Assembly (NCBI RefSeq): GCF_000019525.1
Contig: NC_010506.1
Coordinates: 806,001 to 870,000, forward strand
Reading direction: 5' to 3'
DNA: 64,000 nt
DNA from: Shewanella woodyi ATCC 51908
GTDB taxonomy: Bacteria > Pseudomonadota > Gammaproteobacteria > Enterobacterales > Shewanellaceae
Part shown: piece by piece, positions 1 to 64,000 of the stretch
Layout of the letters: each line of letters begins with the position of its first letter
Position numbering within the stretch: the stretch's first letter is position 1
Translations under genes and position numbers: made by a program
The notes under the pieces: generated by a model
Told to the model about the DNA's origin: nothing
The model's database searches: none
What the model saw: the letters and a program-made list of their open reading frames with translations, nothing else

Positions 1-92
1 ATTCAATTGTTGTTTTTCTGCCGCGTTCATTTTAAGCTGGGTTATAAGTTAGGATATCGTCGCCAGACGCGGCACATACAGGGAGAAGGGTA

Positions 93-563
93 ATGGATAA
101 AACGAGCCTCACCGCTTTAGGTTTAGTAACTTTTGTTGGTATTACTGCCTTGGGTTATCAAATTTTCACCCAAGACCCTTCAGCCTCTCTCACTCCATCT
201 CAATCAAGTGAGCAGCCTGCCAAGACGTTAGCTCATATCTCTGACCCAGGGCGAGAAAATGTAGAGTTAGCGACGGTTTCAACCCTGGTGAAATCAGATG
301 AGGGTTTAACACCAGTTTCCACTTTGCCGCCTGAATCCATCAACCTCTCTACTGTTAACGCTCCGATTGAGAAGGCGGTTTCTTGGTCAGAAAGAGAGAG
401 ACAAAATGAGGCACAAACCCCGCCACCTCAAGTTGCAGACTTGGTAGCAGAGGCCGATCCAGGCCCCAGTGCTGGAAAAGATCTCTCACGTCCTCAAAGG
501 CCTGCAGTACAAGCGCAGCGCGTAGCGCCCGTCAGTCGTCCCGCACCCACAGCTGTGAATTAG
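93..563 (+). CDS. Hypothetical membrane-anchored, proline-rich protein
   Basis: I do not recognise this 156-residue protein. It has a good ribosome-binding site (GGGAGAAGGG two bases before the ATG), so the start is well supported. Residues about 6-25 form one hydrophobic segment that is either an uncleaved signal anchor or a signal peptide. The rest is low-complexity, rich in Ser, Thr, Pro, Gln and Ala, with a Pro/Arg-rich tail, and looks disordered. It probably sits in the periplasm tethered to the inner membrane. It lies tail-to-tail with the PhoD-like gene, 23 bases apart, with no clear terminator between them. No function can be assigned. Confidence 0.6.
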   Translation: MDKTSLTALGLVTFVGITALGYQIFTQDPSASLTPSQSSEQPAKTLAHISDPGRENVELATVSTLVKSDEGLTPVSTLPPESINLSTVNAPIEKAVSWSERERQNEAQTPPPQVADLVAEADPGPSAGKDLSRPQRPAVQAQRVAPVSRPAPTAVN

Positions 564-586
564 GTAATTAACAATCACCTTTAGGG

Positions 587-2536
587 TCAATCATCACTCA
601 ATGAATCGGCATTTTGAGCGCCATGTTTATCACGGCTGGGGACCTGAAAAAGGGTCTCACTCATATCTGCGTGAAGAACAGCAATTTTAGTTGGTGCTCC
701 ATTTGGTGCAAAGCTCACCACTCCTATACCGCTCTCGTTAAACAGTCGCTGACTGCGAGCACCGTTAGGCCTTCTGCCACGAATTGACATGCGCTTACGC
801 TTAGTGAAGAAGTTAAGTGGTGAGAAGTGTCCATATAGCCAACCATTAAGTTTATCGAAAATTGGCAGTAACTTTTCGGGGAACTGATTCTTAATGCCGC
901 TGCTGGTGATCTGGTATATTTTCGGCCCCCCTTTACGGAAACGAATACGGATATCGTAAGCAAAGGAGTAGTGTACATCCCCTGATAGGATCACAAACTG
1001 CTCTGGGGTTTTTCTGTGTTGGAATATGCTCAACAGAGTGTTGGCAGTTCCTGGGTGAGCCATCCAGTTTTCAGCATCGACTAATAGAGAACCTCCGAGT
1101 AAGGTTGCGGTTCTTTGAATTGTTTCAATCAGTTTAACCCCGAACATAGGGGCGGCGGAGATGATGATCACCTTATCTTGGCCCATTAGTTCATGTTGAA
1201 ACTCCATAAGGGCTTCCCAGTCCATTAAGCCAGAGGGTTTAGCCAGATTAGACTCACTGCGCCATCTATGGGTACGGGTATCTAGAACTACTATTTTTGG
1301 GCTGGTATTAAGGCTGTAGTGCCAATGTTCAAATCGGAGTAGTTTATCGATTAGCTCATCTTGGTAGAGTTCATTGGGTTGATTAAAGAAAGCATCTAGG
1401 CTGGGAGTGATCTCATGTTTAAATTTATCAGGCCCGTTGCCGAGCCCTTGGAACAGGGCGTAACCTATCAGCGCATTACCAATGATCCGCTTTGAAAATG
1501 TATGTCCATAAGCCGCTTCCTCCCACTTGGCGGTGAGATTCCAGTCATCGGTGACATCATGATCGTCAAATATCATATAGGTGGGCAGATGAGCCATAAG
1601 TCGCCTGACCTGTTTTAGCCCAGTTTTGAACTCAAGCAGGTGTAACCACTCTCGCTGCCACCTTGCTGTATTGGCGACTGATAGGCCAACAACCTCTTTT
1701 GGAATTTCGATGCGATCCCATAGCTCCGGTGACCAAGTTAACAGGTAGAAGGCGATTATCTCCCCTAGGCTCACCAGATGATTTTCGGCGAGGGAGGAGG
1801 TGAAGATCGGGTGGTTTTTATACCAGTGCCCTAGTGCTGTTTTGGCCGGGTAGTTGGTTTTGGGTAGTAAGTTCCTATGCCTTTGGTACATGGCGGCAGG
1901 ATGGTAACTTATTGAGTGGCTATCAGGGAGCTGGGCATGGGTAAACTTCTCCTGGGGCAGGCCCAATAGTTTTATTGTTTCTCCAATGGCAAAAAGAGTG
2001 GGGCCTGCAATATCATCAACATAAACTTGATCGCCACTGAGCATCAGGAGTGAAGGTCTGGCTTGTGGGCTTAAGTCTTGGCTTACCTGTGTATCGGCTG
2101 CGACTAAGGCATCGCCACTGTGATGGTGGGCATTACGACAGGAGCCATGGAGCATATGGTCAATTTCAGGTTTGATAACGAAATTCGGTGTTGCTTGCTC
2201 GTCATAATTAAGTGCCTCCACGCCGCTAAAAATTGCACCATGCTGGCTGTCTTCAAGGCTATAACTTATCTCTACTTCAGTTGGCAGTAGCTGAGTTTGT
2301 TTGAGCTGAACCATATATTGGTAAGCTCGCTCGCCCAATCTAATAGTGTGTAGCTGCTCACTTGTTAGCGGTTTGCTGAAAAGAGGTTGCTCACCTTGGT
2401 GCAGGCTTGAGCTCTGTTTAAGTGTCAGAGTGAGCGAGTCCATAGGTTGGCTGCTTACAAACCAGAGGGTAAAGTTATCCCGATCGCAATGGCGCAGTAT
2501 CGGGCCGGCAACTAATAGGGGGAGAGCTGACTTCAT
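587..2536 (-). CDS. PhoD-like metallophosphatase family protein
   Basis: This 649-residue protein carries the metal-binding motifs of the PhoD-like branch of the calcineurin-type metallophosphoesterases: LSGDQVYVDD in the first half, FDDHDVTDDWN in the middle, and LSGDVHYSF towards the end. Family members hydrolyse phosphate mono- or diesters with a bimetal centre; the substrate of this subgroup is not known. The N-terminus (GPILRHCDRDNFTLWF) resembles the beta-sandwich domain found before the catalytic domain in bacterial PhoD-like proteins. There is no clear secretory signal, so it is probably cytoplasmic, unlike Tat-exported PhoD. It is monocistronic and faces the previous gene. Confidence 0.82.
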   Translation of the reverse strand: MKSALPLLVAGPILRHCDRDNFTLWFVSSQPMDSLTLTLKQSSSLHQGEQPLFSKPLTSEQLHTIRLGERAYQYMVQLKQTQLLPTEVEISYSLEDSQHGAIFSGVEALNYDEQATPNFVIKPEIDHMLHGSCRNAHHHSGDALVAADTQVSQDLSPQARPSLLMLSGDQVYVDDIAGPTLFAIGETIKLLGLPQEKFTHAQLPDSHSISYHPAAMYQRHRNLLPKTNYPAKTALGHWYKNHPIFTSSLAENHLVSLGEIIAFYLLTWSPELWDRIEIPKEVVGLSVANTARWQREWLHLLEFKTGLKQVRRLMAHLPTYMIFDDHDVTDDWNLTAKWEEAAYGHTFSKRIIGNALIGYALFQGLGNGPDKFKHEITPSLDAFFNQPNELYQDELIDKLLRFEHWHYSLNTSPKIVVLDTRTHRWRSESNLAKPSGLMDWEALMEFQHELMGQDKVIIISAAPMFGVKLIETIQRTATLLGGSLLVDAENWMAHPGTANTLLSIFQHRKTPEQFVILSGDVHYSFAYDIRIRFRKGGPKIYQITSSGIKNQFPEKLLPIFDKLNGWLYGHFSPLNFFTKRKRMSIRGRRPNGARSQRLFNESGIGVVSFAPNGAPTKIAVLHADMSETLFQVPSRDKHGAQNADSLSDD

Positions 2537-2648
2537 CTAATACCAATCTCAATATTTCATTGCCTACCAGACTAAACAAGTGATCTTAAATTGCAAAGGT
2601 AATTCAATGAAAAAGAGTTAACTTATGTTTAGGAATAGTAGGGGAGGA

Positions 2649-3614
2649 TTATCTGACTTTGTGAATAAAAGGATCGGCGAAAATATTCTTGATATCGGCG
2701 CCCGCTAGATAGGTGCGTTTTTTCATCTTATTTACCATATCGGGATGCCCACAGAGGTACACTTGCCAACCACTTAAGTTTTGATGATTTTTAAGTGCAA
2801 GCTCATCGGCGCGAATTCGATCTTTTTCCTCTGCCTGAGTGCCAGAAACACAGCCTAAGTAATGGAGATTATCGTATTGTCTCGCAAGTGAAGTCAGGAG
2901 TTGTTGGGCATATAGGTCATCAGCGGTTCGACTTCCGTGGTAGAGGTGTATCGGCCCTTGATGTTGGTGATGCAGTGCATCTTTGACGATACCAAGTAGA
3001 GGTGCTAAGCCACTGCCAGTTCCTACCAGCAGCATGGGCATGGTTTGCATCTCTTTTTGATAGTAACAATGGCCAAAGGGACCGCATAGCTCAAGCTTGT
3101 CATCTAGTGATAGCTGCTCATGTATCCACTGGCTCATGCCACCATTATCAATACGCTGAACATGAATCTCGAGCATATCTCCTTGGGCTGGGTGACTGGC
3201 TAGGGAGTAACTTCGTGTTAATCCATCGGATCGTCTGAGATTGATAAATTGGCCTGCGTGGTACTCCAGTGGAGTATCTGGGTCGAGTGTGATGCTGAGT
3301 ATTCGCTTGCTAAGGGGAGTAATGGCAGCGACCTTAACTTGGGAAAATAGCGCCTGCTGAGTGATGGGGGATACCGTTAACTCCCCCTGAGGAAAACAGA
3401 TACAGGGGAGGAAGTAGCCTAATGCTTTCCAGCTTTCCCTTATATCGGGCTGGGCATCTTGAACATCTCCCTTTTTTGCTTGCAACATGCAGGTGTGACA
3501 GTTGCCGTTTTTGCAGGAGTAGGCAAGGTCAATCCCTTGTCTTAGAAGGGCTTCTAGTACGCTCTCATCTTGATTGAGAGTGATTGCTTTTTCTTGCCAG
3601 TGTATCTGCTTCAT
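2649..3614 (-). CDS. 2Fe-2S ferredoxin/FNR-type NAD(P)H oxidoreductase
   Basis: This 321-residue electron-transfer flavoprotein has an N-terminal plant-type ferredoxin domain (Cys34, Cys39, Cys42 and a fourth Cys at 71 or 73) followed by a ferredoxin-NADP reductase module. RSYSLAS is the flavin-binding motif and GTGSGLAPL the nicotinamide-nucleotide motif. Such proteins pass electrons from NAD(P)H through FAD to the 2Fe-2S centre and on to a partner. The start lies three bases after the stop of the truncated haemoglobin gene, so the two form an operon and the globin is the likely partner. The fold also occurs in oxygenase reductases, so the partner is inferred from position. Confidence 0.85.
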   Translation of the reverse strand: MKQIHWQEKAITLNQDESVLEALLRQGIDLAYSCKNGNCHTCMLQAKKGDVQDAQPDIRESWKALGYFLPCICFPQGELTVSPITQQALFSQVKVAAITPLSKRILSITLDPDTPLEYHAGQFINLRRSDGLTRSYSLASHPAQGDMLEIHVQRIDNGGMSQWIHEQLSLDDKLELCGPFGHCYYQKEMQTMPMLLVGTGSGLAPLLGIVKDALHHQHQGPIHLYHGSRTADDLYAQQLLTSLARQYDNLHYLGCVSGTQAEEKDRIRADELALKNHQNLSGWQVYLCGHPDMVNKMKKRTYLAGADIKNIFADPFIHKVR

Positions 3615-3617
3615 CGG

Positions 3618-3983
3618 CTATAAACTTAATACGTCGTCATGGGTGCTAGCTGCGATAGTCATGACTTGTTCGATTAACTCATCCGATACATTGAGCTCTT
3701 TGAGCGTGGCTTGCAGGTGTCCTGCGACAGTGTTGAAGTGATTGGTATCGAGGCCCTGTTCAAGCAAAGGAGCGTGGGCTTCGCGCAGGGAGTTGCCTGT
3801 GTAATCATTTGGTCCACCAAAGGCCATGGTTAAAAAGCTTTTTTGCATTGCGCGCATACGATCCATATCTACATCATCAAAAAAGTGGCTGATACTATCA
3901 TCGCTCAATACTTTACGATAAAAGATATCCACTGCAGCATCGACAGAGGCGTTACCTCCGAGTTGTTCAAAAAGTGTTGTCAT
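3618..3983 (-). CDS. Group I truncated haemoglobin
   Basis: This 121-residue protein matches the whole length of group I (TrHbN-type) truncated haemoglobins. The N-terminal LFEQLGG helix, Phe21-Tyr22 at the B9/B10 positions, FFDDVD and the proximal His70 in REAHAPL are all present. Members bind oxygen and nitric oxide, and several act as NO dioxygenases when supplied with electrons. It is the first gene of a two-gene unit with a 2Fe-2S flavin reductase, which could supply them. Together they would be a split version of flavohaemoglobin. I saw no obvious NsrR, NorR or FNR site in the 142 bases upstream. Confidence 0.9.
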   Translation of the reverse strand: MTTLFEQLGGNASVDAAVDIFYRKVLSDDSISHFFDDVDMDRMRAMQKSFLTMAFGGPNDYTGNSLREAHAPLLEQGLDTNHFNTVAGHLQATLKELNVSDELIEQVMTIAASTHDDVLSL

Positions 3984-4125
3984 TTTTATACCCTGTTGGT
4001 CTAGTAATATTTGGTTCCATCTCTATGAAGTTACCAAAGGTCAATACGCTCTTTTGAGGTTAGGACACCAACAGCTAACGTCAAGTTGGATGACTTTGTA
4101 CTCAGCTTCTATCAGGTATTGTGAG

Positions 4126-7100
4126 TCATAATATTTTGCGCCTGATGAAGATGAATAGAGCTAACATTAGAGTTAAGGTAAAGCCCAGCGCACCAGAGCT
4201 TGAGCCTACTAGCTCTACTGGAGTATTGGCCTGTAAGCGATCATTAACACCATCTCGATTTGTATCTGCATTTTCATTTCTGTCTAATATTCCGTCGTTA
4301 TCGGAATCATCATCAAGGTAGTTTGGTATGCCATCAGTATCGGTATCTATGACTCCCTCCTCGATATCAGGTATTCCATCGTTATCACTGTCTAGATCAA
4401 TGAAGTTGGGGGAGTTATCTTTATCTGAATCGATATCCCCTTCAATACTGTCGGGGATAGTATCGTTATCGCTGTCGCTATCGATAAAGTTAGGGATATC
4501 ATCATCGTCGATGTAGCTTTGGGTTAAGAGGCTGTCATCTATGCCGTCGAAGTTCTCATCGACGCCCATGGTGATCTCTACATCGACAGTATCATCAATT
4601 CCATTTTGGTTATTGTCTACTTTAGATAACGCTATCATCACCTCCTCTCTGGTATCTGAAATGGAGTCATTATCACTGTCTAAATCCAGATGGTTTGGCT
4701 GAGAGTCGAGATCTGAATTTAGCGGAGTAAATTGATCATCAATGCCATCGTTATCAGTATCGATACCACCTGTGATGTCTACGTCCCATGCGTTATCGAT
4801 ACCATCTTTATCGTGATCGAGATTCATCGGGGCTGGGTAGTTATTTTCAACTGTATCGGATAAGCCATCATTGTCGCTGTCACGGTCTAAGTAATCGGCC
4901 ACATTATCTTGATCAAAATCGCCTCGACCTTCGGTAATGTCAGAGAGTCCGTCATTATCATTATCTTTATCTAACGCAGAAGGGATGCCGTCATTATCAT
5001 GATCTATGGGGGCAGCGGTGCCGAACCAATTAGGCATGTTGTCATAAGAGTTATCTATGCCATCTGCATCATCATCGTTTGATAGGTCGATGCGTCCATC
5101 GCTGTTTTTATCTAAAGTGGCAGCGGGAGTGTTTGTGATATCCATAATGCCATCGTTATCACTGTCCAGATCGATGAAATCGGGAATAGTATCTAAGTCT
5201 GTGTCAGTGGGAGTTAAGAGCTGTGTGCTGTTGGCATCAAATAATCCATCGTGATTAATATCGGTTCCACCGGACTCATTAATATCGAGTAGACCATCGT
5301 TATCACTGTCTAAGTCATGCATATCAATAACATTATCAGCGTCACTATCGGTAAGCTGGATATTGTCGATGATTCCGTCAGCGTTGCTGTCATCTCCTGG
5401 AGTGAAGTCAGGGTCGAAGATATCAGCTATACCGTCATTATCTTCATCGATGTCTTGCGCGACGGTTTCGCTCGTATCTATGATGCCATCGTTGTCTGAG
5501 TCAATGTCTATATGATCTGCTAAGCCGTCGTGGTCATTATCATTTTCCTCTAACTTTGCATCACTTATCCCATCGTTATCAGCATCGAAATGACCGGTGT
5601 TATCGATATCGAACCTGTCATCAATCCCATCGCCATCACTGTCATCTCCCTGTGTCATGTCGATATCGTAAAGATCGGTAATTCCGTCACTATCGAGATC
5701 AACACGGGCATAGGTGGCCTCGATAGCATCGGGGATCCAGTCGTTGTCTGAGTCTATATCTAGGTAGTTAGGTTTACCGTCACTATCCGAGTCGATAAGA
5801 TCAATATCATCATCGATACCATCGTTATTCGTATCCCTCCCTTTTGTTTGCTGAACATCGAAAAGGTCATCTATCCCATCGTTGTCTGAGTCCTCTCCTG
5901 AGATCCCAGCCTCAAATCCATCCACTAGCCCATCGTTATCGCTATCAATATCAAGGTAGTTAATGATGCCATCGAGATCGCTATCAAAATTTCCTTCAAC
6001 AATATCTGGGATCCCATCTCTGTCTTCATCTTGGCTTGAGTCGAGGTAATCAGCGATTCCATCGCCATCACTGTCAACTAGGCCCTCTTCACTATCAGGT
6101 ATACCATCATTATCAGAATCGGTATCTAGTCTGTTGGGAATGCCGTCGCCATCGCTGTCGGAGTCTCCTTCGATGACATCTAAAATGCCATCGCCATCAT
6201 CATCGAGATCATCACTGTCTGAAATTCCATCCCGATCGAGATCCGGTAAAACAAGAATCGTGATGAGAGCGATATTTGAATCAGATTCAGTATCGTTGGC
6301 CTTAAATGTGAAGCTATCATCTCCTGAAAAACTCTCTGTTGGTTGGTAGGTTAAATTGGGACCAGATCCCATTAGCGTTCCATTTTGAGGAGATGACACG
6401 ATAACGTAACTCAATGGTGAACCTTCAGTGTCTGTGGCGTTTAACTGGAGTTCGATGGAGCTTGCTTGCACCATCTCTATACTTTGGCCACCTGCTATGG
6501 GCGCATCGTTAATGGCATCGATATTGATTGAAACCGTGGCGATATTGGAATCGATGGCCCCATCATTGACCTTAAAGGTGAAATTGTCGGCTCCAGTCTC
6601 ATTAAGGTTTGGCGTGTAGGTCAGGTTAGGTAGGGTGCCGGTTAAAACTCCCTTGCTGGGTGAGCTGATTACACTGAAAGTTAGACTGCCGGCTTCGACA
6701 TCGATTGCGGTGAGGATGATAGCTTTAGGAGTATCCTCTGCCACTGTCACGCTCTGGTTATTTGAGATTGGCGCATCGTTAATGGCATCGATATTGATTG
6801 AAACCGTGGCGATATTGGAATCGATGGCCCCATCATTGACCTTAAAGGTGAAACTGTCGGCTCCAGTCTCGTTAAGGTTGGGCGTGTAGGTCAGGTTAGG
6901 TAGGGTGCCGGTTAAAACTCCCTTGCTGGGTGCGCTGATTACACTGAAAGTTAGACTGCTGGCTTCGACATCGGTTGCAGTGAGGGTGATAGCTTTAGGA
7001 GTATCCTCTGTCACTGTCACGCTCTGGTTATTTGAGATTGGCGCATCGTTAATGGCATCGATATTGATTGAAACCGTGGCGATATTGGAATCGAGGGCCC

Positions 7101-10100
7101 CATCATTGACTTTAAAGGTGAAACTGTCGGCTCCAGTCTCATTAAGGTTTGGCGTGTAGGTCAGGTTAGGTAGGGTGCCGGTTAATGCTCCCTTGCTGGC
7201 TGAGCTGATTAAACTGAAAGTTAGACTGTTGGCTTCGACATCGGTAGCGATGAGGGTGATAGCTTTAGGGGTATCCTCTGCCACTGTCACGCTCTGGTTA
7301 TTTGAGATTGGTGCATCGTTAATGGCATTGATATTGATTGAAACCGTGGCGATATTGGAATCGATGGCCCCATCATTGACCTTAAAGGTGAAACTGTCGG
7401 CTCCAGTCTCATTAAGGTTGGGCGTGTAGGTCAGGTTAGGTAGGGTGCCGGTTAAAACTCCCTTGCTGGGTGAGCTGATTAAACTGAAAGTTAGACTGTC
7501 GGCCTCGACATCGGTTGCGATGAGGGTGATAGCTTTAGGGGTATCCTCTGCCACTGTCACGCTCTGGTTATTTGAGATTGGTGCATCGTTAATGGCATTG
7601 ATATTGATTGAAACCGTGGCGATATTGGAATCGATGGCCCCATCATTGACCTTAAAGGTGAAACTGTCGGCTCCAGTCTCATTAAGGTTTGGCGTGTAGG
7701 TCAGGTTAGGTAGGGTGCCGGTTAAAACTCCCTTGCTGGGTGAGCTGATTAAACTGAAAGTTAGACTGTCGGCCTCGACATCGGTTGCGATGAGGGTGAT
7801 AGCTTTAGGGGTATCCTCTGCCACTGTCACGCTCTGGTTATTTGAGATTGGTGCATCGTTAATGGCATTGATATTGATTGAAACCGTGGCGATATTGGAA
7901 TCGATGGCCCCATCATTGACCTTAAAGGTGAAACTGTCGGCTCCAGTCTCATTAAGGTTTGGCGTGTAGGTCAGGTTAGGTAGGGTGCCGGTTAAAACTC
8001 CCTTGCTGGGTGAGCTGATTAAACTGAAAGTTAGACTGTCGGCCTCGACATCGGTTGCGATGAGGGTGATAGTTTTAGGAGTATCCTCTGTCACCGTTAT
8101 GCTCTGGTTATTCGAGGTCGGCGCATCGTTTACCGCAGACACGGTAATGGTGATACTTGCTGTATTTGATATCAGGTTGCCGTCATTGGCGATAAAAGTA
8201 AAACTATCTCCGCCCGCATAATTTGCTGCTGGCGTATAGGTCAGGTTAGGTGGAGTTCCGCTTAAGCTACCGTTTGCAGGGGAGGTGAGTAAGCTATAGC
8301 TGAGGCTGTCCAGATCGATATCGGTTGCGGTGAGGGTGATGGATGTCGGTGTATCTTCTGTTACTGGAATACTCTGGCTGCCGGCACTGGGAGTGTCATT
8401 GATGGGGCTGACATTAATTGAAATCGTTGCCGTATTGGAGTCGGTAAATCCATCATTGACCTTAAAGCTGAATGTGTCGGCTCCGTTATAATCTGAATTA
8501 GGTGTGTAGGTTAGGTTAGGGAGCGTGCCGCTCAACACCCCATTATTTGGAGAGTTGGTAATGCTGTAGCTGAGGGTATCGAGATCTATATCTGCTGCGG
8601 TTAAAGTGATTGATGTAGGAGTATCTTCGGTTACAGATATGCTTTGAGGAGTAGAGCTAGGTATGTTGTTAACTGAGATGGTGAGTTCTTGATGAATATA
8701 TTCTAACGTGCCGCCTCCATCTACACGAACAAACAGTAAGTAGTCATTATTGGTGTCTGCATCTAAAGGCGTTTCATAGTCTGGGGCGGAAAGAAAAGTG
8801 AGCTCTCCGCTGGCATCTATATTAAATAGTGCCGAGTCACCGCCAAATATAGAATAGGTGTATGACCCTGAACCTCCCGTTGCGACAACGTTTGTCACTA
8901 AGGTGCTGCCCTCATTTACTTCGATTGCGGCTTCATGACCCCCCCCATTTGAGGTGACTGTCGGGGCGCTAGCATTGACGTTGATAGCTTCAGTGGCAAA
9001 GTCACTTGAGAGACCATAAACATAGGTGTCTATGTAGTTGAGATCACCAATGCTAGTGAAGGTAAAGTCTCCCCATGTATGGCGGTGTGTACCTACTGAT
9101 GCAAGAGAGGATAGGGTGCCACTGGGGAGATTCGTACTCCCGCCTATTGGAGTGTCATCCCAATAAACCTGCGTTCCCACAAGCGTTGTTTCATCGGTCG
9201 CCTGTAAAATTGTTAGGCCGTTGTTTGTTCCTCCTCCACTTGTTTCAACATCTTTAACAACGAAGTGAGATTCACCTAGCTTTAGGGTTAATTTAACATC
9301 ATATTTGGCTGGAACCATGGCGTTCCCATCAGCATCTTTTCCATCCCAAACGTGATTAACGGTGACATTTTGCTGCATCTCTCCTTGTAATATAACTTGA
9401 TAGCTTCCCCCTAGCGCAGCTACGCTGATGGCGTAAGTTCCTGTTGCATTTGGAGTAAAAGAGAAGGTACCTGTATCTTCAATGGTGTCACCATTGGGCG
9501 TTATTTCATTGTCGTTACCTGCGCTATCGATAAAGCTGAGGGTGTCGGTTAGCTGAGCGGCACTGCTAGGAGCTGGAGAGGGACTGGCGCCTTTTGGGTA
9601 GCTAAGGTAAGTGGGAAATTTCTCATCAATACTGAATGACAGAGAGTTACTCGTGCCAGAGTAGGGTGGATTTAATCCTATGCTGTTTGAGAGGACTTTA
9701 TGAATATCCCCGGCAAAGTTTTGCAGGTCGGCTGCCCACACATAATTCGTGTTAGCAAAACCACCCGGAGCTAGAATATACATCCTAGTATCTGCCGCAT
9801 AGGGCTCCGTAGAGCCAGGGGTATCGAATCGCCATAGGTAAGAGAATAAGTTGCCGTCGTTAGCCATAGGATCGACGCTGTCTCCTACGTTATCGACAAC
9901 TGAGATATCCCACCTCTGGTAATTATCAAATAACTCACTTAAATCGACGGCATACACTCCCGCACTTGATACCTGATAGTGCATGACTTCACCACTACTA
10001 GGAGTTGCTGGAAGCGGGTTAGTCATGGGATCTGAACAGCTAATATTCCCAACGGTGGAGGTGAGATCTGCTAACTTGGCGTTTTTTACATATTTGCCAG

Positions 10101-10347
10101 AAACAAGATTCGTTGAGTAGATGTCAGCATAGACCTGTCCACTTTGATTAGACTGCCGACATAGGTGTAAGCGAATATACTTATTTGCCCCATCGACATG
10201 AACAAACATCAAGGTATCTGTTTCGAGATATTGTGGATGGGCTGCATCCATCTGATAGGTTCCCTCTGCATAGAGGTTATGGCTGTATATGCAAAGGAGC
10301 ATCAGGAAAATTGAACGGTTTAATAATGGCTTTAACGTCTCATTCAT
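4126..10347 (-). CDS. Giant surface protein: cadherin-like repeats plus thrombospondin type 3-like calcium repeats
   Basis: The frame extends to a GTG at 10365, but that codon lacks a ribosome-binding site. The ATG at 10347 follows AAGAAG at good spacing and gives a clean signal peptide ending near HNLYA-EG, so I use it (about 2073 residues). A unique N-terminal part of about 580 residues is followed by nine tandem cadherin-like units of about 90 residues (EDTP...NLTYTP...GADSFTFKVNDG); six in the middle are nearly identical. Next comes about 650 residues of Asp-rich thrombospondin type 3-like repeats (SDNDGI, DSDGDGI), expected to bind calcium. The C-terminus has a short Ser/Gly motif, a hydrophobic helix and RRK, resembling a GlyGly-CTERM sorting tail but without a clear Gly-Gly pair. 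Likely a secreted or surface-attached adhesin; the target is unknown. Confidence 0.8.
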   Translation of the reverse strand: MNETLKPLLNRSIFLMLLCIYSHNLYAEGTYQMDAAHPQYLETDTLMFVHVDGANKYIRLHLCRQSNQSGQVYADIYSTNLVSGKYVKNAKLADLTSTVGNISCSDPMTNPLPATPSSGEVMHYQVSSAGVYAVDLSELFDNYQRWDISVVDNVGDSVDPMANDGNLFSYLWRFDTPGSTEPYAADTRMYILAPGGFANTNYVWAADLQNFAGDIHKVLSNSIGLNPPYSGTSNSLSFSIDEKFPTYLSYPKGASPSPAPSSAAQLTDTLSFIDSAGNDNEITPNGDTIEDTGTFSFTPNATGTYAISVAALGGSYQVILQGEMQQNVTVNHVWDGKDADGNAMVPAKYDVKLTLKLGESHFVVKDVETSGGGTNNGLTILQATDETTLVGTQVYWDDTPIGGSTNLPSGTLSSLASVGTHRHTWGDFTFTSIGDLNYIDTYVYGLSSDFATEAINVNASAPTVTSNGGGHEAAIEVNEGSTLVTNVVATGGSGSYTYSIFGGDSALFNIDASGELTFLSAPDYETPLDADTNNDYLLFVRVDGGGTLEYIHQELTISVNNIPSSTPQSISVTEDTPTSITLTAADIDLDTLSYSITNSPNNGVLSGTLPNLTYTPNSDYNGADTFSFKVNDGFTDSNTATISINVSPINDTPSAGSQSIPVTEDTPTSITLTATDIDLDSLSYSLLTSPANGSLSGTPPNLTYTPAANYAGGDSFTFIANDGNLISNTASITITVSAVNDAPTSNNQSITVTEDTPKTITLIATDVEADSLTFSLISSPSKGVLTGTLPNLTYTPNLNETGADSFTFKVNDGAIDSNIATVSININAINDAPISNNQSVTVAEDTPKAITLIATDVEADSLTFSLISSPSKGVLTGTLPNLTYTPNLNETGADSFTFKVNDGAIDSNIATVSININAINDAPISNNQSVTVAEDTPKAITLIATDVEADSLTFSLISSPSKGVLTGTLPNLTYTPNLNETGADSFTFKVNDGAIDSNIATVSININAINDAPISNNQSVTVAEDTPKAITLIATDVEANSLTFSLISSASKGALTGTLPNLTYTPNLNETGADSFTFKVNDGALDSNIATVSINIDAINDAPISNNQSVTVTEDTPKAITLTATDVEASSLTFSVISAPSKGVLTGTLPNLTYTPNLNETGADSFTFKVNDGAIDSNIATVSINIDAINDAPISNNQSVTVAEDTPKAIILTAIDVEAGSLTFSVISSPSKGVLTGTLPNLTYTPNLNETGADNFTFKVNDGAIDSNIATVSINIDAINDAPIAGGQSIEMVQASSIELQLNATDTEGSPLSYVIVSSPQNGTLMGSGPNLTYQPTESFSGDDSFTFKANDTESDSNIALITILVLPDLDRDGISDSDDLDDDGDGILDVIEGDSDSDGDGIPNRLDTDSDNDGIPDSEEGLVDSDGDGIADYLDSSQDEDRDGIPDIVEGNFDSDLDGIINYLDIDSDNDGLVDGFEAGISGEDSDNDGIDDLFDVQQTKGRDTNNDGIDDDIDLIDSDSDGKPNYLDIDSDNDWIPDAIEATYARVDLDSDGITDLYDIDMTQGDDSDGDGIDDRFDIDNTGHFDADNDGISDAKLEENDNDHDGLADHIDIDSDNDGIIDTSETVAQDIDEDNDGIADIFDPDFTPGDDSNADGIIDNIQLTDSDADNVIDMHDLDSDNDGLLDINESGGTDINHDGLFDANSTQLLTPTDTDLDTIPDFIDLDSDNDGIMDITNTPAATLDKNSDGRIDLSNDDDADGIDNSYDNMPNWFGTAAPIDHDNDGIPSALDKDNDNDGLSDITEGRGDFDQDNVADYLDRDSDNDGLSDTVENNYPAPMNLDHDKDGIDNAWDVDITGGIDTDNDGIDDQFTPLNSDLDSQPNHLDLDSDNDSISDTREEVMIALSKVDNNQNGIDDTVDVEITMGVDENFDGIDDSLLTQSYIDDDDIPNFIDSDSDNDTIPDSIEGDIDSDKDNSPNFIDLDSDNDGIPDIEEGVIDTDTDGIPNYLDDDSDNDGILDRNENADTNRDGVNDRLQANTPVELVGSSSGALGFTLTLMLALFIFIRRKIL
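6514..8133 (-). repeat. Six near-identical 270-bp tandem repeats inside the surface protein gene
   Basis: Six consecutive in-frame 270-base units each encode one 90-residue cadherin-like domain starting INDAPISNNQ or VNDAPTSNNQ. Neighbouring units differ at only a few bases, with some differences shared between non-adjacent units. Divergent copies lie on both sides: two on the N-terminal side and one on the C-terminal side. This pattern indicates recent expansion or gene conversion. The exact copy number may vary between strains and may be collapsed in short-read assemblies. Confidence 0.9.
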
Positions 10348-10392
10348 CATCAGCTTCTTTTCCACTTTAAGGTAAAGGCTGGGTCAATGAAT

Positions 10393-10423
10393 GAACTGAA
10401 TTTCGATTTGATAATTTCAGTTC
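10393..10423. promoter_or_regulatory. Inverted repeat in divergent promoter region
   Basis: GAACTGAA and TTCAGTTC form an 8-base inverted repeat separated by 15 bases, in the roughly 290-base region between the divergently transcribed surface-protein and phosphatase genes. It could be an operator shared by both. No regulator is identified, and the match could be fortuitous in A+T-rich DNA. Confidence 0.25.
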
Positions 10424-10636
10424 GATTGACCTGATTATTACGAAAAATCCATTTCTTATTTCATTAAATATAGAATAGATGTTGAGTTTTAGCTTGTTGG
10501 TGTGAATGCAGAGTTCTTTTGATTGGTTTGATATCAACGGCTTCTAGTAGACTTATCTTGTTTTCTAGTCTGGCCCATTATGTAATGATGAGTGACTTGA
10601 GTGCGTATAACATTGAGATTGGAAACTTTAGATATT

Positions 10637-13522
10637 ATGGATGATGTTCAGATTAAGTGGCGTAAGTTTAAAGCATGCATAGCTCTACCTATGGCGATGA
10701 TGAGTACTCAAGCACTTGCTGATATCGGCGATACCCCCGTTATTGGTGGCGTGTTTAATGCCAGTGAGATAATGAGAGATCAAATCGTCTCCTCTTTGAG
10801 TGCATCCACTAAGCTGACTCGTGATATCACACTGTTTACCATCGCTGGTGTTTCTCTCGATGTTTACATTCTCTCTCTTCCTCTGGACAGTAAGGTTAAA
10901 GCCAGAGTTATCGGCCAACTCAGCGACCCCACTTATGCCATTCCTTTGGGTCATTTTCTCTACAGTTATTACGACCGTTATGGTGACATGAACACCCATG
11001 ATGAGTTTAAGTTGTACCTCAATAGTCAATATACGCTGCAGCAACTAAAAGGGTTTGAACATAGCTTATATCATGTGGGTGAGGAGGCTGAGATAGAGGA
11101 GAAGGAGTCTGGTACTCAAGGTAATAGTGAAGGGTTAAAAGCCGATAGTCAGTTTATCGCCTCTATGGTGACTATCTATGATGCCTTGGTTGAGATTGGT
11201 CAATGGCAGAACATGGATACCTTGCCATCGACTTATACTTATCTCACCTCTTCAGCAGAAGACCTTGAGTTAATAGATAAGATACAGCCGATCATTATTA
11301 GTTTAATGGACAAAGCCAGTGGAGGGATGGAGCCTAGCGAGATGAAAACGGCTCTGCTTGGAATTATCGAAGATGGCAAGCCTGAGCATAAACATAAAGT
11401 GAATAATAAAGCTCAGGCGTTAACCATCACACTCATCGATTTTGTTCGCCTAAACGTCCTCAAAGCCTATCGTCAATTTATCTATAAGCAGGAGCGGGAA
11501 GAGGCCCTGCATGCTTGGATGTTGGATACCTTTGATGAGGACAGCAATCAGTTAATGGTATTTCTCAGTTCACAGCAAAAACGCCGTTATGGGGTGCAGG
11601 TCGCCGTTGATGGTCTGCAGCAGGGGTTACTTGAAGGGCTGGTGGATCAAGGTAAACCTTTTATTAAATATGCAAACTCCCTACATGAGTCTCGTGACAA
11701 ATTAAAACTTAAGGGGGAGGGGGTTAATCAGCCGGAGCATGAACAACAAGTTAAGTTTATGAATCGCTTAGCCGAGCATGAGTACAAAGATCCCAACTAC
11801 CTGCCATTCTTTAAGCGCCTCTATCTTAACCATCGAGACTCTATTACTCAGGTGGGGATCTCATCCACACCGACAATCAGCGTGCGAAACCTACCTATCA
11901 TTAAAACTGGCGCCAAGGTTTCTGGAGAGAGAGGAACTGGGATCCCCAACTTTCACTTTGTCGACAGAGAGGATGATAGGGCGTATTACTTTTTTGGTAA
12001 CGATGCGCTGCAACTGGACAGGTTAATGGAGAGTCAGGGCGTTCAGACCATGTTCGATCGTTTAGCTTATCTCAATACCCTAAACTGCAATGGACAATAT
12101 GATTGGAATGCACACTCGACCTACGATGGGCTCGTCAACCTTGGGTTTGGTGAAGTGCAGCGAGATTACGGTGAGAAGCGTTGTCTTAGAGAGCTAACTG
12201 AGCGGGCTAAAGTGGAGGTGAAGTTAAGGCACTTTCGACAGGAGTTAATTGAGGATATACAAGGCTATCAGGGGATCTTCTTTCTTGATATCGTCACTAA
12301 ACTCACCAAGAGGTGGAAGATAGAGAAGGCGATCGCTGAACTGGCAAGTATGGATGGACAAGGTATGCCTGATTTCACCTTGATCTATAATCCTTGGCCG
12401 GATCATTTTGCGCATTTTACTGGGCCATTTAGTGATGAGATCATCATGCCCACTGGGGAGCTTAATCGGCTAGATCATTGGCTCGCCAAAACAGAGCAGG
12501 TCTACAAAGAGGCTGGGATCTATGATCAAACCCTCTGGGGGATGGCTGGAGATCATGGTTTAACCCCTATCTTCTATGCGCTGAATCCTGAGAAACGTGT
12601 TTTTGAAGCACTTTCAAAAGAGCAGGGATTTGAGATTGTGGTAAAGAAGATCTCCTCCGATGAGGGCGAAGGCCCTAAGATCACAAATGCACTGAACTAT
12701 TCTGGAAATCAAGCTGTTGATGTAGTTGTCGCTTCTACAGCTGGTGGCAACATGATGATGGACTTTTTCAATTCAAAAGCGGGATGGAAGTCGCAACCTG
12801 TTTACGAAGAGTTGACCCAATGGAGGCCGTTTAAGGGGGATAAACCTGTCGATATCGTGGCTGAGTCAGCAGCTAGGTTATCAGAGTCTCTTGACTACAT
12901 GGTACTGCGTGAACGTCAGTGTAAAGTGGATGATTGCAGGGTACGTTTGGTGGGATACCGTGAAGGTGTGCGTCTCGATGAATTTGTTGAACTTAAAGGG
13001 GATAAGCTGTTTTATGCTAGCCACTCTGCTAGTGAACCAAGCTTGCTTGATATCCAAACTTTAAATCCTTATCGTGTTCGCCCTACAGAGGCTGAATTTC
13101 AACATTACTTAGATTTAAAATCGCAATGTCTGCAGCAAGCCAAGGAGCAAGACAGTGCAACGTGGTGCAGTGTAAAACAGTGGCGTAAGTTGACGGCATT
13201 TACCCTAAGGCCCGACTCTGTTAATCAAATAGCAAGGCTTTATGAGGAGGATAGAGCTGGCACAGTTAATCTGTTTCCCAAAGCTGGGATAGGATTTAAT
13301 ACTAAAGTCCCTGGTCGCCACGCTGGTGAAGATTACCTTGAGAAAGATGCCTTTATCGGTTTTTGGGGCGCGCCAATAGGTGACGCAGCCACACCATTAA
13401 CCATTGAAGAGAATGGCTCACTTGCACCAACTATCTATGAATACCTAACAGGTGAAACCCTTGTGCCCGGTGAGAATGGTTGGGGGTATCCCTCTTTACT
13501 GGACAAGTTGGATATTCAATAG
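10637..13522 (+). CDS. Large exported alkaline-phosphatase-superfamily (phosphodiesterase-like) protein
   Basis: The frame opens at a GTG at 10601, but the ATG at 10637 gives a proper signal peptide (positively charged WRKFK, hydrophobic core, cleavage near TQALA-DI) and has GGAAA about ten bases upstream, so I use it (961 residues). Catalytic features of the alkaline phosphatase superfamily are visible: GERGTGIPNF near 430-439 with Thr434 as candidate nucleophile, PDHFAHFTGP near 585, GDHG at 638-641 and a late GRHAGED. These suit a type I phosphodiesterase/phosphatase with two metals. It is well above the usual 400-600 residues, with a ~390-residue N-terminal extension of unknown role. Probably periplasmic or secreted; substrate unknown. 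Confidence 0.7.
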   Translation: MDDVQIKWRKFKACIALPMAMMSTQALADIGDTPVIGGVFNASEIMRDQIVSSLSASTKLTRDITLFTIAGVSLDVYILSLPLDSKVKARVIGQLSDPTYAIPLGHFLYSYYDRYGDMNTHDEFKLYLNSQYTLQQLKGFEHSLYHVGEEAEIEEKESGTQGNSEGLKADSQFIASMVTIYDALVEIGQWQNMDTLPSTYTYLTSSAEDLELIDKIQPIIISLMDKASGGMEPSEMKTALLGIIEDGKPEHKHKVNNKAQALTITLIDFVRLNVLKAYRQFIYKQEREEALHAWMLDTFDEDSNQLMVFLSSQQKRRYGVQVAVDGLQQGLLEGLVDQGKPFIKYANSLHESRDKLKLKGEGVNQPEHEQQVKFMNRLAEHEYKDPNYLPFFKRLYLNHRDSITQVGISSTPTISVRNLPIIKTGAKVSGERGTGIPNFHFVDREDDRAYYFFGNDALQLDRLMESQGVQTMFDRLAYLNTLNCNGQYDWNAHSTYDGLVNLGFGEVQRDYGEKRCLRELTERAKVEVKLRHFRQELIEDIQGYQGIFFLDIVTKLTKRWKIEKAIAELASMDGQGMPDFTLIYNPWPDHFAHFTGPFSDEIIMPTGELNRLDHWLAKTEQVYKEAGIYDQTLWGMAGDHGLTPIFYALNPEKRVFEALSKEQGFEIVVKKISSDEGEGPKITNALNYSGNQAVDVVVASTAGGNMMMDFFNSKAGWKSQPVYEELTQWRPFKGDKPVDIVAESAARLSESLDYMVLRERQCKVDDCRVRLVGYREGVRLDEFVELKGDKLFYASHSASEPSLLDIQTLNPYRVRPTEAEFQHYLDLKSQCLQQAKEQDSATWCSVKQWRKLTAFTLRPDSVNQIARLYEEDRAGTVNLFPKAGIGFNTKVPGRHAGEDYLEKDAFIGFWGAPIGDAATPLTIEENGSLAPTIYEYLTGETLVPGENGWGYPSLLDKLDIQ

Positions 13523-13585
13523 GTGAAAATACCCAAATGATTCTTTATTGATCGTGAAACTATATAGGTAATACACAAAAGTAAT

Positions 13586-13611
13586 GCTCACTTTAGTGGG
13601 CGATCGCTTTT
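13586..13611 (+). terminator. Probable terminator after the phosphatase gene
   Basis: GCTCAC and GTGGGC pair (one G-U) around a TTTA loop, followed by a T-rich stretch. The hairpin is framed by an outer AAAGTAAT/ATTACTTT inverted repeat at 13578-13585 and 13612-13619. The T tract is interrupted, so confidence is moderate. Confidence 0.45.
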
Positions 13612-13826
13612 ATTACTTTATAAATCTATTTTAGAATTCTGGACTTTATTAGCGTTAGCTTAAGTGTGAATTCCCTCTTATTAGACCTATCAGCCTTTTA
13701 AGTTGCATTGAGTGCTTCTGTTTTATTAGCAACACAGGCACTAATCATAACTTGTTGTTAACCTGCTGTTATTGTTTTAAAAAAACTATTCTAAAAAAGT
13801 TAATTATTCCTGATGAACTCGTAAGT

Positions 13827-13842
13827 TGTGAGCTAGATCACC
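13827..13842 (+). promoter_or_regulatory. CRP-like binding site (upstream copy)
   Basis: TGTGA-N6-TCACC matches the CRP consensus TGTGA-N6-TCACA at nine of ten defined positions. It is the first of two sites whose centres are 23 bases apart, upstream of the trimeric autotransporter gene. The surrounding 469-base gap between 13523 and 13991 holds no gene that I can support. Confidence 0.6.
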
Positions 13843-13849
13843 TATAAAT

Positions 13850-13865
13850 TGTGACTTTGATCACG
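13850..13865 (+). promoter_or_regulatory. CRP-like binding site (downstream copy)
   Basis: TGTGA-N6-TCACG matches the CRP consensus at nine of ten defined positions. A TATTAT at 13918-13923 could be a -10 element; transcription from about 13930 would put this site near -72, a typical class I activator position. The placement is inference, but two good half-site pairs in tandem are unlikely by chance. Confidence 0.6.
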
Positions 13866-13991
13866 GGGTTGTTCTGCTGGGTATCACTAGGTGTATACAT
13901 GTGTGTATTTTGATGTGTATTATGGCGTCAACAAAACGGAACACTGTGATGTTCTCGTCTATTTCGCTAATACATATTTGGATCTACTTAA

Positions 13992-16406
13992 ATGAAAAAA
14001 TCTTTAATTGCTTTAGTTGTTGCAACTTCTATTTCAGCTTTGAGTGTTGCAGCTGCGCCAGTCGATAAAGACGGCCGCTATCTAAATACCGCTAAGGACT
14101 TGATTGGCTCTTTATCCTATCAGGACAAACAAGAGTACATCGCTCAGTTCAATACTCTTGAAACTCAGCAAGAAAAAGCGGCGTTCTTCAAGATGGTGAT
14201 CGTTGCTGAAACCTCAGTTGAAAACGCTGTTAACTTCGTACTTGACCGCGTTGAAGCTGGCGAAGGTACGCTTGCTGATATGGGTCTGACCGGTACTGAT
14301 GTAGAAGCGTACATGGTGGAGTCAGGTCTGCTTACAGAAGGTCGTAACGGCAATCTAGTTATCGATGACACATCAGATGCGTATAAAGCAATGAAGGCTC
14401 GCCGTAGCGAAGCATGGACGAAGCACGTTCAGTACAGCGATGACGACCCGTTCTACATCAGCCCAATCGTTGATGATAACGAGCGTGATATTCCTACTCC
14501 TGCTCCAATCTCAACTGACCTTAAAGTATCAGGCTTCAACAAGGCAATGGAGAAAGCTGGTAACTCAGCTATGATCCAGAAAGATCCTATTACTGGCGAG
14601 TATACTCTGTACCGTGAAGGTCAAGCTCCGTTAGCTCTAACTAACGAAGAAGCTGTTAAAAATGCAATGCGTGTGGTTGCGTTAACAAACACTGATGGCT
14701 ATGAGAAAGTTCTTCAAGAAATTCATGACCGTCAAGAAGTGATTGTAGATCCTGTCGATGTTGTAATTACTCCTATTGATCCAGGGTTTGGCGTAGACCC
14801 CAAACCTGGTAACCCTACTCCACATCCTGGTTACTCTACCGATGTTAAAGTCTCTGCTTTCAATAAGGCGATGGAACGTAAAGGTAGTGAAGTACAAATT
14901 TCTAAGACTGTTGATGCTGTGACTGGTGAAGCAACTTACCATTTCATTCAGGACGGTTCAGCCCCAATCGAACTAACTCCTGAAAATGCTGATAAATTCA
15001 AGAAGGCTTTAGCTAAGGCCACAAATGACCATCGTAGCGCAAAAATAGATCCTATAGATCCAGGCTTCGGTGGTGACCCTGATAAATCTCCGAAAGATAC
15101 AGGTATTGATAAGATTTTAAATGAGTTTGCTGCGGTGAACTCAAGCATTCAAGTTGTCGCTAACTCTGCAGCTAATAATTCATTATTGATTGCTGATGTT
15201 GCAGCAACTCAGAGTGCATCTAATGTTGCACTTCAGGAAGCGAGTCAAACATTACAAGCCAAAACTGGTAAAGCTGTTCAGGTTCTAGAAACGGCTCGAA
15301 ATGGTATGCAGTCAGGTGTCAATGAGCTTCATATTGCAGCAGGTAGTATGAAGACTTCACTCACAGCAGAGCTAGCAGACTTACAAGCACAGATAGACCG
15401 TTTAAATTCTGGTGATGATGGGACTAATCCACCAACGGTGGACGAAGAGCTTCGTGCTGGGCTCGTTGTTGCTAAAGATAAAGTAGAAACTGAATTAGTG
15501 GCTGTAAATAAAAGTGTTGATATCGTAGCTAATTCCGCTGCCAATAACAGTACGCTGATTGCGACGAACTCAGCTAATCAAGCTGCGACTAACGATGCAC
15601 TTAAATCTGCTGGTCAAGAGTTACAAGCTAAGACAGGTAAAGCCGTTGAAACGCTTGAGACTGCACGTTCTGGAATGAATGCAGGTGCTAATGAGTTAAT
15701 GGCAGCCCTACAAGCGATGCAAGCTCAGATGGATGCTCAAGCTAGACTGATTGCTGAGTTACAAGCAGGTGAAAACCCTGGTACTGGACTTCCTACTGGT
15801 ATTGATGAAGAGGTACGTGATGGTTTACAAACAGCTTCAGCCACCATGCAGAAAAAACTTGGTACAGCTGCAGATACGCTAAAAGCGGCTTCTAAAGGAC
15901 TTAAAAATAATAAGCCTCAGAATGGCGTTCAGCCTATTCAGCCTATTCAGCCAACAGACCCTGTTGAGCCAGTAACTCCACTTGATCCAAGAGAGCATGA
16001 ATATGGTTCAGTTGGAAACGGAGCAGCAACAGCTTGGTTAAATGAGCGTATTGACTCAGGTAAGGGGCTGATGAACGAGCATCTTGACGCAGAGTTTACG
16101 GCATTTGAAGACAAGATCACCGCTATGTATCAATCCGACATGGCATCGTTCCAAGAAGATGTTCAAGATGAAATGGATGGAGTGATGGCATCTACCCATG
16201 CCATCACTAACTCTCGTCCTTTCTTGAGTAACGGTGGTACAGCAGTTGGTGTTGGTATTGGCGCTGCTGGTGATGCTTCAGCTGTTGCGATTGGTGTTGC
16301 TCATTCGTTTAAAGATACTGGTTGGTCTGTATCTGGTTCGGTAAATGCGACTACCGGTTCAAGCTCTGATGTTAGTTTGGGGGCTGGTGTTCAGTTTCAA
16401 TTCTAA
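13992..16406 (+). CDS. Trimeric autotransporter adhesin with YadA-type anchor
   Basis: This 804-residue protein has a cleavable signal peptide (MKKSLIALVVATSISALSVAAA) and ends with a YadA-type membrane anchor: SRPFLSNGGTAVGVGIGAAGD, alternating beta strands and a final Phe. Three copies would form a 12-stranded outer-membrane barrel. The passenger lacks the usual YadA head repeats. It has two related blocks beginning FNKAME (near 180 and 285) joined by Asp/Pro linkers, then two long Ala-rich helical blocks sharing LQAKTGKAV and LETAR, which look like coiled-coil stalk duplications. Two CRP-like sites precede it and a strong terminator follows. Likely adhesion or autoaggregation; ligand unknown. 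Confidence 0.85.
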   Translation: MKKSLIALVVATSISALSVAAAPVDKDGRYLNTAKDLIGSLSYQDKQEYIAQFNTLETQQEKAAFFKMVIVAETSVENAVNFVLDRVEAGEGTLADMGLTGTDVEAYMVESGLLTEGRNGNLVIDDTSDAYKAMKARRSEAWTKHVQYSDDDPFYISPIVDDNERDIPTPAPISTDLKVSGFNKAMEKAGNSAMIQKDPITGEYTLYREGQAPLALTNEEAVKNAMRVVALTNTDGYEKVLQEIHDRQEVIVDPVDVVITPIDPGFGVDPKPGNPTPHPGYSTDVKVSAFNKAMERKGSEVQISKTVDAVTGEATYHFIQDGSAPIELTPENADKFKKALAKATNDHRSAKIDPIDPGFGGDPDKSPKDTGIDKILNEFAAVNSSIQVVANSAANNSLLIADVAATQSASNVALQEASQTLQAKTGKAVQVLETARNGMQSGVNELHIAAGSMKTSLTAELADLQAQIDRLNSGDDGTNPPTVDEELRAGLVVAKDKVETELVAVNKSVDIVANSAANNSTLIATNSANQAATNDALKSAGQELQAKTGKAVETLETARSGMNAGANELMAALQAMQAQMDAQARLIAELQAGENPGTGLPTGIDEEVRDGLQTASATMQKKLGTAADTLKAASKGLKNNKPQNGVQPIQPIQPTDPVEPVTPLDPREHEYGSVGNGAATAWLNERIDSGKGLMNEHLDAEFTAFEDKITAMYQSDMASFQEDVQDEMDGVMASTHAITNSRPFLSNGGTAVGVGIGAAGDASAVAIGVAHSFKDTGWSVSGSVNATTGSSSDVSLGAGVQFQF

Positions 16407-16424
16407 TAAATAGTTGTGGTTTAT

Positions 16425-16454
16425 AGAGAGAGCGTTCGCTCTCTCTTTCTTTTT
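16425..16454 (+). terminator. Rho-independent terminator after the autotransporter gene
   Basis: A 9-10 base-pair stem (AGAGAGAGCG with its complement) around a very short loop is followed directly by TTCTTTTT. It separates the autotransporter from the prepilin-like gene, which therefore needs its own promoter or depends on readthrough. Confidence 0.9.
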
Positions 16455-16470
16455 AAATTCTGAGAGTTAA

Positions 16471-16914
16471 ATGAAAAATCAAAGTGGTTTTACCTTAATT
16501 GAGATGATTATCAGTATTATCGTTATCGGGATTCTTGCTGTAGTGGCCTTGCCTAGATTTATACATATTAGTGATGATGCTAAAATTGCGGTTGCTGATG
16601 GTATGGCTGCATCATTTGAATCTAGTATCAAACCTGCCAGCTCTAAGCACGTAATTGAGAATAAAAAAGGCTTTATTGTTATTGATGGTTCAATTGTATC
16701 TTTCCGTTCAGATAATGAGATAAAAAGTTATCCTCAAGCAGGTGACTCAAGAGCTTGTGCTGAGCTTTGGAACAAGTTAACGGAAGGTGAGCGAGCATCA
16801 GATTTTGAAGATGAGTATATTCACTCTGTATTTTATGAGAAGACGTGTGAATATAGTATTGAAGAGCAGATATTTACCTATAACAATAATTCGGGTGAAG
16901 TTGTTCGCATATGA
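16471..16914 (+). CDS. Orphan type IV prepilin-like protein
   Basis: The N-terminus MKNQSG-FTLIEM is a class III signal peptide, cut after Gly6 by a prepilin peptidase, with Glu5 of the mature protein present and a hydrophobic alpha1 helix (IISIIVIGILAVVALPRF). The 147-residue length and a possible C-terminal disulphide pair (Cys in SRACAEL and KTCEYS) suit MSHA-type or pseudopilin-like proteins. No type IVa pilus or type II secretion genes are nearby. The downstream gene overlaps it by four bases and is probably coexpressed. It could be a minor pilin using machinery encoded elsewhere. Confidence 0.82.
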   Translation: MKNQSGFTLIEMIISIIVIGILAVVALPRFIHISDDAKIAVADGMAASFESSIKPASSKHVIENKKGFIVIDGSIVSFRSDNEIKSYPQAGDSRACAELWNKLTEGERASDFEDEYIHSVFYEKTCEYSIEEQIFTYNNNSGEVVRI

Positions 16915-17216
16915 CATCAAGTCTTTGTGATAAAAATTATAATTTAAACAATAATATGAAAAAATCAAAGCTTCCTGTAGGTGTGGATTATATCGACGGT
17001 CGCTATTATGTGAGGTTGTCAGAAAGTAGTCAAACTTATGAAAACTGCTCTTTTGAATCACCGATGTTAGCTTTTACTTACAGAAGACAAAAGTTAAATA
17101 AAGTCGCTCTAGAGTCCAAAAAATTGAAAGGACACTCTACTAATAGCCTTAATAAGTTGAAGAAGATATCTTTGTTATCTGATGAGCAGATTGAGCTAAT
17201 ATTACAGTCTATTTAG
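16911..17216 (+). CDS. Hypothetical protein coupled to the orphan prepilin
   Basis: I do not recognise this 101-residue protein. Its ATG overlaps the end of the prepilin gene (ATGA), which supports translational coupling and the chosen start, although an internal ATG at 16956 is possible. The central part (GVDYIDGRYYVRLSES...AFTYRRQKLNK) has an alternating aromatic/basic pattern faintly like AP2-type DNA-binding folds, but the similarity is too weak to assign. The tail is Lys/Leu-rich. There is no signal peptide or membrane segment, so it is probably cytoplasmic. A strong symmetrical terminator follows. Confidence 0.6.
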   Translation: MTSSLCDKNYNLNNNMKKSKLPVGVDYIDGRYYVRLSESSQTYENCSFESPMLAFTYRRQKLNKVALESKKLKGHSTNSLNKLKKISLLSDEQIELILQSI

Positions 17217-17231
17217 ATAGGTTTTGTATAT

Positions 17232-17265
17232 AAAAATATAGCTATCTTAGGGTAGCTATATTTTT
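17232..17265. terminator. Symmetrical terminator after the prepilin unit
   Basis: AAAAATATAGCTA and its exact complement TAGCTATATTTTT form a 13-base stem around an 8-base loop, giving a T tract on both strands. It ends the prepilin unit. Confidence 0.85.
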
Positions 17266-17401
17266 AATTATGTCATGTTGTTCAAATGTGCTTTTCTCGT
17301 GAATCTTTTGTGATATTCAGGGCGTAGAGTCTGTGTCTCTAGTTCAAGATGTTGATATCAAATCCGATGTTAACCCTATTCATTACCATGAGAGCACAGC
17401 C

Positions 17402-18082
17402 ATGAGACATACTATAAAACTGAGTTTGATGCTTTTTGCCCTTTGCTTATCTCCTAATCTGTTTGCCGACAACTACGGAAACTATCACCGTGAAGCTGTT
17501 TATGAGGTAACGGTGACCAATCTAACCAAAGGGATCGCATTTACCCCTATTTTAGCTGCGACCCATAAGTCTGGAATGCAGCTGTTTACCTTAGGTGAAC
17601 CATCCAGTGAAAATATCGCCAATATTGCCGAAGGTGGCGATATCAGTGGGTTAAAAGATGAGTTAGACAGTTCATCTAGAGTCGCTAATACAACCAGTAC
17701 GGATGGATTGCTAACAAATGGCCAAAGTGTGACGTTTGAAATTAGTTCGAGTCGTCGCTTTAGCCAGCTCAGCTTAATTTCGATGTTATTGCCAACCAAT
17801 GACACTATGGTTGCATTAAGAGCAAAGAAGCTGCCTAGAAAACGTGGTCAAACGGTTCACTACAATATGCGTGCGTATGACGCAGGCTCAGAAGCAAATG
17901 ATGAGCTATGTGTGAATATTCCTGGCCCTGTTTGTGGCGGTAACCCTTTCTCTGCACCAGATGCCAGTGATGAAGGCTACTCATATCCCAGCCCAGGTAT
18001 TCATGGTGAGGCTGATTTAGCTCAGTCACTCTACGATTGGAATGGCGCTGTTGCTAAAGTAAAAATTAAGCGTATCCGTTGA
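17402..18082 (+). CDS. Exported spondin-domain protein
   Basis: The frame begins at a GTG at 17333, but the ATG at 17402 starts a clear signal peptide (MRHTIKLSLMLFALCLSPNLFA-DN), so I use it (226 residues). After the signal comes VYEVTVTNLTKGIAFTPILAATH, typical of the bacterial spondin N-terminal domain, continuing through FSQLSLISMLLPTNDTMVAL. The domain is a beta-sandwich found in matrix proteins; its role in bacteria is unknown. Two Cys residues (DELCVNIPGPVCGG) could form a disulphide. It is monocistronic and lies tail-to-tail with the siderophore exporter unit, sharing a terminator. Confidence 0.78.
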   Translation: MRHTIKLSLMLFALCLSPNLFADNYGNYHREAVYEVTVTNLTKGIAFTPILAATHKSGMQLFTLGEPSSENIANIAEGGDISGLKDELDSSSRVANTTSTDGLLTNGQSVTFEISSSRRFSQLSLISMLLPTNDTMVALRAKKLPRKRGQTVHYNMRAYDAGSEANDELCVNIPGPVCGGNPFSAPDASDEGYSYPSPGIHGEADLAQSLYDWNGAVAKVKIKRIR

Positions 18083-18106
18083 TCTCTCATTGATTAATTG
18101 ATGCCT

Positions 18107-18134
18107 AAAAAGCGAGCCACTAGGCTCGCTTTTT
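18107..18134. terminator. Bidirectional terminator between spondin gene and exporter unit
   Basis: AAAAAGCGAGCC and GGCTCGCTTTTT form a perfect 12-base stem around ACTA. Both strands have a T tract, and the element sits between convergent genes, the right half reaching the stop codon of the 77-residue gene. Confidence 0.95.
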
Positions 18135-18366
18135 ACTGGCAGTCAGTATCTGTTTGATCTCTACGCCGTTTCATAACTGTGCTCAAAGCCACTAAAGTTA
18201 TGATGATTAAGGAGGTGGTCACCAGCCAAAAAAGGTGTTGGTGATGATGGTAAAAGCTGAGTATGGGGGTGAGCTCATTACGAATAAAAAGAGGTCCAAG
18301 GCCGAAGAGACCTAGCCAAAGTCCAGTGGCTAATGTATTGCCTAACAGGAATTTTTTAAGGGGCAT
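18133..18366 (-). CDS. Small two-helix membrane protein downstream of MFS exporter
   Basis: This 77-residue protein has two hydrophobic segments, about 8-28 and 44-64, with a His-rich link (FYHHHQHLFW) and a basic/acidic tail. I do not recognise the family. It overlaps the end of the MFS transporter by 11 bases, so the two are cotranscribed and probably coupled. A role as accessory subunit of the exporter is inference from position only. Confidence 0.6.
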   Translation of the reverse strand: MPLKKFLLGNTLATGLWLGLFGLGPLFIRNELTPILSFYHHHQHLFWLVTTSLIIITLVALSTVMKRRRDQTDTDCQ

Positions 18367-19588
18367 CTTTCACAGCCTCTTTAGTTCCGATGTTGAACTT
18401 CCAGAACATCAGTGAAGCGAGTTGTGCCAACCCAAGCAGAGTTAAAAGTTGTAAATTGGTATCGATATCTGAGTTGGTAAGCCACAGCAGTCCAGCGCCT
18501 ATGCCATAGCCTAAGGTTTGGTATTTAGAGACTAAGCCTGTGGCGATCGCTTTTTTTCCTTTCCCTGCTTGATTGCACAATAAGCTAGTTATCTGCAGCT
18601 GTAAGATTGCGAACGCGCCACTAAGTAGAGGTACACAGATGAACAAAATATGGGGGATTGGCAACTGCATCAAGATCAGTGAAAGCAGTAACATCATATT
18701 GGCCAGTAACATCATTTTAAACTGATCGACCTGCTTTAACTTAGATGTTATCCCGTGGCATAACAGCATAGTCATGGCGGCTAACGTCATCAATAAACTG
18801 AGATATTGGCTGGCTTGTTGGTTACTGTAATTTAGCCATTGTATTGCCATAGGTGTCAGCAAGAAAGTGACACAGCTGTAGCTGATACAGATTAAGGTGA
18901 TGCTGATAAGTAGGCTGTGGACGGATTTATCATCTATTTTATCTTGAACGCTTATTGGCTTATCTATTTGGTGGGCAGCGGGTGCAGGTAGGGGCTCTTG
19001 TGAGCGACTAAATTTGAGTATGTAGCCCAAGCAAATCAGTGGTGCTAAGCTAAGAAATAGCAGTGGTGCTTGCCAGCCAATCCAGATCAGAGCCATTGCA
19101 AGCAGAGGGGCGATGAGCCGCCCAAAAGCCATGGTTGCCGAGAGTTCTGCGAGTTTTTTCATTGTATGTTCAGCATGATTTAACTCGCTTAACCAAGCCT
19201 GACAACTTGGTACTATTGCCGAAGCTGTCATGCCGTAGATCACTCTTGAGATGATAAGGCTGCTTATAACCCACACCATAGGCCACTGCAATGAAACACT
19301 CCCCCATAGAGCTACGAGCATTAAGCTAAAACTGGTGCTGAAGCCTAAAATCCCACTCAGTAACACCTTAGGGTATCCGTAACGCAGTGAACACTTGGCC
19401 CACATGGGAGCACTAAATAGAAATAGTGCCGAACCTAAGCTCATTAATATTGCAAGAGATGCAAGAGAAAGTGTTGTTTTCTCAATAAATATTGGAGTAA
19501 AGACAAGCAGAATACTATGACTTAAACCTAACAGCGGCGCCGATATAAACAGCGGCCAAGGGCGCATTTTCATCACTAACTTTCGCAA
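18356..19588 (-). CDS. MFS transporter, candidate siderophore exporter
   Basis: This 410-residue protein has about twelve hydrophobic helices and the general pattern of major facilitator drug/proton antiporters. It is divergent from the siderophore operon and its start lies only 25 bases from the Fur box, so it is probably iron-regulated and exports the siderophore. The frame starts at a TTG with AAGG seven bases upstream; ATG codons at residues 6 and 8 are alternatives that would leave more room for a promoter. Substrate is inferred from context. Confidence 0.75.
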   Translation of the reverse strand: MRKLVMKMRPWPLFISAPLLGLSHSILLVFTPIFIEKTTLSLASLAILMSLGSALFLFSAPMWAKCSLRYGYPKVLLSGILGFSTSFSLMLVALWGSVSLQWPMVWVISSLIISRVIYGMTASAIVPSCQAWLSELNHAEHTMKKLAELSATMAFGRLIAPLLAMALIWIGWQAPLLFLSLAPLICLGYILKFSRSQEPLPAPAAHQIDKPISVQDKIDDKSVHSLLISITLICISYSCVTFLLTPMAIQWLNYSNQQASQYLSLLMTLAAMTMLLCHGITSKLKQVDQFKMMLLANMMLLLSLILMQLPIPHILFICVPLLSGAFAILQLQITSLLCNQAGKGKKAIATGLVSKYQTLGYGIGAGLLWLTNSDIDTNLQLLTLLGLAQLASLMFWKFNIGTKEAVKDAP

Positions 19589-19600
19589 ATGTAAACCTTG

Positions 19601-19628
19601 TTGACATGCTAATGGGAATAATTATCAT
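19601..19628 (+). promoter_or_regulatory. Siderophore promoter with Fur box
   Basis: TTGACA at 19601 and TATCAT at 19623 are spaced 16 bases apart and form a near-consensus sigma70 promoter. Between and over them, TGGGAAT-A-ATTATCA at 19613-19627 matches the 7-1-7 Fur consensus TGATAAT-N-ATTATCA at 12 of 14 positions. Iron-loaded Fur would block RNA polymerase directly. The element lies inside the longest reading frame of the next gene, which argues that translation starts further downstream. Confidence 0.8.
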
Positions 19629-19671
19629 TTGCAACTCAATATTATCTAAATTAGATGCAGGTGTAATAGGG

Positions 19672-22449
19672 ATGTTAGTCAACGAGCAAAGTGAGCGTGT
19701 CGATCTGGCGGCTCAATGTTTTTTTAATGGGCTACTTAAAGAGTTTCATGGCTGGAAAGTGAATGAGCAACAGCGACTTGTCTCTATCGACTTGCCTGAT
19801 AGTGGTGTTGAGTTACAGCTCTCATATGAACACCTTTCCAGTTGCGGCCCCCACAAGTTTATCTTCCCTATTCGTTATTTAGATGGAAAAAGCAGAGGTT
19901 CGCTGAGCTTTGAGCGTGCGCTATCTTTAATCATCAATGAGTCGGAGATTGTCGGTGAACTGTCCGATAGTGCAAGAGATCTGTTTAAAGATCGTGTGAT
20001 CCAGAGTGCGGCAAATACCGCTAATGGGGTCACAGTAAGGTTTGATGATCTCCCGCATCTCTATAACCAAAAGCTGAATTTTATTGAAGCTGAACAGGCA
20101 CTGCTGGTGGGACACAATATGCACCCTGCTCCTAAGAGTCGTAGCGGGTTTACTGGTGCCGACACTTGTTATGCTCCAGAGAGCGGTGAGAGTTTTGGCC
20201 TTCACTGGTTTGCCGTTCATCAAACAGCCTGGCAGGGCGAGATCTACGGTGGTGAGGTTGACGCTGCAATCGCCTCGATTATTGAAGACCTTAAGTTAGA
20301 TATCAAGCTAGATATTAGGCCTATTCCCTCTGGTTATCAGCTACTTCCCATGCATCCTTGGCAAGTCAAAGTGCTTAAAGAGCGAGACGATATTGCACAT
20401 CTGTTTGCATCCGATCTCATTTTAGATCTGGGTATTCATGGGGATGGTTGGCGAGCCACCACATCTTTACGAGCTATCTACCACCCAGATTGTCGCTTTA
20501 TGCTCAAATATTCATTGAGTGTCAAGCTGACTAATTCAGTGCGCCACCTCTCGGTGAAAGAGGTGCGCCGTGGCATGTTGTTGGAAAAAATCTTAGACGC
20601 CGATAAAGGGCTTGAGTTGCAACAGCGCTACCCAAGTATGACCATAATGCGCGAGCCAGGGTTTGTGGCACTGCAAAACAGCGAGGGAGAGGCGATTGAG
20701 GAGAGTCTATTTGCCTTCAGAGTGAACAGTTTTTGGAAGCAGTCAGAGCGTGAATCTTTGGTGCTAGCGAGCTTGACTCAAGCCGATCCTATGGGTGGAA
20801 ATAGCGCATTGGCTAACATGGTGTTGAGTCGAGCCAATGAGCGAAAAGAGTCTACCTCAATCACGGCTCAGCAGTGGTTTCAAGGATATTTGGAGCAAGT
20901 ATTAGAGCCCTTAGTGACGGCGCGAAGTGACTACGGCGTAATATTTCTAGCTCATCAGCAAAATATCGTGGTGGATATTCAAGACAGGCTTCCTGTCGGC
21001 CTCTTCTACCGAGATTGTCAGGGAACCGGCTTTACCTGTGCGGCTCAAGAGTGTTTCCCCGAGCAGTTAAGCGAAGCCGCGCCTGAAAACTTTATGTCCC
21101 GCGAAATAGTGGATCCTTTTATCAGTTACTACCTGATATTTAATAGTAGTTTCAGCGTGATCAGTGCCCTAGCATCGGCTGGGTTAGTCGATGAGTCGGT
21201 ACTGCTTAACCAGCTAAGACTGTTTATGGGGCATCTAAAGCAGAAAGGTTACAAGGATTCCGGCTTTGTTGATTATCTTCTAAGCTCTGAAACTTTGATA
21301 TTTAAAGGTAATTTCTTTGTCTACCTGAGCAATATTAATGAAAACAGCATAGAAGATCCCAGCGAGATCTACCAGAGCATCCCCAACCCTCTCTATGTTA
21401 AATCAGGCACCAACGCTTTGATTAAACGGCTTCCCGATAATAGCTTGATCGGTTTTAGCCAGAGTGGTTCTAGCCAAGCCAATGCTATCAGTATCGAGAC
21501 ACCTGAAACCTCATGTGAAGTCAGCTTGACTGAACTCGATGGCTTAAGGCTTATACAGCCGAGCGGACTTAGCGCTAACTTCTTACGGCTCTCCTATCTG
21601 CAGATGCTATCACTGATTGAACATGCGATGTTTGCCAAAGAGGTTAAAGGGGTCAGTATCTCGCTATCTCATTGGGACCAACTCTGTTTTGCTAAGCCTC
21701 CTCGATGGATCTGTGTTGATGATAATGCGCTGTTTATTGGTGTTTCTCAGTTTGAGCAGAATCCAGATCTCTGGCTGTTATCTCCGCTATCACGCAATTT
21801 GGCCTCACCTGAGTGCTTTATTAAAAATGATGAGGTCACATATCCCTTAAGACCCAATCATCCACAAGGTGTTTTCTTCCGTCGTTTTAGTTATGAGCTG
21901 GGTCTGGAGTTTAGTCTGCGACTTATCGATCCACAGGCAGATCTTGATCTCTTCCATCAATGGATGAATCAGCCGAGAGTGGCCGATTTTTGGGAGCTTG
22001 ATAAGCCTAAAGAGGAGCTACTTGAGTACTTGCAAACAACCATCGCGCTCAAGCATCAGTTTCCTGTGATGGCGATGTTCAATGGTAATGCCTTTGGTTA
22101 TTTCGAATATTACTGGGCAAAAGAGGACAGACTTGGCCCCTACTACGAAGCCGATGATTACGATCGTGGCGTTCATCTGTTGATCGGCAATGATAATTAC
22201 CTTGGTACCCAATATTGGAAAGTATGGGGTAACTACTTTATTCAATACATTTTTCTCGCTGATAGTCGTACAAAACACCTTGTTGGCGAACCGAGAGTCG
22301 ATAACAAAAATATTATCAAGCTATGGCAGCACTTTGCCTTAGAGAAGGTGAAAGAGTTTCATTTTCCCCATAAACATGCAGCTTTAGTTATGGGGAAACG
22401 AGAGCGCTTTTTTGAAAAAATGTTACGTCACTATCAGGGGAAAAACTGA
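19672..22449 (+). CDS. Fused NIS siderophore synthetase (IucA/IucC family) and N-acyltransferase (IucB/AlcB-like)
   Basis: The open frame reaches back to 19606, but that start lies inside the promoter and Fur box; the ATG at 19672 has AGGTG upstream, so I use it (925 residues). Residues 1 to about 600 are an IucA/IucC-type NIS synthetase, with HNMHPAPKSRSGF at 148-160, KYSLSVKLTNSVRHLS and later LFYRDCQGTGF. The final ~300 residues are an IucB/AlcB-like GNAT acyltransferase (FHQWMNQPRVADFW, FGYFEYYWAKED, RVDNKNIIKLW). These activities are normally separate proteins. With the adjoining N-hydroxylase this would acylate an N-hydroxydiamine and join the units into a hydroxamate. One synthetase suggests a symmetric product such as putrebactin or bisucaberin; this is inference. 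Confidence 0.88.
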   Translation: MLVNEQSERVDLAAQCFFNGLLKEFHGWKVNEQQRLVSIDLPDSGVELQLSYEHLSSCGPHKFIFPIRYLDGKSRGSLSFERALSLIINESEIVGELSDSARDLFKDRVIQSAANTANGVTVRFDDLPHLYNQKLNFIEAEQALLVGHNMHPAPKSRSGFTGADTCYAPESGESFGLHWFAVHQTAWQGEIYGGEVDAAIASIIEDLKLDIKLDIRPIPSGYQLLPMHPWQVKVLKERDDIAHLFASDLILDLGIHGDGWRATTSLRAIYHPDCRFMLKYSLSVKLTNSVRHLSVKEVRRGMLLEKILDADKGLELQQRYPSMTIMREPGFVALQNSEGEAIEESLFAFRVNSFWKQSERESLVLASLTQADPMGGNSALANMVLSRANERKESTSITAQQWFQGYLEQVLEPLVTARSDYGVIFLAHQQNIVVDIQDRLPVGLFYRDCQGTGFTCAAQECFPEQLSEAAPENFMSREIVDPFISYYLIFNSSFSVISALASAGLVDESVLLNQLRLFMGHLKQKGYKDSGFVDYLLSSETLIFKGNFFVYLSNINENSIEDPSEIYQSIPNPLYVKSGTNALIKRLPDNSLIGFSQSGSSQANAISIETPETSCEVSLTELDGLRLIQPSGLSANFLRLSYLQMLSLIEHAMFAKEVKGVSISLSHWDQLCFAKPPRWICVDDNALFIGVSQFEQNPDLWLLSPLSRNLASPECFIKNDEVTYPLRPNHPQGVFFRRFSYELGLEFSLRLIDPQADLDLFHQWMNQPRVADFWELDKPKEELLEYLQTTIALKHQFPVMAMFNGNAFGYFEYYWAKEDRLGPYYEADDYDRGVHLLIGNDNYLGTQYWKVWGNYFIQYIFLADSRTKHLVGEPRVDNKNIIKLWQHFALEKVKEFHFPHKHAALVMGKRERFFEKMLRHYQGKN

Positions 22450-23783
22450 TGAATAAGGATATGAAACACTTTGATCTTTTTGGTATAGGCATCGGGCCTT
22501 TTAACTTGAGTATTGCCGCGCTGTCTCAAGGCATTAATGGGTTAAATACAGCTTTTGCCGATGCTCATAAGTCGATGACTTGGCACCCTGGTTTGCTGCT
22601 CAATGAAGCGAGAATGCAGACCAGTCCATTGAAGGATATGGTGACGGCTGTTGAGCCGACCAATCCGCTCTCGTTTCTCTCTTACCTAGTGAATAAACGC
22701 AAAATCTACGCCTATATGGCGGCCCAGATGGACACCATCAGCCGAATAGAGTTTGCCGATTATTTAGCTTGGGTAGCCAGTAGAGTGGATAACCTGATCT
22801 TCGATAACCCCGTGGATGCAGTGGAGTTTTCTGGTGATAAATTTCTAATCCATAGCAAGCAGGGGATATTTACCAGCCAGCATATCTGCCTAGGAACCGG
22901 CAAGGTTGCTCACCTGCCAGCATGTGTTAAGCCCTATATGGGCCCTAAATGTCTGCATGCTAGTCGCCTAGCGTTAAAAGATCGCAGCTACCAAGGGAAA
23001 ACCGTGGCTGTGGTCGGTGGTGGTCAAACTGGCGCCGATGTTTTTCTAAACCTGTTGCAGCGTCAGTGGGGGGAACCAACACGGGTTATCTGGATCTCGA
23101 GACGGCCTAATTTTCAAGCCTTGGATGAGGGGGTCTTTACCGATCAGTACTTTACTCCTGGTTATGGCGAGATCTTCTATGGATTGAGTGAACAAGTTAA
23201 AAGCCAAGAGGTGAAACATCAGAAGCTCTCGAGTGATGGCATTACCAGTGCATCTTTGAATGAGATCTATCAGCATCTCTATCAAGAGCGGTTTATTAAG
23301 GGAGACAAGGCGGGAGATAAATGGAACCTGCGCCCCCACAGAACGCTAACAAAGATGCGTGAGCAAGGTGACAAATTTGAGCTGACCTTAAGGAACGGGA
23401 TCACAAATTGTGATGAGTCACTTGAGGTGGATGAGTTGATCCTCTGTACCGGTTTTGAATCGCAGATCCCAAGTTATCTGGCGCCGATTAAGCAGAAACT
23501 AGATATCGACCGCTATGGTCAATTTAATCTAAATCGCGAGTTTTCTGTTGCTTGGGATGGACCACAAACCAATAAAGTCTATGCGGTTAATGCGGGTATT
23601 CATAGCCATGGAATTTTAGAGCCTCAGCTTAGCCTAGCCGCTTGGCGTAGCGCCGTCATCATCAATGACATGCTTGGGCATAACCATTTTGACCTTTCAT
23701 TAGAGGAGTCAATTATAGATTGGGGCCAGGAGGCTCCAGTTTTAAACAAAGAAAGTATTATTAAACATCAGGGAATAAAATAG
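22449..23783 (+). CDS. Lysine/ornithine/diamine N-monooxygenase of siderophore biosynthesis
   Basis: This 444-residue flavoprotein belongs to the IucD/PvdA/AlcA N-hydroxylase family. FGIGIGPFNL near the N-terminus binds FAD, VAVVGGGQTGADVFLNLL is the NADPH motif and LILCTGFE the conserved late motif. It hydroxylates the side-chain or terminal amine of lysine, ornithine, putrescine or cadaverine; the substrate cannot be read from sequence. The start overlaps the stop of the synthetase fusion by one base (TGATG), indicating coupled translation. No decarboxylase is present in the cluster, so a diamine would come from elsewhere. Confidence 0.92.
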   Translation: MNKDMKHFDLFGIGIGPFNLSIAALSQGINGLNTAFADAHKSMTWHPGLLLNEARMQTSPLKDMVTAVEPTNPLSFLSYLVNKRKIYAYMAAQMDTISRIEFADYLAWVASRVDNLIFDNPVDAVEFSGDKFLIHSKQGIFTSQHICLGTGKVAHLPACVKPYMGPKCLHASRLALKDRSYQGKTVAVVGGGQTGADVFLNLLQRQWGEPTRVIWISRRPNFQALDEGVFTDQYFTPGYGEIFYGLSEQVKSQEVKHQKLSSDGITSASLNEIYQHLYQERFIKGDKAGDKWNLRPHRTLTKMREQGDKFELTLRNGITNCDESLEVDELILCTGFESQIPSYLAPIKQKLDIDRYGQFNLNREFSVAWDGPQTNKVYAVNAGIHSHGILEPQLSLAAWRSAVIINDMLGHNHFDLSLEESIIDWGQEAPVLNKESIIKHQGIK

Positions 23784-26044
23784 TGTCTAAGTTCAAGTTA
23801 GCCCCAATATCGACCGCCATTTTGCTTTCCACACTGGGTGGAGCTGCATGGGCTGAGAGTGACCAACTTAATGTCGATAATCAAGAGATGGAGGTGATTA
23901 ATGTCACCGCTAAACCTTTCGATACCCCAGTATCTTCACTGCCAGGAACGGTTCAGATCATTGATCAGGAGGCGATTGCTGCACAGATCAGTGTAAGTGC
24001 CGATCTGTCTGGATTGCTAGCAAACCTAGTGCCGAGCTACGGCCCTGAAACTCAGATGATGTCCAGTACATATCAGGGGTTTCGTGGCCGAAAAGCGATA
24101 GTGATGATCGACGGGGTCATTGTGTCGAATACGCTACGTGATACCAGTCGGGTGCTCTCATCTATCTCGGTGGAGAATATCGAACGTATCGAGGTGATAC
24201 AGGGGGCGAGCGCTGTATATGGAAATGGTGAATCTGCTGGTGTGATCAACCTTATCACCTATCAGGCAAGTGAAGAGGGGATCGCATTTTGGAGCCAAGC
24301 AAAAATTGATGGCTCTATCCATGACTCTGATTCAATCGGTTACCAACTAAGCCAGCGAGTCTCTGGCACTCAAGGTCAATTTAACTATCTGGCTCAGCTT
24401 AACTGGCGAGATTCAGGCACCCTATTTGATGGTGAAGGTACTCAAATTCCCTCAGATCCAGCGGGACGTGGTGGGCAGGGGGAGCTAGAAGACCTCGACG
24501 CCTTAGTTAAACTTGGTTATCTATTTGATGATGACTCAAGCATGGCGCTGAACCTGCACACTAGAAAGCTTGAAAATCAACTGAGCTTTGCACGTAAAAC
24601 AGTGTTTGATGAAACCGTTGTGGTTGATACCTCTAAACCTTTTACTGGTGATGCGCCCTATAGCGAAAACAAGTATCTGCAGTTTACCTATCATGCTCCC
24701 TCGTTAGGTGGCCATCAGGTGAATATCGAACTGAGTGCCAGCGAAAGTGAAAATACTCAAGCAAACAAGGTGCTGACTCAGTCTAAAAAGCAGGCTGCAC
24801 GTATCGCAGCCCAGCCTCTAAGGTTACCTAGGGAGCAAGACCGACTCACCTATGGTATCGATTATCAAGTGGATAAAACCAAACAGATCAGCGCGAAAGG
24901 GATCTGCGAGATCTGTAATGTCGAGCAGACCAACATCGCCCCTTTTGCAGAGTATGAGTTTAACCAAGATGACTTTATGCTGCAGTTCGGCGTCCGTTAT
25001 GAGCATTTTGATCTCGATGTGCCAGATTATCTGGCTACAGGTAGATATGGATCTACACCATACAGTGGCCAAACCATCGAGGGTGGTAGCTTAAATTACA
25101 GTAAGCCTGTATTTAATTTGGGTGGGGTTTATCGATTTGAAACCACAGAAGTTTATGCCTCATTTTCACAAGGGTATGGACTTGGCGATCTGCGTCGACT
25201 TCGTTCTATAGATGTGCCTGAGGTTGAGCAATATGATGACAAGATGAAACCAACCGAAGCCAATAATTTTGACTTGGGTTATCGGGGACAGTTCGATAGT
25301 TTCAGTTTCGATATAGGCCTTTTCTATACTCAATCTGAACGTGCCCAGAGTTATGTCGATATATTGGATCAGGTGATCTACGGCACTTTAGCCACGATAG
25401 ACCCTCGGCTGGTTTATGATCAATCTAACACACTAAATCCTGATGCTATTGATGCCGTGGTGAGCCGCGATGAGAAGACCTACGGGCTTGAGCTTATCTC
25501 ATCCTATGCGATTAATGACACCTTTACCTTTGGCGGAAATTTGAGTTATACCCAAGGTGAATATCGTCACCCGACAAAGGGTTGGGTGGAGATGAACAAC
25601 GCCCGCATTAGCCCGATGAAAGCCAATCTATTTCTCGATATGAACTTGAACGATGAGTTTGGTGGTCTGTTACAGGTCAACTATGTAGGCTCACGAGATG
25701 AAGGTACAGAGATAGATCTGCCACTGCCGCAAAACGGTATGTGGGGAACCTTTAATGGCTATAGCTATTACAACGCACCTACCGAGAGTTATACCACGGT
25801 GGATCTCAGCCTCTTCTATCAAAGTCATTTTGGTCGATTTACTTTAGGGATCAAAAACCTGTTTGATAAGGTTTATCGCCCAGCCTATGCCCAGATGGGG
25901 AGTGGTAGTGTGTATGGCGGCATCGACTTGCCAAGCGATCCTACTTTAGATCAGCTAGAAGGCTTAGTGCGTGACTATGCGTTCAAAGACAGCTACAACG
26001 CTCAAGGAACGACCTTCACCTTAGGTTATCAAGTTTATTATTAA
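23783..26044 (+). CDS. TonB-dependent siderophore receptor
   Basis: This 753-residue outer-membrane receptor begins with a GTG overlapping the previous stop (TAGTG). A signal peptide (cleavage near GAAWA-ES) is followed by a TonB-box-like MEVINVTAK, then a plug domain (LPGTVQIIDQEAI, FRGRKAIVMIDGV, IERIEVIQGASAVYGNGESAGVINLIT) and a long beta-barrel with the late FTLGIKNLFDKVYRPAYAQM. The C-terminus ends in an aromatic residue, as usual for outer-membrane barrels. As the last gene of the operon it should import the ferric form of the siderophore made by the upstream enzymes. Confidence 0.92.
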   Translation: MSKFKLAPISTAILLSTLGGAAWAESDQLNVDNQEMEVINVTAKPFDTPVSSLPGTVQIIDQEAIAAQISVSADLSGLLANLVPSYGPETQMMSSTYQGFRGRKAIVMIDGVIVSNTLRDTSRVLSSISVENIERIEVIQGASAVYGNGESAGVINLITYQASEEGIAFWSQAKIDGSIHDSDSIGYQLSQRVSGTQGQFNYLAQLNWRDSGTLFDGEGTQIPSDPAGRGGQGELEDLDALVKLGYLFDDDSSMALNLHTRKLENQLSFARKTVFDETVVVDTSKPFTGDAPYSENKYLQFTYHAPSLGGHQVNIELSASESENTQANKVLTQSKKQAARIAAQPLRLPREQDRLTYGIDYQVDKTKQISAKGICEICNVEQTNIAPFAEYEFNQDDFMLQFGVRYEHFDLDVPDYLATGRYGSTPYSGQTIEGGSLNYSKPVFNLGGVYRFETTEVYASFSQGYGLGDLRRLRSIDVPEVEQYDDKMKPTEANNFDLGYRGQFDSFSFDIGLFYTQSERAQSYVDILDQVIYGTLATIDPRLVYDQSNTLNPDAIDAVVSRDEKTYGLELISSYAINDTFTFGGNLSYTQGEYRHPTKGWVEMNNARISPMKANLFLDMNLNDEFGGLLQVNYVGSRDEGTEIDLPLPQNGMWGTFNGYSYYNAPTESYTTVDLSLFYQSHFGRFTLGIKNLFDKVYRPAYAQMGSGSVYGGIDLPSDPTLDQLEGLVRDYAFKDSYNAQGTTFTLGYQVYY

Positions 26045-26068
26045 TAGACATTAATATAGCTAAGAGAT

Positions 26069-26104
26069 AGCAGCAGAATCGAATCTGGTTCTGCTGCTTT
26101 TTAT
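26069..26104 (+). terminator. Terminator of the siderophore operon
   Basis: AGCAGCAGAA pairs exactly with TTCTGCTGCT around a 10-base loop, followed by TTTTTATTTG. It ends the three-gene siderophore operon. Confidence 0.92.
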
Positions 26105-26189
26105 TTGTCTGAATTTAGGGTTATCTATGGTAGAAAAAATCATTAGACTAGAGAGGATTAATAATAACCAGCGGATTATTGGAGATAAA

Positions 26190-27110
26190 GTGGCAAGAGT
26201 TATGATTACAGGGTCAACGGGTCTCTTAGGTAGAGCGGTGGTTAAGCAGCTTAAGCAAACAGATGAGCACCTACTTATTGCAACGGGGTTTAGCCGCGCC
26301 GAAACTGGTATATACAAGTTAGACCTGACCGACGAAGAGGCGATCAGTGAGTTTATTGGAGTCCATCAGCCGGATGTGATTATTCACTGCGCAGCAGAGC
26401 GTCGACCGGATATCTCAGAACAATCTCCCGAAGCGGCACTGGCACTTAACCTTGGTGCAACTGGGGCTTTAGCAAAAGCGGCTAAGCAGCAGGGAACTTG
26501 GCTTATCTATATCTCCACAGATTATGTGTTCGACGGGACTGAACCTAGCTACAGTGAGGCTGATAAGCCAAATCCAGTTAATTTTTATGGTGAGTCTAAG
26601 TTACAGGGCGAGCAGGCTTTATTAGCAACAGCCAGTGATTTTGCCGTGTTGAGGTTGCCTATCCTCTATGGTGAGGTTGAGAAAATTGAGGAGTCTGCTG
26701 TGTTAGTGCTATTAAATCAGCTGCTCGACAGTACGCCACAAAATGTGGACAATTGGGCCGTTCGCAGCCCCACTTCAACTCAAGATATTGCTCTAGCCAT
26801 TGAACAGATGATAGGCCTTCACCTGAAAGGAGAGGATCTGAATGGGATCTATCATTTCAGCGCTAAACAGACCATGAGCAAATATCAGATGCTACTTGTG
26901 TTAGCGGAGCTATTTGAGCTAAACAGTGAGCACCTTACGCCGATATCATCCCCTATGGACACGGCTAAAAGACCCCATGATTGTACCTTGAGCTGCCAAC
27001 GTCTAACAGAGTTAGGGATCGCCTCTCAAATCGCTTTTAAGGAGGGAGTAAAAGAGAGCTTAGTTAGCTCACAAAATGCATTGTCCTTAATAGGATTAAC
27101 CTTGAAATAA
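26190..27110 (+). CDS. RmlD/MAT2B-like SDR family sugar-nucleotide reductase
   Basis: The frame is open from 26127, but GGAG five bases before the GTG at 26190 and the immediate start of the Rossmann motif (ARVMITGSTGLLGRAVV) make that the better start (306 residues). The extended-SDR features are all present: IIHCAAERRPD, YISTDYVFDGT and the catalytic YGESK. The closest familiar families are dTDP-4-dehydrorhamnose reductase and the MAT2B regulatory subunit. No dTDP-rhamnose pathway genes are nearby, so the substrate is unknown. It follows the siderophore terminator and precedes the histidine kinase by 40 bases, perhaps in one transcript. Confidence 0.75.
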   Translation: MARVMITGSTGLLGRAVVKQLKQTDEHLLIATGFSRAETGIYKLDLTDEEAISEFIGVHQPDVIIHCAAERRPDISEQSPEAALALNLGATGALAKAAKQQGTWLIYISTDYVFDGTEPSYSEADKPNPVNFYGESKLQGEQALLATASDFAVLRLPILYGEVEKIEESAVLVLLNQLLDSTPQNVDNWAVRSPTSTQDIALAIEQMIGLHLKGEDLNGIYHFSAKQTMSKYQMLLVLAELFELNSEHLTPISSPMDTAKRPHDCTLSCQRLTELGIASQIAFKEGVKESLVSSQNALSLIGLTLK

Positions 27111-27150
27111 TTGTTATATTTATGCCCTTAAAAATGAGTCGGCAATATTT

Positions 27151-28419
27151 ATGTTAAAAGGCGTTTCTCCACAACTATTTGCAAACTTAAGTGCGTCTGA
27201 TCAACTCGCTTCCCTGCGGATTTTAGGTCTCGTACTTAAGTTAGTGCTGACCTTTATGGCGGCAGAAACCTTTGGCCTTTCACTGCACAGTCCAGCGTTA
27301 AATTATGCCCTGATATTGGAGGCTGTGTATCTTGCCGTCACCTTTGGGGTACGTAAACCGCTGCAGCTAACCGATACTGGTCTGTTTATTGCTCTTTTGC
27401 TCGACACCGCTTTTTGGATCACTTGGCTCTACTTCTCCGGTGGCGCCACCAATGCATTTATCTCCCTATTGCTACTACCTATCGCCATTGCGGCGGTGAT
27501 CTTGCCCCGTTGGGCACCGTGGACATTAACGCTCATCTCAACCTTGGCCTATAGCCTGATGCTATACACAGTGCCGTCTGAGCAGATGCAGCACCACGGT
27601 ATGGATATGGGGTCTCACTATTTAGGAATGTGGCTCAACTTTGTGATCTCATCTTTAGTGCTAACCACAAGCGTGGCTTTTATCGCTAATCGGATGCGTA
27701 GGCAAGATGCTGAACTCGCTTATATGCGTGAGGCTCAGCTCAGGCAAGAAAAGCTTCTCGCCTTAGGTACGGCCTCGGCTCAAATGGCACATCAACTGGC
27801 GACCCCTCTTTCAAGTTTAAGGTTGCTCGTTGAGGAGGTCGCCGAGGAGTCCGATGCTAATATGCCTGCGATAAAAGAGATGAATAGTGCGTTGAGCCGC
27901 TGCGAGAAAACCTTGGCTGATTTGAGACTGGCCACTGAGTCGATTCGCGAGCAGAAACAGCTTAAGATCACAGCAGGTGAGCTTATTAATCAACTTGAGC
28001 AGCAGGTGACGTTACTGATGCCACAAGTGTTACTGGAGCTGGAGTCAGATGCCCAAGCTGATGTTATCCAAGTGCAAAGTGATACTAGCTTGCTGCCAGC
28101 GGTTCTGTCGTTAATTGAGAATGCGGCGCGGGCAAGTGATGAGCAAACCGCGAGCCAGAGGGTCAAGATCACACTGGATATCGACAGTGAGCAGGCCTGC
28201 ATTATATTAAGGGTTAGGGATTATGGCTGTGGCATTCCACAGGGGGTTATCTCTCAACTGGGTCATAAATTCGTTGAGAGCCCAACAGGGATGGGCGTTG
28301 CCTTAATGCTCAGTCATGCCAGTTTTGAGCGTTTAGGCGGGCGGCTAATTTTAGGTGCTCACCTAGAGGGGGGCGCTGTGGCTGAGGTGAGTTTGCCAAT
28401 TGCGGAGTCAGTGAGATGA
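27151..28419 (+). CDS. regB: RegB/PrrB-type redox-sensing histidine kinase
   Basis: This 422-residue kinase has about six N-terminal membrane helices, an H-box (AQMAHQLATPLSSLRLL, His214) and a C-terminal ATPase domain (LIENAARAS, DYGCGIP, GMGVALMLSH). Two RegB hallmarks can be seen. GGATNAF at 97-103 resembles the ubiquinone-binding GGxxNPF motif, with Ala for Pro. Cys251, 37 residues after the phosphorylated His, is at about the place of the redox-active cysteine of Rhodobacter RegB. It is therefore likely to sense quinone or thiol redox state. It overlaps the response regulator by four bases. Confidence 0.85.
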   Translation: MLKGVSPQLFANLSASDQLASLRILGLVLKLVLTFMAAETFGLSLHSPALNYALILEAVYLAVTFGVRKPLQLTDTGLFIALLLDTAFWITWLYFSGGATNAFISLLLLPIAIAAVILPRWAPWTLTLISTLAYSLMLYTVPSEQMQHHGMDMGSHYLGMWLNFVISSLVLTTSVAFIANRMRRQDAELAYMREAQLRQEKLLALGTASAQMAHQLATPLSSLRLLVEEVAEESDANMPAIKEMNSALSRCEKTLADLRLATESIREQKQLKITAGELINQLEQQVTLLMPQVLLELESDAQADVIQVQSDTSLLPAVLSLIENAARASDEQTASQRVKITLDIDSEQACIILRVRDYGCGIPQGVISQLGHKFVESPTGMGVALMLSHASFERLGGRLILGAHLEGGAVAEVSLPIAESVR

Positions 28420-28982
28420 TGGGTTATAAACTTTTGATTATAGAGGATGACCTTGCATTAGCCGGTGTGCTGGAGCGGCGTATGTCACGTCATGGCTTCA
28501 GCTGCATTCAAGCCCACGATGCTAGTAAAGCCCTGCTAGATGCTAGGCAGTTTAAACCGACCCATATTCTGCTGGATATGAAGCTAGCCCAGGACAATGG
28601 CCTGAATCTTATCTCGCCTTTACGCCGCAGCTTACCGGATGTGGTGATGGTGCTATTGACCGGCTACGCCAGTATTGCCACGGCAGTAGAAGCGATTCGA
28701 CTCGGCGCCGATAACTATTTAGCCAAGCCTGTAGATACGGCAACCTTGTTGAGTGCGTTAACCGATACTCAGATAAAAGGGGGAGCTGTGGAGATCAATG
28801 AGCTCGATGAGCAGCCATTGAACCCTAAACGGCTGGAGTGGGAGCATATTCAGCAGGTACTAAATATGAATAAAGGCAATGTTTCTGAGACTGCTCGTCA
28901 GCTTGGGATGCATAGGCGTACTCTGCAGCGAAAGCTACTCAAAAAACCTACCTTAGATAATCGCCAATCTGAAACATCCTGA
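28416..28982 (+). CDS. regA: RegA/PrrA-type response regulator
   Basis: This 188-residue regulator has a receiver domain (acidic EDD at 10-12, phosphoacceptor Asp54 in HILLDMKL, Lys in YLAKPVD) followed by a short linker and a Fis-type helix-turn-helix (NVSETARQLGMHRRTLQRKL), the typical two-domain layout of RegA/ActR/PrrA. The start overlaps the kinase stop (ATGATGA), so they are a coupled pair. In other bacteria this pair controls respiratory and energy genes in response to oxygen; the targets here are unknown. Confidence 0.88.
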   Translation: MMGYKLLIIEDDLALAGVLERRMSRHGFSCIQAHDASKALLDARQFKPTHILLDMKLAQDNGLNLISPLRRSLPDVVMVLLTGYASIATAVEAIRLGADNYLAKPVDTATLLSALTDTQIKGGAVEINELDEQPLNPKRLEWEHIQQVLNMNKGNVSETARQLGMHRRTLQRKLLKKPTLDNRQSETS

Positions 28983-28993
28983 TGCTGAACATA

Positions 28994-29035
28994 AAAAAAT
29001 CCCCGAGCTTTCTCAGCAGAGGAGAGGGCTCGGGG
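28994..29035 (-). terminator. Hairpin with T tract on the minus strand
   Basis: CCCCGAGC and GCTCGGGG, helped by an inner TCTC/GAGA, form a stable hairpin. The T7 tract lies on the minus strand, so it would stop transcripts arriving from the LysR gene, about 320 bases away. It lies just after the regA stop and could also serve as the 3' stem of regA mRNA. Confidence 0.6.
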
Positions 29036-29278
29036 TGGGCAAACGCAGTGGATAATCCCTAAATTAAAAGTGCTAGAACCTGTATTCTCCGGTCGCAATA
29101 TCGCCGCACATGACTCGGTGATATCCGGCCAGATGATTCTTTATAGTCAGTATCGAAACGAGAGTAGCGAGAGTGGAAAGATCGGTAAGGGTAACTTCAT
29201 CATAATCTTTGGAATTTTGTTATTTTATCTATGCTATCGATGGTGACAGCCAAGCGCTAAAGTAACAAAGGCTAATCT

Positions 29279-29307
29279 ACAAACTGCGACAAGGTGTCGC
29301 AGTTTGT
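29279..29307. promoter_or_regulatory. Perfect 12-base palindrome resembling a RegA/PrrA site
   Basis: ACAAACTGCGAC and GTCGCAGTTTGT are exact complements around AAGGT. Its core, GCGAC-N5-GTCGC, fits the reported PrrA/RegA pattern of GCGNC/GNCGC half-sites. There is no T tract on either strand, so a terminator is unlikely. It is followed by three loose copies of a GTTTGTCAT-like decamer. It lies between the convergent regA and LysR genes in a 371-base gap in which I see no coding sequence, so its role is unclear. Confidence 0.4.
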
Positions 29308-29353
29308 CATCGTTTGTCATAGTTTCATTGAATCGTTTCTATACCCAAATGAC

Positions 29354-30268
29354 CTATTTTTCGAGTGGGTAGATCTGCTGAAACTCTTGGATCTTATCGC
29401 TTAGAAGATCCATGATGCAGCGTACTTTAAATTTAGGGTAATCAGTTTGCAGGTGGACCAGCTGCAGAGGAGTTTTACTGGCAAGCTGGTCTGCAAAAAG
29501 CAATTTAAGCCTTCCCTGATGTACATCTGCTGCGACATCGAGCCAACTCTTATAGGCGATTCCCATTCCATCTAAGGCCCACTCTCTGAGCACCGCGCCA
29601 TCATTGCACTGCCTAGCGCCACGCACGTTGATATCAAACTCCTCACCTTTCTGGCTAAAGTGCCATTTATGCCAAGGCTCGCCACCACGGTTGAGGATCA
29701 GTATCTTATGCTGGCTTAGTTCATGGGGGTGTTTTGGTGTGCCCTGTTTGGCTAGATAGTCAGGTGATGCGACGGCGACCCTTGGAGTCATGGCCAGTTG
29801 ACGTCTCATTAAATTGGAATCCTCTAAGTGACCATATCTGAGTGCGAGATCGACATTTTGACCGATAAGATCTGTCATCTGATCGCCAAAATAGAGGGAG
29901 AGAGTTAACTGAGGGTATTGCGCTGCAAACTCATCCAGCCATGGACGGATTAAACTTCTGCCAATATCTGATGGCAGAGCTATCCGTATCTCACCTTTTA
30001 ACTCTCCTCGGTTATCCGCTAATGCATTACTTGCGCCTTCGAGTAGCGTCAAAGCTTGGCGTCCGCTTTCAATAAAAAGCCTTCCCTCTTCGGTGAGCTT
30101 CATGCTGCGAGTCGAACGAGCAAAAAGCTGGCAATCAAGTTTCTGCTCCAATCTTTGCAGCGCCGCGCTTGCCGCCGCTGGTGTCATGCCCAGTTCACGC
30201 CCTGCAGCCGAGATACTGGCAAGCTCAGCGATTCGGATCGCCAGTTGTAGATCGTTGAGGTGATACAT
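29354..30268 (-). CDS. LysR-family transcriptional regulator (divergent from VOC/OYE genes)
   Basis: The frame extends to a TTG at 30307, but the ATG at 30268 matches the usual start of the family (MYHLNDLQLAIRIAELASISAAGRELG), giving 304 residues. The N-terminal winged helix-turn-helix (MTPAAASAALQRLEQKL, LFARSTRSMKLTEEG) and C-terminal effector domain (IRIALPSDIGRSLI, DLALRYGHLEDS) are complete. It is divergent from the VOC and old-yellow-enzyme genes across about 100 bases and is probably their regulator, in the way LysR proteins usually control their neighbours. The inducer is unknown. Confidence 0.9.
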   Translation of the reverse strand: MYHLNDLQLAIRIAELASISAAGRELGMTPAAASAALQRLEQKLDCQLFARSTRSMKLTEEGRLFIESGRQALTLLEGASNALADNRGELKGEIRIALPSDIGRSLIRPWLDEFAAQYPQLTLSLYFGDQMTDLIGQNVDLALRYGHLEDSNLMRRQLAMTPRVAVASPDYLAKQGTPKHPHELSQHKILILNRGGEPWHKWHFSQKGEEFDINVRGARQCNDGAVLREWALDGMGIAYKSWLDVAADVHQGRLKLLFADQLASKTPLQLVHLQTDYPKFKVRCIMDLLSDKIQEFQQIYPLEK

Positions 30269-30367
30269 GTCAAAAATTTTTTGAAAATGATTTAAATAAT
30301 AGCCCAATTATCAAATTTAATTAATGAATTTACACTGGCTCTATCTTTTCAATGTGTGAGTTTGTTT

Positions 30368-30772
30368 ATGGCGATGACATTTAACCATCTGAACCTACTA
30401 GCTTCAGCCGATAGCGGCATATTTACCTTGCTGGTAGATACCTTAGGGCTTGAAGTTGGGCAGCGCCCAGATTTCCCATTTAAAGGACACTGGCTATATC
30501 AAGGTGATAAAGCTCTAGTTCATATCATTGAGAGCCAAGCTTACCAAGAGTGCCAACTTGGACACCTAGCGTTTGAGCTGAATATGAATCTGCAGGAGTT
30601 AACCACTAAGTTACAACAAAGCGCCATTCAATACAGTGTTAAGCAGGTTCCTGACAGTGAGATAGTTCAGGTCTTTGTGCGCGTGGGCAATATGGTTTTC
30701 GAACTGCAAACCTTAAATGAGCCAAGAAACAATCAATTTCCCATTTTTACCCAACATGAGGAGTTAGTATGA
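30368..30772 (+). CDS. VOC (glyoxalase/bleomycin-resistance-like) family protein
   Basis: This ~134-residue protein has the paired beta-alpha-beta-beta-beta layout of the vicinal-oxygen-chelate fold: FNHLNLLASADSGIFTLLVDTLGLEVGQRP at the start, HLAFELN in the middle and MVFELQ near the end. The His and Glu positions could form a metal site. Start choice is uncertain: a GTG at 30356 opens the frame, with ATGs at 30368 and 30374 and no clear ribosome-binding site. It overlaps the old-yellow-enzyme gene by four bases, suggesting linked handling of a reactive electrophile. Confidence 0.7.
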   Translation: MAMTFNHLNLLASADSGIFTLLVDTLGLEVGQRPDFPFKGHWLYQGDKALVHIIESQAYQECQLGHLAFELNMNLQELTTKLQQSAIQYSVKQVPDSEIVQVFVRVGNMVFELQTLNEPRNNQFPIFTQHEELV

Positions 30773-31860
30773 GTCTTTTTACCCCCTACAAAACAACAAA
30801 GTTGTCATTGAGTAACCGCATGGTAATGGCACCTATGACTCGCTCGCGCACCACACAACCGGGAAATATCCCCAACGAGATGATGGCGCAATATTATGCT
30901 CAGCGTGCATCTACTGGGCTTATCATTACCGAGGCGACTCAGATCTCAGATGACAGCCAAGGTTATTCGTTTACACCTGGAGTGTATACGCCGGAGCAGA
31001 TTTTAGGCTGGCAAAAGGTAACCTCTGCAGTGCATGAGTCGGGCGGGAAAATCTTTAATCAGCTCTGGCATGTGGGACGAGTGTCGCACCCTGTGTTTCA
31101 GCAAGGTCTAGCGCCAATGGCGCCTTCGGCAATAAAGCCCACTGATACACAGGTTTGGGTTGTTGATGCAGAGCATCCCGACGGTCAAATGGTAGATTGC
31201 CCTGTGCCCAGAGAGATGACTTATCAGGATATTAAACGTGTGGTGAATGATTTTGCTGATGCTGCAGAAAATGCCATTGAAGCGGGCTTTGATGGCGTCG
31301 AGATCCACGGTGGTAACGGCTACCTGATCGATCAGTTTCTGCGGACTAACTCAAATCATAGGACTGATAGTTATGGTGGGAGCCGTGAAAATCGAACTCG
31401 CTTTTTAATGGAGGTGATCGCCGAAGTGAGCCAAAGAGTCGGCGCTGATAAAGTGGGAGTCAGACTCGCACCATTTGTGACTTTTAAAGATATGGATTGT
31501 CCCGATATCGTCAATGCCATCTTGTTGGCCGCAGAGCAGTTATCACAACTCGGCATCGCTTATCTGCACCTATCAGAAGCGGATTGGGACGATGCGCCCC
31601 AGATCCCCGCTAACTTTAGAGTGAAACTAAGAGAGGTGTTTAAGGGCACCATAATAGTCGCTGGGCGCTATGACACCGTGCGAGCCTGCGAGATTATCGA
31701 CAGTGGCTATGCGGATCTGGTTGCGTTTGGCCGCGCTTTTATCGCTAACCCAGATCTCCCTTTTCGTTTACAGACGGGTAAGCCCTTAGCCGATTTTGAT
31801 AAGGGACCACTGTTTGGTGGCGGAGCCGCTGGTTATACCGATTATCCAAACTACAGCTAA
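30769..31860 (+). CDS. Old yellow enzyme family alkene reductase (NemA-like)
   Basis: This 363-residue FMN enzyme spans the full length of the NemA/OYE family. Recognisable elements are LSNRMVMAPMTRSRT, QLWHVGRVSHP, the substrate-binding HGGNGYLIDQFLR (the His/Asn pair of the NemA type) and AGRYD near the phosphate site. It would reduce activated alkenes, quinones or N-ethylmaleimide-like electrophiles with NADPH. The four-base overlap with the VOC gene and a divergent LysR regulator suggest an inducible detoxification unit. Confidence 0.9.
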   Translation: MSLFTPYKTTKLSLSNRMVMAPMTRSRTTQPGNIPNEMMAQYYAQRASTGLIITEATQISDDSQGYSFTPGVYTPEQILGWQKVTSAVHESGGKIFNQLWHVGRVSHPVFQQGLAPMAPSAIKPTDTQVWVVDAEHPDGQMVDCPVPREMTYQDIKRVVNDFADAAENAIEAGFDGVEIHGGNGYLIDQFLRTNSNHRTDSYGGSRENRTRFLMEVIAEVSQRVGADKVGVRLAPFVTFKDMDCPDIVNAILLAAEQLSQLGIAYLHLSEADWDDAPQIPANFRVKLREVFKGTIIVAGRYDTVRACEIIDSGYADLVAFGRAFIANPDLPFRLQTGKPLADFDKGPLFGGGAAGYTDYPNYS

Positions 31861-31873
31861 GGGGGAGAAGTAC

Positions 31874-32065
31874 ATGAAAAAACAACTGACGACTATTCTA
31901 CTTATTTTAAGCATTAGCTGGTTAGCCGCTCTTTCAGGAGCTAGCGCCGCTGAATATGATGAGAGAGGAGGAAGCAGGGGAGATAATCATTTCCAATTAA
32001 TTTACTCAGATGGAAGTGGTGAGCATGCCGGAGTAACTTATGAGAGTTTAGTGCCACATATATAA
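31874..32065 (+). CDS. Small exported protein of 63 residues
   Basis: The ATG at 31874 has an excellent ribosome-binding site (GGGGGAGAAG, four bases before it) and starts a textbook signal peptide (MKKQLTTILLILSISWLAALSGASA-AE). The mature part, about 37 residues, is polar (DERGGSRGDNHF...VTYESLVPHI). I do not recognise it. It lies 13 bases after the OYE gene and is probably cotranscribed. A periplasmic peptide with no known role. Confidence 0.65.
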   Translation: MKKQLTTILLILSISWLAALSGASAAEYDERGGSRGDNHFQLIYSDGSGEHAGVTYESLVPHI

Positions 32066-32201
32066 GTGGCCTTCTATATGTCGTTGGACTGGAGCTGTAC
32101 TCGATTGCTGAACAATATATGGATTACATTATCGTCTCTATATGGTTTATGCTCCTGCACTATGGTCAAAATGCAATGACAAGTTTAATGGGTAGCAAAG
32201 C

Positions 32202-33095
32202 GTGAAAGTATTAGTGACGGGGACGGCTGGTAGAGTGGGACGGGCTATCTATATTCACCTGATGAAAAGCCATGAGGTGGTAGGAGTCGATAAAACGCCA
32301 TGTTCGACGGTGAATTATGTGGGAGATATTCGCGATTCAGCCCTGATGAATACTGCATTAAATGGGGTTGAGGCGATCATACATACGGCGGCCCTGCATG
32401 CGCCTCACGTAGGTTTATGCTCAGAAGGTGAGTTTGCCGAGATAAACATTAATGCCACCGAACAACTTGCCTTATTAGGACTACAAAGGGGCGTGAAACA
32501 TTTTATCTTTACCAGTACCACGGCTCTCTATGGTTATGCCTCAACGCCTGAAGGAGTCGCAGGCTGGGTTGATGAAACTGTGCAGCCACAGCCTAAGAGC
32601 GTTTACCATAAGTCTAAAATAATGGCGGAAAGCATGCTTGAAAATATATCTAAGCAGTTTGCTTTGCCAATCACAGTGCTTCAGATGTCACGCTGCTTCC
32701 CTGAATCAGCCGACTTTATGTCGGTATACCGCCTAACTCGGGGGATCGATGTTCGCGATGTGGCCCTTGCTCATGCTTGCGCGCTAGATAAGCGACTTCA
32801 AGGGTTTAGGCGTTATATTATTTCGGGTAAGACGCCCTTTGTAAGGGAAGATTGCGAACAGTTACCTCTTCATGCTGCAGGTCTTATTCAAGCCCATATT
32901 CCAGAGCTTGCACAGGAGTTTGCCAACAGGGGCTGGCAGTTGCCCCAAGGATTAGATCGCGTCTACGATTCATCGCTAGCACAGCGTGAGCTAGGCTGGC
33001 AGCCTAAGCATAGTTTTGAGAGTGTGTTGAGCATGTTAGACAGTGAGAGTTCAGAGGTTCTACCGGTTTTGGGTCAAGCTTCGAATGAAGCTTGA
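32202..33095 (+). CDS. NAD-dependent epimerase/dehydratase (extended SDR)
   Basis: This 297-residue protein starts with a GTG that immediately precedes the Rossmann motif KVLVTGTAGRVGRAI. Other features of extended SDRs are EAIIHTAALHAPH, FTSTTALYGY and the catalytic YHKSK. It resembles UDP-sugar 4-epimerases and related reductases, but lacks a pathway context that would fix the substrate. The 136 bases upstream hold no clear ribosome-binding site or promoter that I can support. Its end overlaps a terminator hairpin. Confidence 0.8.
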   Translation: MKVLVTGTAGRVGRAIYIHLMKSHEVVGVDKTPCSTVNYVGDIRDSALMNTALNGVEAIIHTAALHAPHVGLCSEGEFAEININATEQLALLGLQRGVKHFIFTSTTALYGYASTPEGVAGWVDETVQPQPKSVYHKSKIMAESMLENISKQFALPITVLQMSRCFPESADFMSVYRLTRGIDVRDVALAHACALDKRLQGFRRYIISGKTPFVREDCEQLPLHAAGLIQAHIPELAQEFANRGWQLPQGLDRVYDSSLAQRELGWQPKHSFESVLSMLDSESSEVLPVLGQASNEA

Positions 33096-33111
33096 TTACA
33101 TTTTCTTATTT
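33075..33111 (+). terminator. Terminator overlapping the end of the epimerase gene
   Basis: CAAGCTTC and GAAGCTTG form a perfect 8-base stem around GAAT, followed by ATTACATTTTCTTATTT. The stem includes the last codons of the epimerase gene. Confidence 0.75.
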
Positions 33112-33229
33112 AGCTTTTGGCTGAGTGGGTATTGGGTTGATTGCTGAAGCTTGTACCTTCATTGTTATCTATCGCCTCCAGCGGGGGGGAATGTGTAGCT
33201 ACTTCTGCGAGACGCTGGCTCTTGATTTC

Positions 33230-33370
33230 AAAAGAGTCTTCCAATGTAAGCTCGACGACAGCATCTGACCCACAAGGATGTGGGAAATGCCGGAAAATGT
33301 AGGGAACATTTCTGGCCATGCTGTCAACGGCCACAGCTGCAACTACACCTGTTCATGAGTCTCTTCGATT
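33230..33370 (-). repeat. Dispersed intergenic repeat, copy A
   Basis: Read on the minus strand, this starts with AATCGAAGAG, then CAGGTGTAG, then CATGG, and has long inverted repeats (GACAGCAT/ATGCTGTC enclosing two smaller hairpins, one being CCCACA...TGTGGG). A related element in opposite orientation lies at 38324-38403. In the first 55 bases I count about 38 matches by eye. The rest of the 33096-33601 gap holds no gene I can support; a short frame running through the repeat is not credible. Confidence 0.65.
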
Positions 33371-33601
33371 TGGCTTTACTTGGTAAGGTTTCGTAAATCA
33401 TTTCTGCCCCATTATCAGTTATGCCTCACGAAAATTAATAATGGGGTGTTCTAACTTTTCCATAGATTTACTAATGAGTAGAAAAGGCAAGAGTTGATCT
33501 CTATGGATTCTTCGTCTCAAGCACCTAATTGATCAACAACGCATACTAATACCAAGGTAACTGCAAGCTTCACTGTTAACTTTTTGATCAAGTGTAATAA
33601 A

Positions 33602-35725
33602 TTACTCAGGAATATGATTATCTTCTATTGGCCAAGGTTTACTCTCGCCAAAAATAGTCTCAATGCCTTCCTTGATCTCCGAGATATCATCCAAATACAG
33701 TACTCTAAGATTTTTTATCGCTCGCGAAGAGGCAACATAGAGTAAATTTTGGGTATTAATATGTTTTTCTTCCACTTCGCGGTCAGAAAGTAAGCGCTTT
33801 TTTTCTTCCTCATTTTGTTGTATTACATTAAAGTAATTTTTAAATTTATCTTTATTTATCTTACCAAAACTATGCTCTAGGATGATGGCGACATTCTTGT
33901 ACTCTTCACCCTTAGTGCCATGATAGGTATGGTAGCTAATATCATCGGCTTCGATACCATAAATAAAGTTTGCCCAGTTCATTAAGGATGTGATTGGCAA
34001 CTCTAAAATGCTATCATTTTTTTCTTTGGCCTTATCTTCATCCTCCGAATCCTCATTCATTAGAATATTAATGCTGTCTAACAATGATGAGCGAAATACA
34101 TCAGCAGAAATTACATCGCCCTCAAAATGATTAACCCTATTAATCAGTACCTTACCTAGAACTTCTTTAGCATTACTATTATCAAGTCGATCAATAATTA
34201 AGTCGACCCAATTTTTTAATGATGCAACTTCTGTATTTCCTAATTCACGGATAATCAAGCTTGCCTTGGAAAATGCCATATTTCTACTCGACGTTCCAAA
34301 AACATCATAGTACGAAACCTTTCCTTGTAGTATATCTTGGTAAAGCTTAATAAGGTGAAAAATGGCTAAAACCGTTGGATGTAGCTTTTCTAATTGTTGA
34401 GATAACACTTGGGTATTTAGATTGTCATAATAGATAGCTGATTTTTGAAACACTTCATAAACATCACCAAACCCATTAAAGTTTGCCATTAGTTTGTTTG
34501 TTAATACTAAGCAATGAATTTTAGTATCTTCAGGAGATATATCTCCTGATTCTCCATTGTGTGTGACAAGTTCATTTTTATACTCAACTAGGAATTGTTG
34601 AGCTGTAGTAAGTTTGTCCTCTGAATTATTGTAGTAAAAGCGTACTGAACCAGTATTTCGTTCCTCAAAGATAGGTACTTGAACTATTTGATCAGCACGA
34701 ATGTTATTGGCGACATCAATAATTTGCTGGTGTGAACGTCTATTAAATATCTTATCGACATTAACCAAGCCATCATGAAGACCTTCAATCTTTCGACCAA
34801 CCCCATCATCATAAATGCTCTGCGCAGTATCACCAAAATAGCCTACCACCCAGTCTTTATTGTTTTCTATTGCGTAGTCATGAATAGTTTTGACAAATTT
34901 AACTACGTTGCTATGTGTATCCTGATATTCATCAATAAAGAAATAAGGGTAGCTATCAATAATAATGCGGCAAAGGGTAGGGTAAGTTTCAACTAGCTTT
35001 AACCCATACTCTAGTAGGGTATCATGGCTGAACTTCATGTAGTGAAGCCTGTCAGAATTTACCTTGCTGTCATATTCAACACGCTTTATCTCTCCAGTAT
35101 CGATTCTTTCTAAGCAAACTTTAAGCCTTTGCTTTTTGTATAATAGACCAACGACAAATTTGAAGTTCCTTACATTTCTTAAGCAATTATCTAGAAATTC
35201 TGGTTTATTAATCTCAGTATTATAAGCGTGTCTGAAAGGAGCTGCGTTTAGTTTTTTAGATTGATAGAACAGATCTTTAGTCTGTATAGCAAACTCCAAA
35301 AACTCTTGTTGTTCTGGCTGTTCGAGGTCATTAAAGAATTGGGCTTTGGGGGAGCCTAACAGGTCTTGTTTATTTTTCTCTATAACCTCTTCTATTTTCT
35401 CCTTATGACATATCAAAAGCTGAGGCTGAGCCCTTTTGATTATCTTCCATATCCTTTCATGAATTGTTGAAACTTTTACCGCATCTGAGTTACCTAGTCG
35501 GCTCTTTATCTCATTCACCGCAACATTGGTATAGGTGATACAAGCCACTTTTTGTGGGCTTTTGGTGGCTGCTATTTTATTGATAGTGACGTATTTTAGC
35601 GTTTCTATCAGTGCATAGGTTTTACCTGCACCCGCACCAGCGTTGAAACGAAAGCTATTAAAATCATCGATGTGTTTATGGATGCTTTTCTGAATATCGA
35701 GTTCAGCTATCTCATTGGACGTCAT
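33602..35725 (-). CDS. UvrD/Rep-type superfamily 1 helicase of a Gabija-like system (GajB-like)
   Basis: The frame opens further upstream, but the ATG at 35725 (MTSNEIAELDIQKSIH) is preceded by GGGGG and lets the helicase begin normally (707 residues). Core motifs run in order: NAGAGAGKTYAL (Walker A), CITYTNVAVNEI (Ia), FFIDEYQDTH (II), VGYFGDTAQSIYDD (III), YHTYHGTKGEEYKNVAI (V) and LLYVASSRAIKNL (VI). It is therefore likely an active ATP-dependent DNA translocase. It overlaps the OLD-family nuclease gene by 14 bases. Class 2 OLD nucleases are typically paired with such helicases, as in Gabija anti-phage systems. It is longer than the ~494-residue GajB that I know of. Visibly A+T-rich relative to neighbours. 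Confidence 0.85.
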   Translation of the reverse strand: MTSNEIAELDIQKSIHKHIDDFNSFRFNAGAGAGKTYALIETLKYVTINKIAATKSPQKVACITYTNVAVNEIKSRLGNSDAVKVSTIHERIWKIIKRAQPQLLICHKEKIEEVIEKNKQDLLGSPKAQFFNDLEQPEQQEFLEFAIQTKDLFYQSKKLNAAPFRHAYNTEINKPEFLDNCLRNVRNFKFVVGLLYKKQRLKVCLERIDTGEIKRVEYDSKVNSDRLHYMKFSHDTLLEYGLKLVETYPTLCRIIIDSYPYFFIDEYQDTHSNVVKFVKTIHDYAIENNKDWVVGYFGDTAQSIYDDGVGRKIEGLHDGLVNVDKIFNRRSHQQIIDVANNIRADQIVQVPIFEERNTGSVRFYYNNSEDKLTTAQQFLVEYKNELVTHNGESGDISPEDTKIHCLVLTNKLMANFNGFGDVYEVFQKSAIYYDNLNTQVLSQQLEKLHPTVLAIFHLIKLYQDILQGKVSYYDVFGTSSRNMAFSKASLIIRELGNTEVASLKNWVDLIIDRLDNSNAKEVLGKVLINRVNHFEGDVISADVFRSSLLDSINILMNEDSEDEDKAKEKNDSILELPITSLMNWANFIYGIEADDISYHTYHGTKGEEYKNVAIILEHSFGKINKDKFKNYFNVIQQNEEEKKRLLSDREVEEKHINTQNLLYVASSRAIKNLRVLYLDDISEIKEGIETIFGESKPWPIEDNHIPE

Positions 35726-38033
35726 CAGATGTAACCCCCGTACTTTCAACTTCCACATCAACCGCCGTTTCAACTCTACTTAATGAAGGCATGTCATTGG
35801 TTTTCAGTTTAGTCACAAGCCAATTTAAGCCATCTTCTAGGTAGTTTGGTAATTGTGGCAAAACCTCTCCTTTTTCTGCTGAAAGTAGGCTAAATATTAG
35901 TTCATTAGAGAACGTGCTCTTACTGTCTGAAAGTTTTTTCTGTAGCTTATACGAGTGATTAATAAAGTTCCTTAGTGATTTTTTTCCACCGCCATTTAAA
36001 ATCCCCTCATATATCTTAGGTTTACAGCTTTTAATCACATCGTTAATAATTTTATTTTGGTAGTTAGTTAAAATTAACGCTTCTTCTAAGCTAGTCGCGT
36101 GTTGCCCCTTAATAAGATCTTTTTGGAATACGACATAAAGATTATCATCCTCAAAGAACTCTATATTACTAATCTTATTTGCAACTTCTTTAGACTTACC
36201 TTTTAATGTACGATTAAAATCAATAAGAGTTGTATTAGTAGTTATGCGGCTAACAAGGCTCTTGATTTGAAGATAGCGAGGAGGTGTTCCTGCAACGTAA
36301 GGGGTGGCTTCACCATCTTTAGGTTGCTGGCCACATGCCTCACACGATTCATCTTTTTTATGCTTTTCACCCTTCTCACACTTTTCACGCTTGATATCCA
36401 AATCGGTAACAATCAAGCTAGGGACACTAAGCTTTTTCGCCAGCGGAAGATACAATTTACCGTGAGCACCATTAATGTTAAAAACTGAGATATAGTATTC
36501 GCTAAGGCTTTGGTGATTTTCCAAATAGTAATTTAACAAGGTTTCTTCTGTGATACCCTCAACAAAGATAACAGCATCAGAAAAGAACAATTCTGAGACT
36601 TTGTACTTTATGTGCTTTTTAATGAAATTGAGCTTTTTATTCGCATCACTATCATCACTAGAAACTACGGCCTCATCTGTGAGGTTTATGGCTTTAGTAC
36701 ATTTGTTTATTGAGGTTAAATAGTTAATGCTATTGAAGGTATTACTGCTGTGAATCTTACTATTGACGATATGAGAAGAGTGAGTCGTAATTGCTATCTG
36801 ACACTGTAGTGTTTTTGGATCTTGTGAAGACGCATTTGCGATCTCCACTGCTTTTTTTACTGCATTATCAATACGCTTAATGAAGAACTCTTGCATCTGA
36901 GGGTGCATAAACGCCTCTGGTTCTTCAATAAAGAGTAGATTAATGCGGCTTAGATGACTGTTCTCTTCATAGCTATCAACAAAATGGATAATTTCACCAA
37001 TAATGTTTAGCAGGTTGATATAGCCTAAGCCAAATTGGTCTTCTGGAATAAAGTCAGCGTCATCCATGAAGTTATATTTGATCAGCCCTTTCATGATGGC
37101 TTCGTAAGTAACGTTACCAGATAGATTCAGATTAACCTTGTTTGTACTTTCTACCTTCCCCAAGACTTGAGATATATCAGTACTTTTAGCACCTACATTG
37201 TCAGATATCTTTTTATTTATTGACTCTATGCTTGCTTCTAAACTAGAACGAGAGCTAACGTCATTAGCGAACTGAAAGGCAACGATTTTGTTAAAGACAT
37301 CGCTTAGTACACCTTCTTTAAGATGACGGTTAGCTTTAATTTCTTTAATATTTATCAGTTTTTTTAGGGAAAATTTCTCTGTTGCATCACCTAGAAGATC
37401 CATAAACACGATTTGATAAAGATTACCCTCTGTTTGAATAACGCTACTTTCTTTTGAAAGCAGTGCGTAAAATTTTTCAAACCTTTGGTTGCTCTCTAGC
37501 TCTTGCCCCTCTGAACCAGTAGCTTTAAAGATTTTGCTAGCTTCCTCTTTAAATGCAGATTCTTCTGCAAGCGCCACTTTAACCACGATGTACACGCTAA
37601 CTGGTTTCCCATTACCTTCTTCACTAATTGGGATAAAAGGTGCAAGGTGAGTCATCAAATCTTCATCATTGAAGTCCACTTTAACCCTCAAGCCGAACTC
37701 TAAATTAGGTGTTGCTAAAGATTTAAATTTTGTAAGTTGATCCGCTTCAAAATCTTGTTTGTACTGATTGAACAACTCATTTAAGTAGGAGAGGTTAAAG
37801 TCTGATGCTGAGGGTTGTTCATTATTGCATAGCATCTTTAATGCATTGACGACTGTAGTTTTACCAGCGTTATTCTTACCTATGATTAAGGTTGTTGAAG
37901 GAGCAATCACTGATGACTCTGGCTGATCTTCTTCAACACTCATATCGACAACTTCAGGCTTAACGAAGCATACCGTATTGTCTGTATCACGAAATTTTCT
38001 GTAATTTTTTATGGTTAGACTCTCTAAATACAT
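35712..38033 (-). CDS. OLD-family ATPase with TOPRIM nuclease domain (GajA-like)
   Basis: This 773-residue protein has an SMC/ABC-type ATPase (Walker A GKNNAGKTT at 52-60, FGLGYINLLNII in the signature region, Walker B LLFIEEPEAFMHP, His loop ITTHSSHIVNS) followed by a TOPRIM domain: VEGITEE with Glu492 and VTDLD with Asp544/Asp546. This is the layout of OLD nucleases. In Gabija the related GajA nicks DNA and is gated by nucleotides. Within the TOPRIM, Cys552, His558, Cys564 and Cys567 form a possible zinc site. Known GajA is about 578 residues, so this has extra sequence in the ATPase and TOPRIM parts. First gene of a two-gene unit; anti-phage function is inferred. Confidence 0.87.
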   Translation of the reverse strand: MYLESLTIKNYRKFRDTDNTVCFVKPEVVDMSVEEDQPESSVIAPSTTLIIGKNNAGKTTVVNALKMLCNNEQPSASDFNLSYLNELFNQYKQDFEADQLTKFKSLATPNLEFGLRVKVDFNDEDLMTHLAPFIPISEEGNGKPVSVYIVVKVALAEESAFKEEASKIFKATGSEGQELESNQRFEKFYALLSKESSVIQTEGNLYQIVFMDLLGDATEKFSLKKLINIKEIKANRHLKEGVLSDVFNKIVAFQFANDVSSRSSLEASIESINKKISDNVGAKSTDISQVLGKVESTNKVNLNLSGNVTYEAIMKGLIKYNFMDDADFIPEDQFGLGYINLLNIIGEIIHFVDSYEENSHLSRINLLFIEEPEAFMHPQMQEFFIKRIDNAVKKAVEIANASSQDPKTLQCQIAITTHSSHIVNSKIHSSNTFNSINYLTSINKCTKAINLTDEAVVSSDDSDANKKLNFIKKHIKYKVSELFFSDAVIFVEGITEETLLNYYLENHQSLSEYYISVFNINGAHGKLYLPLAKKLSVPSLIVTDLDIKREKCEKGEKHKKDESCEACGQQPKDGEATPYVAGTPPRYLQIKSLVSRITTNTTLIDFNRTLKGKSKEVANKISNIEFFEDDNLYVVFQKDLIKGQHATSLEEALILTNYQNKIINDVIKSCKPKIYEGILNGGGKKSLRNFINHSYKLQKKLSDSKSTFSNELIFSLLSAEKGEVLPQLPNYLEDGLNWLVTKLKTNDMPSLSRVETAVDVEVESTGVTSDDVQ

Positions 38034-38323
38034 GAATTTCTCTTTTCTATATTATTTTTAAGCCGTTTACTTAGTTAATTCACTGTAACATACTAACTAT
38101 ATTGGATATTTGATTAAAGTCATAGACACACTTTAAAAGCACTTTAACCTTCAGGATGGAGTTTGCTTATATACCGGAGGTTGACTTATCAACGGAACAA
38201 AGGGACTTATAACTTGCGTTTTCTACTGAAGAGTAGGCTTAGTTTTGCTAATCCTGTACTGGTGTTCTAGAGCAGGAAATCTAGCTCATTTATGTCCAAA
38301 AATGAGTCACAACCCAAAACCTC

Positions 38324-38403
38324 AATCGAAGAGGTAAACGTTCAGGTGTAGATGCGGCAGTGAGCTTCGATGACATGGATGTCATCGTAGAGACTACAGG
38401 GAT
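38324..38403 (+). repeat. Dispersed intergenic repeat, copy B
   Basis: AATCGAAGAG, CAGGTGTAG and CATGG occur in the same order and spacing as in copy A (33230-33370), in the opposite orientation, followed by GATGACA-TGGA-TGTCATC, a compact hairpin, and a further related stretch (GTAGAGACTACAGGGA against GTCGAGCTTACATTGGA in copy A). The repeats bracket the OLD/UvrD gene pair. The surrounding gap (38034-38609) otherwise holds the promoter region of the OLD gene and no gene I can support. Confidence 0.65.
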
Positions 38404-38609
38404 TGTACTCGTGTCGTCTCACTGAAGTATCTGCACGGAAGCATGCTGCAGGCAATAAACATCAGCTTAGCTATGGTATTCAGCAAACCAGCCAAACACT
38501 AAACCTGCCCGATGAACCCAATCCAAAAAGATACTTGAAGCTTGCTATCAGGCAAGCGCAAACCTTCTTGTTGGAAACAACAAAAAGGCTTGAATGCCTG
38601 TAACCTTGC

Positions 38610-39767
38610 CTAATGTCTCAGGCTTGAGACCTGTTTCCACTGTCGACGTCCCATCTCCAATATCACCCCAACAGCGAGTCCTGCTGCGGTGTTGACGACT
38701 AGGCAGATGGCAGCGGTGGAAAGGATGACGAAGATACAGAAAGGTTTTCCGTCGATTAATCGCTTTGACCAAGCCAGTTGGGTACCAGCAATGGCAAGCA
38801 TGCTGCCAAGTATCGCTAGCGGGATAAGGGATAACATGGTGGCGATACCATCTCCCCAGCTAAAGGCGATAAGCAGACAAGCTGTACCGAAGATAGTTGG
38901 AGCTATCCAGGTTCTGGCACCAAAGTGATGTTGCACCGCAAGACCACCCGCACCGTGGCACATGGCGGTGGCGCCAAAAGGAGCCAGTAATAGGTTGGCA
39001 AGTCCTGAGCTGGTGGCTAGTCGTTTAGGTGTGAAGTTCTCCTTACCATTGACCTTATCTGCTGGAAACTTATCTTTTGCCATCGCAGAGATGGCGATCA
39101 CCGCATTGGTTAAGGTCAGTGCCAGTTGCGGCAGAACTAAAAGACCCGCCGCCGAGGTCCACTCATCGAGACTTGGCCAACTGGGTTGCCAGCTTGTGTG
39201 ACCGGTAAGATCGAAGCTAGGGGCAATGCCGCTGTTCATCTGCCAGATAATGCCAAGGGCGAGCACGAGTGGCATAGCTAGATACCTAAGAGGCATAAAC
39301 TTACTGGCAAAGAGGGCGATAAAAGCGCTTATGCCAATAAGCCAAGTTTCACTCATCATCTGGCCACCCATCCAGATTAACTGGAGACCGATGGCGAGTT
39401 GAATGCCGATACTTACTGCTGGTGAGAGCTGCTTTGCCATCCAAGTTATCGCGCCGCTATAGGCGAGTAGGAGTAAGATAGCTCCCATCATCATGCCGCT
39501 CGCTTGTAGCATGCCTGGGGTGAGGCCTTGGGCGATAACTAAGGCTGCGATCACTTTCATCGGCTGCACGGGGATCGGGCGTCGATAATAGAAGGCGGTA
39601 AAGAGCGCAAACAGGCCGAAACCTAAGAAGATCCCTTGAGGAGAAAAGTGGTTTAAGGCAATAAGACCTAAAACTAGCGGTAAAAAAGTACCAAGATCGG
39701 CGAAGGCTCCACTGAGTTCACCTGAGAGTTGATCACATCTACTAAAAAATGTGCTTTTGCATGTCAT
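38610..39767 (-). CDS. MOT1-like sulfate/molybdate family permease
   Basis: This 385-residue membrane protein has about ten to eleven helices and the family signatures GELSGAFADLGTFLPL near the N-terminus and PIPVQPMKVIAA soon after, with a second-half copy of similar character. It resembles the MOT1/SulP-like putative molybdate or sulfate transporters of bacteria. The substrate is not established for bacterial members. It is monocistronic; no molybdate cofactor genes are nearby. Confidence 0.8.
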   Translation of the reverse strand: MTCKSTFFSRCDQLSGELSGAFADLGTFLPLVLGLIALNHFSPQGIFLGFGLFALFTAFYYRRPIPVQPMKVIAALVIAQGLTPGMLQASGMMMGAILLLLAYSGAITWMAKQLSPAVSIGIQLAIGLQLIWMGGQMMSETWLIGISAFIALFASKFMPLRYLAMPLVLALGIIWQMNSGIAPSFDLTGHTSWQPSWPSLDEWTSAAGLLVLPQLALTLTNAVIAISAMAKDKFPADKVNGKENFTPKRLATSSGLANLLLAPFGATAMCHGAGGLAVQHHFGARTWIAPTIFGTACLLIAFSWGDGIATMLSLIPLAILGSMLAIAGTQLAWSKRLIDGKPFCIFVILSTAAICLVVNTAAGLAVGVILEMGRRQWKQVSSLRH

Positions 39768-39981
39768 ATAGCTTGCCGTGGGAAAAGATTAGCTCTGTTA
39801 TTACAAGTTTGGTGCCAATATTTGAGGGCGAAATACTTAGCTTGAGGGAGCTATTTACCGCTATTTTAACAAGCGGCTAGACAAGTTGGCTAATTGGCAG
39901 GTTTTTGTGCGGCAAAATGTAACTTATTAGTGGGAGCAATATTAGAGGGGGCTTGATTGAGCGCCCCTCTGATAGTCACAA

Positions 39982-40701
39982 TTACGGCTGTTGGCGAGTC
40001 GCAGCCAGTACAATTTCACGTACGCAGACACTTTGTGGTTGCTCGAAGGCAAAGAGTGCGGCTTCGGCAATCGTCTCTGGTGCGATAACGCCACCCATCT
40101 CCTCTTTCCAGTCGGCGTAACCTGCTTTAATTTCATCGCTAGTTGTGTGGCTAAGTAGCTCAGTTTCTACCGCACCAGGTGCGATAGTGATTAGACGTAC
40201 GTCATCCATAGCAACCTCTTCACGGATGTTTTCTGTCAGTGCATGTACCGCAAATTTAGTTGCGCAGTATGCCGCATGATTTGGGAAGGTTTTGCGTCCT
40301 GCAATTGAGCTAACGTTGATAATGGTACCTGTTTTACGTGCTTTCATATCAGCAAGTACAGCGTGAATACCATTGAGTACGCCCATCACATTGATGTTAA
40401 GCATGCGTGTCCACTCGGCTGGATCTTGTGTATCGGCTTGACCAAGTAACATGACACCTGCGTTATTGATTAATCCGCCAACGGGACCAAACTGCTCAAC
40501 AGCCATTGCGATAGCGTCTTTAATAGCTTCACCATCGGTCACATCAACACTGATGCAGAGAGTATTTTCAAGTGCTAGAGCTTGCATAGGTTCAACACGG
40601 CGAGCCAGTAAAAGAAGAGGGTGACCCTTAGCGCTAAATGCTTTGGCCATCGCAGCGCCAATACCAGAAGATGCACCTGTAATTACGATTAGTTCTTTCA
40701 T
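39982..40701 (-). CDS. Classical SDR family NADP(H)-dependent oxidoreductase
   Basis: This 239-residue enzyme shows the classical SDR pattern: TGASSGIG cofactor motif, NNAG, the catalytic Ser in NVSSIAG and YCATK. It is of the common 3-hydroxy acid/serine dehydrogenase-like type; substrate is unknown. It is divergent from a LysR regulator across about 205 bases, which probably controls it. An imperfect hairpin just downstream lacks a T tract. Confidence 0.88.
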   Translation of the reverse strand: MKELIVITGASSGIGAAMAKAFSAKGHPLLLLARRVEPMQALALENTLCISVDVTDGEAIKDAIAMAVEQFGPVGGLINNAGVMLLGQADTQDPAEWTRMLNINVMGVLNGIHAVLADMKARKTGTIINVSSIAGRKTFPNHAAYCATKFAVHALTENIREEVAMDDVRLITIAPGAVETELLSHTTSDEIKAGYADWKEEMGGVIAPETIAEAALFAFEQPQSVCVREIVLAATRQQP

Positions 40702-40906
40702 CGGTTTTTCCTTTCGTCAGTCTATTTACTGAGCTGAATAAGATAGTTGTTTTGTATCAATTACGGTCATTATAGTGATGAGTTTATTGTTGATATATAA
40801 TATATAGCGAACATCATTGTTTACATATAAGCTCTAATAGATGGTGGTCCCTAGTTTAAAATAGGAGTGTTTAAAATAGGCAGAGTTAATAACAAGTGAG
40901 TGTGTA

Positions 40907-41824
40907 ATGAATAAAGATTTGAACCTAGCAGATATCCGCGCTTTTACTGTGATTGCAGAGCAGGGAAGTTTTACTCAAGCAGCAGAGGTGCTTGGCTGCT
41001 CCCGCTCACATCTGTCGAAACAGTTACTGCAACTTGAAAACTTGCTTGGGGTGAGCCTTATTACCCGCACAACCCGTGCACAAAGGCTAACGGAGCAAGG
41101 GCGGTTCTTTTTTGATTCCTGTCAGGCGGCATTAGAGAGTATTGACCAAGCGGTTGCAGTAACAGTAGATAATGCTCAGCGCTTGCAAGGGCATATTAAT
41201 ATTAACTGTGTTGGCGGGATTATCGGTGAAGAGATTGTGACTGCGCTAGTGAATGATTTTATCTCACAATACCCAGATATCAGTGTGCATCTGGATTTCA
41301 GCAGCCCAAGGGTTGATCTGGTGGTGGATGAGTTCGATCTGGTGTTTCGAATGGGAGAGCTTGAGGACTCGGCGATTGTGGCGCGTAAGCTGATGAGCAT
41401 AGAGAATATGACGATGGCATCACCTCAGTACCTTGCGGCTCATGGATATCCAAATCATCCAAAAGATCTAAAAGAACACCTTTGTATCACTGGCTCAATC
41501 GATCACTGGTTATTTGAAAAGAGAGACGATGCTAAGAGTAAAGTTGAGGTGGCGATTAAGGGGGGGTTTAAGTGCAAAAATGGGCGTGTGATGAAAAGTG
41601 CGGCGTTAGCTGATAATGGCATCGTGAGATTACCCAGGCTGTACTGCCCTAATGAGCTTGCCAAAGGGGAGCTTGTTTCTGTTTTTGAAGATTGGCGAGT
41701 GGCAGATACGCCATTTTACCTGCTTTATTGTAAAGATAGATTTCAGCCTGCCAGACTAAGGGCATTTATATCCTTCACAATGAAAAATTTTATGAAATAT
41801 GTCACTGACGTAAAGCGAATATAA
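40907..41824 (+). CDS. LysR-family regulator divergent from the SDR gene
   Basis: A 305-residue LysR protein with an N-terminal winged helix-turn-helix (IRAFTVIAEQGSFTQAAEVLGCSRSHLSKQ) and a type 2 periplasmic-binding-fold effector domain (GHININCVGGIIGEEIV, DLVFRMGELEDSAIVARKL). The residues suggest the CrgA-like subgroup. Placed divergently to the SDR gene, it is likely to regulate that gene and itself. Confidence 0.88.
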   Translation: MNKDLNLADIRAFTVIAEQGSFTQAAEVLGCSRSHLSKQLLQLENLLGVSLITRTTRAQRLTEQGRFFFDSCQAALESIDQAVAVTVDNAQRLQGHININCVGGIIGEEIVTALVNDFISQYPDISVHLDFSSPRVDLVVDEFDLVFRMGELEDSAIVARKLMSIENMTMASPQYLAAHGYPNHPKDLKEHLCITGSIDHWLFEKRDDAKSKVEVAIKGGFKCKNGRVMKSAALADNGIVRLPRLYCPNELAKGELVSVFEDWRVADTPFYLLYCKDRFQPARLRAFISFTMKNFMKYVTDVKRI

Positions 41825-42031
41825 TACTGACTTATACAAACAAACTATTATTTAACAGTTTTAGCACTAAATAGATTAATGTTGTTACATCTTTGGTTTT
41901 TAGTATAAATAATAAACCTAGTTAAGCTGATTGTATTTAATGGATATAACATTGTATTTAAATAGTTGTCTTTAAAGTTTAAACATATTATTAACCTTTC
42001 AAGGTTTATGCTTAATTAGTGCCACATTAAA

Positions 42032-42049
42032 TGTATCTCAATTGATACA
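42032..42049. promoter_or_regulatory. TGTATC-N6-GATACA palindrome upstream of the tad-linked LysR gene
   Basis: An exact 6-base inverted repeat with a 6-base spacer, with a further GATACA half-site at 42198-42203. Both lie in the 448-base A+T-rich gap before the LysR-type gene at 42273. It is a candidate autoregulatory operator. I see nothing else of note in the gap. Confidence 0.35.
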
Positions 42050-42272
42050 ATATGACACAAATGTCTGGTTGTGTAGTTAATGTTTACGCAGTTATGCTTC
42101 GCGACAATATAATATATTGCCATATGTTATTTGCGACTTGAGAATGTTCGCCTAAATCAGCCTTTGCCTACTTAATATTTTGCTATAGTTCTGATTTGAT
42201 ACATTTTTACACAAAATTACTGGCATGGAAGTTAACAGTAAAACCACGACTTCAAAAACATAATGATTAGTC

Positions 42273-43187
42273 ATGAAAATTCAATTCGAGAGCCTTAGTG
42301 CCTTTATCGCAGCAGCCGATACAGGTTCCTTTAGTGCAGCAGGTCGAAAGTTAAAAAAGTCTCAGGCTGCCATTAGCTTAGCGATTCAAAATCTAGAAAT
42401 AGATCTAGGTTTCACCTTGTTTGACAGGGATGGAAAGTACCCGAAATTGACTCAGCAAGGTGAGCTGGTGTTGAAGGACGCGAGAGAGCTGATGTCTCAG
42501 TACAGTGCTTTTATTGAGCGTTCTAAATCGATCTCGAGTGTAGAGCAAGTTAAGCTGCGTATTGGTATAGATCCGCTAGTTTGTTGTCATAAAATAAATG
42601 AAATAATTCAAGATTTTTCAATGGCTTTCCCCTTGGTTGAACTCAAGATTGTTCAGCAAAGTAGCGAGTCGTTAGCACAGAAATTAACCGATAAAACTTT
42701 AGATTTTGCTCTTGGGGTTTTCAGTCGTGATGTGAAAAATAATTTTGAGCATGTCTCTGCATTTCAGCTCAACGGCAGCTGGGTGGTGTCTCCAACTTAC
42801 GTGGAAGACAATCAGCTAAGACTCGATAATGGTGTCGTGAATATTGAAAAAACTGTTTTTAATCAATCTCGTATCTTACTACCTTCAGAAACGCCTTTGA
42901 CAGACATTGATGAGGTAAGCCTGACAAAGCAGATCTGGTATGTCGAGGATATTCATACCTTGCTGTCGTTTTGTCGTAACGGGCTTGGGATCGCCTACCT
43001 GCCTAATTTCGTTGTTGGCCATGATCTGGAAAGGGGCAGTTTAAATAAGCTTATGTTGGATTCAGAGCAGACGGGAAATAACAGCTGTAGAGCATCACTT
43101 ATCTACCTTCTCGGTTATCAAAAATCTTCAGCTGTAGACTGGTTAACTCGAAACTTTTTAAAATTTAAGCTATGCGATCCTGATTGA
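42273..43187 (+). CDS. LysR-family regulator preceding the Tad pilus locus
   Basis: A 304-residue LysR-type regulator with a normal DNA-binding domain (SLSAFIAAADTGSFSAAGRKLKKSQAAISLAIQNLE) and effector domain. It lies 155 bases upstream of the Flp pilin gene in the same direction and is the only regulator at this end of the Tad locus, so it may control pilus expression. Regulators next to tad loci in other bacteria are usually two-component or different families, so this link is inference. Confidence 0.82.
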   Translation: MKIQFESLSAFIAAADTGSFSAAGRKLKKSQAAISLAIQNLEIDLGFTLFDRDGKYPKLTQQGELVLKDARELMSQYSAFIERSKSISSVEQVKLRIGIDPLVCCHKINEIIQDFSMAFPLVELKIVQQSSESLAQKLTDKTLDFALGVFSRDVKNNFEHVSAFQLNGSWVVSPTYVEDNQLRLDNGVVNIEKTVFNQSRILLPSETPLTDIDEVSLTKQIWYVEDIHTLLSFCRNGLGIAYLPNFVVGHDLERGSLNKLMLDSEQTGNNSCRASLIYLLGYQKSSAVDWLTRNFLKFKLCDPD

Positions 43188-43342
43188 AATGTTATTTAAG
43201 TCTATTTTAACTTTGAATTAATGATCTATAAATTTATCTCATAGGTCCTATTTTTATTTTAATTTTTACTGCGACTACAATCCGCTCGTTGAAAATTCAG
43301 CCTGCTGAATATTACTGTAAATTAAATAGAATAGGATCTCTT

Positions 43343-43552
43343 ATGAATAAGTTTTACTGCAATACAATGGCTTTTCTTGCTACTTACAAAAAAGATGAGC
43401 GCGGCGTAACAGCGATTGAATATGGCTTGATCGGTGTCGCAATGGCCGTGGCTTTGACTGCCGCTTTCGCTTCTGACGGTAACTTGATGACTGCATTAAA
43501 TACAGCATTTACCAAAATCACTGATAGTTTAACCAAGATCACAGCTGGCTAA
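43343..43552 (+). CDS. flp: Flp/Fap-type pilin subunit
   Basis: The open frame begins earlier, but the ATG at 43343 (MNKFYCNTMAFLATYKKDERG) follows AGGAT at good distance and gives the typical 69-residue prepilin. The class IVb signal is cut between Gly and Val in ERG-VTAIEYGLI, leaving Glu5 and the Flp motif with Tyr6. This is the major structural subunit of the Tad pilus, used in attachment and biofilm formation. A short palindrome (ATTCAG-CCTG-CTGAAT) lies 33 bases upstream. Confidence 0.9.
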   Translation: MNKFYCNTMAFLATYKKDERGVTAIEYGLIGVAMAVALTAAFASDGNLMTALNTAFTKITDSLTKITAG

Positions 43553-43574
43553 ATGATGTAGAAACACATCTATC

Positions 43575-44069
43575 ATGTTGGCGATTGCTTCCCTGTTACT
43601 CGTTTTAGTTATCTGTTGCTTAACTGACATATGCAAACGACGTATTTCAAATATTGGGTGTTTCGCCACATTGATCATTTGTGTTTGGCTGGCCGCTAGT
43701 CAACAGCTGTTAATTGAAGGCTTTCTAACAGGCTCTTTAATCTTTGCGCTGAGTCTAGTGCTTTTCAGATTTCGGTGGCTTGCCGCCGGAGATGGAAAGT
43801 TAGCCAGTGCCCTTGCGGTTGCTTTACCACTATCGCAGCTACCTGTGGCACTGATGCTCACCTTGATATGTGGTGGCGTGCTAGCCGTGATCTACCTGAT
43901 TAAATACCGAGTGATACAAAAAATTCCCCGTGGTGAAGATCTAGGCTTGCCCTATGGCATCGCTATTTCACTGGGGTTTTACATCCCGATTTTGGCCTTC
44001 TACTTAGGCGAATTAGAGGGAGCGAGTCAAACCTCGCTTTTGGCTACCGCAGTCGTTAATCGGCTCTAA
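43575..44069 (+). CDS. tadV: Prepilin peptidase TadV/CpaA
   Basis: A 164-residue A24-family aspartic protease with several membrane helices. The catalytic aspartates can be seen in LTDICKRRISN and in AAGDGKLASA (the GD-x-K motif). It processes the Flp pilin encoded just upstream, and probably the TadE/F pseudopilins. It lacks the N-methylation domain of the longer PilD type, as expected. Confidence 0.9.
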   Translation: MLAIASLLLVLVICCLTDICKRRISNIGCFATLIICVWLAASQQLLIEGFLTGSLIFALSLVLFRFRWLAAGDGKLASALAVALPLSQLPVALMLTLICGGVLAVIYLIKYRVIQKIPRGEDLGLPYGIAISLGFYIPILAFYLGELEGASQTSLLATAVVNRL

Positions 44070-44084
44070 TAGAACAGTTGAATA

Positions 44085-44924
44085 ATGCTTAACTCTAAAT
44101 TGATTTTCATTATCGCATTTATTGCGGTATTGACCGGCCTGTATGGTGTGGCGGATAAGTTGCTTTCCACCTCAGAGTCGGTGACTCAGCCTGTTAGCGA
44201 TGATGGCATAGCGAAAACCTTCACTTTGTGGCAGACAAAATCCTCTCTGAATAAGGGGGAGCATCTGAGTCTAGCCGATCTCAAAAGAGTGCAGTTGGGC
44301 AGAGATGAGTCTTTGGCTCTGGGAGTCAATGCTGATGTCGAGTTAAACCTAGACCCTCAATCACTATTGAACTCATCAGTCGAGGCGGGGCAATACCTCT
44401 TTCCTGAACAACTTTCTCATCCAGGAGAGTCGGGGTACCTCAATCTTATTACCCGCGAAGGGATGACGCTTTATCCACTGACGGTGGCGACAAGAAATAT
44501 GATCCAAGACTACATCCTGCCTGGAGATGAGATAGACATCATGACCGTGAGTTCCCCACAGCATAATTTAGCCAATGATATGAGCAGGCTGGATGATTTT
44601 ATTGGTTTACGTGCATCGATGTTGATGAAGAGGGTGAGGGTGATCTCTGTGGCTGATTCAGATACTGACTCTCAATCTCAATCAAGCAAGATTAGTCCAA
44701 GCATGAAAAGCTCTGATAAATCTCAAACCCGTATTGTTATCGAGGTGGATCCAGAGGATCTTCCCCGTTTAACTTTGGCCCAGCGAACCATGCATATTGA
44801 GGTGTTCCATAGCCAAAGTTACCGCGCTAAGCCCGAGGCCGATGTGAGTGATGTGATTAACAACTATACCGGTGTGGTTGAGCTACGTGGCGCATCTGAA
44901 AACAGTGTAGGCGGAATTTTTTAA
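44085..44924 (+). CDS. cpaB: Flp pilus assembly protein CpaB/RcpC
   Basis: A 279-residue protein with one N-terminal membrane helix, a SAF-type domain (KGEHLSLADLKRVQLG, AGQYLFPEQL) and the C-terminal RcpC region (YILPGDEIDIMTV...TRIVIEVDPEDLPRLTLAQ). CpaB/RcpC works with the secretin in the outer-membrane part of the Tad machine. It precedes the secretin gene by only two bases. Confidence 0.87.
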   Translation: MLNSKLIFIIAFIAVLTGLYGVADKLLSTSESVTQPVSDDGIAKTFTLWQTKSSLNKGEHLSLADLKRVQLGRDESLALGVNADVELNLDPQSLLNSSVEAGQYLFPEQLSHPGESGYLNLITREGMTLYPLTVATRNMIQDYILPGDEIDIMTVSSPQHNLANDMSRLDDFIGLRASMLMKRVRVISVADSDTDSQSQSSKISPSMKSSDKSQTRIVIEVDPEDLPRLTLAQRTMHIEVFHSQSYRAKPEADVSDVINNYTGVVELRGASENSVGGIF

Positions 44925-44926
44925 CC

Positions 44927-46267
44927 ATGAAAAGTCGAATTAATTTCTGGGCGAAAGGCCTTATTGTCAGCCTGTTTTTCTGCAGTTATGTCATGGCCAG
45001 TGACAGATTTGTCACCCTTAATGATGCCTCAAGTATTGAGCTGAAGCAGGAGATAGGCACGGTTTTTATCAGTCAGCCAGAAGTCGCCGATTATAAAATT
45101 ACAGGTAACAATAAGTTAGTGATTTATGGGCGTCAATTGGGGCAGGCAAGGCTGTTTGTTTATAACAAGGCCAATGAAGTTATCTTATCTCAACTGCTTC
45201 ATGTGGATATCAATCTGTCCCAAATTCGTCGCCAGTTGAAACTATTTTACCCAGATCTCGACCTAACTCTGACCTCAGTGGGCGATAAGGTAGCGGTGCG
45301 TGGCATCGTCTATAGCGAAGAGCAACGTAACGATATCTACCGTCAGGTGGCCACGTTTTTAGGTCGCGAAAAGGTTGAGCGCTTTGATGAGTCGGAGTTG
45401 GTGGAGTTTAAGGACTCCTTTACCGAAGCGAATTGGCTGGCCTATGAGCGCAATTTTATCTGGCAGGGGATCATCGAAGGGCTGAGGCTCTCTCAGACCC
45501 AGCAGGTCAATGTGAAGATCTCCGTGGCTCAGGTGACGAAAGAGTTTAATGAAACCTTAGGGGTGAGCTGGTCAACGGTTGGGCGAAGTGTTGGTGAGTT
45601 CTCTTTTCTCGATTTTAAAGCCAGCGATCTAAGCACCATTATTAATGCCCTTGGCAAGGACAGTATCGCTGAGGTTTTGGCTGAGCCTAATCTATCAGTG
45701 ATGTCTGGTGAATCGGCAAGCTTTCTGGTGGGGGGCGAGATCCCTGTGATATTCAGCAACAATAATACCACCAACATTACCTATAAAGAGTTTGGTATTC
45801 GATTGGACCTGTCTGCCAAGGTGCTCAATAACGAGAAGATAAAGCTACAGATGATGCCCGAGGTGAGTGCAGTCGAAGGTTTTGTTGAAGCGGCGGGCAT
45901 CAAGATCCCTCAACTTACCACTCGGCGTGCGATGACCACCATAGAGTTAGGTGATGGGGATAGCTTTCTATTAGGTGGCTTGATGAGCAGTGATGAGCTG
46001 GAAAATGTCAGCAAGATCCCACTATTAGGTGACATTCCAGTTTTTGGAGCCCTGTTTAGGCAAGCGGGAACGACTCGTAAGAAAACCGAGCTGGTGATTG
46101 TGGCCACAGTGAATCTGGTAAAACCTCTCTCTCCTACTGAGGTACGTCTACCTAAAATGACACCGACTAAGTCTTTGGCACGATTCTTCAATATCACTGC
46201 CGACTCCGATGAGAACAACAAGGTTAACGTGATTCAGATGCTTAATCAGGGAGGATTTATTCAGTGA
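44927..46267 (+). CDS. rcpA: Tad secretin CpaC/RcpA
   Basis: A 446-residue type II/III secretion-type secretin with a signal peptide, a BON-like N-terminal domain (SIELKQEIGTVFISQPEVADYKI; LTSVGDKVAVRGIVYS) and the C-terminal secretin domain (VLAEPNLSVMSGESASFLVGGEIPV, DGDSFLLGGLMSSDELENVSKIPLLGDIPVFGALFR). It forms the outer-membrane pore for the pilus. Overlaps the next gene by four bases. Confidence 0.92.
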   Translation: MKSRINFWAKGLIVSLFFCSYVMASDRFVTLNDASSIELKQEIGTVFISQPEVADYKITGNNKLVIYGRQLGQARLFVYNKANEVILSQLLHVDINLSQIRRQLKLFYPDLDLTLTSVGDKVAVRGIVYSEEQRNDIYRQVATFLGREKVERFDESELVEFKDSFTEANWLAYERNFIWQGIIEGLRLSQTQQVNVKISVAQVTKEFNETLGVSWSTVGRSVGEFSFLDFKASDLSTIINALGKDSIAEVLAEPNLSVMSGESASFLVGGEIPVIFSNNNTTNITYKEFGIRLDLSAKVLNNEKIKLQMMPEVSAVEGFVEAAGIKIPQLTTRRAMTTIELGDGDSFLLGGLMSSDELENVSKIPLLGDIPVFGALFRQAGTTRKKTELVIVATVNLVKPLSPTEVRLPKMTPTKSLARFFNITADSDENNKVNVIQMLNQGGFIQ

Positions 46268-46755
46268 AGAGCTTAATCACCATTAGCCTGCTAGTGCTGA
46301 GTTTATCAGGCTGTGCCGACAAAGCTTCCACTCAGATGGGCAGCGAAGCCTTGGTTTACCAAGAGCTGCACCATTTTGTTATTGAGCCGAAGAGGAGTGG
46401 TTCAAAGACTGAGGTGGACAGTGAGTTTACGCGCATTATTGCTAGTTTTCATCAGGGATTTGAACAGACAAATTGGCATTTAGGTTATCGGTATGAGTCG
46501 GATAAGCCTTGGGTTACTTCGCTCGAGATGAGCTTGCTCAATTTAGGGCTAAACCCAGCCAGAATCCATGTTGAGAAGTTGCAGTCTGGCAACAGAGTTA
46601 TCGATATCCGTGTTGGCCAATACAAGCTGAAATCCCAAGAGTGTCGACGCAGCATTTTTGGTGAAATGGGCAATGATGTGGGCTGCTATGTCGACTCCAT
46701 GCGGCTTAAGCAGGTGCGTGATGTGCAAACCTTAGCAGCAAAGGAGGGTTTGTAA
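46264..46755 (+). CDS. CpaD/RcpB-like Tad lipoprotein
   Basis: A 163-residue protein starting with GTG, overlapping the secretin stop, with a lipoprotein signal (LLVLSLSGC-AD). I do not see strong sequence motifs, but its place between the secretin and the TadZ gene and its lipidation fit CpaD/RcpB, an outer-membrane partner of the secretin. Assignment is mainly positional. Confidence 0.65.
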   Translation: MKSLITISLLVLSLSGCADKASTQMGSEALVYQELHHFVIEPKRSGSKTEVDSEFTRIIASFHQGFEQTNWHLGYRYESDKPWVTSLEMSLLNLGLNPARIHVEKLQSGNRVIDIRVGQYKLKSQECRRSIFGEMGNDVGCYVDSMRLKQVRDVQTLAAKEGL

Positions 46756-46756
46756 T

Positions 46757-47992
46757 ATGTTTGATCTGGCAAAAGTGATCACTAAAAACAGTGAGCAGAC
46801 TCGCGAGCAAGCAGGGCCAGCTAGCTGCTCCTTCTACTACCAATCCTCTGAGTGCCTCGAGTTGATCGAACAGGTTTTCCGTTTCGAAGGCTGGAATGTT
46901 CCCGATTGTATTAAAAGCTCAACTCCAGGTGAGCTGCAGCTCGACGCCCTTAAAGATATCGTTATTTTAGAGCTGAATAACTCCAAAAATGTGGTTAAAG
47001 ATGCCCGTGAATTTGCTGCCAAACTCCCAAATCAGAAGGGGGTGATTGTAATAGGTAAAGAGGACACCATCACGACGCTACGTGAGCTCAAAGAGATGGG
47101 GATCTATTATCTATTCTGGCCACTGAATCAGGAGGAGTTAAGTGAGTTTTTGCGCCATGTTCATAATAATTTGCAGCACCTCTCTGGCGTTAATAAAAAC
47201 CGTAAGGCGAAGCGTGTCGCTGTGGTGGGCACAAAAGGTGGTATAGGTAATACCATGATCACTTGCGAGCTGGCGGCGACCTTGGCGTATCAAGGGGTCG
47301 ACACCATTCAGGTGGATCATCAGTATTTTAATAGTAATACCGATATTTTATTAGGCCTTAAGAAGTTTGAACGTCAAGACACCGATAACCTCTCGTTACA
47401 GTTGCGGGATATGGATGAGGTGAGCGCCAGTAACTATCTGAGCAAGGTGGATGAGCATTGGCGTCTATTAGCGTTTGGTGGTTCACAGTCGGCAGAAGCC
47501 CTCTACAGTGATAGCCAGAATATCGCTGATCTGCTGAGTCGTCAGGCTAATTTTATTATCGAAGACTTCTCCAGCTCTAATGATTTTGTCATGGATCCAG
47601 CACTGCTATCCGATCGAGTAGATCTGTTTGTGATAGTCCTTGATGCTACCGTCTCATCGGTGCGAAATGCCAGTCAGATCATTGAGAAGATTGAGCTGCA
47701 TAATCTGTCTGGGACAGCGGATATTCGTATCTTAACCTTCCTAAATATTCATCGCCCTGAGGGGGGATTTCCTCTTAAAAAGGATGAGGTGGAGCGATAT
47801 CTCGCTCGCCCAGTTGATGTTCAGTTGGATTACGCCGCAAATTTCTCGGCCCTGATGTTATCTGGTAAGCGCTTGCACCGTTTAGAGAAGCGCAGTGGCG
47901 CGTTTAATAAATTGGCTCAGCTTATTCAGGGCAAACAACCAGAGCTGGCGAGCTCTCCTCTGAATAGATTTAAGGCGCTGGTTAAACGATGA
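46757..47992 (+). CDS. tadZ: Tad localisation ATPase TadZ/CpaE
   Basis: A 411-residue protein with an N-terminal receiver-like domain and a C-terminal MinD/ParA-type ATPase domain. The deviant Walker A motif at 158-166 reads GTKGGIGNT: the signature Lys160 is kept, but the P-loop lysine is Asn165. TadZ proteins commonly have altered Walker motifs; this one may bind nucleotide weakly. TadZ localises the Tad machine to the pole in other bacteria. Confidence 0.85.
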   Translation: MFDLAKVITKNSEQTREQAGPASCSFYYQSSECLELIEQVFRFEGWNVPDCIKSSTPGELQLDALKDIVILELNNSKNVVKDAREFAAKLPNQKGVIVIGKEDTITTLRELKEMGIYYLFWPLNQEELSEFLRHVHNNLQHLSGVNKNRKAKRVAVVGTKGGIGNTMITCELAATLAYQGVDTIQVDHQYFNSNTDILLGLKKFERQDTDNLSLQLRDMDEVSASNYLSKVDEHWRLLAFGGSQSAEALYSDSQNIADLLSRQANFIIEDFSSSNDFVMDPALLSDRVDLFVIVLDATVSSVRNASQIIEKIELHNLSGTADIRILTFLNIHRPEGGFPLKKDEVERYLARPVDVQLDYAANFSALMLSGKRLHRLEKRSGAFNKLAQLIQGKQPELASSPLNRFKALVKR

Positions 47993-49260
47993 ATAATAAA
48001 GAGATCTACTTAAGCTTTCGCGATCAGATCTTTGAAGCGCTTGATGCTCAGATGATTGCCAATATGCCGCGGGATGAGCTGTCTAGACAGATCCAAAGTG
48101 CGGTTGAGGTATTGGCGAATAATTTCAGCCAGCCCATCTCTACCGCAGTACGCACCATGACGGTAAAGAATCTGGTGGATGAACTATTGGGGCTTGGGCC
48201 GCTACAGCCGCTATTGGAAGATGACAGCATCAACGACATCATGGTCAATGGGCCAGATCAGATCTTCTATGAGCGCCACGGTAAAATTCACAGCTCAGAG
48301 GTGGTGTTTGTTAACGAAGCTCAACTACTCGAGATAGCCCAGCGCATTGCAGCAAGAGTTGGTCGCCGCGTCGATGAGTCCTCACCTATGGTCGATGCCA
48401 GACTCAGTAATGGTAGCCGAGTCAATATCGTTATCAAGCCTATCGCCATCGATGGTACGACGATCTCCATTCGTAAGTTCAGGGAGCAGAAGATTGGGCT
48501 GGAGGAGCTGGTTGGTTTTGGCTCTCTTTCGCCTGAGATGGCAAGAGTCTTGATGATCGCTGCTCGCTGCCGCTTAAATATCTTGATCTCAGGCGGGACA
48601 GGCTCAGGCAAGACAACCTTGCTTAATGCACTGTCTAACTATATTGCCGATGATGAGCGGATCATCACCATAGAGGACGCCGCTGAGTTAAACCTACAGC
48701 AGCCCCATGTGGTGAGGTTAGAAACCCGTCCAGCCAGTATTGAGAATAGTGGTCAGGTGGATCAAAGAGACTTGATCATCAACTCCCTACGGATGCGGCC
48801 AGATAGAATCATCTTAGGTGAGTGCCGTGGCGCCGAGGCGTTTGAGATGTTGCAGGCGATGAACACTGGTCACGACGGTTCCATGTCGACTTTGCATGCT
48901 AATACGCCAAGAGATGCGATCTCTCGAGTTGAGTCTATGGTGATGATGGCATCCCTTAACCAGCCTTTAGATGCCATCCGCCGCACTATCGTCGGGGCGG
49001 TCCATCTTGTGGTGCAGGTAAATCGTCAGCGAGATGGCTCACGTAAAATCACCAGTATCTCAGAGGTCGTTGGCCTTGAAGGTGAGAATGTGGTGATGGA
49101 GGAGCTATTCAAGTTTCAACCTACCGAAGGGCAGAGCATGGAAAAAGTGCTTGGTGAGTATCTCTCTCCTGGCATTATGCAGCGCTCTGTCTTGATGCAG
49201 CGTGCCGCTTATTTTGGGCTACAAGATGAGCTGATGCTGGCATTTAGAGGCCAGCAATGA
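47989..49260 (+). CDS. tadA: Tad secretion ATPase TadA/CpaF
   Basis: A 423-residue type II/IV secretion-type ATPase. Walker A is SGGTGSGKTT at 201-210; the Asp box (TIEDAAELNL), LRMRPDRIILGECRGAEAFEML Walker B region and the His box (MSTLHANTPRDAISRVE) follow. This is the cytoplasmic motor for Flp pilus assembly. It overlaps tadZ and tadB by four bases each. Confidence 0.95.
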   Translation: MNNKEIYLSFRDQIFEALDAQMIANMPRDELSRQIQSAVEVLANNFSQPISTAVRTMTVKNLVDELLGLGPLQPLLEDDSINDIMVNGPDQIFYERHGKIHSSEVVFVNEAQLLEIAQRIAARVGRRVDESSPMVDARLSNGSRVNIVIKPIAIDGTTISIRKFREQKIGLEELVGFGSLSPEMARVLMIAARCRLNILISGGTGSGKTTLLNALSNYIADDERIITIEDAAELNLQQPHVVRLETRPASIENSGQVDQRDLIINSLRMRPDRIILGECRGAEAFEMLQAMNTGHDGSMSTLHANTPRDAISRVESMVMMASLNQPLDAIRRTIVGAVHLVVQVNRQRDGSRKITSISEVVGLEGENVVMEELFKFQPTEGQSMEKVLGEYLSPGIMQRSVLMQRAAYFGLQDELMLAFRGQQ

Positions 49261-50165
49261 TCTTGTCGCTCTCCTTGATACTGCTTGGTATCGCCGCCCT
49301 GTTATGGGGGATGAGAAGCCGAGATATTAAGAGCCAGTTTTTGGTGAATAAAGTCGAGATGGCGGAGCCTGATGAGATCCGCTCTGCGGTAAAGTTGGAC
49401 TCGCTGCAACACCAAGCTTGGCTAGTGAAGGTACAACTGCTGCTTCGACCTGCCATTGTTGCACTGGGTGATAAAGCTTGGCTCAAGCTGACAGGTTTTT
49501 TGCTGCTACTGAGCAGTGCTGGGGTCTATATCAATGGCTTTTTGCAGCTAGATAATGTCTGGTTACCGATTGCTCTTCCAGTATTGGGCTTTTTCTGGGG
49601 TTGGAACTATCTGATGAGAAAGCGCAAAAACGCCTTTGATGAAACCTTCCCCGATGCCCTCAATATTATGATGAGTGCGGTCTCATCTGGTGAAAGCATT
49701 ATGCAGGCGATCGCCTACGTGGGGCAGTCATTGGATAATCAAATTGGGTTGGAATTTAGGGATATGGGAGAGCGTCTTAAACTGGGCGAACCACCTGAGC
49801 AGGTATTCAAACGTGCCTGCAAACGCTTTCCCTACCCGACGTTTCTGTTTTTCATCGTGACCATTCGCGCCAATATGTCCAGAGGCGGCCAGCTAAAATC
49901 TGTGATGGCTAGATTGATCCGTGTATTGATGGACGCGAGAACGTTAGATAAGAAGAAAGCGGCTATGACCTCTGAGGCACGATTGTCGGCGAAGATCGTC
50001 GCCTCACTGCCCTTCTTCTTTATGATTTTGCTGAGCTATCTCAGCCCCCAGAACCTAGATTTTGTCCTAACGGATCCATCTGGGAGGTACATTTTGTACT
50101 ACGTTGTCGGAAGTGAAGCGCTGGGGATGTTTATTATCTGGTTACTTATCAGAGGTGTTCGCTAG
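49257..50165 (+). CDS. tadB: Tad inner-membrane protein TadB
   Basis: A 302-residue polytopic protein with two N-terminal helices, a T2SSF/GspF-type cytoplasmic domain (FDETFPDALNIMMSAVSSGESIMQAIAYVG, GEPPEQVFKRACKRFPYPTFLFFIVTI) and two C-terminal helices. It forms the inner-membrane platform with TadC. Confidence 0.92.
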   Translation: MILSLSLILLGIAALLWGMRSRDIKSQFLVNKVEMAEPDEIRSAVKLDSLQHQAWLVKVQLLLRPAIVALGDKAWLKLTGFLLLLSSAGVYINGFLQLDNVWLPIALPVLGFFWGWNYLMRKRKNAFDETFPDALNIMMSAVSSGESIMQAIAYVGQSLDNQIGLEFRDMGERLKLGEPPEQVFKRACKRFPYPTFLFFIVTIRANMSRGGQLKSVMARLIRVLMDARTLDKKKAAMTSEARLSAKIVASLPFFFMILLSYLSPQNLDFVLTDPSGRYILYYVVGSEALGMFIIWLLIRGVR

Positions 50166-50250
50166 TGTTTATTCTGGTTTTATTGGTTATCTCATCCATA
50201 GCACTATTTGTTTCTGGTTGCGCCCTCTGGTCATGTATCAGGGAGGAGTC

Positions 50251-51096
50251 ATGATGCTGATATTAATCATGGTATTGATTGCAATCAGTGGGCTACTGGC
50301 ACTTGGATTGGCGTTATGGCATCAGGAGAAACAGCGACAGTGGCATATACAGCGCTATTTGGAGACATCTCAAGAGTCAGGCCTTGAGAAGCTAAGTAAG
50401 CTAGTGGTGCGTGTAGGTCAAGAGAAGCGTGAGGAGCTTGAGCAGCAATTTATCGAAGCTGGTTTTTACGATACTCGTTTTGCTCGCTTCTACGTACCTG
50501 CCAAGATAGGACTGGCTTTGGTGATTATTCTGCTGATTGTTATCTCAGATATGACACTGTCGAATAAGGTGATGATAGGGGCTGTCGCCATGGTAATGAC
50601 CTTGATAGTGCCAGATTCTATCTTAGCCATGCGCAAGAAGATGTTAGTGAAGAAAACCTCACGCCAGCTTCCTTACATGTTGGATATGATGTCCGTATGT
50701 GTTCAAACAGGGATGACGGTTGAAGCGGCGCTGGCTTACCTTGCTGAGGAGCTAAAAGCGTTCGATAAAGATCTCTGTTTTCATATTAAGAAAACCGCAG
50801 ATACCTCCCGCATCACAGGATTAGAAAAAGCGCTATTAGAGCTCAGTGAGCGGATCCCAACCCCCGAAGTGCGTAGCTTTTCGTTAACTCTTATTCAAAA
50901 TATTCAGTACGGCACCTCTATCGCCAATGTGTTGGCCGATTTGGCTGAAGATATGCGCCAGATGCAGGTGCTTGCTATGGAGGAGAGCATAGGTAAGTTA
51001 GCAGCGAAAATGAGTGTACCTCTCATCCTCTTCATCATGTTTCCTATCGTGGTGCTTATCTTAGCTCCCGGTTTTATGCAACTCTCAATAGGTTAA
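50251..51096 (+). CDS. tadC: Tad inner-membrane protein TadC
   Basis: The frame is open back to 50104 inside tadB, but an excellent ribosome-binding site (AGGGAGGAG) lies directly before the ATG pair at 50251/50254, and the protein then starts with the expected hydrophobic helix, so I use 50251 (281 residues). The T2SSF domain (SRQLPYMLDMMSVCVQTGMTVEAALAYLAEEL) and terminal helices match TadC. This leaves an 85-base spacer after tadB, the widest inside the locus. Confidence 0.9.
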   Translation: MMLILIMVLIAISGLLALGLALWHQEKQRQWHIQRYLETSQESGLEKLSKLVVRVGQEKREELEQQFIEAGFYDTRFARFYVPAKIGLALVIILLIVISDMTLSNKVMIGAVAMVMTLIVPDSILAMRKKMLVKKTSRQLPYMLDMMSVCVQTGMTVEAALAYLAEELKAFDKDLCFHIKKTADTSRITGLEKALLELSERIPTPEVRSFSLTLIQNIQYGTSIANVLADLAEDMRQMQVLAMEESIGKLAAKMSVPLILFIMFPIVVLILAPGFMQLSIG

Positions 51097-51099
51097 TCC

Positions 51100-51813
51100 A
51101 TGCTCAGATATCACATCATCCCCTTACTGCTGTTACTCACAATGGCTGGGTGTAGCACTACGCCAGTTTCGCCAGAAGTCAGCGCAAAGGATCTTATCGC
51201 CGTGGGTAATCATGCTGGATTGATTCAGCACTATAAGCGTGAGCTGACTAAGAAACCGGGCTCGACCAAGGTGATGCTTAAACTAGCTCAGTCCTATTAT
51301 GATAATGGTGATGTGGAGTCGGCGAGTTTCTATGTTGAGCAGTTGAAAAAGCAAGATTTTCAGCAGCCTAGTCTCTATTTTCTTTCCGGTAATATTGCAG
51401 CTGATTCAGGCTTGTTTGAACTGGCGGTTTCAGATTATCAAACTGCGGCGTCTAACGGCTATCAGGGCTCACAGCTCTATATCAACTTAGGGATCGCCTT
51501 CACCAATTCAGGTCAATATCAAGCGGCATTGGAGGCGTTTAATCAGGCGCGCTTGATGGGTCATGATGATATTACAGTTAAGAATAATCTGGCTGTCCTG
51601 TATCTGGCTCAAGGAGAGTACTTGCGGGCAGTTGAGTTACTCACTCCTGTTTATCGTCAGCATAGTGATGAAAAAAAGCTGGCCTTTAACTTAGCTATTT
51701 CGCTGTTTAAGGTTGGGGATTACCGTGAGGCGCACCGACTGCTCAGTGATGATTACTCTGATGAGCAAATTTCTGCCCTGTTCCATAGTTTACGTCAGGG
51801 AGAGCAGAGCTAG
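51100..51813 (+). CDS. tadD: TadD-like TPR lipoprotein
   Basis: A 237-residue lipoprotein (signal LLLLLTMAGC-ST) made of tetratricopeptide repeats (e.g. SLYFLSGNIAADSGLFELAVSDYQ, QLYINLGIAFTNSGQYQAALEAFNQ). TadD assists assembly of the outer-membrane part in other Tad systems. It starts three bases after tadC and its stop overlaps the GTG of the next gene by one base. Confidence 0.88.
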   Translation: MLRYHIIPLLLLLTMAGCSTTPVSPEVSAKDLIAVGNHAGLIQHYKRELTKKPGSTKVMLKLAQSYYDNGDVESASFYVEQLKKQDFQQPSLYFLSGNIAADSGLFELAVSDYQTAASNGYQGSQLYINLGIAFTNSGQYQAALEAFNQARLMGHDDITVKNNLAVLYLAQGEYLRAVELLTPVYRQHSDEKKLAFNLAISLFKVGDYREAHRLLSDDYSDEQISALFHSLRQGEQS

Positions 51814-52304
51814 TGCAGTATAAGCGCTTAAAGCGGAGGCAGTTAGGTGCTTTCTCTGTTGAGTTTGCCATCGGAGCCATGGTGATGTTTTTGGTGACAT
51901 TTGGGATCTTCGAAATTAGCAGACTTATCTACGTGATTAATTTAGCTGAGTCTTCACTGCGCGAATCATCCAGAGATACCCGAGTGTGGGAGGGGGAGCG
52001 AAGCGGCGATCTTTATGATCAGAGATTAACTCAGATGTTTGAGAAGAAGGGGGAGATCTGGCATCTCTTGGTTGATCCTAAGCGCTATCACCTTTCGATC
52101 ACCTATTTCGAAAGTTTGTCGGATCTCATCGACGATAAACCTAGCTTATCTCAAGCAAAACAACAGCGATCCCCACTCGCTATCTATGAGATCTCCTATC
52201 AATATACGCCGATGTTCTTTCTTGCTGGGATAGTTGAAAAAAAGATAAGCCGACGCATTTTAGTGACCATGGAGCATGAGGGGTGGCCAATTGATGAAGA
52301 GTAA
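51813..52304 (+). CDS. tadE: TadE-like pseudopilin
   Basis: A 163-residue protein starting with GTG. The N-terminus has a Tad pseudopilin pattern, RRQLGAFSVEFAIGAMVMFLVTFGIFEI, with a probable TadV cleavage after Gly12 and Glu near +5. The C-terminal part is polar. TadE-type pseudopilins are needed for Flp fibre assembly. Confidence 0.85.
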   Translation: MQYKRLKRRQLGAFSVEFAIGAMVMFLVTFGIFEISRLIYVINLAESSLRESSRDTRVWEGERSGDLYDQRLTQMFEKKGEIWHLLVDPKRYHLSITYFESLSDLIDDKPSLSQAKQQRSPLAIYEISYQYTPMFFLAGIVEKKISRRILVTMEHEGWPIDEE

Positions 52305-52818
52305 ACAACATGGTGCTTTTACGATAGAGCTGGCTTTTGTTCTGTTATTTACCTCAGCCTTGTTGGTTTTTACTGGTGATATTGCTTTCCAGCTGCTTAA
52401 TCGGGTCAACTTGGACAGGGTGAACTACTCCTTGGTGAATGTGCTTAAGGAGCGAACTCGTTTTTTTGATGAAAACTTAATTGTGACCTCGGCTGAGGTG
52501 GATGAACTGGATATCTTAGCCGCCAGACTGCTTGGTTATGGTCAGACATCTGAGAATGCGCCCTATGGGATCCGTGTGGAGTGGATCGTCAACGATCGTT
52601 ACTCATCAATCGACAAAGGTATTGAGGGAGGGGCTCCCTGTATTCCTGGTGATTCTCTTAAAGATAGAGGGCACCTTGCACCACAAACTTCGGCAGATAA
52701 ACGATTTCCTCTCTATCAAGTGACTCTCTGTTTAAATACGGACTCTTGGTTTAACCAGTTTTGGGGCGACGATGCCCAGCACTATATCCATTCAAGTTCA
52801 GTCATGCCGGGAAGATAG
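52294..52818 (+). CDS. tadF: TadF-like pseudopilin
   Basis: The start at 52294 (MKSKQHGAFTIELAFVLL) is favoured over 52276 by a GAGGGGTGG ribosome-binding site. The 174-residue protein has a pseudopilin N-terminus with probable cleavage after Gly7 and Glu at +5, and two Cys pairs later. Overlaps tadE by 11 bases. Assignment as TadF rather than a second TadE is by order in the locus. Confidence 0.82.
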   Translation: MKSKQHGAFTIELAFVLLFTSALLVFTGDIAFQLLNRVNLDRVNYSLVNVLKERTRFFDENLIVTSAEVDELDILAARLLGYGQTSENAPYGIRVEWIVNDRYSSIDKGIEGGAPCIPGDSLKDRGHLAPQTSADKRFPLYQVTLCLNTDSWFNQFWGDDAQHYIHSSSVMPGR

Positions 52819-52820
52819 CG

Positions 52821-54332
52821 ATGGTAAACAGTGAAAGTGTGACGGCTAAACGTCAGCGCGGCGCGGCAGCCATCTATTTAGTTTTTTTATTGATCCCACT
52901 TTTTGGCATGGTGTTTTTAGCCTTAGAGGGGACTCGTTATATTCAGAAGAAAAACCGTTTAGGGGATGCGACAGAAGCGGCGAGCTTAGCTGTTTCTATG
53001 GCTAACCGAGATGATAAAGGGTACGAGACCCAGCTCGCTAAAGATTACATCTCAAGTTATATGCGAAATATCAAAGAGATAAGTCAGGTAAAGGTTGAGC
53101 GTAAAGAGGATATAGATCATTACCCTATGGCGGATGGCTCGTTTGAAGATAGGGAATATACCCAGTATCGTGTGACGGCGAAGACAGAGCATACCTCTTG
53201 GTTACACAGTGACTTGATCCCAAGCTTTAAGGAGACAGAGACCTTAGCTAATCGGGCCTTAGCACGTGCTTATCCTGAGTATCTGGGAGATCGTGATGTC
53301 GATATTGTATTTGTCTCAGATTTTTCCGGCTCTATGAAAGGTTCTAGAATTAACAGCCTTAAAGATGCAATTACCGAAATATCGAATGAGATCTTAGTGC
53401 CTCGTGATGGAGAGACTGAGATTAGAAATCGTATTGCGTTAGTGCCCTATAACATGCGCGTTGTCGAGGGTGATAGCGGTCGAAGTGTCTGTATGACTCA
53501 GCTTAAGTACCGCAACCCAAGCGGGAAAACTGGCAGTAATTATACCAATTATGAATCAATTAATTGGAGAGAGTGGGCTAATAAAAGCTATAACCAAGTC
53601 TCCAGTTGTGTGAGTAACAGCCGTAAATGTAATGGGTTACCAGGACCAAGAGCAGATGCGCGCACGATTAAGTCAGTTGTGAATGACGCCCCTTCAAGCT
53701 ATAGGAGCTCCAAATGGCCCGATAGTAGTAATTGGATAGATTACAGTCGCAGTGTTGATCAGTTGTTTAATGAGAACTCAAATAATGTTCAACACCATCC
53801 AAGTTATCAAAGGCTCTATAGTGGCTCAATGTGTAATGGCAAATTTTGGACGGTTCCTTTAACTAATCAAAAATCTGAGATCATGAAGGTGAATCAGATG
53901 TCACCCGATGGTGGCACCTCTGTTTATCAAGGCTTATTAAGAGGTGCGCAGATCTTAGATAAGGGTCGACCAGTAAATCCAAATGAAGAGGAACTCGAGG
54001 AGTATAACAAGCGCCTTAAAATGATCCTTATTCTGAGCGATGGTATGGAGTCTCCCTATGAAAGTACTTTCTCTAAGCTGGTGAATAATTATGGTATGTG
54101 CAACAAGATTAGGGCTCAGTTTAATGATGGTGAGCTCCCGCTGCATATGGGGGTGATAGGGATTAAGTTTAGTGCGTCGGGGCAAAATGCGTTTAAAAAT
54201 TGCGTAGGGGCTGACAACATCATAGATGTGAATGACTTAGATGATTTGATCCAGGAGATTTTAGATTTGATTAAGAAAGGTGCCAAGAGTGATGGCATCT
54301 CTAAACTTTATTACCGACATACAGAGAGCTAA
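52821..54332 (+). CDS. tadG: TadG-like protein with von Willebrand factor A domain
   Basis: The ATG at 52821 follows GGGAAGA and starts just before the pilus-type membrane segment (RGAAAIYLVFLLIPLFGMVFLALEGTRYI), so I use it (503 residues). A vWA domain follows: the MIDAS motif DFSGS appears near 173, with further metal-ligand candidates in DGGTSVYQGL and LILSDGME. TadG is thought to anchor the pilus machine or the fibre at the envelope. Several Cys pairs suggest disulphides. Confidence 0.88.
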   Translation: MVNSESVTAKRQRGAAAIYLVFLLIPLFGMVFLALEGTRYIQKKNRLGDATEAASLAVSMANRDDKGYETQLAKDYISSYMRNIKEISQVKVERKEDIDHYPMADGSFEDREYTQYRVTAKTEHTSWLHSDLIPSFKETETLANRALARAYPEYLGDRDVDIVFVSDFSGSMKGSRINSLKDAITEISNEILVPRDGETEIRNRIALVPYNMRVVEGDSGRSVCMTQLKYRNPSGKTGSNYTNYESINWREWANKSYNQVSSCVSNSRKCNGLPGPRADARTIKSVVNDAPSSYRSSKWPDSSNWIDYSRSVDQLFNENSNNVQHHPSYQRLYSGSMCNGKFWTVPLTNQKSEIMKVNQMSPDGGTSVYQGLLRGAQILDKGRPVNPNEEELEEYNKRLKMILILSDGMESPYESTFSKLVNNYGMCNKIRAQFNDGELPLHMGVIGIKFSASGQNAFKNCVGADNIIDVNDLDDLIQEILDLIKKGAKSDGISKLYYRHTES

Positions 54333-54335
54333 ATA

Positions 54336-55025
54336 ATGGCAAGCAAAACATGTTCTACCTTCATCAGTATCTTAAGCCTGAGTTGGCTTTTAAGCGGATG
54401 TGCACAAGAGATGGTATCAGAACCGATGCAACCTCAAGCATCTGAACAGGGTCAATATGAACTAGCGTCATTTTGTTCAGCTAAGGGGTATAACCTGAGT
54501 CAAAACGTGACAATCTCTGATGTGGCAGGTATTGCAAACCATCGTGATGGGTATTTGATGATTAGGCAAGACTCAGATCAAGCAGAGATTAAGACCGCAC
54601 TATTGAAACTGGCAAAAAATCAGGATGTTTCGATAAACTGTATGGAGTATTTATCTAGTAATGGGTTGGTTGAATTTGGTTCCGGTGAGGGGCTGCTGGC
54701 ACGAGTCTATTTTGATTTTGACAGTAAGAGTTTGACGCCGGAATCTCGCTTAATTTTGGATAAGGTGGCAAAAAGGCTGGTTCAAGCTCCGGAGGTGATC
54801 AAGTTGGTTGGCCATACAGATAATAGTGGTAGTGAAGAGTATAACTATAGTTTGGGCTTGCTCAGAGCTGATAATGCCCAAACTTATTTAAATAAGCAGG
54901 GAGTGAGGGATACTCAACTCAAGAGTGAAAGCCAAGGTGAAACAAGGCCTATTGCCAGCAATGAAAACCTTGATGGCAGAGCGTTAAACCGAAGAGTTGA
55001 GCTGCTACAAGTTACGCCTTATTAG
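54336..55025 (+). CDS. OmpA-domain lipoprotein at the end of the Tad locus
   Basis: A 229-residue lipoprotein (signal SWLLSGC-AQ) with a C-terminal OmpA/MotB peptidoglycan-binding domain: RVYFDFDSKSLTPES, KLVGHTDNSGSEEYNYSLGLLRADN and GRALNRRVEL. It starts three bases after tadG, so is part of the operon, and may anchor the machine to peptidoglycan. OmpA-domain genes end some other tad loci too. Confidence 0.87.
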   Translation: MASKTCSTFISILSLSWLLSGCAQEMVSEPMQPQASEQGQYELASFCSAKGYNLSQNVTISDVAGIANHRDGYLMIRQDSDQAEIKTALLKLAKNQDVSINCMEYLSSNGLVEFGSGEGLLARVYFDFDSKSLTPESRLILDKVAKRLVQAPEVIKLVGHTDNSGSEEYNYSLGLLRADNAQTYLNKQGVRDTQLKSESQGETRPIASNENLDGRALNRRVELLQVTPY

Positions 55026-55134
55026 CCATTTCGGTAAATATTTACCTGTGAACTTATGGGTATAAGTACTGGCTTATTAAGCGACTTAGCAAGCTTAACT
55101 CTGTTTAGAGGGGAGTATAGCTCTCCTCAAAACA

Positions 55135-55332
55135 TTACCCTGTGGTCAAGAACTCTTCGACGCCTGTGACCCCAAAGTATTGAACTGAACGCTTGATGGC
55201 GATTTTTTTTGCGATCAGGTTTCCATCTTTAAATATCTTTACCACCTTTTTGCCGCCCCGGTCATTGGTGGAATATTCATGGTCATCGTTGAGGCGAAGA
55301 TTGTCGAACTGGGTTTTCATTATCAGGTGCAT
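55135..55332 (-). CDS. Small hypothetical protein of 65 residues
   Basis: I do not recognise this protein. It is mostly polar, with a middle part of the type GGKKVVKIFKDGNLIAKKIAI that suggests a small beta hairpin. A GGGGGG run four or five bases before the ATG at 55332 supports its start; an ATG at 55320 is the alternative. The opposite-strand frame over the same region looks less like a protein. It lies between the Tad locus and the AhpD-like gene. Confidence 0.5.
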   Translation of the reverse strand: MHLIMKTQFDNLRLNDDHEYSTNDRGGKKVVKIFKDGNLIAKKIAIKRSVQYFGVTGVEEFLTTG

Positions 55333-55669
55333 AGGCCCCCCATATATTTACCTACTAATTCTCTATCTGTCTATTATCTATACTTATTTAACTTTAGCAC
55401 CTGTGGGTACTATGGCTAGTATTTTTGGAGATTTATCTGCTTATTCAGCAAGCTTTATGTCATCCATTTACCTTGAGTTAGTTTGCCAAAAGGCACTCTG
55501 AGTCGATCAACTTCTTATACTGATTGGTATTATCTATTCTAAAGAGTTTTTAAAAAAATCGACTATTATTTGATGTAGGAGCATAAGGTCTATACTTTTA
55601 ATATTATTAATAGTATTTTTTGTTAGGGCCTAAATATTCACTGATAAAGTAACTTTTACGGTAATAAAT
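55333..55669. other. 337-base intergenic region without a supported gene
   Basis: A+T-rich DNA upstream of the AhpD-like gene. I see no convincing promoter, terminator or RNA gene. A frame running through from 55193 on the plus strand has no ribosome-binding site and an improbable composition. Confidence 0.5.
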
Positions 55670-56242
55670 ATGAGCGACTTACCTGTTTTATCTGAGGAAG
55701 AGTTTAAAAATAAATTTCCTGAAGTTCATCAACAGGTTTGCGATGAACTCGGGATGGGCTTTGTGCCTGCAATCTTTCGCTGTGTTGCTCTTTTAAATCC
55801 TGATTTAGCGATGTCTTCTTGGAACATGGTGAGAAAAAATCTCTGCGCAGGGGATCTGCCAAGGATCACAAAAGAGCTTATGTTCTCCTATATCGCCCAT
55901 AAGAAAAAATGCCATTACTGTACCGTGGCGCATCATGCTCTTGCATTGCATCATGGCTTTACTGAGCAGGATATGGCCGTGATTCTTAAGGATATAGAGC
56001 AGATAAAAAACCCCTCTTTAAAGTTAGTGATGAAACTTGCAGATGCTTCTGTTGATAATGATTTTAAGCGTGTGTCTAAGTTAGATAATGAGCTTTGTAG
56101 TTTAGGGTTTGCTAGAGATGAGATAACTGAGCTGGTTGGTATGATCTCTTGTGCCCTGTATATGATCAATTTAGCGGACAGCATAGGTATCGATGCCGAT
56201 AAGAGGTTTACCGATACCATAGATAAGGCTAGCTTAAACTGA
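55670..56242 (+). CDS. AhpD/carboxymuconolactone-decarboxylase-like protein
   Basis: A 190-residue all-helical protein with the AhpD-like CxxC and His pattern (KKCHYCTVAHHALALHHG), expected in alkylhydroperoxidase or carboxymuconolactone-decarboxylase-like proteins. The CxxC pair could be redox-active. It overlaps the GGDEF/EAL gene by one base (TGATG), so the two are translationally coupled. A link between peroxide/redox sensing and cyclic di-GMP turnover is inferred from this alone. Confidence 0.82.
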   Translation: MSDLPVLSEEEFKNKFPEVHQQVCDELGMGFVPAIFRCVALLNPDLAMSSWNMVRKNLCAGDLPRITKELMFSYIAHKKKCHYCTVAHHALALHHGFTEQDMAVILKDIEQIKNPSLKLVMKLADASVDNDFKRVSKLDNELCSLGFARDEITELVGMISCALYMINLADSIGIDADKRFTDTIDKASLN

Positions 56243-58170
56243 TGTCAGCCAAAAAAGCGTTAAATATTGTCTCTGATAATGAGGTGGCTAACGCCAACAG
56301 TATAGACAGGTCACTGTTCTATAGTGATTCTACGTCGATTAAGCAGACACTAGAGGCTTCTCTCCGATCCGCTAGTTTGCTGGAGCTTAGCTCAAGTATT
56401 AGTGTCGACTCTAATTTCGTTCGAGATTTGAAAAGTATCTACCAAAAAACTCGTTTCTCAGTCGATATTGATACCTGTGTGCTTTTTCGTTTTGTAAATG
56501 GTCTATGGTGGGAGGTGATGCCCATCATTGAAAACCATAAGTTCATTGAACAGTGCCGTTGGAGCAAAGTGCCTAAAAATAAAGTGGGCACAATTGAGTC
56601 TCTCTTTGAGATCCGTGATGAAGTGGTCAATCAGCGAGAGTGTGGAGATGAATCAACAGATATCTTCAGCTTACTGTCTCAGGGAAATATTCATTTTGAG
56701 CGCTTTAAAACAGAGCGTGGTGGAGTTGCTTTTAAGCCTTCAGGGGTCAAGTTCTTCTCCCAATATGATACTGCTTTCTTAGCCTATGTTGCGGCAATCA
56801 TCTCATTTTGTGTGGACAAGGATATCTCGAGTCACTATCTACAAGAGGTCTATCACTCACTGCAGGAGATTGCAGATAATCTTAATGAGCAGAGCAGTGA
56901 TGAAGAGAGCATATCAACCATGTTTCTTGATCCTACAACAGGGCTGCATAGTAAACTTGGTTTTCAAAGGATCATTCAATATTTGATTGATAAGAAGCAG
57001 ACCAATAGTTTTATTGTTGTCTTATCGCTCGAGATATCCGGCGGTTCAATCAATTTACTTGATGAAGAGGTGAAACGCTCCTTTTTAAAGAAAGCGATAG
57101 TACGATTAAAAAGCGATATACCGGATAATAATACGCTTTCAATTCTCAATAGCAGTGAGTTTGCCTTTATTATGCTGGACTCCACTACTGAGGAGGTGAT
57201 TAGCATACTGACTCGCGTCATTGATGCATTTCTTAATTATTTGATGGTTGATGGCCATCCTATGCCCTGTGAATTGAGAGCGGGTTACAGCTGCTATCCT
57301 AGCTGTGAATCAGAGCCTAATGAGTTGCTAAGAATGGCTTATATTGCTCTCTACCAAGCTAAGAGTACGCCCTCTCGAAAACCCGTTGGGTATCAAGATG
57401 CCATTGTGCAGGAGTTAAGATTGCATCTGGAATTAGCACACTGTTTACCCAGAGCCATCGAGCTACAAGAGTTCGCCCTCTATTTTCAACCTATTGTGAA
57501 TACAACGGAATTAGATGAGCCTATTCAGCATTATGAAGCGCTGATCCGGTGGGATCATCCCATTAAGGGGGTTATCCCACCGGATCACTTTATTGAAATT
57601 GCTGAAAAGAGTGGTGATATTATTGCCATTGGCTATTGGGTGATTCATGAGGTGTGTCGATGTTTATCTCAACCTTCAGTGCCGCAAAATGTAGGGGTAT
57701 CGATTAACCTTTCTCCGGTGCAGTTTAAGGAGGAGATGCTGGTTCAAAATATTGCCAAAATAATTAAGAGTTATGGTATTTCAACCAATAGAATCACCAT
57801 AGAGATCACTGAAAGCTCGGCGATGCAAGACAATCAATTGACCAAAGAGATGTTTTCCGAGTTCCATGCAGAGGGCTTTAAACTCTCGATGGATGACTTT
57901 GGTACTGGTTATTCATCTTTAAGTTATCTGCTTAATTTCCATTTTGATATCATAAAGATAGATAAGAGTTTTATCGATAACACCTTAGTCGATGTTCAAT
58001 ATGAGATCATTGCACAGACGGTTGTTAAGCTCGCTCATGATCTGAAGCTGACGGTGATCTGTGAAGGGATAGAAACCGATGAACAGTATAAGATGGTCAG
58101 TGATTGGCAAGCAGATATGATCCAAGGCTATCTAATCAGTAGACCAAAGCTTTGGAGTGAATTTTACTGA
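56242..58170 (+). CDS. Degenerate GGDEF / intact EAL cyclic di-GMP phosphodiesterase
   Basis: A 642-residue protein without membrane helices. An N-terminal GAF-like region (about 30-210) precedes a GGDEF-type domain (DPTTGLHSKLGF onward) in which the GGDEF motif is NSSEF at 303-307, so cyclase activity is unlikely. The EAL domain keeps the key residues: YEALIRW with Glu432-Leu434, INLSPVQF, ITIEITESSAM, MDDFGTGYSSLSYL, KIDKSFI and CEGIET. It therefore probably hydrolyses cyclic di-GMP, with the N-terminal part as sensor. Coupled to the AhpD-like gene; it may lower cyclic di-GMP in answer to a redox signal. Confidence 0.88.
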   Translation: MSAKKALNIVSDNEVANANSIDRSLFYSDSTSIKQTLEASLRSASLLELSSSISVDSNFVRDLKSIYQKTRFSVDIDTCVLFRFVNGLWWEVMPIIENHKFIEQCRWSKVPKNKVGTIESLFEIRDEVVNQRECGDESTDIFSLLSQGNIHFERFKTERGGVAFKPSGVKFFSQYDTAFLAYVAAIISFCVDKDISSHYLQEVYHSLQEIADNLNEQSSDEESISTMFLDPTTGLHSKLGFQRIIQYLIDKKQTNSFIVVLSLEISGGSINLLDEEVKRSFLKKAIVRLKSDIPDNNTLSILNSSEFAFIMLDSTTEEVISILTRVIDAFLNYLMVDGHPMPCELRAGYSCYPSCESEPNELLRMAYIALYQAKSTPSRKPVGYQDAIVQELRLHLELAHCLPRAIELQEFALYFQPIVNTTELDEPIQHYEALIRWDHPIKGVIPPDHFIEIAEKSGDIIAIGYWVIHEVCRCLSQPSVPQNVGVSINLSPVQFKEEMLVQNIAKIIKSYGISTNRITIEITESSAMQDNQLTKEMFSEFHAEGFKLSMDDFGTGYSSLSYLLNFHFDIIKIDKSFIDNTLVDVQYEIIAQTVVKLAHDLKLTVICEGIETDEQYKMVSDWQADMIQGYLISRPKLWSEFY

Positions 58171-58518
58171 AACTAAAATTTTCCCCCTCTATTTCAAACT
58201 CCCTTCTTAATCAAATTACCTAGTTATCCACAAACCTATATCTTTTTGTTCTATTTACTTCTTTGCTAATTGAAACTTTAAAATTAATAGATATCAATTG
58301 GTTATTTTTAGCCAAAAGAGAGTGCAAAACCTTTGTTAGAGATTGAGATATTTATTTGTTATTTCTGTTTGTTTTTTGAGCGCTCATCACACACAATTCC
58401 GATTGTTGAACTATCTTTAAATTCCACTGTTTTTTGTCTTTGGTTCCCATTGAATCACGCTTAATTTCCAAGGCACAACTTCAGTGAATAATGATAAGTA
58501 AAGATAAGGGATGAATGG
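58171..58518. other. 348-base A+T-rich intergenic region
   Basis: No coding region, RNA gene or terminator with a clear T tract was found. It must hold the promoter of the TraF-like gene downstream. Confidence 0.5.
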
Positions 58519-59712
58519 ATGAAAAAGCTAAAATATGCAGTGTACTTCGCTTTGTTATTACCTTTCACCACCATGGCTGGTCAGCAATATTATGAGGCCC
58601 GTAGTGACGCTATGGGAGGCACGGGTGTGGCGTCATCTAACCGCGAGGGTGCAGCCTTTATTAATCCAGCTCTTCTAGCACTGCAAACGCCACAGTTTAA
58701 TGATTTCTCCCTACTTTTACCGGTACTTGGCGCCGATGGTGCAGATAAAGATCAGATGATTGATAAGTTTGATGCGTTAGAGGAGTCCTATGATGGATTA
58801 GAGGCTGCGATTAACGCTTCGAATGCCGCTGCTATCGATCGATTTCGCACAGATCTGATTAACGATCTAGAGTCGCTAAAAGATAACACTGCTTATGTCA
58901 GTGCTGGCGTTGGTTTTTCGCTGGTGATCCCTAACGATAAGATGCCAATGGCGGTCTTCTATAAAAGTTATATCGATGCCATTGGTGTTACTGCCATTGA
59001 ACAATCAGATATCGATGCTCTAACTGTGATAGATCCTAATAATCCTCCAGAAGTGTCTGATCTTGATTCTCAAGGGGCTGTTGTTGCGGGGGCCGTTTCG
59101 GATTTAGGTGTGGCAATTAGTTTTCCACTCTCAATCGTTAATATGCCGATATCGGTTGGGGTATCCCCTAAGTTTCAGCGCATCGATACCTATAACTATG
59201 TGGTAAGCGCAAATAACTTCGAGTCCAGTGATTTTAATGACTCCAAATATCGTAACGATGAGTCCACGTTCAATCTGGATATTGGGGTGGCGATGCAGCC
59301 CATTGAGGGGCTGGTTGTCGGCTTATCTGGGCGTAACTTAATCAGTCAAGATGTGGATACGGTTGAGGCTCAAGGACGTAAGTTTACCTATCAGGTTGAG
59401 CCCCTATTTACCGCTGGAATCGCCTATGACTGGGAGAGTCTGACATTAACATCTGATATCGATTTAAATACCCATAAACGTTTCGATGAGATAGAGGGAA
59501 CTCAGTATTGGCGATTAGGTGGTGAAGTGAGGGCTCTGGACTGGTTAGCGCTGCGCATGGGCTATCGACACGATATGAAGGACAATACTTCCAATATCTA
59601 CTCATTAGGCACTGGCTTCTCTATTGGGCAGACATTTTACTTAGATTTTACCGGTATGATGGGTAGCGATGATGCTATTGGTGGTGTGCTGCAAACCTCA
59701 TATCATTTTTAG
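58519..59712 (+). CDS. TraF-like outer-membrane beta-barrel protein
   Basis: A 397-residue protein with a signal peptide (cleavage near TTMA-GQ) and a start rich in small residues (ARSDAMGGTGVASSNREGAAFINPALL), typical of the family annotated as TraF of plasmid transfer but widespread on chromosomes. It is strand-rich and ends in YHF, as an outer-membrane barrel would, and resembles FadL-type channels in its opening segment. No conjugation genes are nearby, so a role in transfer is unlikely. Function unknown. Confidence 0.78.
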   Translation: MKKLKYAVYFALLLPFTTMAGQQYYEARSDAMGGTGVASSNREGAAFINPALLALQTPQFNDFSLLLPVLGADGADKDQMIDKFDALEESYDGLEAAINASNAAAIDRFRTDLINDLESLKDNTAYVSAGVGFSLVIPNDKMPMAVFYKSYIDAIGVTAIEQSDIDALTVIDPNNPPEVSDLDSQGAVVAGAVSDLGVAISFPLSIVNMPISVGVSPKFQRIDTYNYVVSANNFESSDFNDSKYRNDESTFNLDIGVAMQPIEGLVVGLSGRNLISQDVDTVEAQGRKFTYQVEPLFTAGIAYDWESLTLTSDIDLNTHKRFDEIEGTQYWRLGGEVRALDWLALRMGYRHDMKDNTSNIYSLGTGFSIGQTFYLDFTGMMGSDDAIGGVLQTSYHF

Positions 59713-59925
59713 CGGCTAAGAAGGGCGTTTGCAGGGCCATTTAGAGATAGCTTAGTTGCGAGAGTGAACGAGTTTCCTTTGAGTGTGCCAACAAGTTGGC
59801 TGCGAGTACAAGCAATACGTCGTAGGTTTGTGTCACTTCTCTTTCTCGAAGAGCGAAGGTCACTCTTGAAGTATCGCTGATACGCACTAGCAGTGACAAA
59901 GTCACGCTCTCGGAGCATCTCGTTT

Positions 59926-60660
59926 TTACAGCTCAATTAACGATTTTATCGTCAACACTAATGCGCTGATAGAGCAAAGTACCAAGGTCATGCTGCGTGT
60001 TTTATTTTTATCTACTCTCCCGACCAACCTGCCAGCCACTAAGTAGCCTAATATCACCGAAGGAAGCAGTAGCAGTGATAACCAAAGCTGTTTTAACTCT
60101 AGTAATCCTGTCACGGCTAAGATGGCTAAGGCTATGGTGGAGCTGAAGATAAAGAAAGCTGAGAGCGCTGCTCTGAATTGGTTGGCATCTTTACCTGAGA
60201 GTAAGATGGCTAATGGTGGGCCACCAATGGCCGCTATATTACCAAATACACCAGATATGACCCCTGCTGCAAATAGATTCTTGCGATTCACGACTAAATT
60301 AAACTTCATTAGGCTTAAGATCACGGCTGCGGCTACGATCCCAGCGATGGCGAGTCCCAGTATCGGTTGAGGAGCAAATATGAGTAAAGCAGCACCTAAA
60401 AAGCCACCAGGAATACGACCAAGTAGTGCGTATTGCAGGCCGTTAAACTCCAAAGCACCACGTTCTCTAAAGAGGGTCAGTAACGAGATAGTAAACCCCA
60501 TGATGATCACGGGAGCTGGAACGAGATCAGGGTCAACAATGTAGAGCAGTGGCGAGGCCACAACAGCAAGACCAAAGCCAATTAAGCTTTGAGTCAGTGC
60601 ACCAAAGAAGATGATGATAGATGCCAGTAGCAAGGTGGTAGGTGCGATTAACTCAAACAC
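59926..60660 (-). CDS. TauE/SafE-family permease
   Basis: A 244-residue polytopic protein with about eight helices and the two-fold repeated family pattern (GALTQSLIGFGLAVVASPLLY in the first half, GVFGNIAAIGGPPLAILL in the second). The family is associated with export of sulfite, organosulfonates or other anions. It is next to the methionine genes on the same strand as metJ; a sulfur role is possible but unproven. Confidence 0.87.
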   Translation of the reverse strand: MFELIAPTTLLLASIIIFFGALTQSLIGFGLAVVASPLLYIVDPDLVPAPVIIMGFTISLLTLFRERGALEFNGLQYALLGRIPGGFLGAALLIFAPQPILGLAIAGIVAAAVILSLMKFNLVVNRKNLFAAGVISGVFGNIAAIGGPPLAILLSGKDANQFRAALSAFFIFSSTIALAILAVTGLLELKQLWLSLLLLPSVILGYLVAGRLVGRVDKNKTRSMTLVLCSISALVLTIKSLIEL

Positions 60661-60710
60661 ATTGAATGTCCATTAGCCGAGCACAATATTGAAAATTAAT
60701 ATAAAAAGAA

Positions 60711-60746
60711 CAAAGTAAAACAAACAGGGACCGCATTGCGGTCCCT
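60711..60746 (-). terminator. Terminator of metJ
   Basis: AGGGACCGC and GCGGTCCCT form a perfect 9-base stem around a 3-base loop. Read on the minus strand it is followed by a T-rich stretch. It lies about 25 bases after the metJ stop. Confidence 0.9.
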
Positions 60747-60771
60747 GAGGTGAGTATATATTTATAAAAGC

Positions 60772-61086
60772 TTACTCGACATCTTCCCACTCAATCCCCA
60801 TCTCATCCATTAAGCGTTTTACTTCCGCTGGGATGCTGTCAGGCTTATCTTTTGAAAGATCTTCATCGTTAGGCAGTGGCTGGCCAGTGTAAGCATGCAA
60901 AAAAGCTTCACATAGCAGCTCACTATTGGTGGCGTGACGAAGGTTGTTGACCTGACGACGTGTGCGTTCATCAGTCAGTACCTTAAGTACTTTCAAAGGA
61001 ATGGAAACAGTAATTTTCTTTACCTGTTCATTCTTTTTGCCGTGTTCAGCATAGGGGCTGATGTAATCGCCATTCCACTCAGTCAT
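60772..61086 (-). CDS. metJ: Methionine regulon repressor MetJ
   Basis: The frame extends upstream, but the ATG at 61086 has AGGTGA four bases before it and gives [18 protein letters not shown], matching the normal MetJ N-terminus (104 residues). The ribbon-helix-helix core ([43 protein letters not shown]) is nearly identical to that of Escherichia coli. With S-adenosylmethionine it binds met boxes and represses methionine genes. It is divergent from metB, with two sets of met boxes between. Confidence 0.97.
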
Positions 61087-61194
61087 TGACTCACCTGTAA
61101 ATTCAAAATTCGGGGCAGATTTTAACCCTTTAATTTGTACAGTCAAATTATTGCCTCTTATTTCCATTAAATGCAAATAGATTTCCATATGTTC

Positions 61195-61210
61195 GGACGT
61201 CTAAACGTCT
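61195..61210. promoter_or_regulatory. MetJ operator, two tandem met boxes (metJ side)
   Basis: GGACGTCT followed directly by AAACGTCT matches the met box consensus AGACGTCT at seven and six of eight bases; weaker boxes may flank it. It lies about 110 bases upstream of the metJ ATG, implying autoregulation and a long leader. Confidence 0.85.
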
Positions 61211-61246
61211 AATTGGTTGACGAAGAGGTAACTCTTAGGTACATTT

Positions 61247-61262
61247 AGACGTCCAGACATCT
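61247..61262. promoter_or_regulatory. MetJ operator, two tandem met boxes (metB side)
   Basis: AGACGTCC followed by AGACATCT matches AGACGTCT at seven of eight bases each. It lies 57 bases before the metB ATG and would repress metB-metL when S-adenosylmethionine is plentiful. Confidence 0.87.
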
Positions 61263-61318
61263 CTTTGTTCTAATCGATATGAAGTATGATGTGCAGTAGT
61301 CAGTATTAGGAGCAGTAG

Positions 61319-62485
61319 ATGACCGAACGTAAGTTAGCCACGATTGCCGTGCGTCAGGGGATTGAGTCCGATACCCAACATGGTGCCGTAGTACCGCCGA
61401 TCTATCTTTCCACTAATTACTCCTTCGATGGGCATAAAAACCCAAGAGATTTTGATTACAGTCGCTCAGGTAATCCAACTCGCTCAATTCTTGGCGATGC
61501 CATTGCAGGCCTTGAGAAAGGAGCCACTGGCGTCGTAACCTGTACGGGAATGGCAGCCATCACTTTGGTCACTAGCTTGTTAGGTCCAGACGATCTGCTT
61601 GTAGTACCTCACGATTGTTATGGTGGTAGCTACAGATTATTCACTAATTTGGCTAAAAAGGGTCAATTTAAGCTGGCGGTGGTTGATCAAACTGACAGTC
61701 AGGCTTTAAGTGAGGCGATAGCACTAAAACCTAAGATGGTTTGGCTTGAGACGCCATCGAATCCACTGTTAAGGGTGGTTGATATCGAGGCGATTGCGCA
61801 AGCAAGTCACGAGGTTGAAGCACTTGTGGTCGTCGATAACACTTTCCTCTCTCCCATTTTACAGCAGCCACTTCTTCTAGGGGCTGATATCGTGATCCAC
61901 TCAACGACTAAATATATTAATGGCCATAGTGATGTTGTAGGTGGCGCTGTAGTGGCGAAAGATCCAGAACTTGGTGAGTTGCTGCATTGGTGGTCAAACA
62001 CCTTAGGGCTGACAGGTTCGGCGTTTGACAGCTATCTGGCTCTACGTGGTCTTCGAACCTTGCCTATCCGTATTAAAGAGCATCAAGCTAATGCTGAGCG
62101 AGTGCTAGAGGTGCTGACAAACAGTAGCGCCGTCGACAAGGTGTATTATCCTGGGCTTAAAGATCATCCCGGTCACGAGATTGCCGCTAAGCAGCAAAAA
62201 GGCTTTGGCGCTATGCTCAGTTTCGAGTTAAAAGGCGGAGAGGCCGAGTTAGTTGCCTTTTTAGCGCAACTTTCTGTGTTTTCTGTCGCAGAAAGTTTAG
62301 GTGGGGTAGAGAGTTTAGTCGCGGTTCCTGCGACAATGACCCATAGAGCGATGGAGCCAGAGGCACGAGCCGAGGCAGGGGTTAAAGAGACCCTTATTCG
62401 CCTCTCTGTCGGTATTGAAGATGCTGATGATTTAGTTGCAGATATTCAAGCTGGGCTTACTGCTGCATCTGCAGCCAGCTGTTAA
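61319..62485 (+). CDS. metB: Cystathionine gamma-synthase
   Basis: A 388-residue PLP enzyme of the Cys/Met metabolism family, with good ribosome-binding site (TAGGAG). Visible motifs are DYSRSGNPTR, DCYGGSYRLF, DNTFLSPILQQPL and the PLP-binding Lys in STTKYINGHSDVVGG. In bacteria that use succinyl-homoserine it makes cystathionine from cysteine. Position next to metL and metJ supports metB over a lyase such as MetC. Confidence 0.94.
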   Translation: MTERKLATIAVRQGIESDTQHGAVVPPIYLSTNYSFDGHKNPRDFDYSRSGNPTRSILGDAIAGLEKGATGVVTCTGMAAITLVTSLLGPDDLLVVPHDCYGGSYRLFTNLAKKGQFKLAVVDQTDSQALSEAIALKPKMVWLETPSNPLLRVVDIEAIAQASHEVEALVVVDNTFLSPILQQPLLLGADIVIHSTTKYINGHSDVVGGAVVAKDPELGELLHWWSNTLGLTGSAFDSYLALRGLRTLPIRIKEHQANAERVLEVLTNSSAVDKVYYPGLKDHPGHEIAAKQQKGFGAMLSFELKGGEAELVAFLAQLSVFSVAESLGGVESLVAVPATMTHRAMEPEARAEAGVKETLIRLSVGIEDADDLVADIQAGLTAASAASC

Positions 62486-62506
62486 TTGGTTTAGTAGGAG
62501 TTAGAG

Positions 62507-64000
62507 ATGGCGCGTGGTCATTTACATAAATTTGGTGGTTCTAGTCTGGCTGATGCTGATTGTTACCGCCGCGTGGCTCATATCCTTCTCACTCACGGCA
62601 ATAGCGATGATTTAGTCGTTGTCTCTGCCGCAGGTAAGAGCACCAATTTTCTTTATAAGCTACTGGCGTTAAAAGATTCGTCTCAGCTGTGGCAAGAGGA
62701 GCTACAGGTGCTGATCAGTTTTCAACAGAACCTGATTGAGCAGTTGCTCTCTAATGAGCAGGCAAGGAGCTTGCGCGAACGTTTATCTATCGATAAGTAC
62801 CAGCTGATAAGCTTGTTCTCTCTCGACTCCCTTAATGAGTACAAGCGTAGCGAAGTGGTGAGCTTCGGTGAGCGTTGGTCAGCACGTTTATTAGCTGCAC
62901 TTTTACGAGAGTCTGGTGTAGCGGCGAGCGATATTGATGCTAGAAGTTTGTTAATTGCCGATGAGGGGGCTATTCCTCAAATAAGGGTTGATGAGTCCCG
63001 TGCTCGAGTGCTTAAACGTGTGGATGATAGTCCCAATGAGAGACTGATTATCACCGGGTTTATCTGTGCCAATAGCCAAGGTGAGACTCTACTGCTTGGC
63101 CGTAATGGCTCAGACTACAGCGCCACCTTAATCGCAAGCCTTGCTAATATCGGTCGAGTGACAATCTGGACCGATGTTGAAGGGGTATTTAATGCCGATC
63201 CGAATAAGATTAATGATGCCAAATTGCTTAAGAGCCTCTCGCTAGATGAGGCTAACCGTCTGGCTCATTTAGGCTCTCCTGTATTGCATAACCGCTCACT
63301 GCAGCCTCTGTTTGATACCGACGTGAGTTTAGCGGTACGTTCAAGTTACGCATCACATACCGATTTTACTCTTATTGCACCAAAGAGTTCATCTGCCAGT
63401 GCACCGGTTGTGACAAATCTATCTTCAGTATCGCTATTTAATTTCAGACTGACAGCTGGACTGCAAAGCGTTATCGAGCTGTTAGCCGAAGCGGGGTTGA
63501 TCCCGTTAGCCCATTGGAAGTTAGCGCAAAACCGAGTGGAGTTGGCATTCACGAATGAGAACAGCAAACAGGTGCAGTCGATACTGGAGCTTGATGCTGA
63601 GCCTCTAGGTATTGCTGATATCAGAGTGCGTGAAGATCTGGGGTTAGTCGCGCTCGTTAGCGCCGACTCAAATCTCTACCGCCGAGGATTTGCTCGTTTG
63701 CTAAGCCGTGATGCGCGGCCACTATTTAATGATGGCTTGAGTCTAGTGACCTTAGTGCCTTTTGGTCAGGTTAACCTCTTGACTCAGAAAGTTCATCGTC
63801 GCTGCGCCGGACCTCGCAAACGTATTGGGGTTCTGCTTCTAGGTGTGGGCAATATTGGTGAAGCTTGGGTCGATCTCTTTACCCGAGCGCGCACCTCATT
63901 GAATAAAGAGTTAGAGGCTAGTGTCGAGCTGGTGGGCTTATTGAGTTCAAAAAAAGCTCTCCTTAAAGAGGAGGGTATTAGCCTGAGTTCATGGAAGGAG
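62507..64000 (+). CDS. metL: Bifunctional aspartokinase/homoserine dehydrogenase II (truncated by window end)
   Basis: The frame runs open from an ATG at 62507 (GGAG ten bases before) to the last base of the window, 498 codons, so the C-terminus is missing. The N-terminus MARGHLHKFGGSSLAD is the aspartokinase start; LIITGFICANSQGETLLLGRNGSDYSATL and TDVEGVFNADPN are kinase motifs. The homoserine dehydrogenase half begins near 440 with IGVLLLGVGNIGEAWVDLF. Together the halves perform the first and third steps from aspartate to homoserine. The tandem position after metB is the standard metBL operon. Confidence 0.95.
   Translation, partial: MARGHLHKFGGSSLADADCYRRVAHILLTHGNSDDLVVVSAAGKSTNFLYKLLALKDSSQLWQEELQVLISFQQNLIEQLLSNEQARSLRERLSIDKYQLISLFSLDSLNEYKRSEVVSFGERWSARLLAALLRESGVAASDIDARSLLIADEGAIPQIRVDESRARVLKRVDDSPNERLIITGFICANSQGETLLLGRNGSDYSATLIASLANIGRVTIWTDVEGVFNADPNKINDAKLLKSLSLDEANRLAHLGSPVLHNRSLQPLFDTDVSLAVRSSYASHTDFTLIAPKSSSASAPVVTNLSSVSLFNFRLTAGLQSVIELLAEAGLIPLAHWKLAQNRVELAFTNENSKQVQSILELDAEPLGIADIRVREDLGLVALVSADSNLYRRGFARLLSRDARPLFNDGLSLVTLVPFGQVNLLTQKVHRRCAGPRKRIGVLLLGVGNIGEAWVDLFTRARTSLNKELEASVELVGLLSSKKALLKEEGISLSSWKE

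Follow-up and report, generated by a model that had tools for sequence, protein, structure and literature searches.

The two-gene locus gajAB of Shewanella woodyi ATCC 51908 is, with a probability that we put at about 0.88, an intact Gabija anti-phage system belonging to the large-subunit branch of this family. We analysed a window of 64,000 nucleotides (positions 806,001 to 870,000 of contig NC_010506.1), and all coordinates given here refer to this window. The gajA gene (35712..38033, minus strand) is an open frame from an ATG encoding a 773-aa OLD-family protein, a predicted ATPase-Toprim nuclease, and gajB (33602..35725, minus strand) starts with an ATG and encodes a 707-aa SF1 helicase of the UvrD type. 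Counting gajB from the ATG at 35725, the two genes overlap by 14 nt. The gajB frame extends to 35773 with a TTG start, which would give a protein of 723 aa (33602..35773, minus strand); the database entry for the GajB protein (P0121) has 707 aa. A preliminary description of this DNA had proposed an overlapping two-gene unit of an OLD protein and a helicase, and the position, strand, size and overlap of the two frames bear this out.

Both proteins gave near full-length matches to the Gabija models of PADLOC. The best model for GajA was PDLC00065 (691.6 bits, E = 3.4e-208), which aligned residues 1-744 of 773 with model positions 1-668 of 670, while the best for GajB was PDLC00128 (870 bits, E = 3.7e-262), with model positions 5-683 of 685 covered. 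E-values of this size exclude a chance match. In Pfam, GajA matched AAA_15 (residues 1-423) and OLD-like_TOPRIM (residues 483-546) and GajB matched UvrD-helicase, all above the curated cut-offs. The solved folds nearest to the AlphaFold2 model of GajA (mean pLDDT 85.2) were Bacillus cereus GajA and the retron-Eco8 OLD protein; those nearest to the GajB model (mean pLDDT 87.8) were UvrD, PcrA and Rep, with B. cereus GajB (BcGajB) lower, at Foldseek rank 42. PADLOC, Pfam, gene order and the GajA fold agree on a Gabija pair, that is, a class 2 OLD protein with a UvrD-type partner, as had been suggested at the outset; class 2 OLD is equated with GajA in a review (PMC10568477). The S. woodyi pair would act against phage, with GajA as the nuclease and in complex with GajB.

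Judged by their residues, the parts of both proteins are intact. The Walker A lysine of GajA, K58 (37860..37862, minus strand), was lysine in 116 of the 120 homologues listed and fell in a gap in the other 4. The Toprim core (residues 483-546; 36396..36587, minus strand; PF20469) holds E492, G522, D544 and D546, each found in 120/120 of the listed homologues, as were E371 and H418. The four Toprim residues align with E379, G409, D432 and D434, their counterparts in B. cereus GajA (PMC10781630). In GajB, the core residues of motif I (Walker A, AGAGAGKTYA; 35612..35641, minus strand) were invariant in 55 aligned homologues, and within motif II (Walker B, DEYQD; 34919..34933, minus strand) D265, E266, Q268 and D269 were invariant in these 55 while Y267 was present in at least 90%. 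The peptides AGAGAGKT, DEYQD, GDTAQSIYD, TYHGTKGEEY and LLYVASSRA follow each other along GajB in what we take to be the order of the SF1 helicase motifs. The definition of the GajB Walker A and of a DExQD-type Walker B is that of PMC10781630; the corresponding motif of GajB from PA14 is written DESQ (PMC12407980).

Directly behind the DxD of GajA lies a putative zinc knuckle, C552-x5-H558-x5-C564-x2-C567 (36333..36380, minus strand), which begins six residues behind the DxD. All four residues were present in the aligned columns of 118 of the 120 listed homologues, and all four were missing from P0093 and P0105. Among the 53 loci L002-L054, 11 had all four ligand positions, 8 of these as Cys-His-Cys-Cys; the spacing is longer in L008, Cys replaces the His in three Snodgrassella loci (L009, L010 and L036), and L027 has three of the four positions. 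We built a tree of 67 rows without the insert columns and scored the motif by a regular expression. The motif was found in 37 rows, all within one clade of 40 rows (SH-aLRT 100), the named members of which belong to the Pseudomonadota. Four changes were needed on this tree: one gain, losses in P0093 and P0105, and L008, whose motif escaped the expression. In the GajA model the blocks 551-560 and 561-570 had mean pLDDT of 94 and 93, and most of the segment is neither helix nor strand. The motif is probably a zinc knuckle that was gained once in Pseudomonadota. We infer that it has a structural role where the class 2 Toprim insert begins; PMC10568477 names this insert as helical.

Another possibility, which we consider rather unlikely, is that the four residues form a conserved folding element or a redox pair and bind no metal. 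The conservation of cysteines is by itself no proof of a knuckle, because C411 (119/120) and C670 (114/120) are likewise conserved among the close homologues listed. In addition, Zn2+ as a tested metal ion had no prominent influence on the activity of B. cereus GajA (PMC8136825), and the part of that protein compared behind the DxD has no matching Cys/His motif. What argues for a knuckle instead is its knuckle-like spacing, the exchange of His for Cys in the Snodgrassella loci and the joint loss of all four positions in P0093 and P0105. A limited search of the Gabija, GajA and OLD-Toprim zinc literature found no description of the motif, and the word "zinc" was not found in the text of PMC12887533 on retron Eco8. 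It could be speculated that the Pseudomonadota clade of Gabija is functionally distinct, with a knuckle in the catalytic Toprim loop controlling how DNA reaches the nuclease and with cleavage depending on zinc, redox state or GajB docking, unlike in B. cereus; we regard this as doubtful.

The subunits had been described as unusually large and perhaps of a distinct subtype, and the argument from size did not hold. We listed 120 homologues of each protein out of 1557 (GajA) and 3518 (GajB) above threshold, in a search limited to proteins 0.55-1.75 times the length of the query. The listed GajA homologues had 543-800 aa (median 770, 114 of them at least 700) and those of GajB 408-883 aa (median 708, 115 of them at least 650). 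The matching PADLOC models are similar, with 670-752 positions for GajA and 669-685 for GajB, and there are shorter ones besides. Large size was therefore rejected as a sign of a new subtype. The large-subunit branch is already catalogued as Gabija by PADLOC, in models such as PDLC00065 (670 positions) and PDLC00128 (685 positions); compared to the former, S. woodyi GajA is longer by about 100 residues.

The pairing of the two genes is conserved. A scan of the genomes of 84,980 species with six peptide patterns returned 52 related loci, 51 of which had a GajB-profile frame downstream of gajA on the same strand. In 49 loci the start of the gajB open frame lay from 85 nt upstream to 7 nt downstream of the gajA end; in L032 and L051 it lay 451 and 630 nt downstream, and the gajA frame of L053 runs into the end of its contig. 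The hosts include Pseudomonadota, Bacillota, Bacteroidota, Campylobacterota and Thermodesulfobacteriota. In a quick tree of 67 OLD proteins, where SH-aLRT is the only support and several long branches meet, the window's GajA sits in a 26-row clade (SH-aLRT 100) together with 7 listed homologues, taken as proteins only, and 18 loci, each of which has a GajB-profile frame. The sister clade (SH-aLRT 93) has 14 rows, 13 of them with such a frame; the fourteenth is not proven to be solo, because the loci extend only about 1.5 kb past the match. The two clades joined (40 rows) had an SH-aLRT of 99.

What stands of the earlier suggestion is a branch of its own, which we find to lie far from B. cereus GajA, with the proviso of a quick tree and long branches. 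B. cereus GajA was placed elsewhere in the tree; its branch has a length of 3.19 and was flagged as unsure by the program. A profile of the branch did not find this protein in the PDB at E <=0.01 with default filters, nor was it among the best 60 of the 87 matches at E <=10; switching the filters off gave it 29.3 bits (bias 25.5). When 12 other OLD proteins made up the profile, B. cereus GajA was found at about 1e-44. The kinship therefore appears real but distant. The Gabija of B. cereus VD045 (PDB 8SM3, 8U7I and 8X5I), with a GajA of 578 aa and a GajB of 493-494 aa, has in common with the S. woodyi pair the gene order (PMC10568477), an OLD ATPase-Toprim protein with the E/G/DxD site, an SF1 partner of the UvrD type and the GajA fold. 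On the other hand, S. woodyi GajA and GajB are longer by about 195 and 213 residues, sequence similarity is very low, and the Cys/His motif behind the DxD is a feature of S. woodyi GajA.

These differences would also fit a separate OLD-helicase defence system, with a partner interface and trigger of its own, that profile libraries have lumped into Gabija. Deep separation in the tree, a branch profile that misses B. cereus GajA at default filters, the low Foldseek rank of BcGajB and the lack of a matching motif in the part of B. cereus GajA compared behind the DxD all point in this direction. PADLOC, gene order, the class 2 active site and the GajA fold, however, fit Gabija, as does the equation of class 2 OLD with GajA in the review. 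We therefore judge a separate system improbable and retain the identification as Gabija.

The gajAB pair was acquired. Its G+C content is 36.0% compared to 44.9% in the remaining window, and sliding windows of the same size had a mean of 44.0% (sd 2.6). The neighbors are an NAD-dependent epimerase gene on the gajB side (32202-33095) and an MFS_MOT1 molybdate transporter gene on the gajA side (38610-39767), so that an A+T-rich pair flanked by metabolic genes, as first described, is what we observed. In its own genome (5.94 Mb, a single contig) gajA matched only itself. Any match at E 1e-3 was found in 20 of 97 congeneric genomes, and a homologue above 400 bits in 2/97, the own genome and G001 (41% identity, 437.8 bits). 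The next eight congeneric matches (L055-L062; 72-110 bits) are adjoined by GajB-profile frames; they have open frames of 664-825 aa and fall in the sister branch of the tree. The member of that branch in G037 has an in-frame stop.

The molybdate transporter occurs in 78 of the 97 congeneric genomes, the own one included. We compared 16-18 kb around it from 8 relatives and found gajAB-like DNA in none of them. In five (G089, G014, G003, G057 and G010) the match extends to the genes on the left of the site, and in G016 to only a part of that side; the 16-18 kb from G092 and G094 gave no match to any left-side gene. These data agree with the acquired module of the preliminary description and not with a housekeeping gene kept at the same site in all relatives. 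It is thus hardly credible that gajAB is a housekeeping RecF/OLD-like repair pair: the ATPase and UvrD-type folds are common to repair proteins, but the patchy distribution (above 400 bits in only 2/97 genomes, not found around the transporter in 8/8 relatives) already contradicts this reading and the G+C content is below that of the surroundings.

What occupies the site differs between relatives. In the nearest one, G089, the transporter is 99% identical to that of the window and synteny holds at 94% up to window position 33214 and at 92% from 38295; between these breaks it carries 4.6 kb of different DNA, some of which consists of repeat copies. Two small open frames at the G089 site had no PADLOC match. 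A 98-aa frame there (L093 5471-5767) resembles by eye the start of a REP-associated (Y1) transposase and had no Pfam match at E 1e-3; Y1_Tnp matched 15 times in the own genome, but never within the window. Beside the transporter of G092 (L095 6545-9558) we found a type II-A retron (NDT 215.1 bits, RT 345.6 bits). Also encoded beside this transporter are a Thoeris-like ThsA macro protein (165.9 bits) and the maturase of a group II intron. At the site in G014 (L094 10325-12218) lies a DUF6602 protein with PD-(D/E)xK/NucC-like similarity (55.5 and 46 bits) adjoining a 268-aa protein, a possible undescribed two-gene module. The sites of G094, G003, G057, G010 and G016 hold other genes that by eye seem ordinary. 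The site is therefore variable and in some cases occupied by defence genes, and it is no pure defence hotspot.

The locus is bordered by dispersed repeats. On the left is a copy at 33068..33426 (plus strand), with 74 matches of the flank 33096-33601 in the own genome, itself included; on the right a related copy, inverted with respect to the first, lies at 38265..38565 (minus strand), with 59 matches of the flank 38034-38609, itself included. Parts of the two flanks are similar in inverted orientation at 63-68%, and at some places in the genome copies of the repeat follow one another in tandem at a spacing of about 280 nt. On both sides, the point where synteny with G089 ends lies within a repeat copy, and exchange between the flanking repeats would explain the swapping of cargo. 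At E 1e-20, 43 plasmid records matched, all at <60% identity and one covering at least 80% of the query, and two phage records, both at <60% identity. No close mobile carrier of the pair was found in those plasmid and phage collections.

Within 32900-38800, Rfam gave 0 matches at E <=1. Scans for promoters (10 matches, shuffle mean 16.5) and terminators (2 matches, 3.5 in shuffles) fell below the shuffled sequences, and neither element is claimed for this reason. Ten other open frames of the window scanned with PADLOC had no match at E 1e-5 that would mark a further defence partner. Elsewhere in the window, three scanned genes at 43289-49260 encode a Flp pilin, a CbiA/ParA-type ATPase and a T2SSE ATPase and probably belong to a tad/Flp pilus locus. 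At 19606-26044 lie genes for the synthesis and uptake of a siderophore, among them one for a TonB-dependent receptor and one for a 947-aa protein in which an IucA/IucC synthetase is fused to a GNAT acetyltransferase domain. A protein of 804 aa (13992-16406) has a YadA membrane anchor at its C-terminus and is probably a trimeric autotransporter adhesin.

Three other assignments of the OLD protein were rejected. The NCBIfam model of the retron-Eco8 effector gave 46.2 bits against a cut-off of 250, and RVT_1 was not found in the own genome at E 1e-3, in a search that was positive in 3/14 control genomes. That effector is a class 3 OLD protein of 750 aa, with an expanded Toprim described in PMC12887533, while the S. 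woodyi OLD protein has a helicase as partner. The tree holds no Eco8-type reference because none of 185 genomes of the class had a match above the Eco8 cut-off. For PARIS (AriA-AriB), the AriA model aligned residues 1-423 only, at 109 bits and far below GajA, and the partner gene encodes a helicase and no AriB. A class 1 OLD protein would be solo, without a helicase, and gajB overlaps gajA.

By analogy to the studied systems, GajA would oligomerise through its ATPase/dimerisation domain and bind GajB, which may sense or open DNA ends or single strands; for a Gabija system a 4:4 complex of GajA and GajB would be predicted. The metal-dependent Toprim site of GajA (E492, D544/D546) would then cut the invading DNA, with the ATPase domain as a possible regulator of cutting. 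In the Pseudomonadota clade the putative knuckle behind the DxD may keep the first part of the class 2 Toprim insert in position.

Several Gabija systems have been described. That of PA14 targets linear ends of phage DNA on which RecBCD is missing, and recB status or phage end-binding proteins are reported to alter its protection (PMC12407980); a Gabija of about 3.4 kb had a weak effect when tested (PMC11514479), a Streptococcus thermophilus Gabija gave broad protection (PMC12322248), and GajA of lactic acid bacteria is treated in PMC13304284. A limited search, which left out the subunit sizes of the PA14 and other S. thermophilus systems, found no tested Gabija of the large branch. The gajAB locus itself is an ordinary acquired defence module, and it goes beyond the routine only in its knuckle motif and in that large-branch members seem not to have been tested. 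The large-subunit branch is apparently widespread and little studied, and the Gabija structures that we found come from B. cereus, whose system is short (578 + 494 aa). A study of the large branch would show how far the published mechanism of Gabija generalises.
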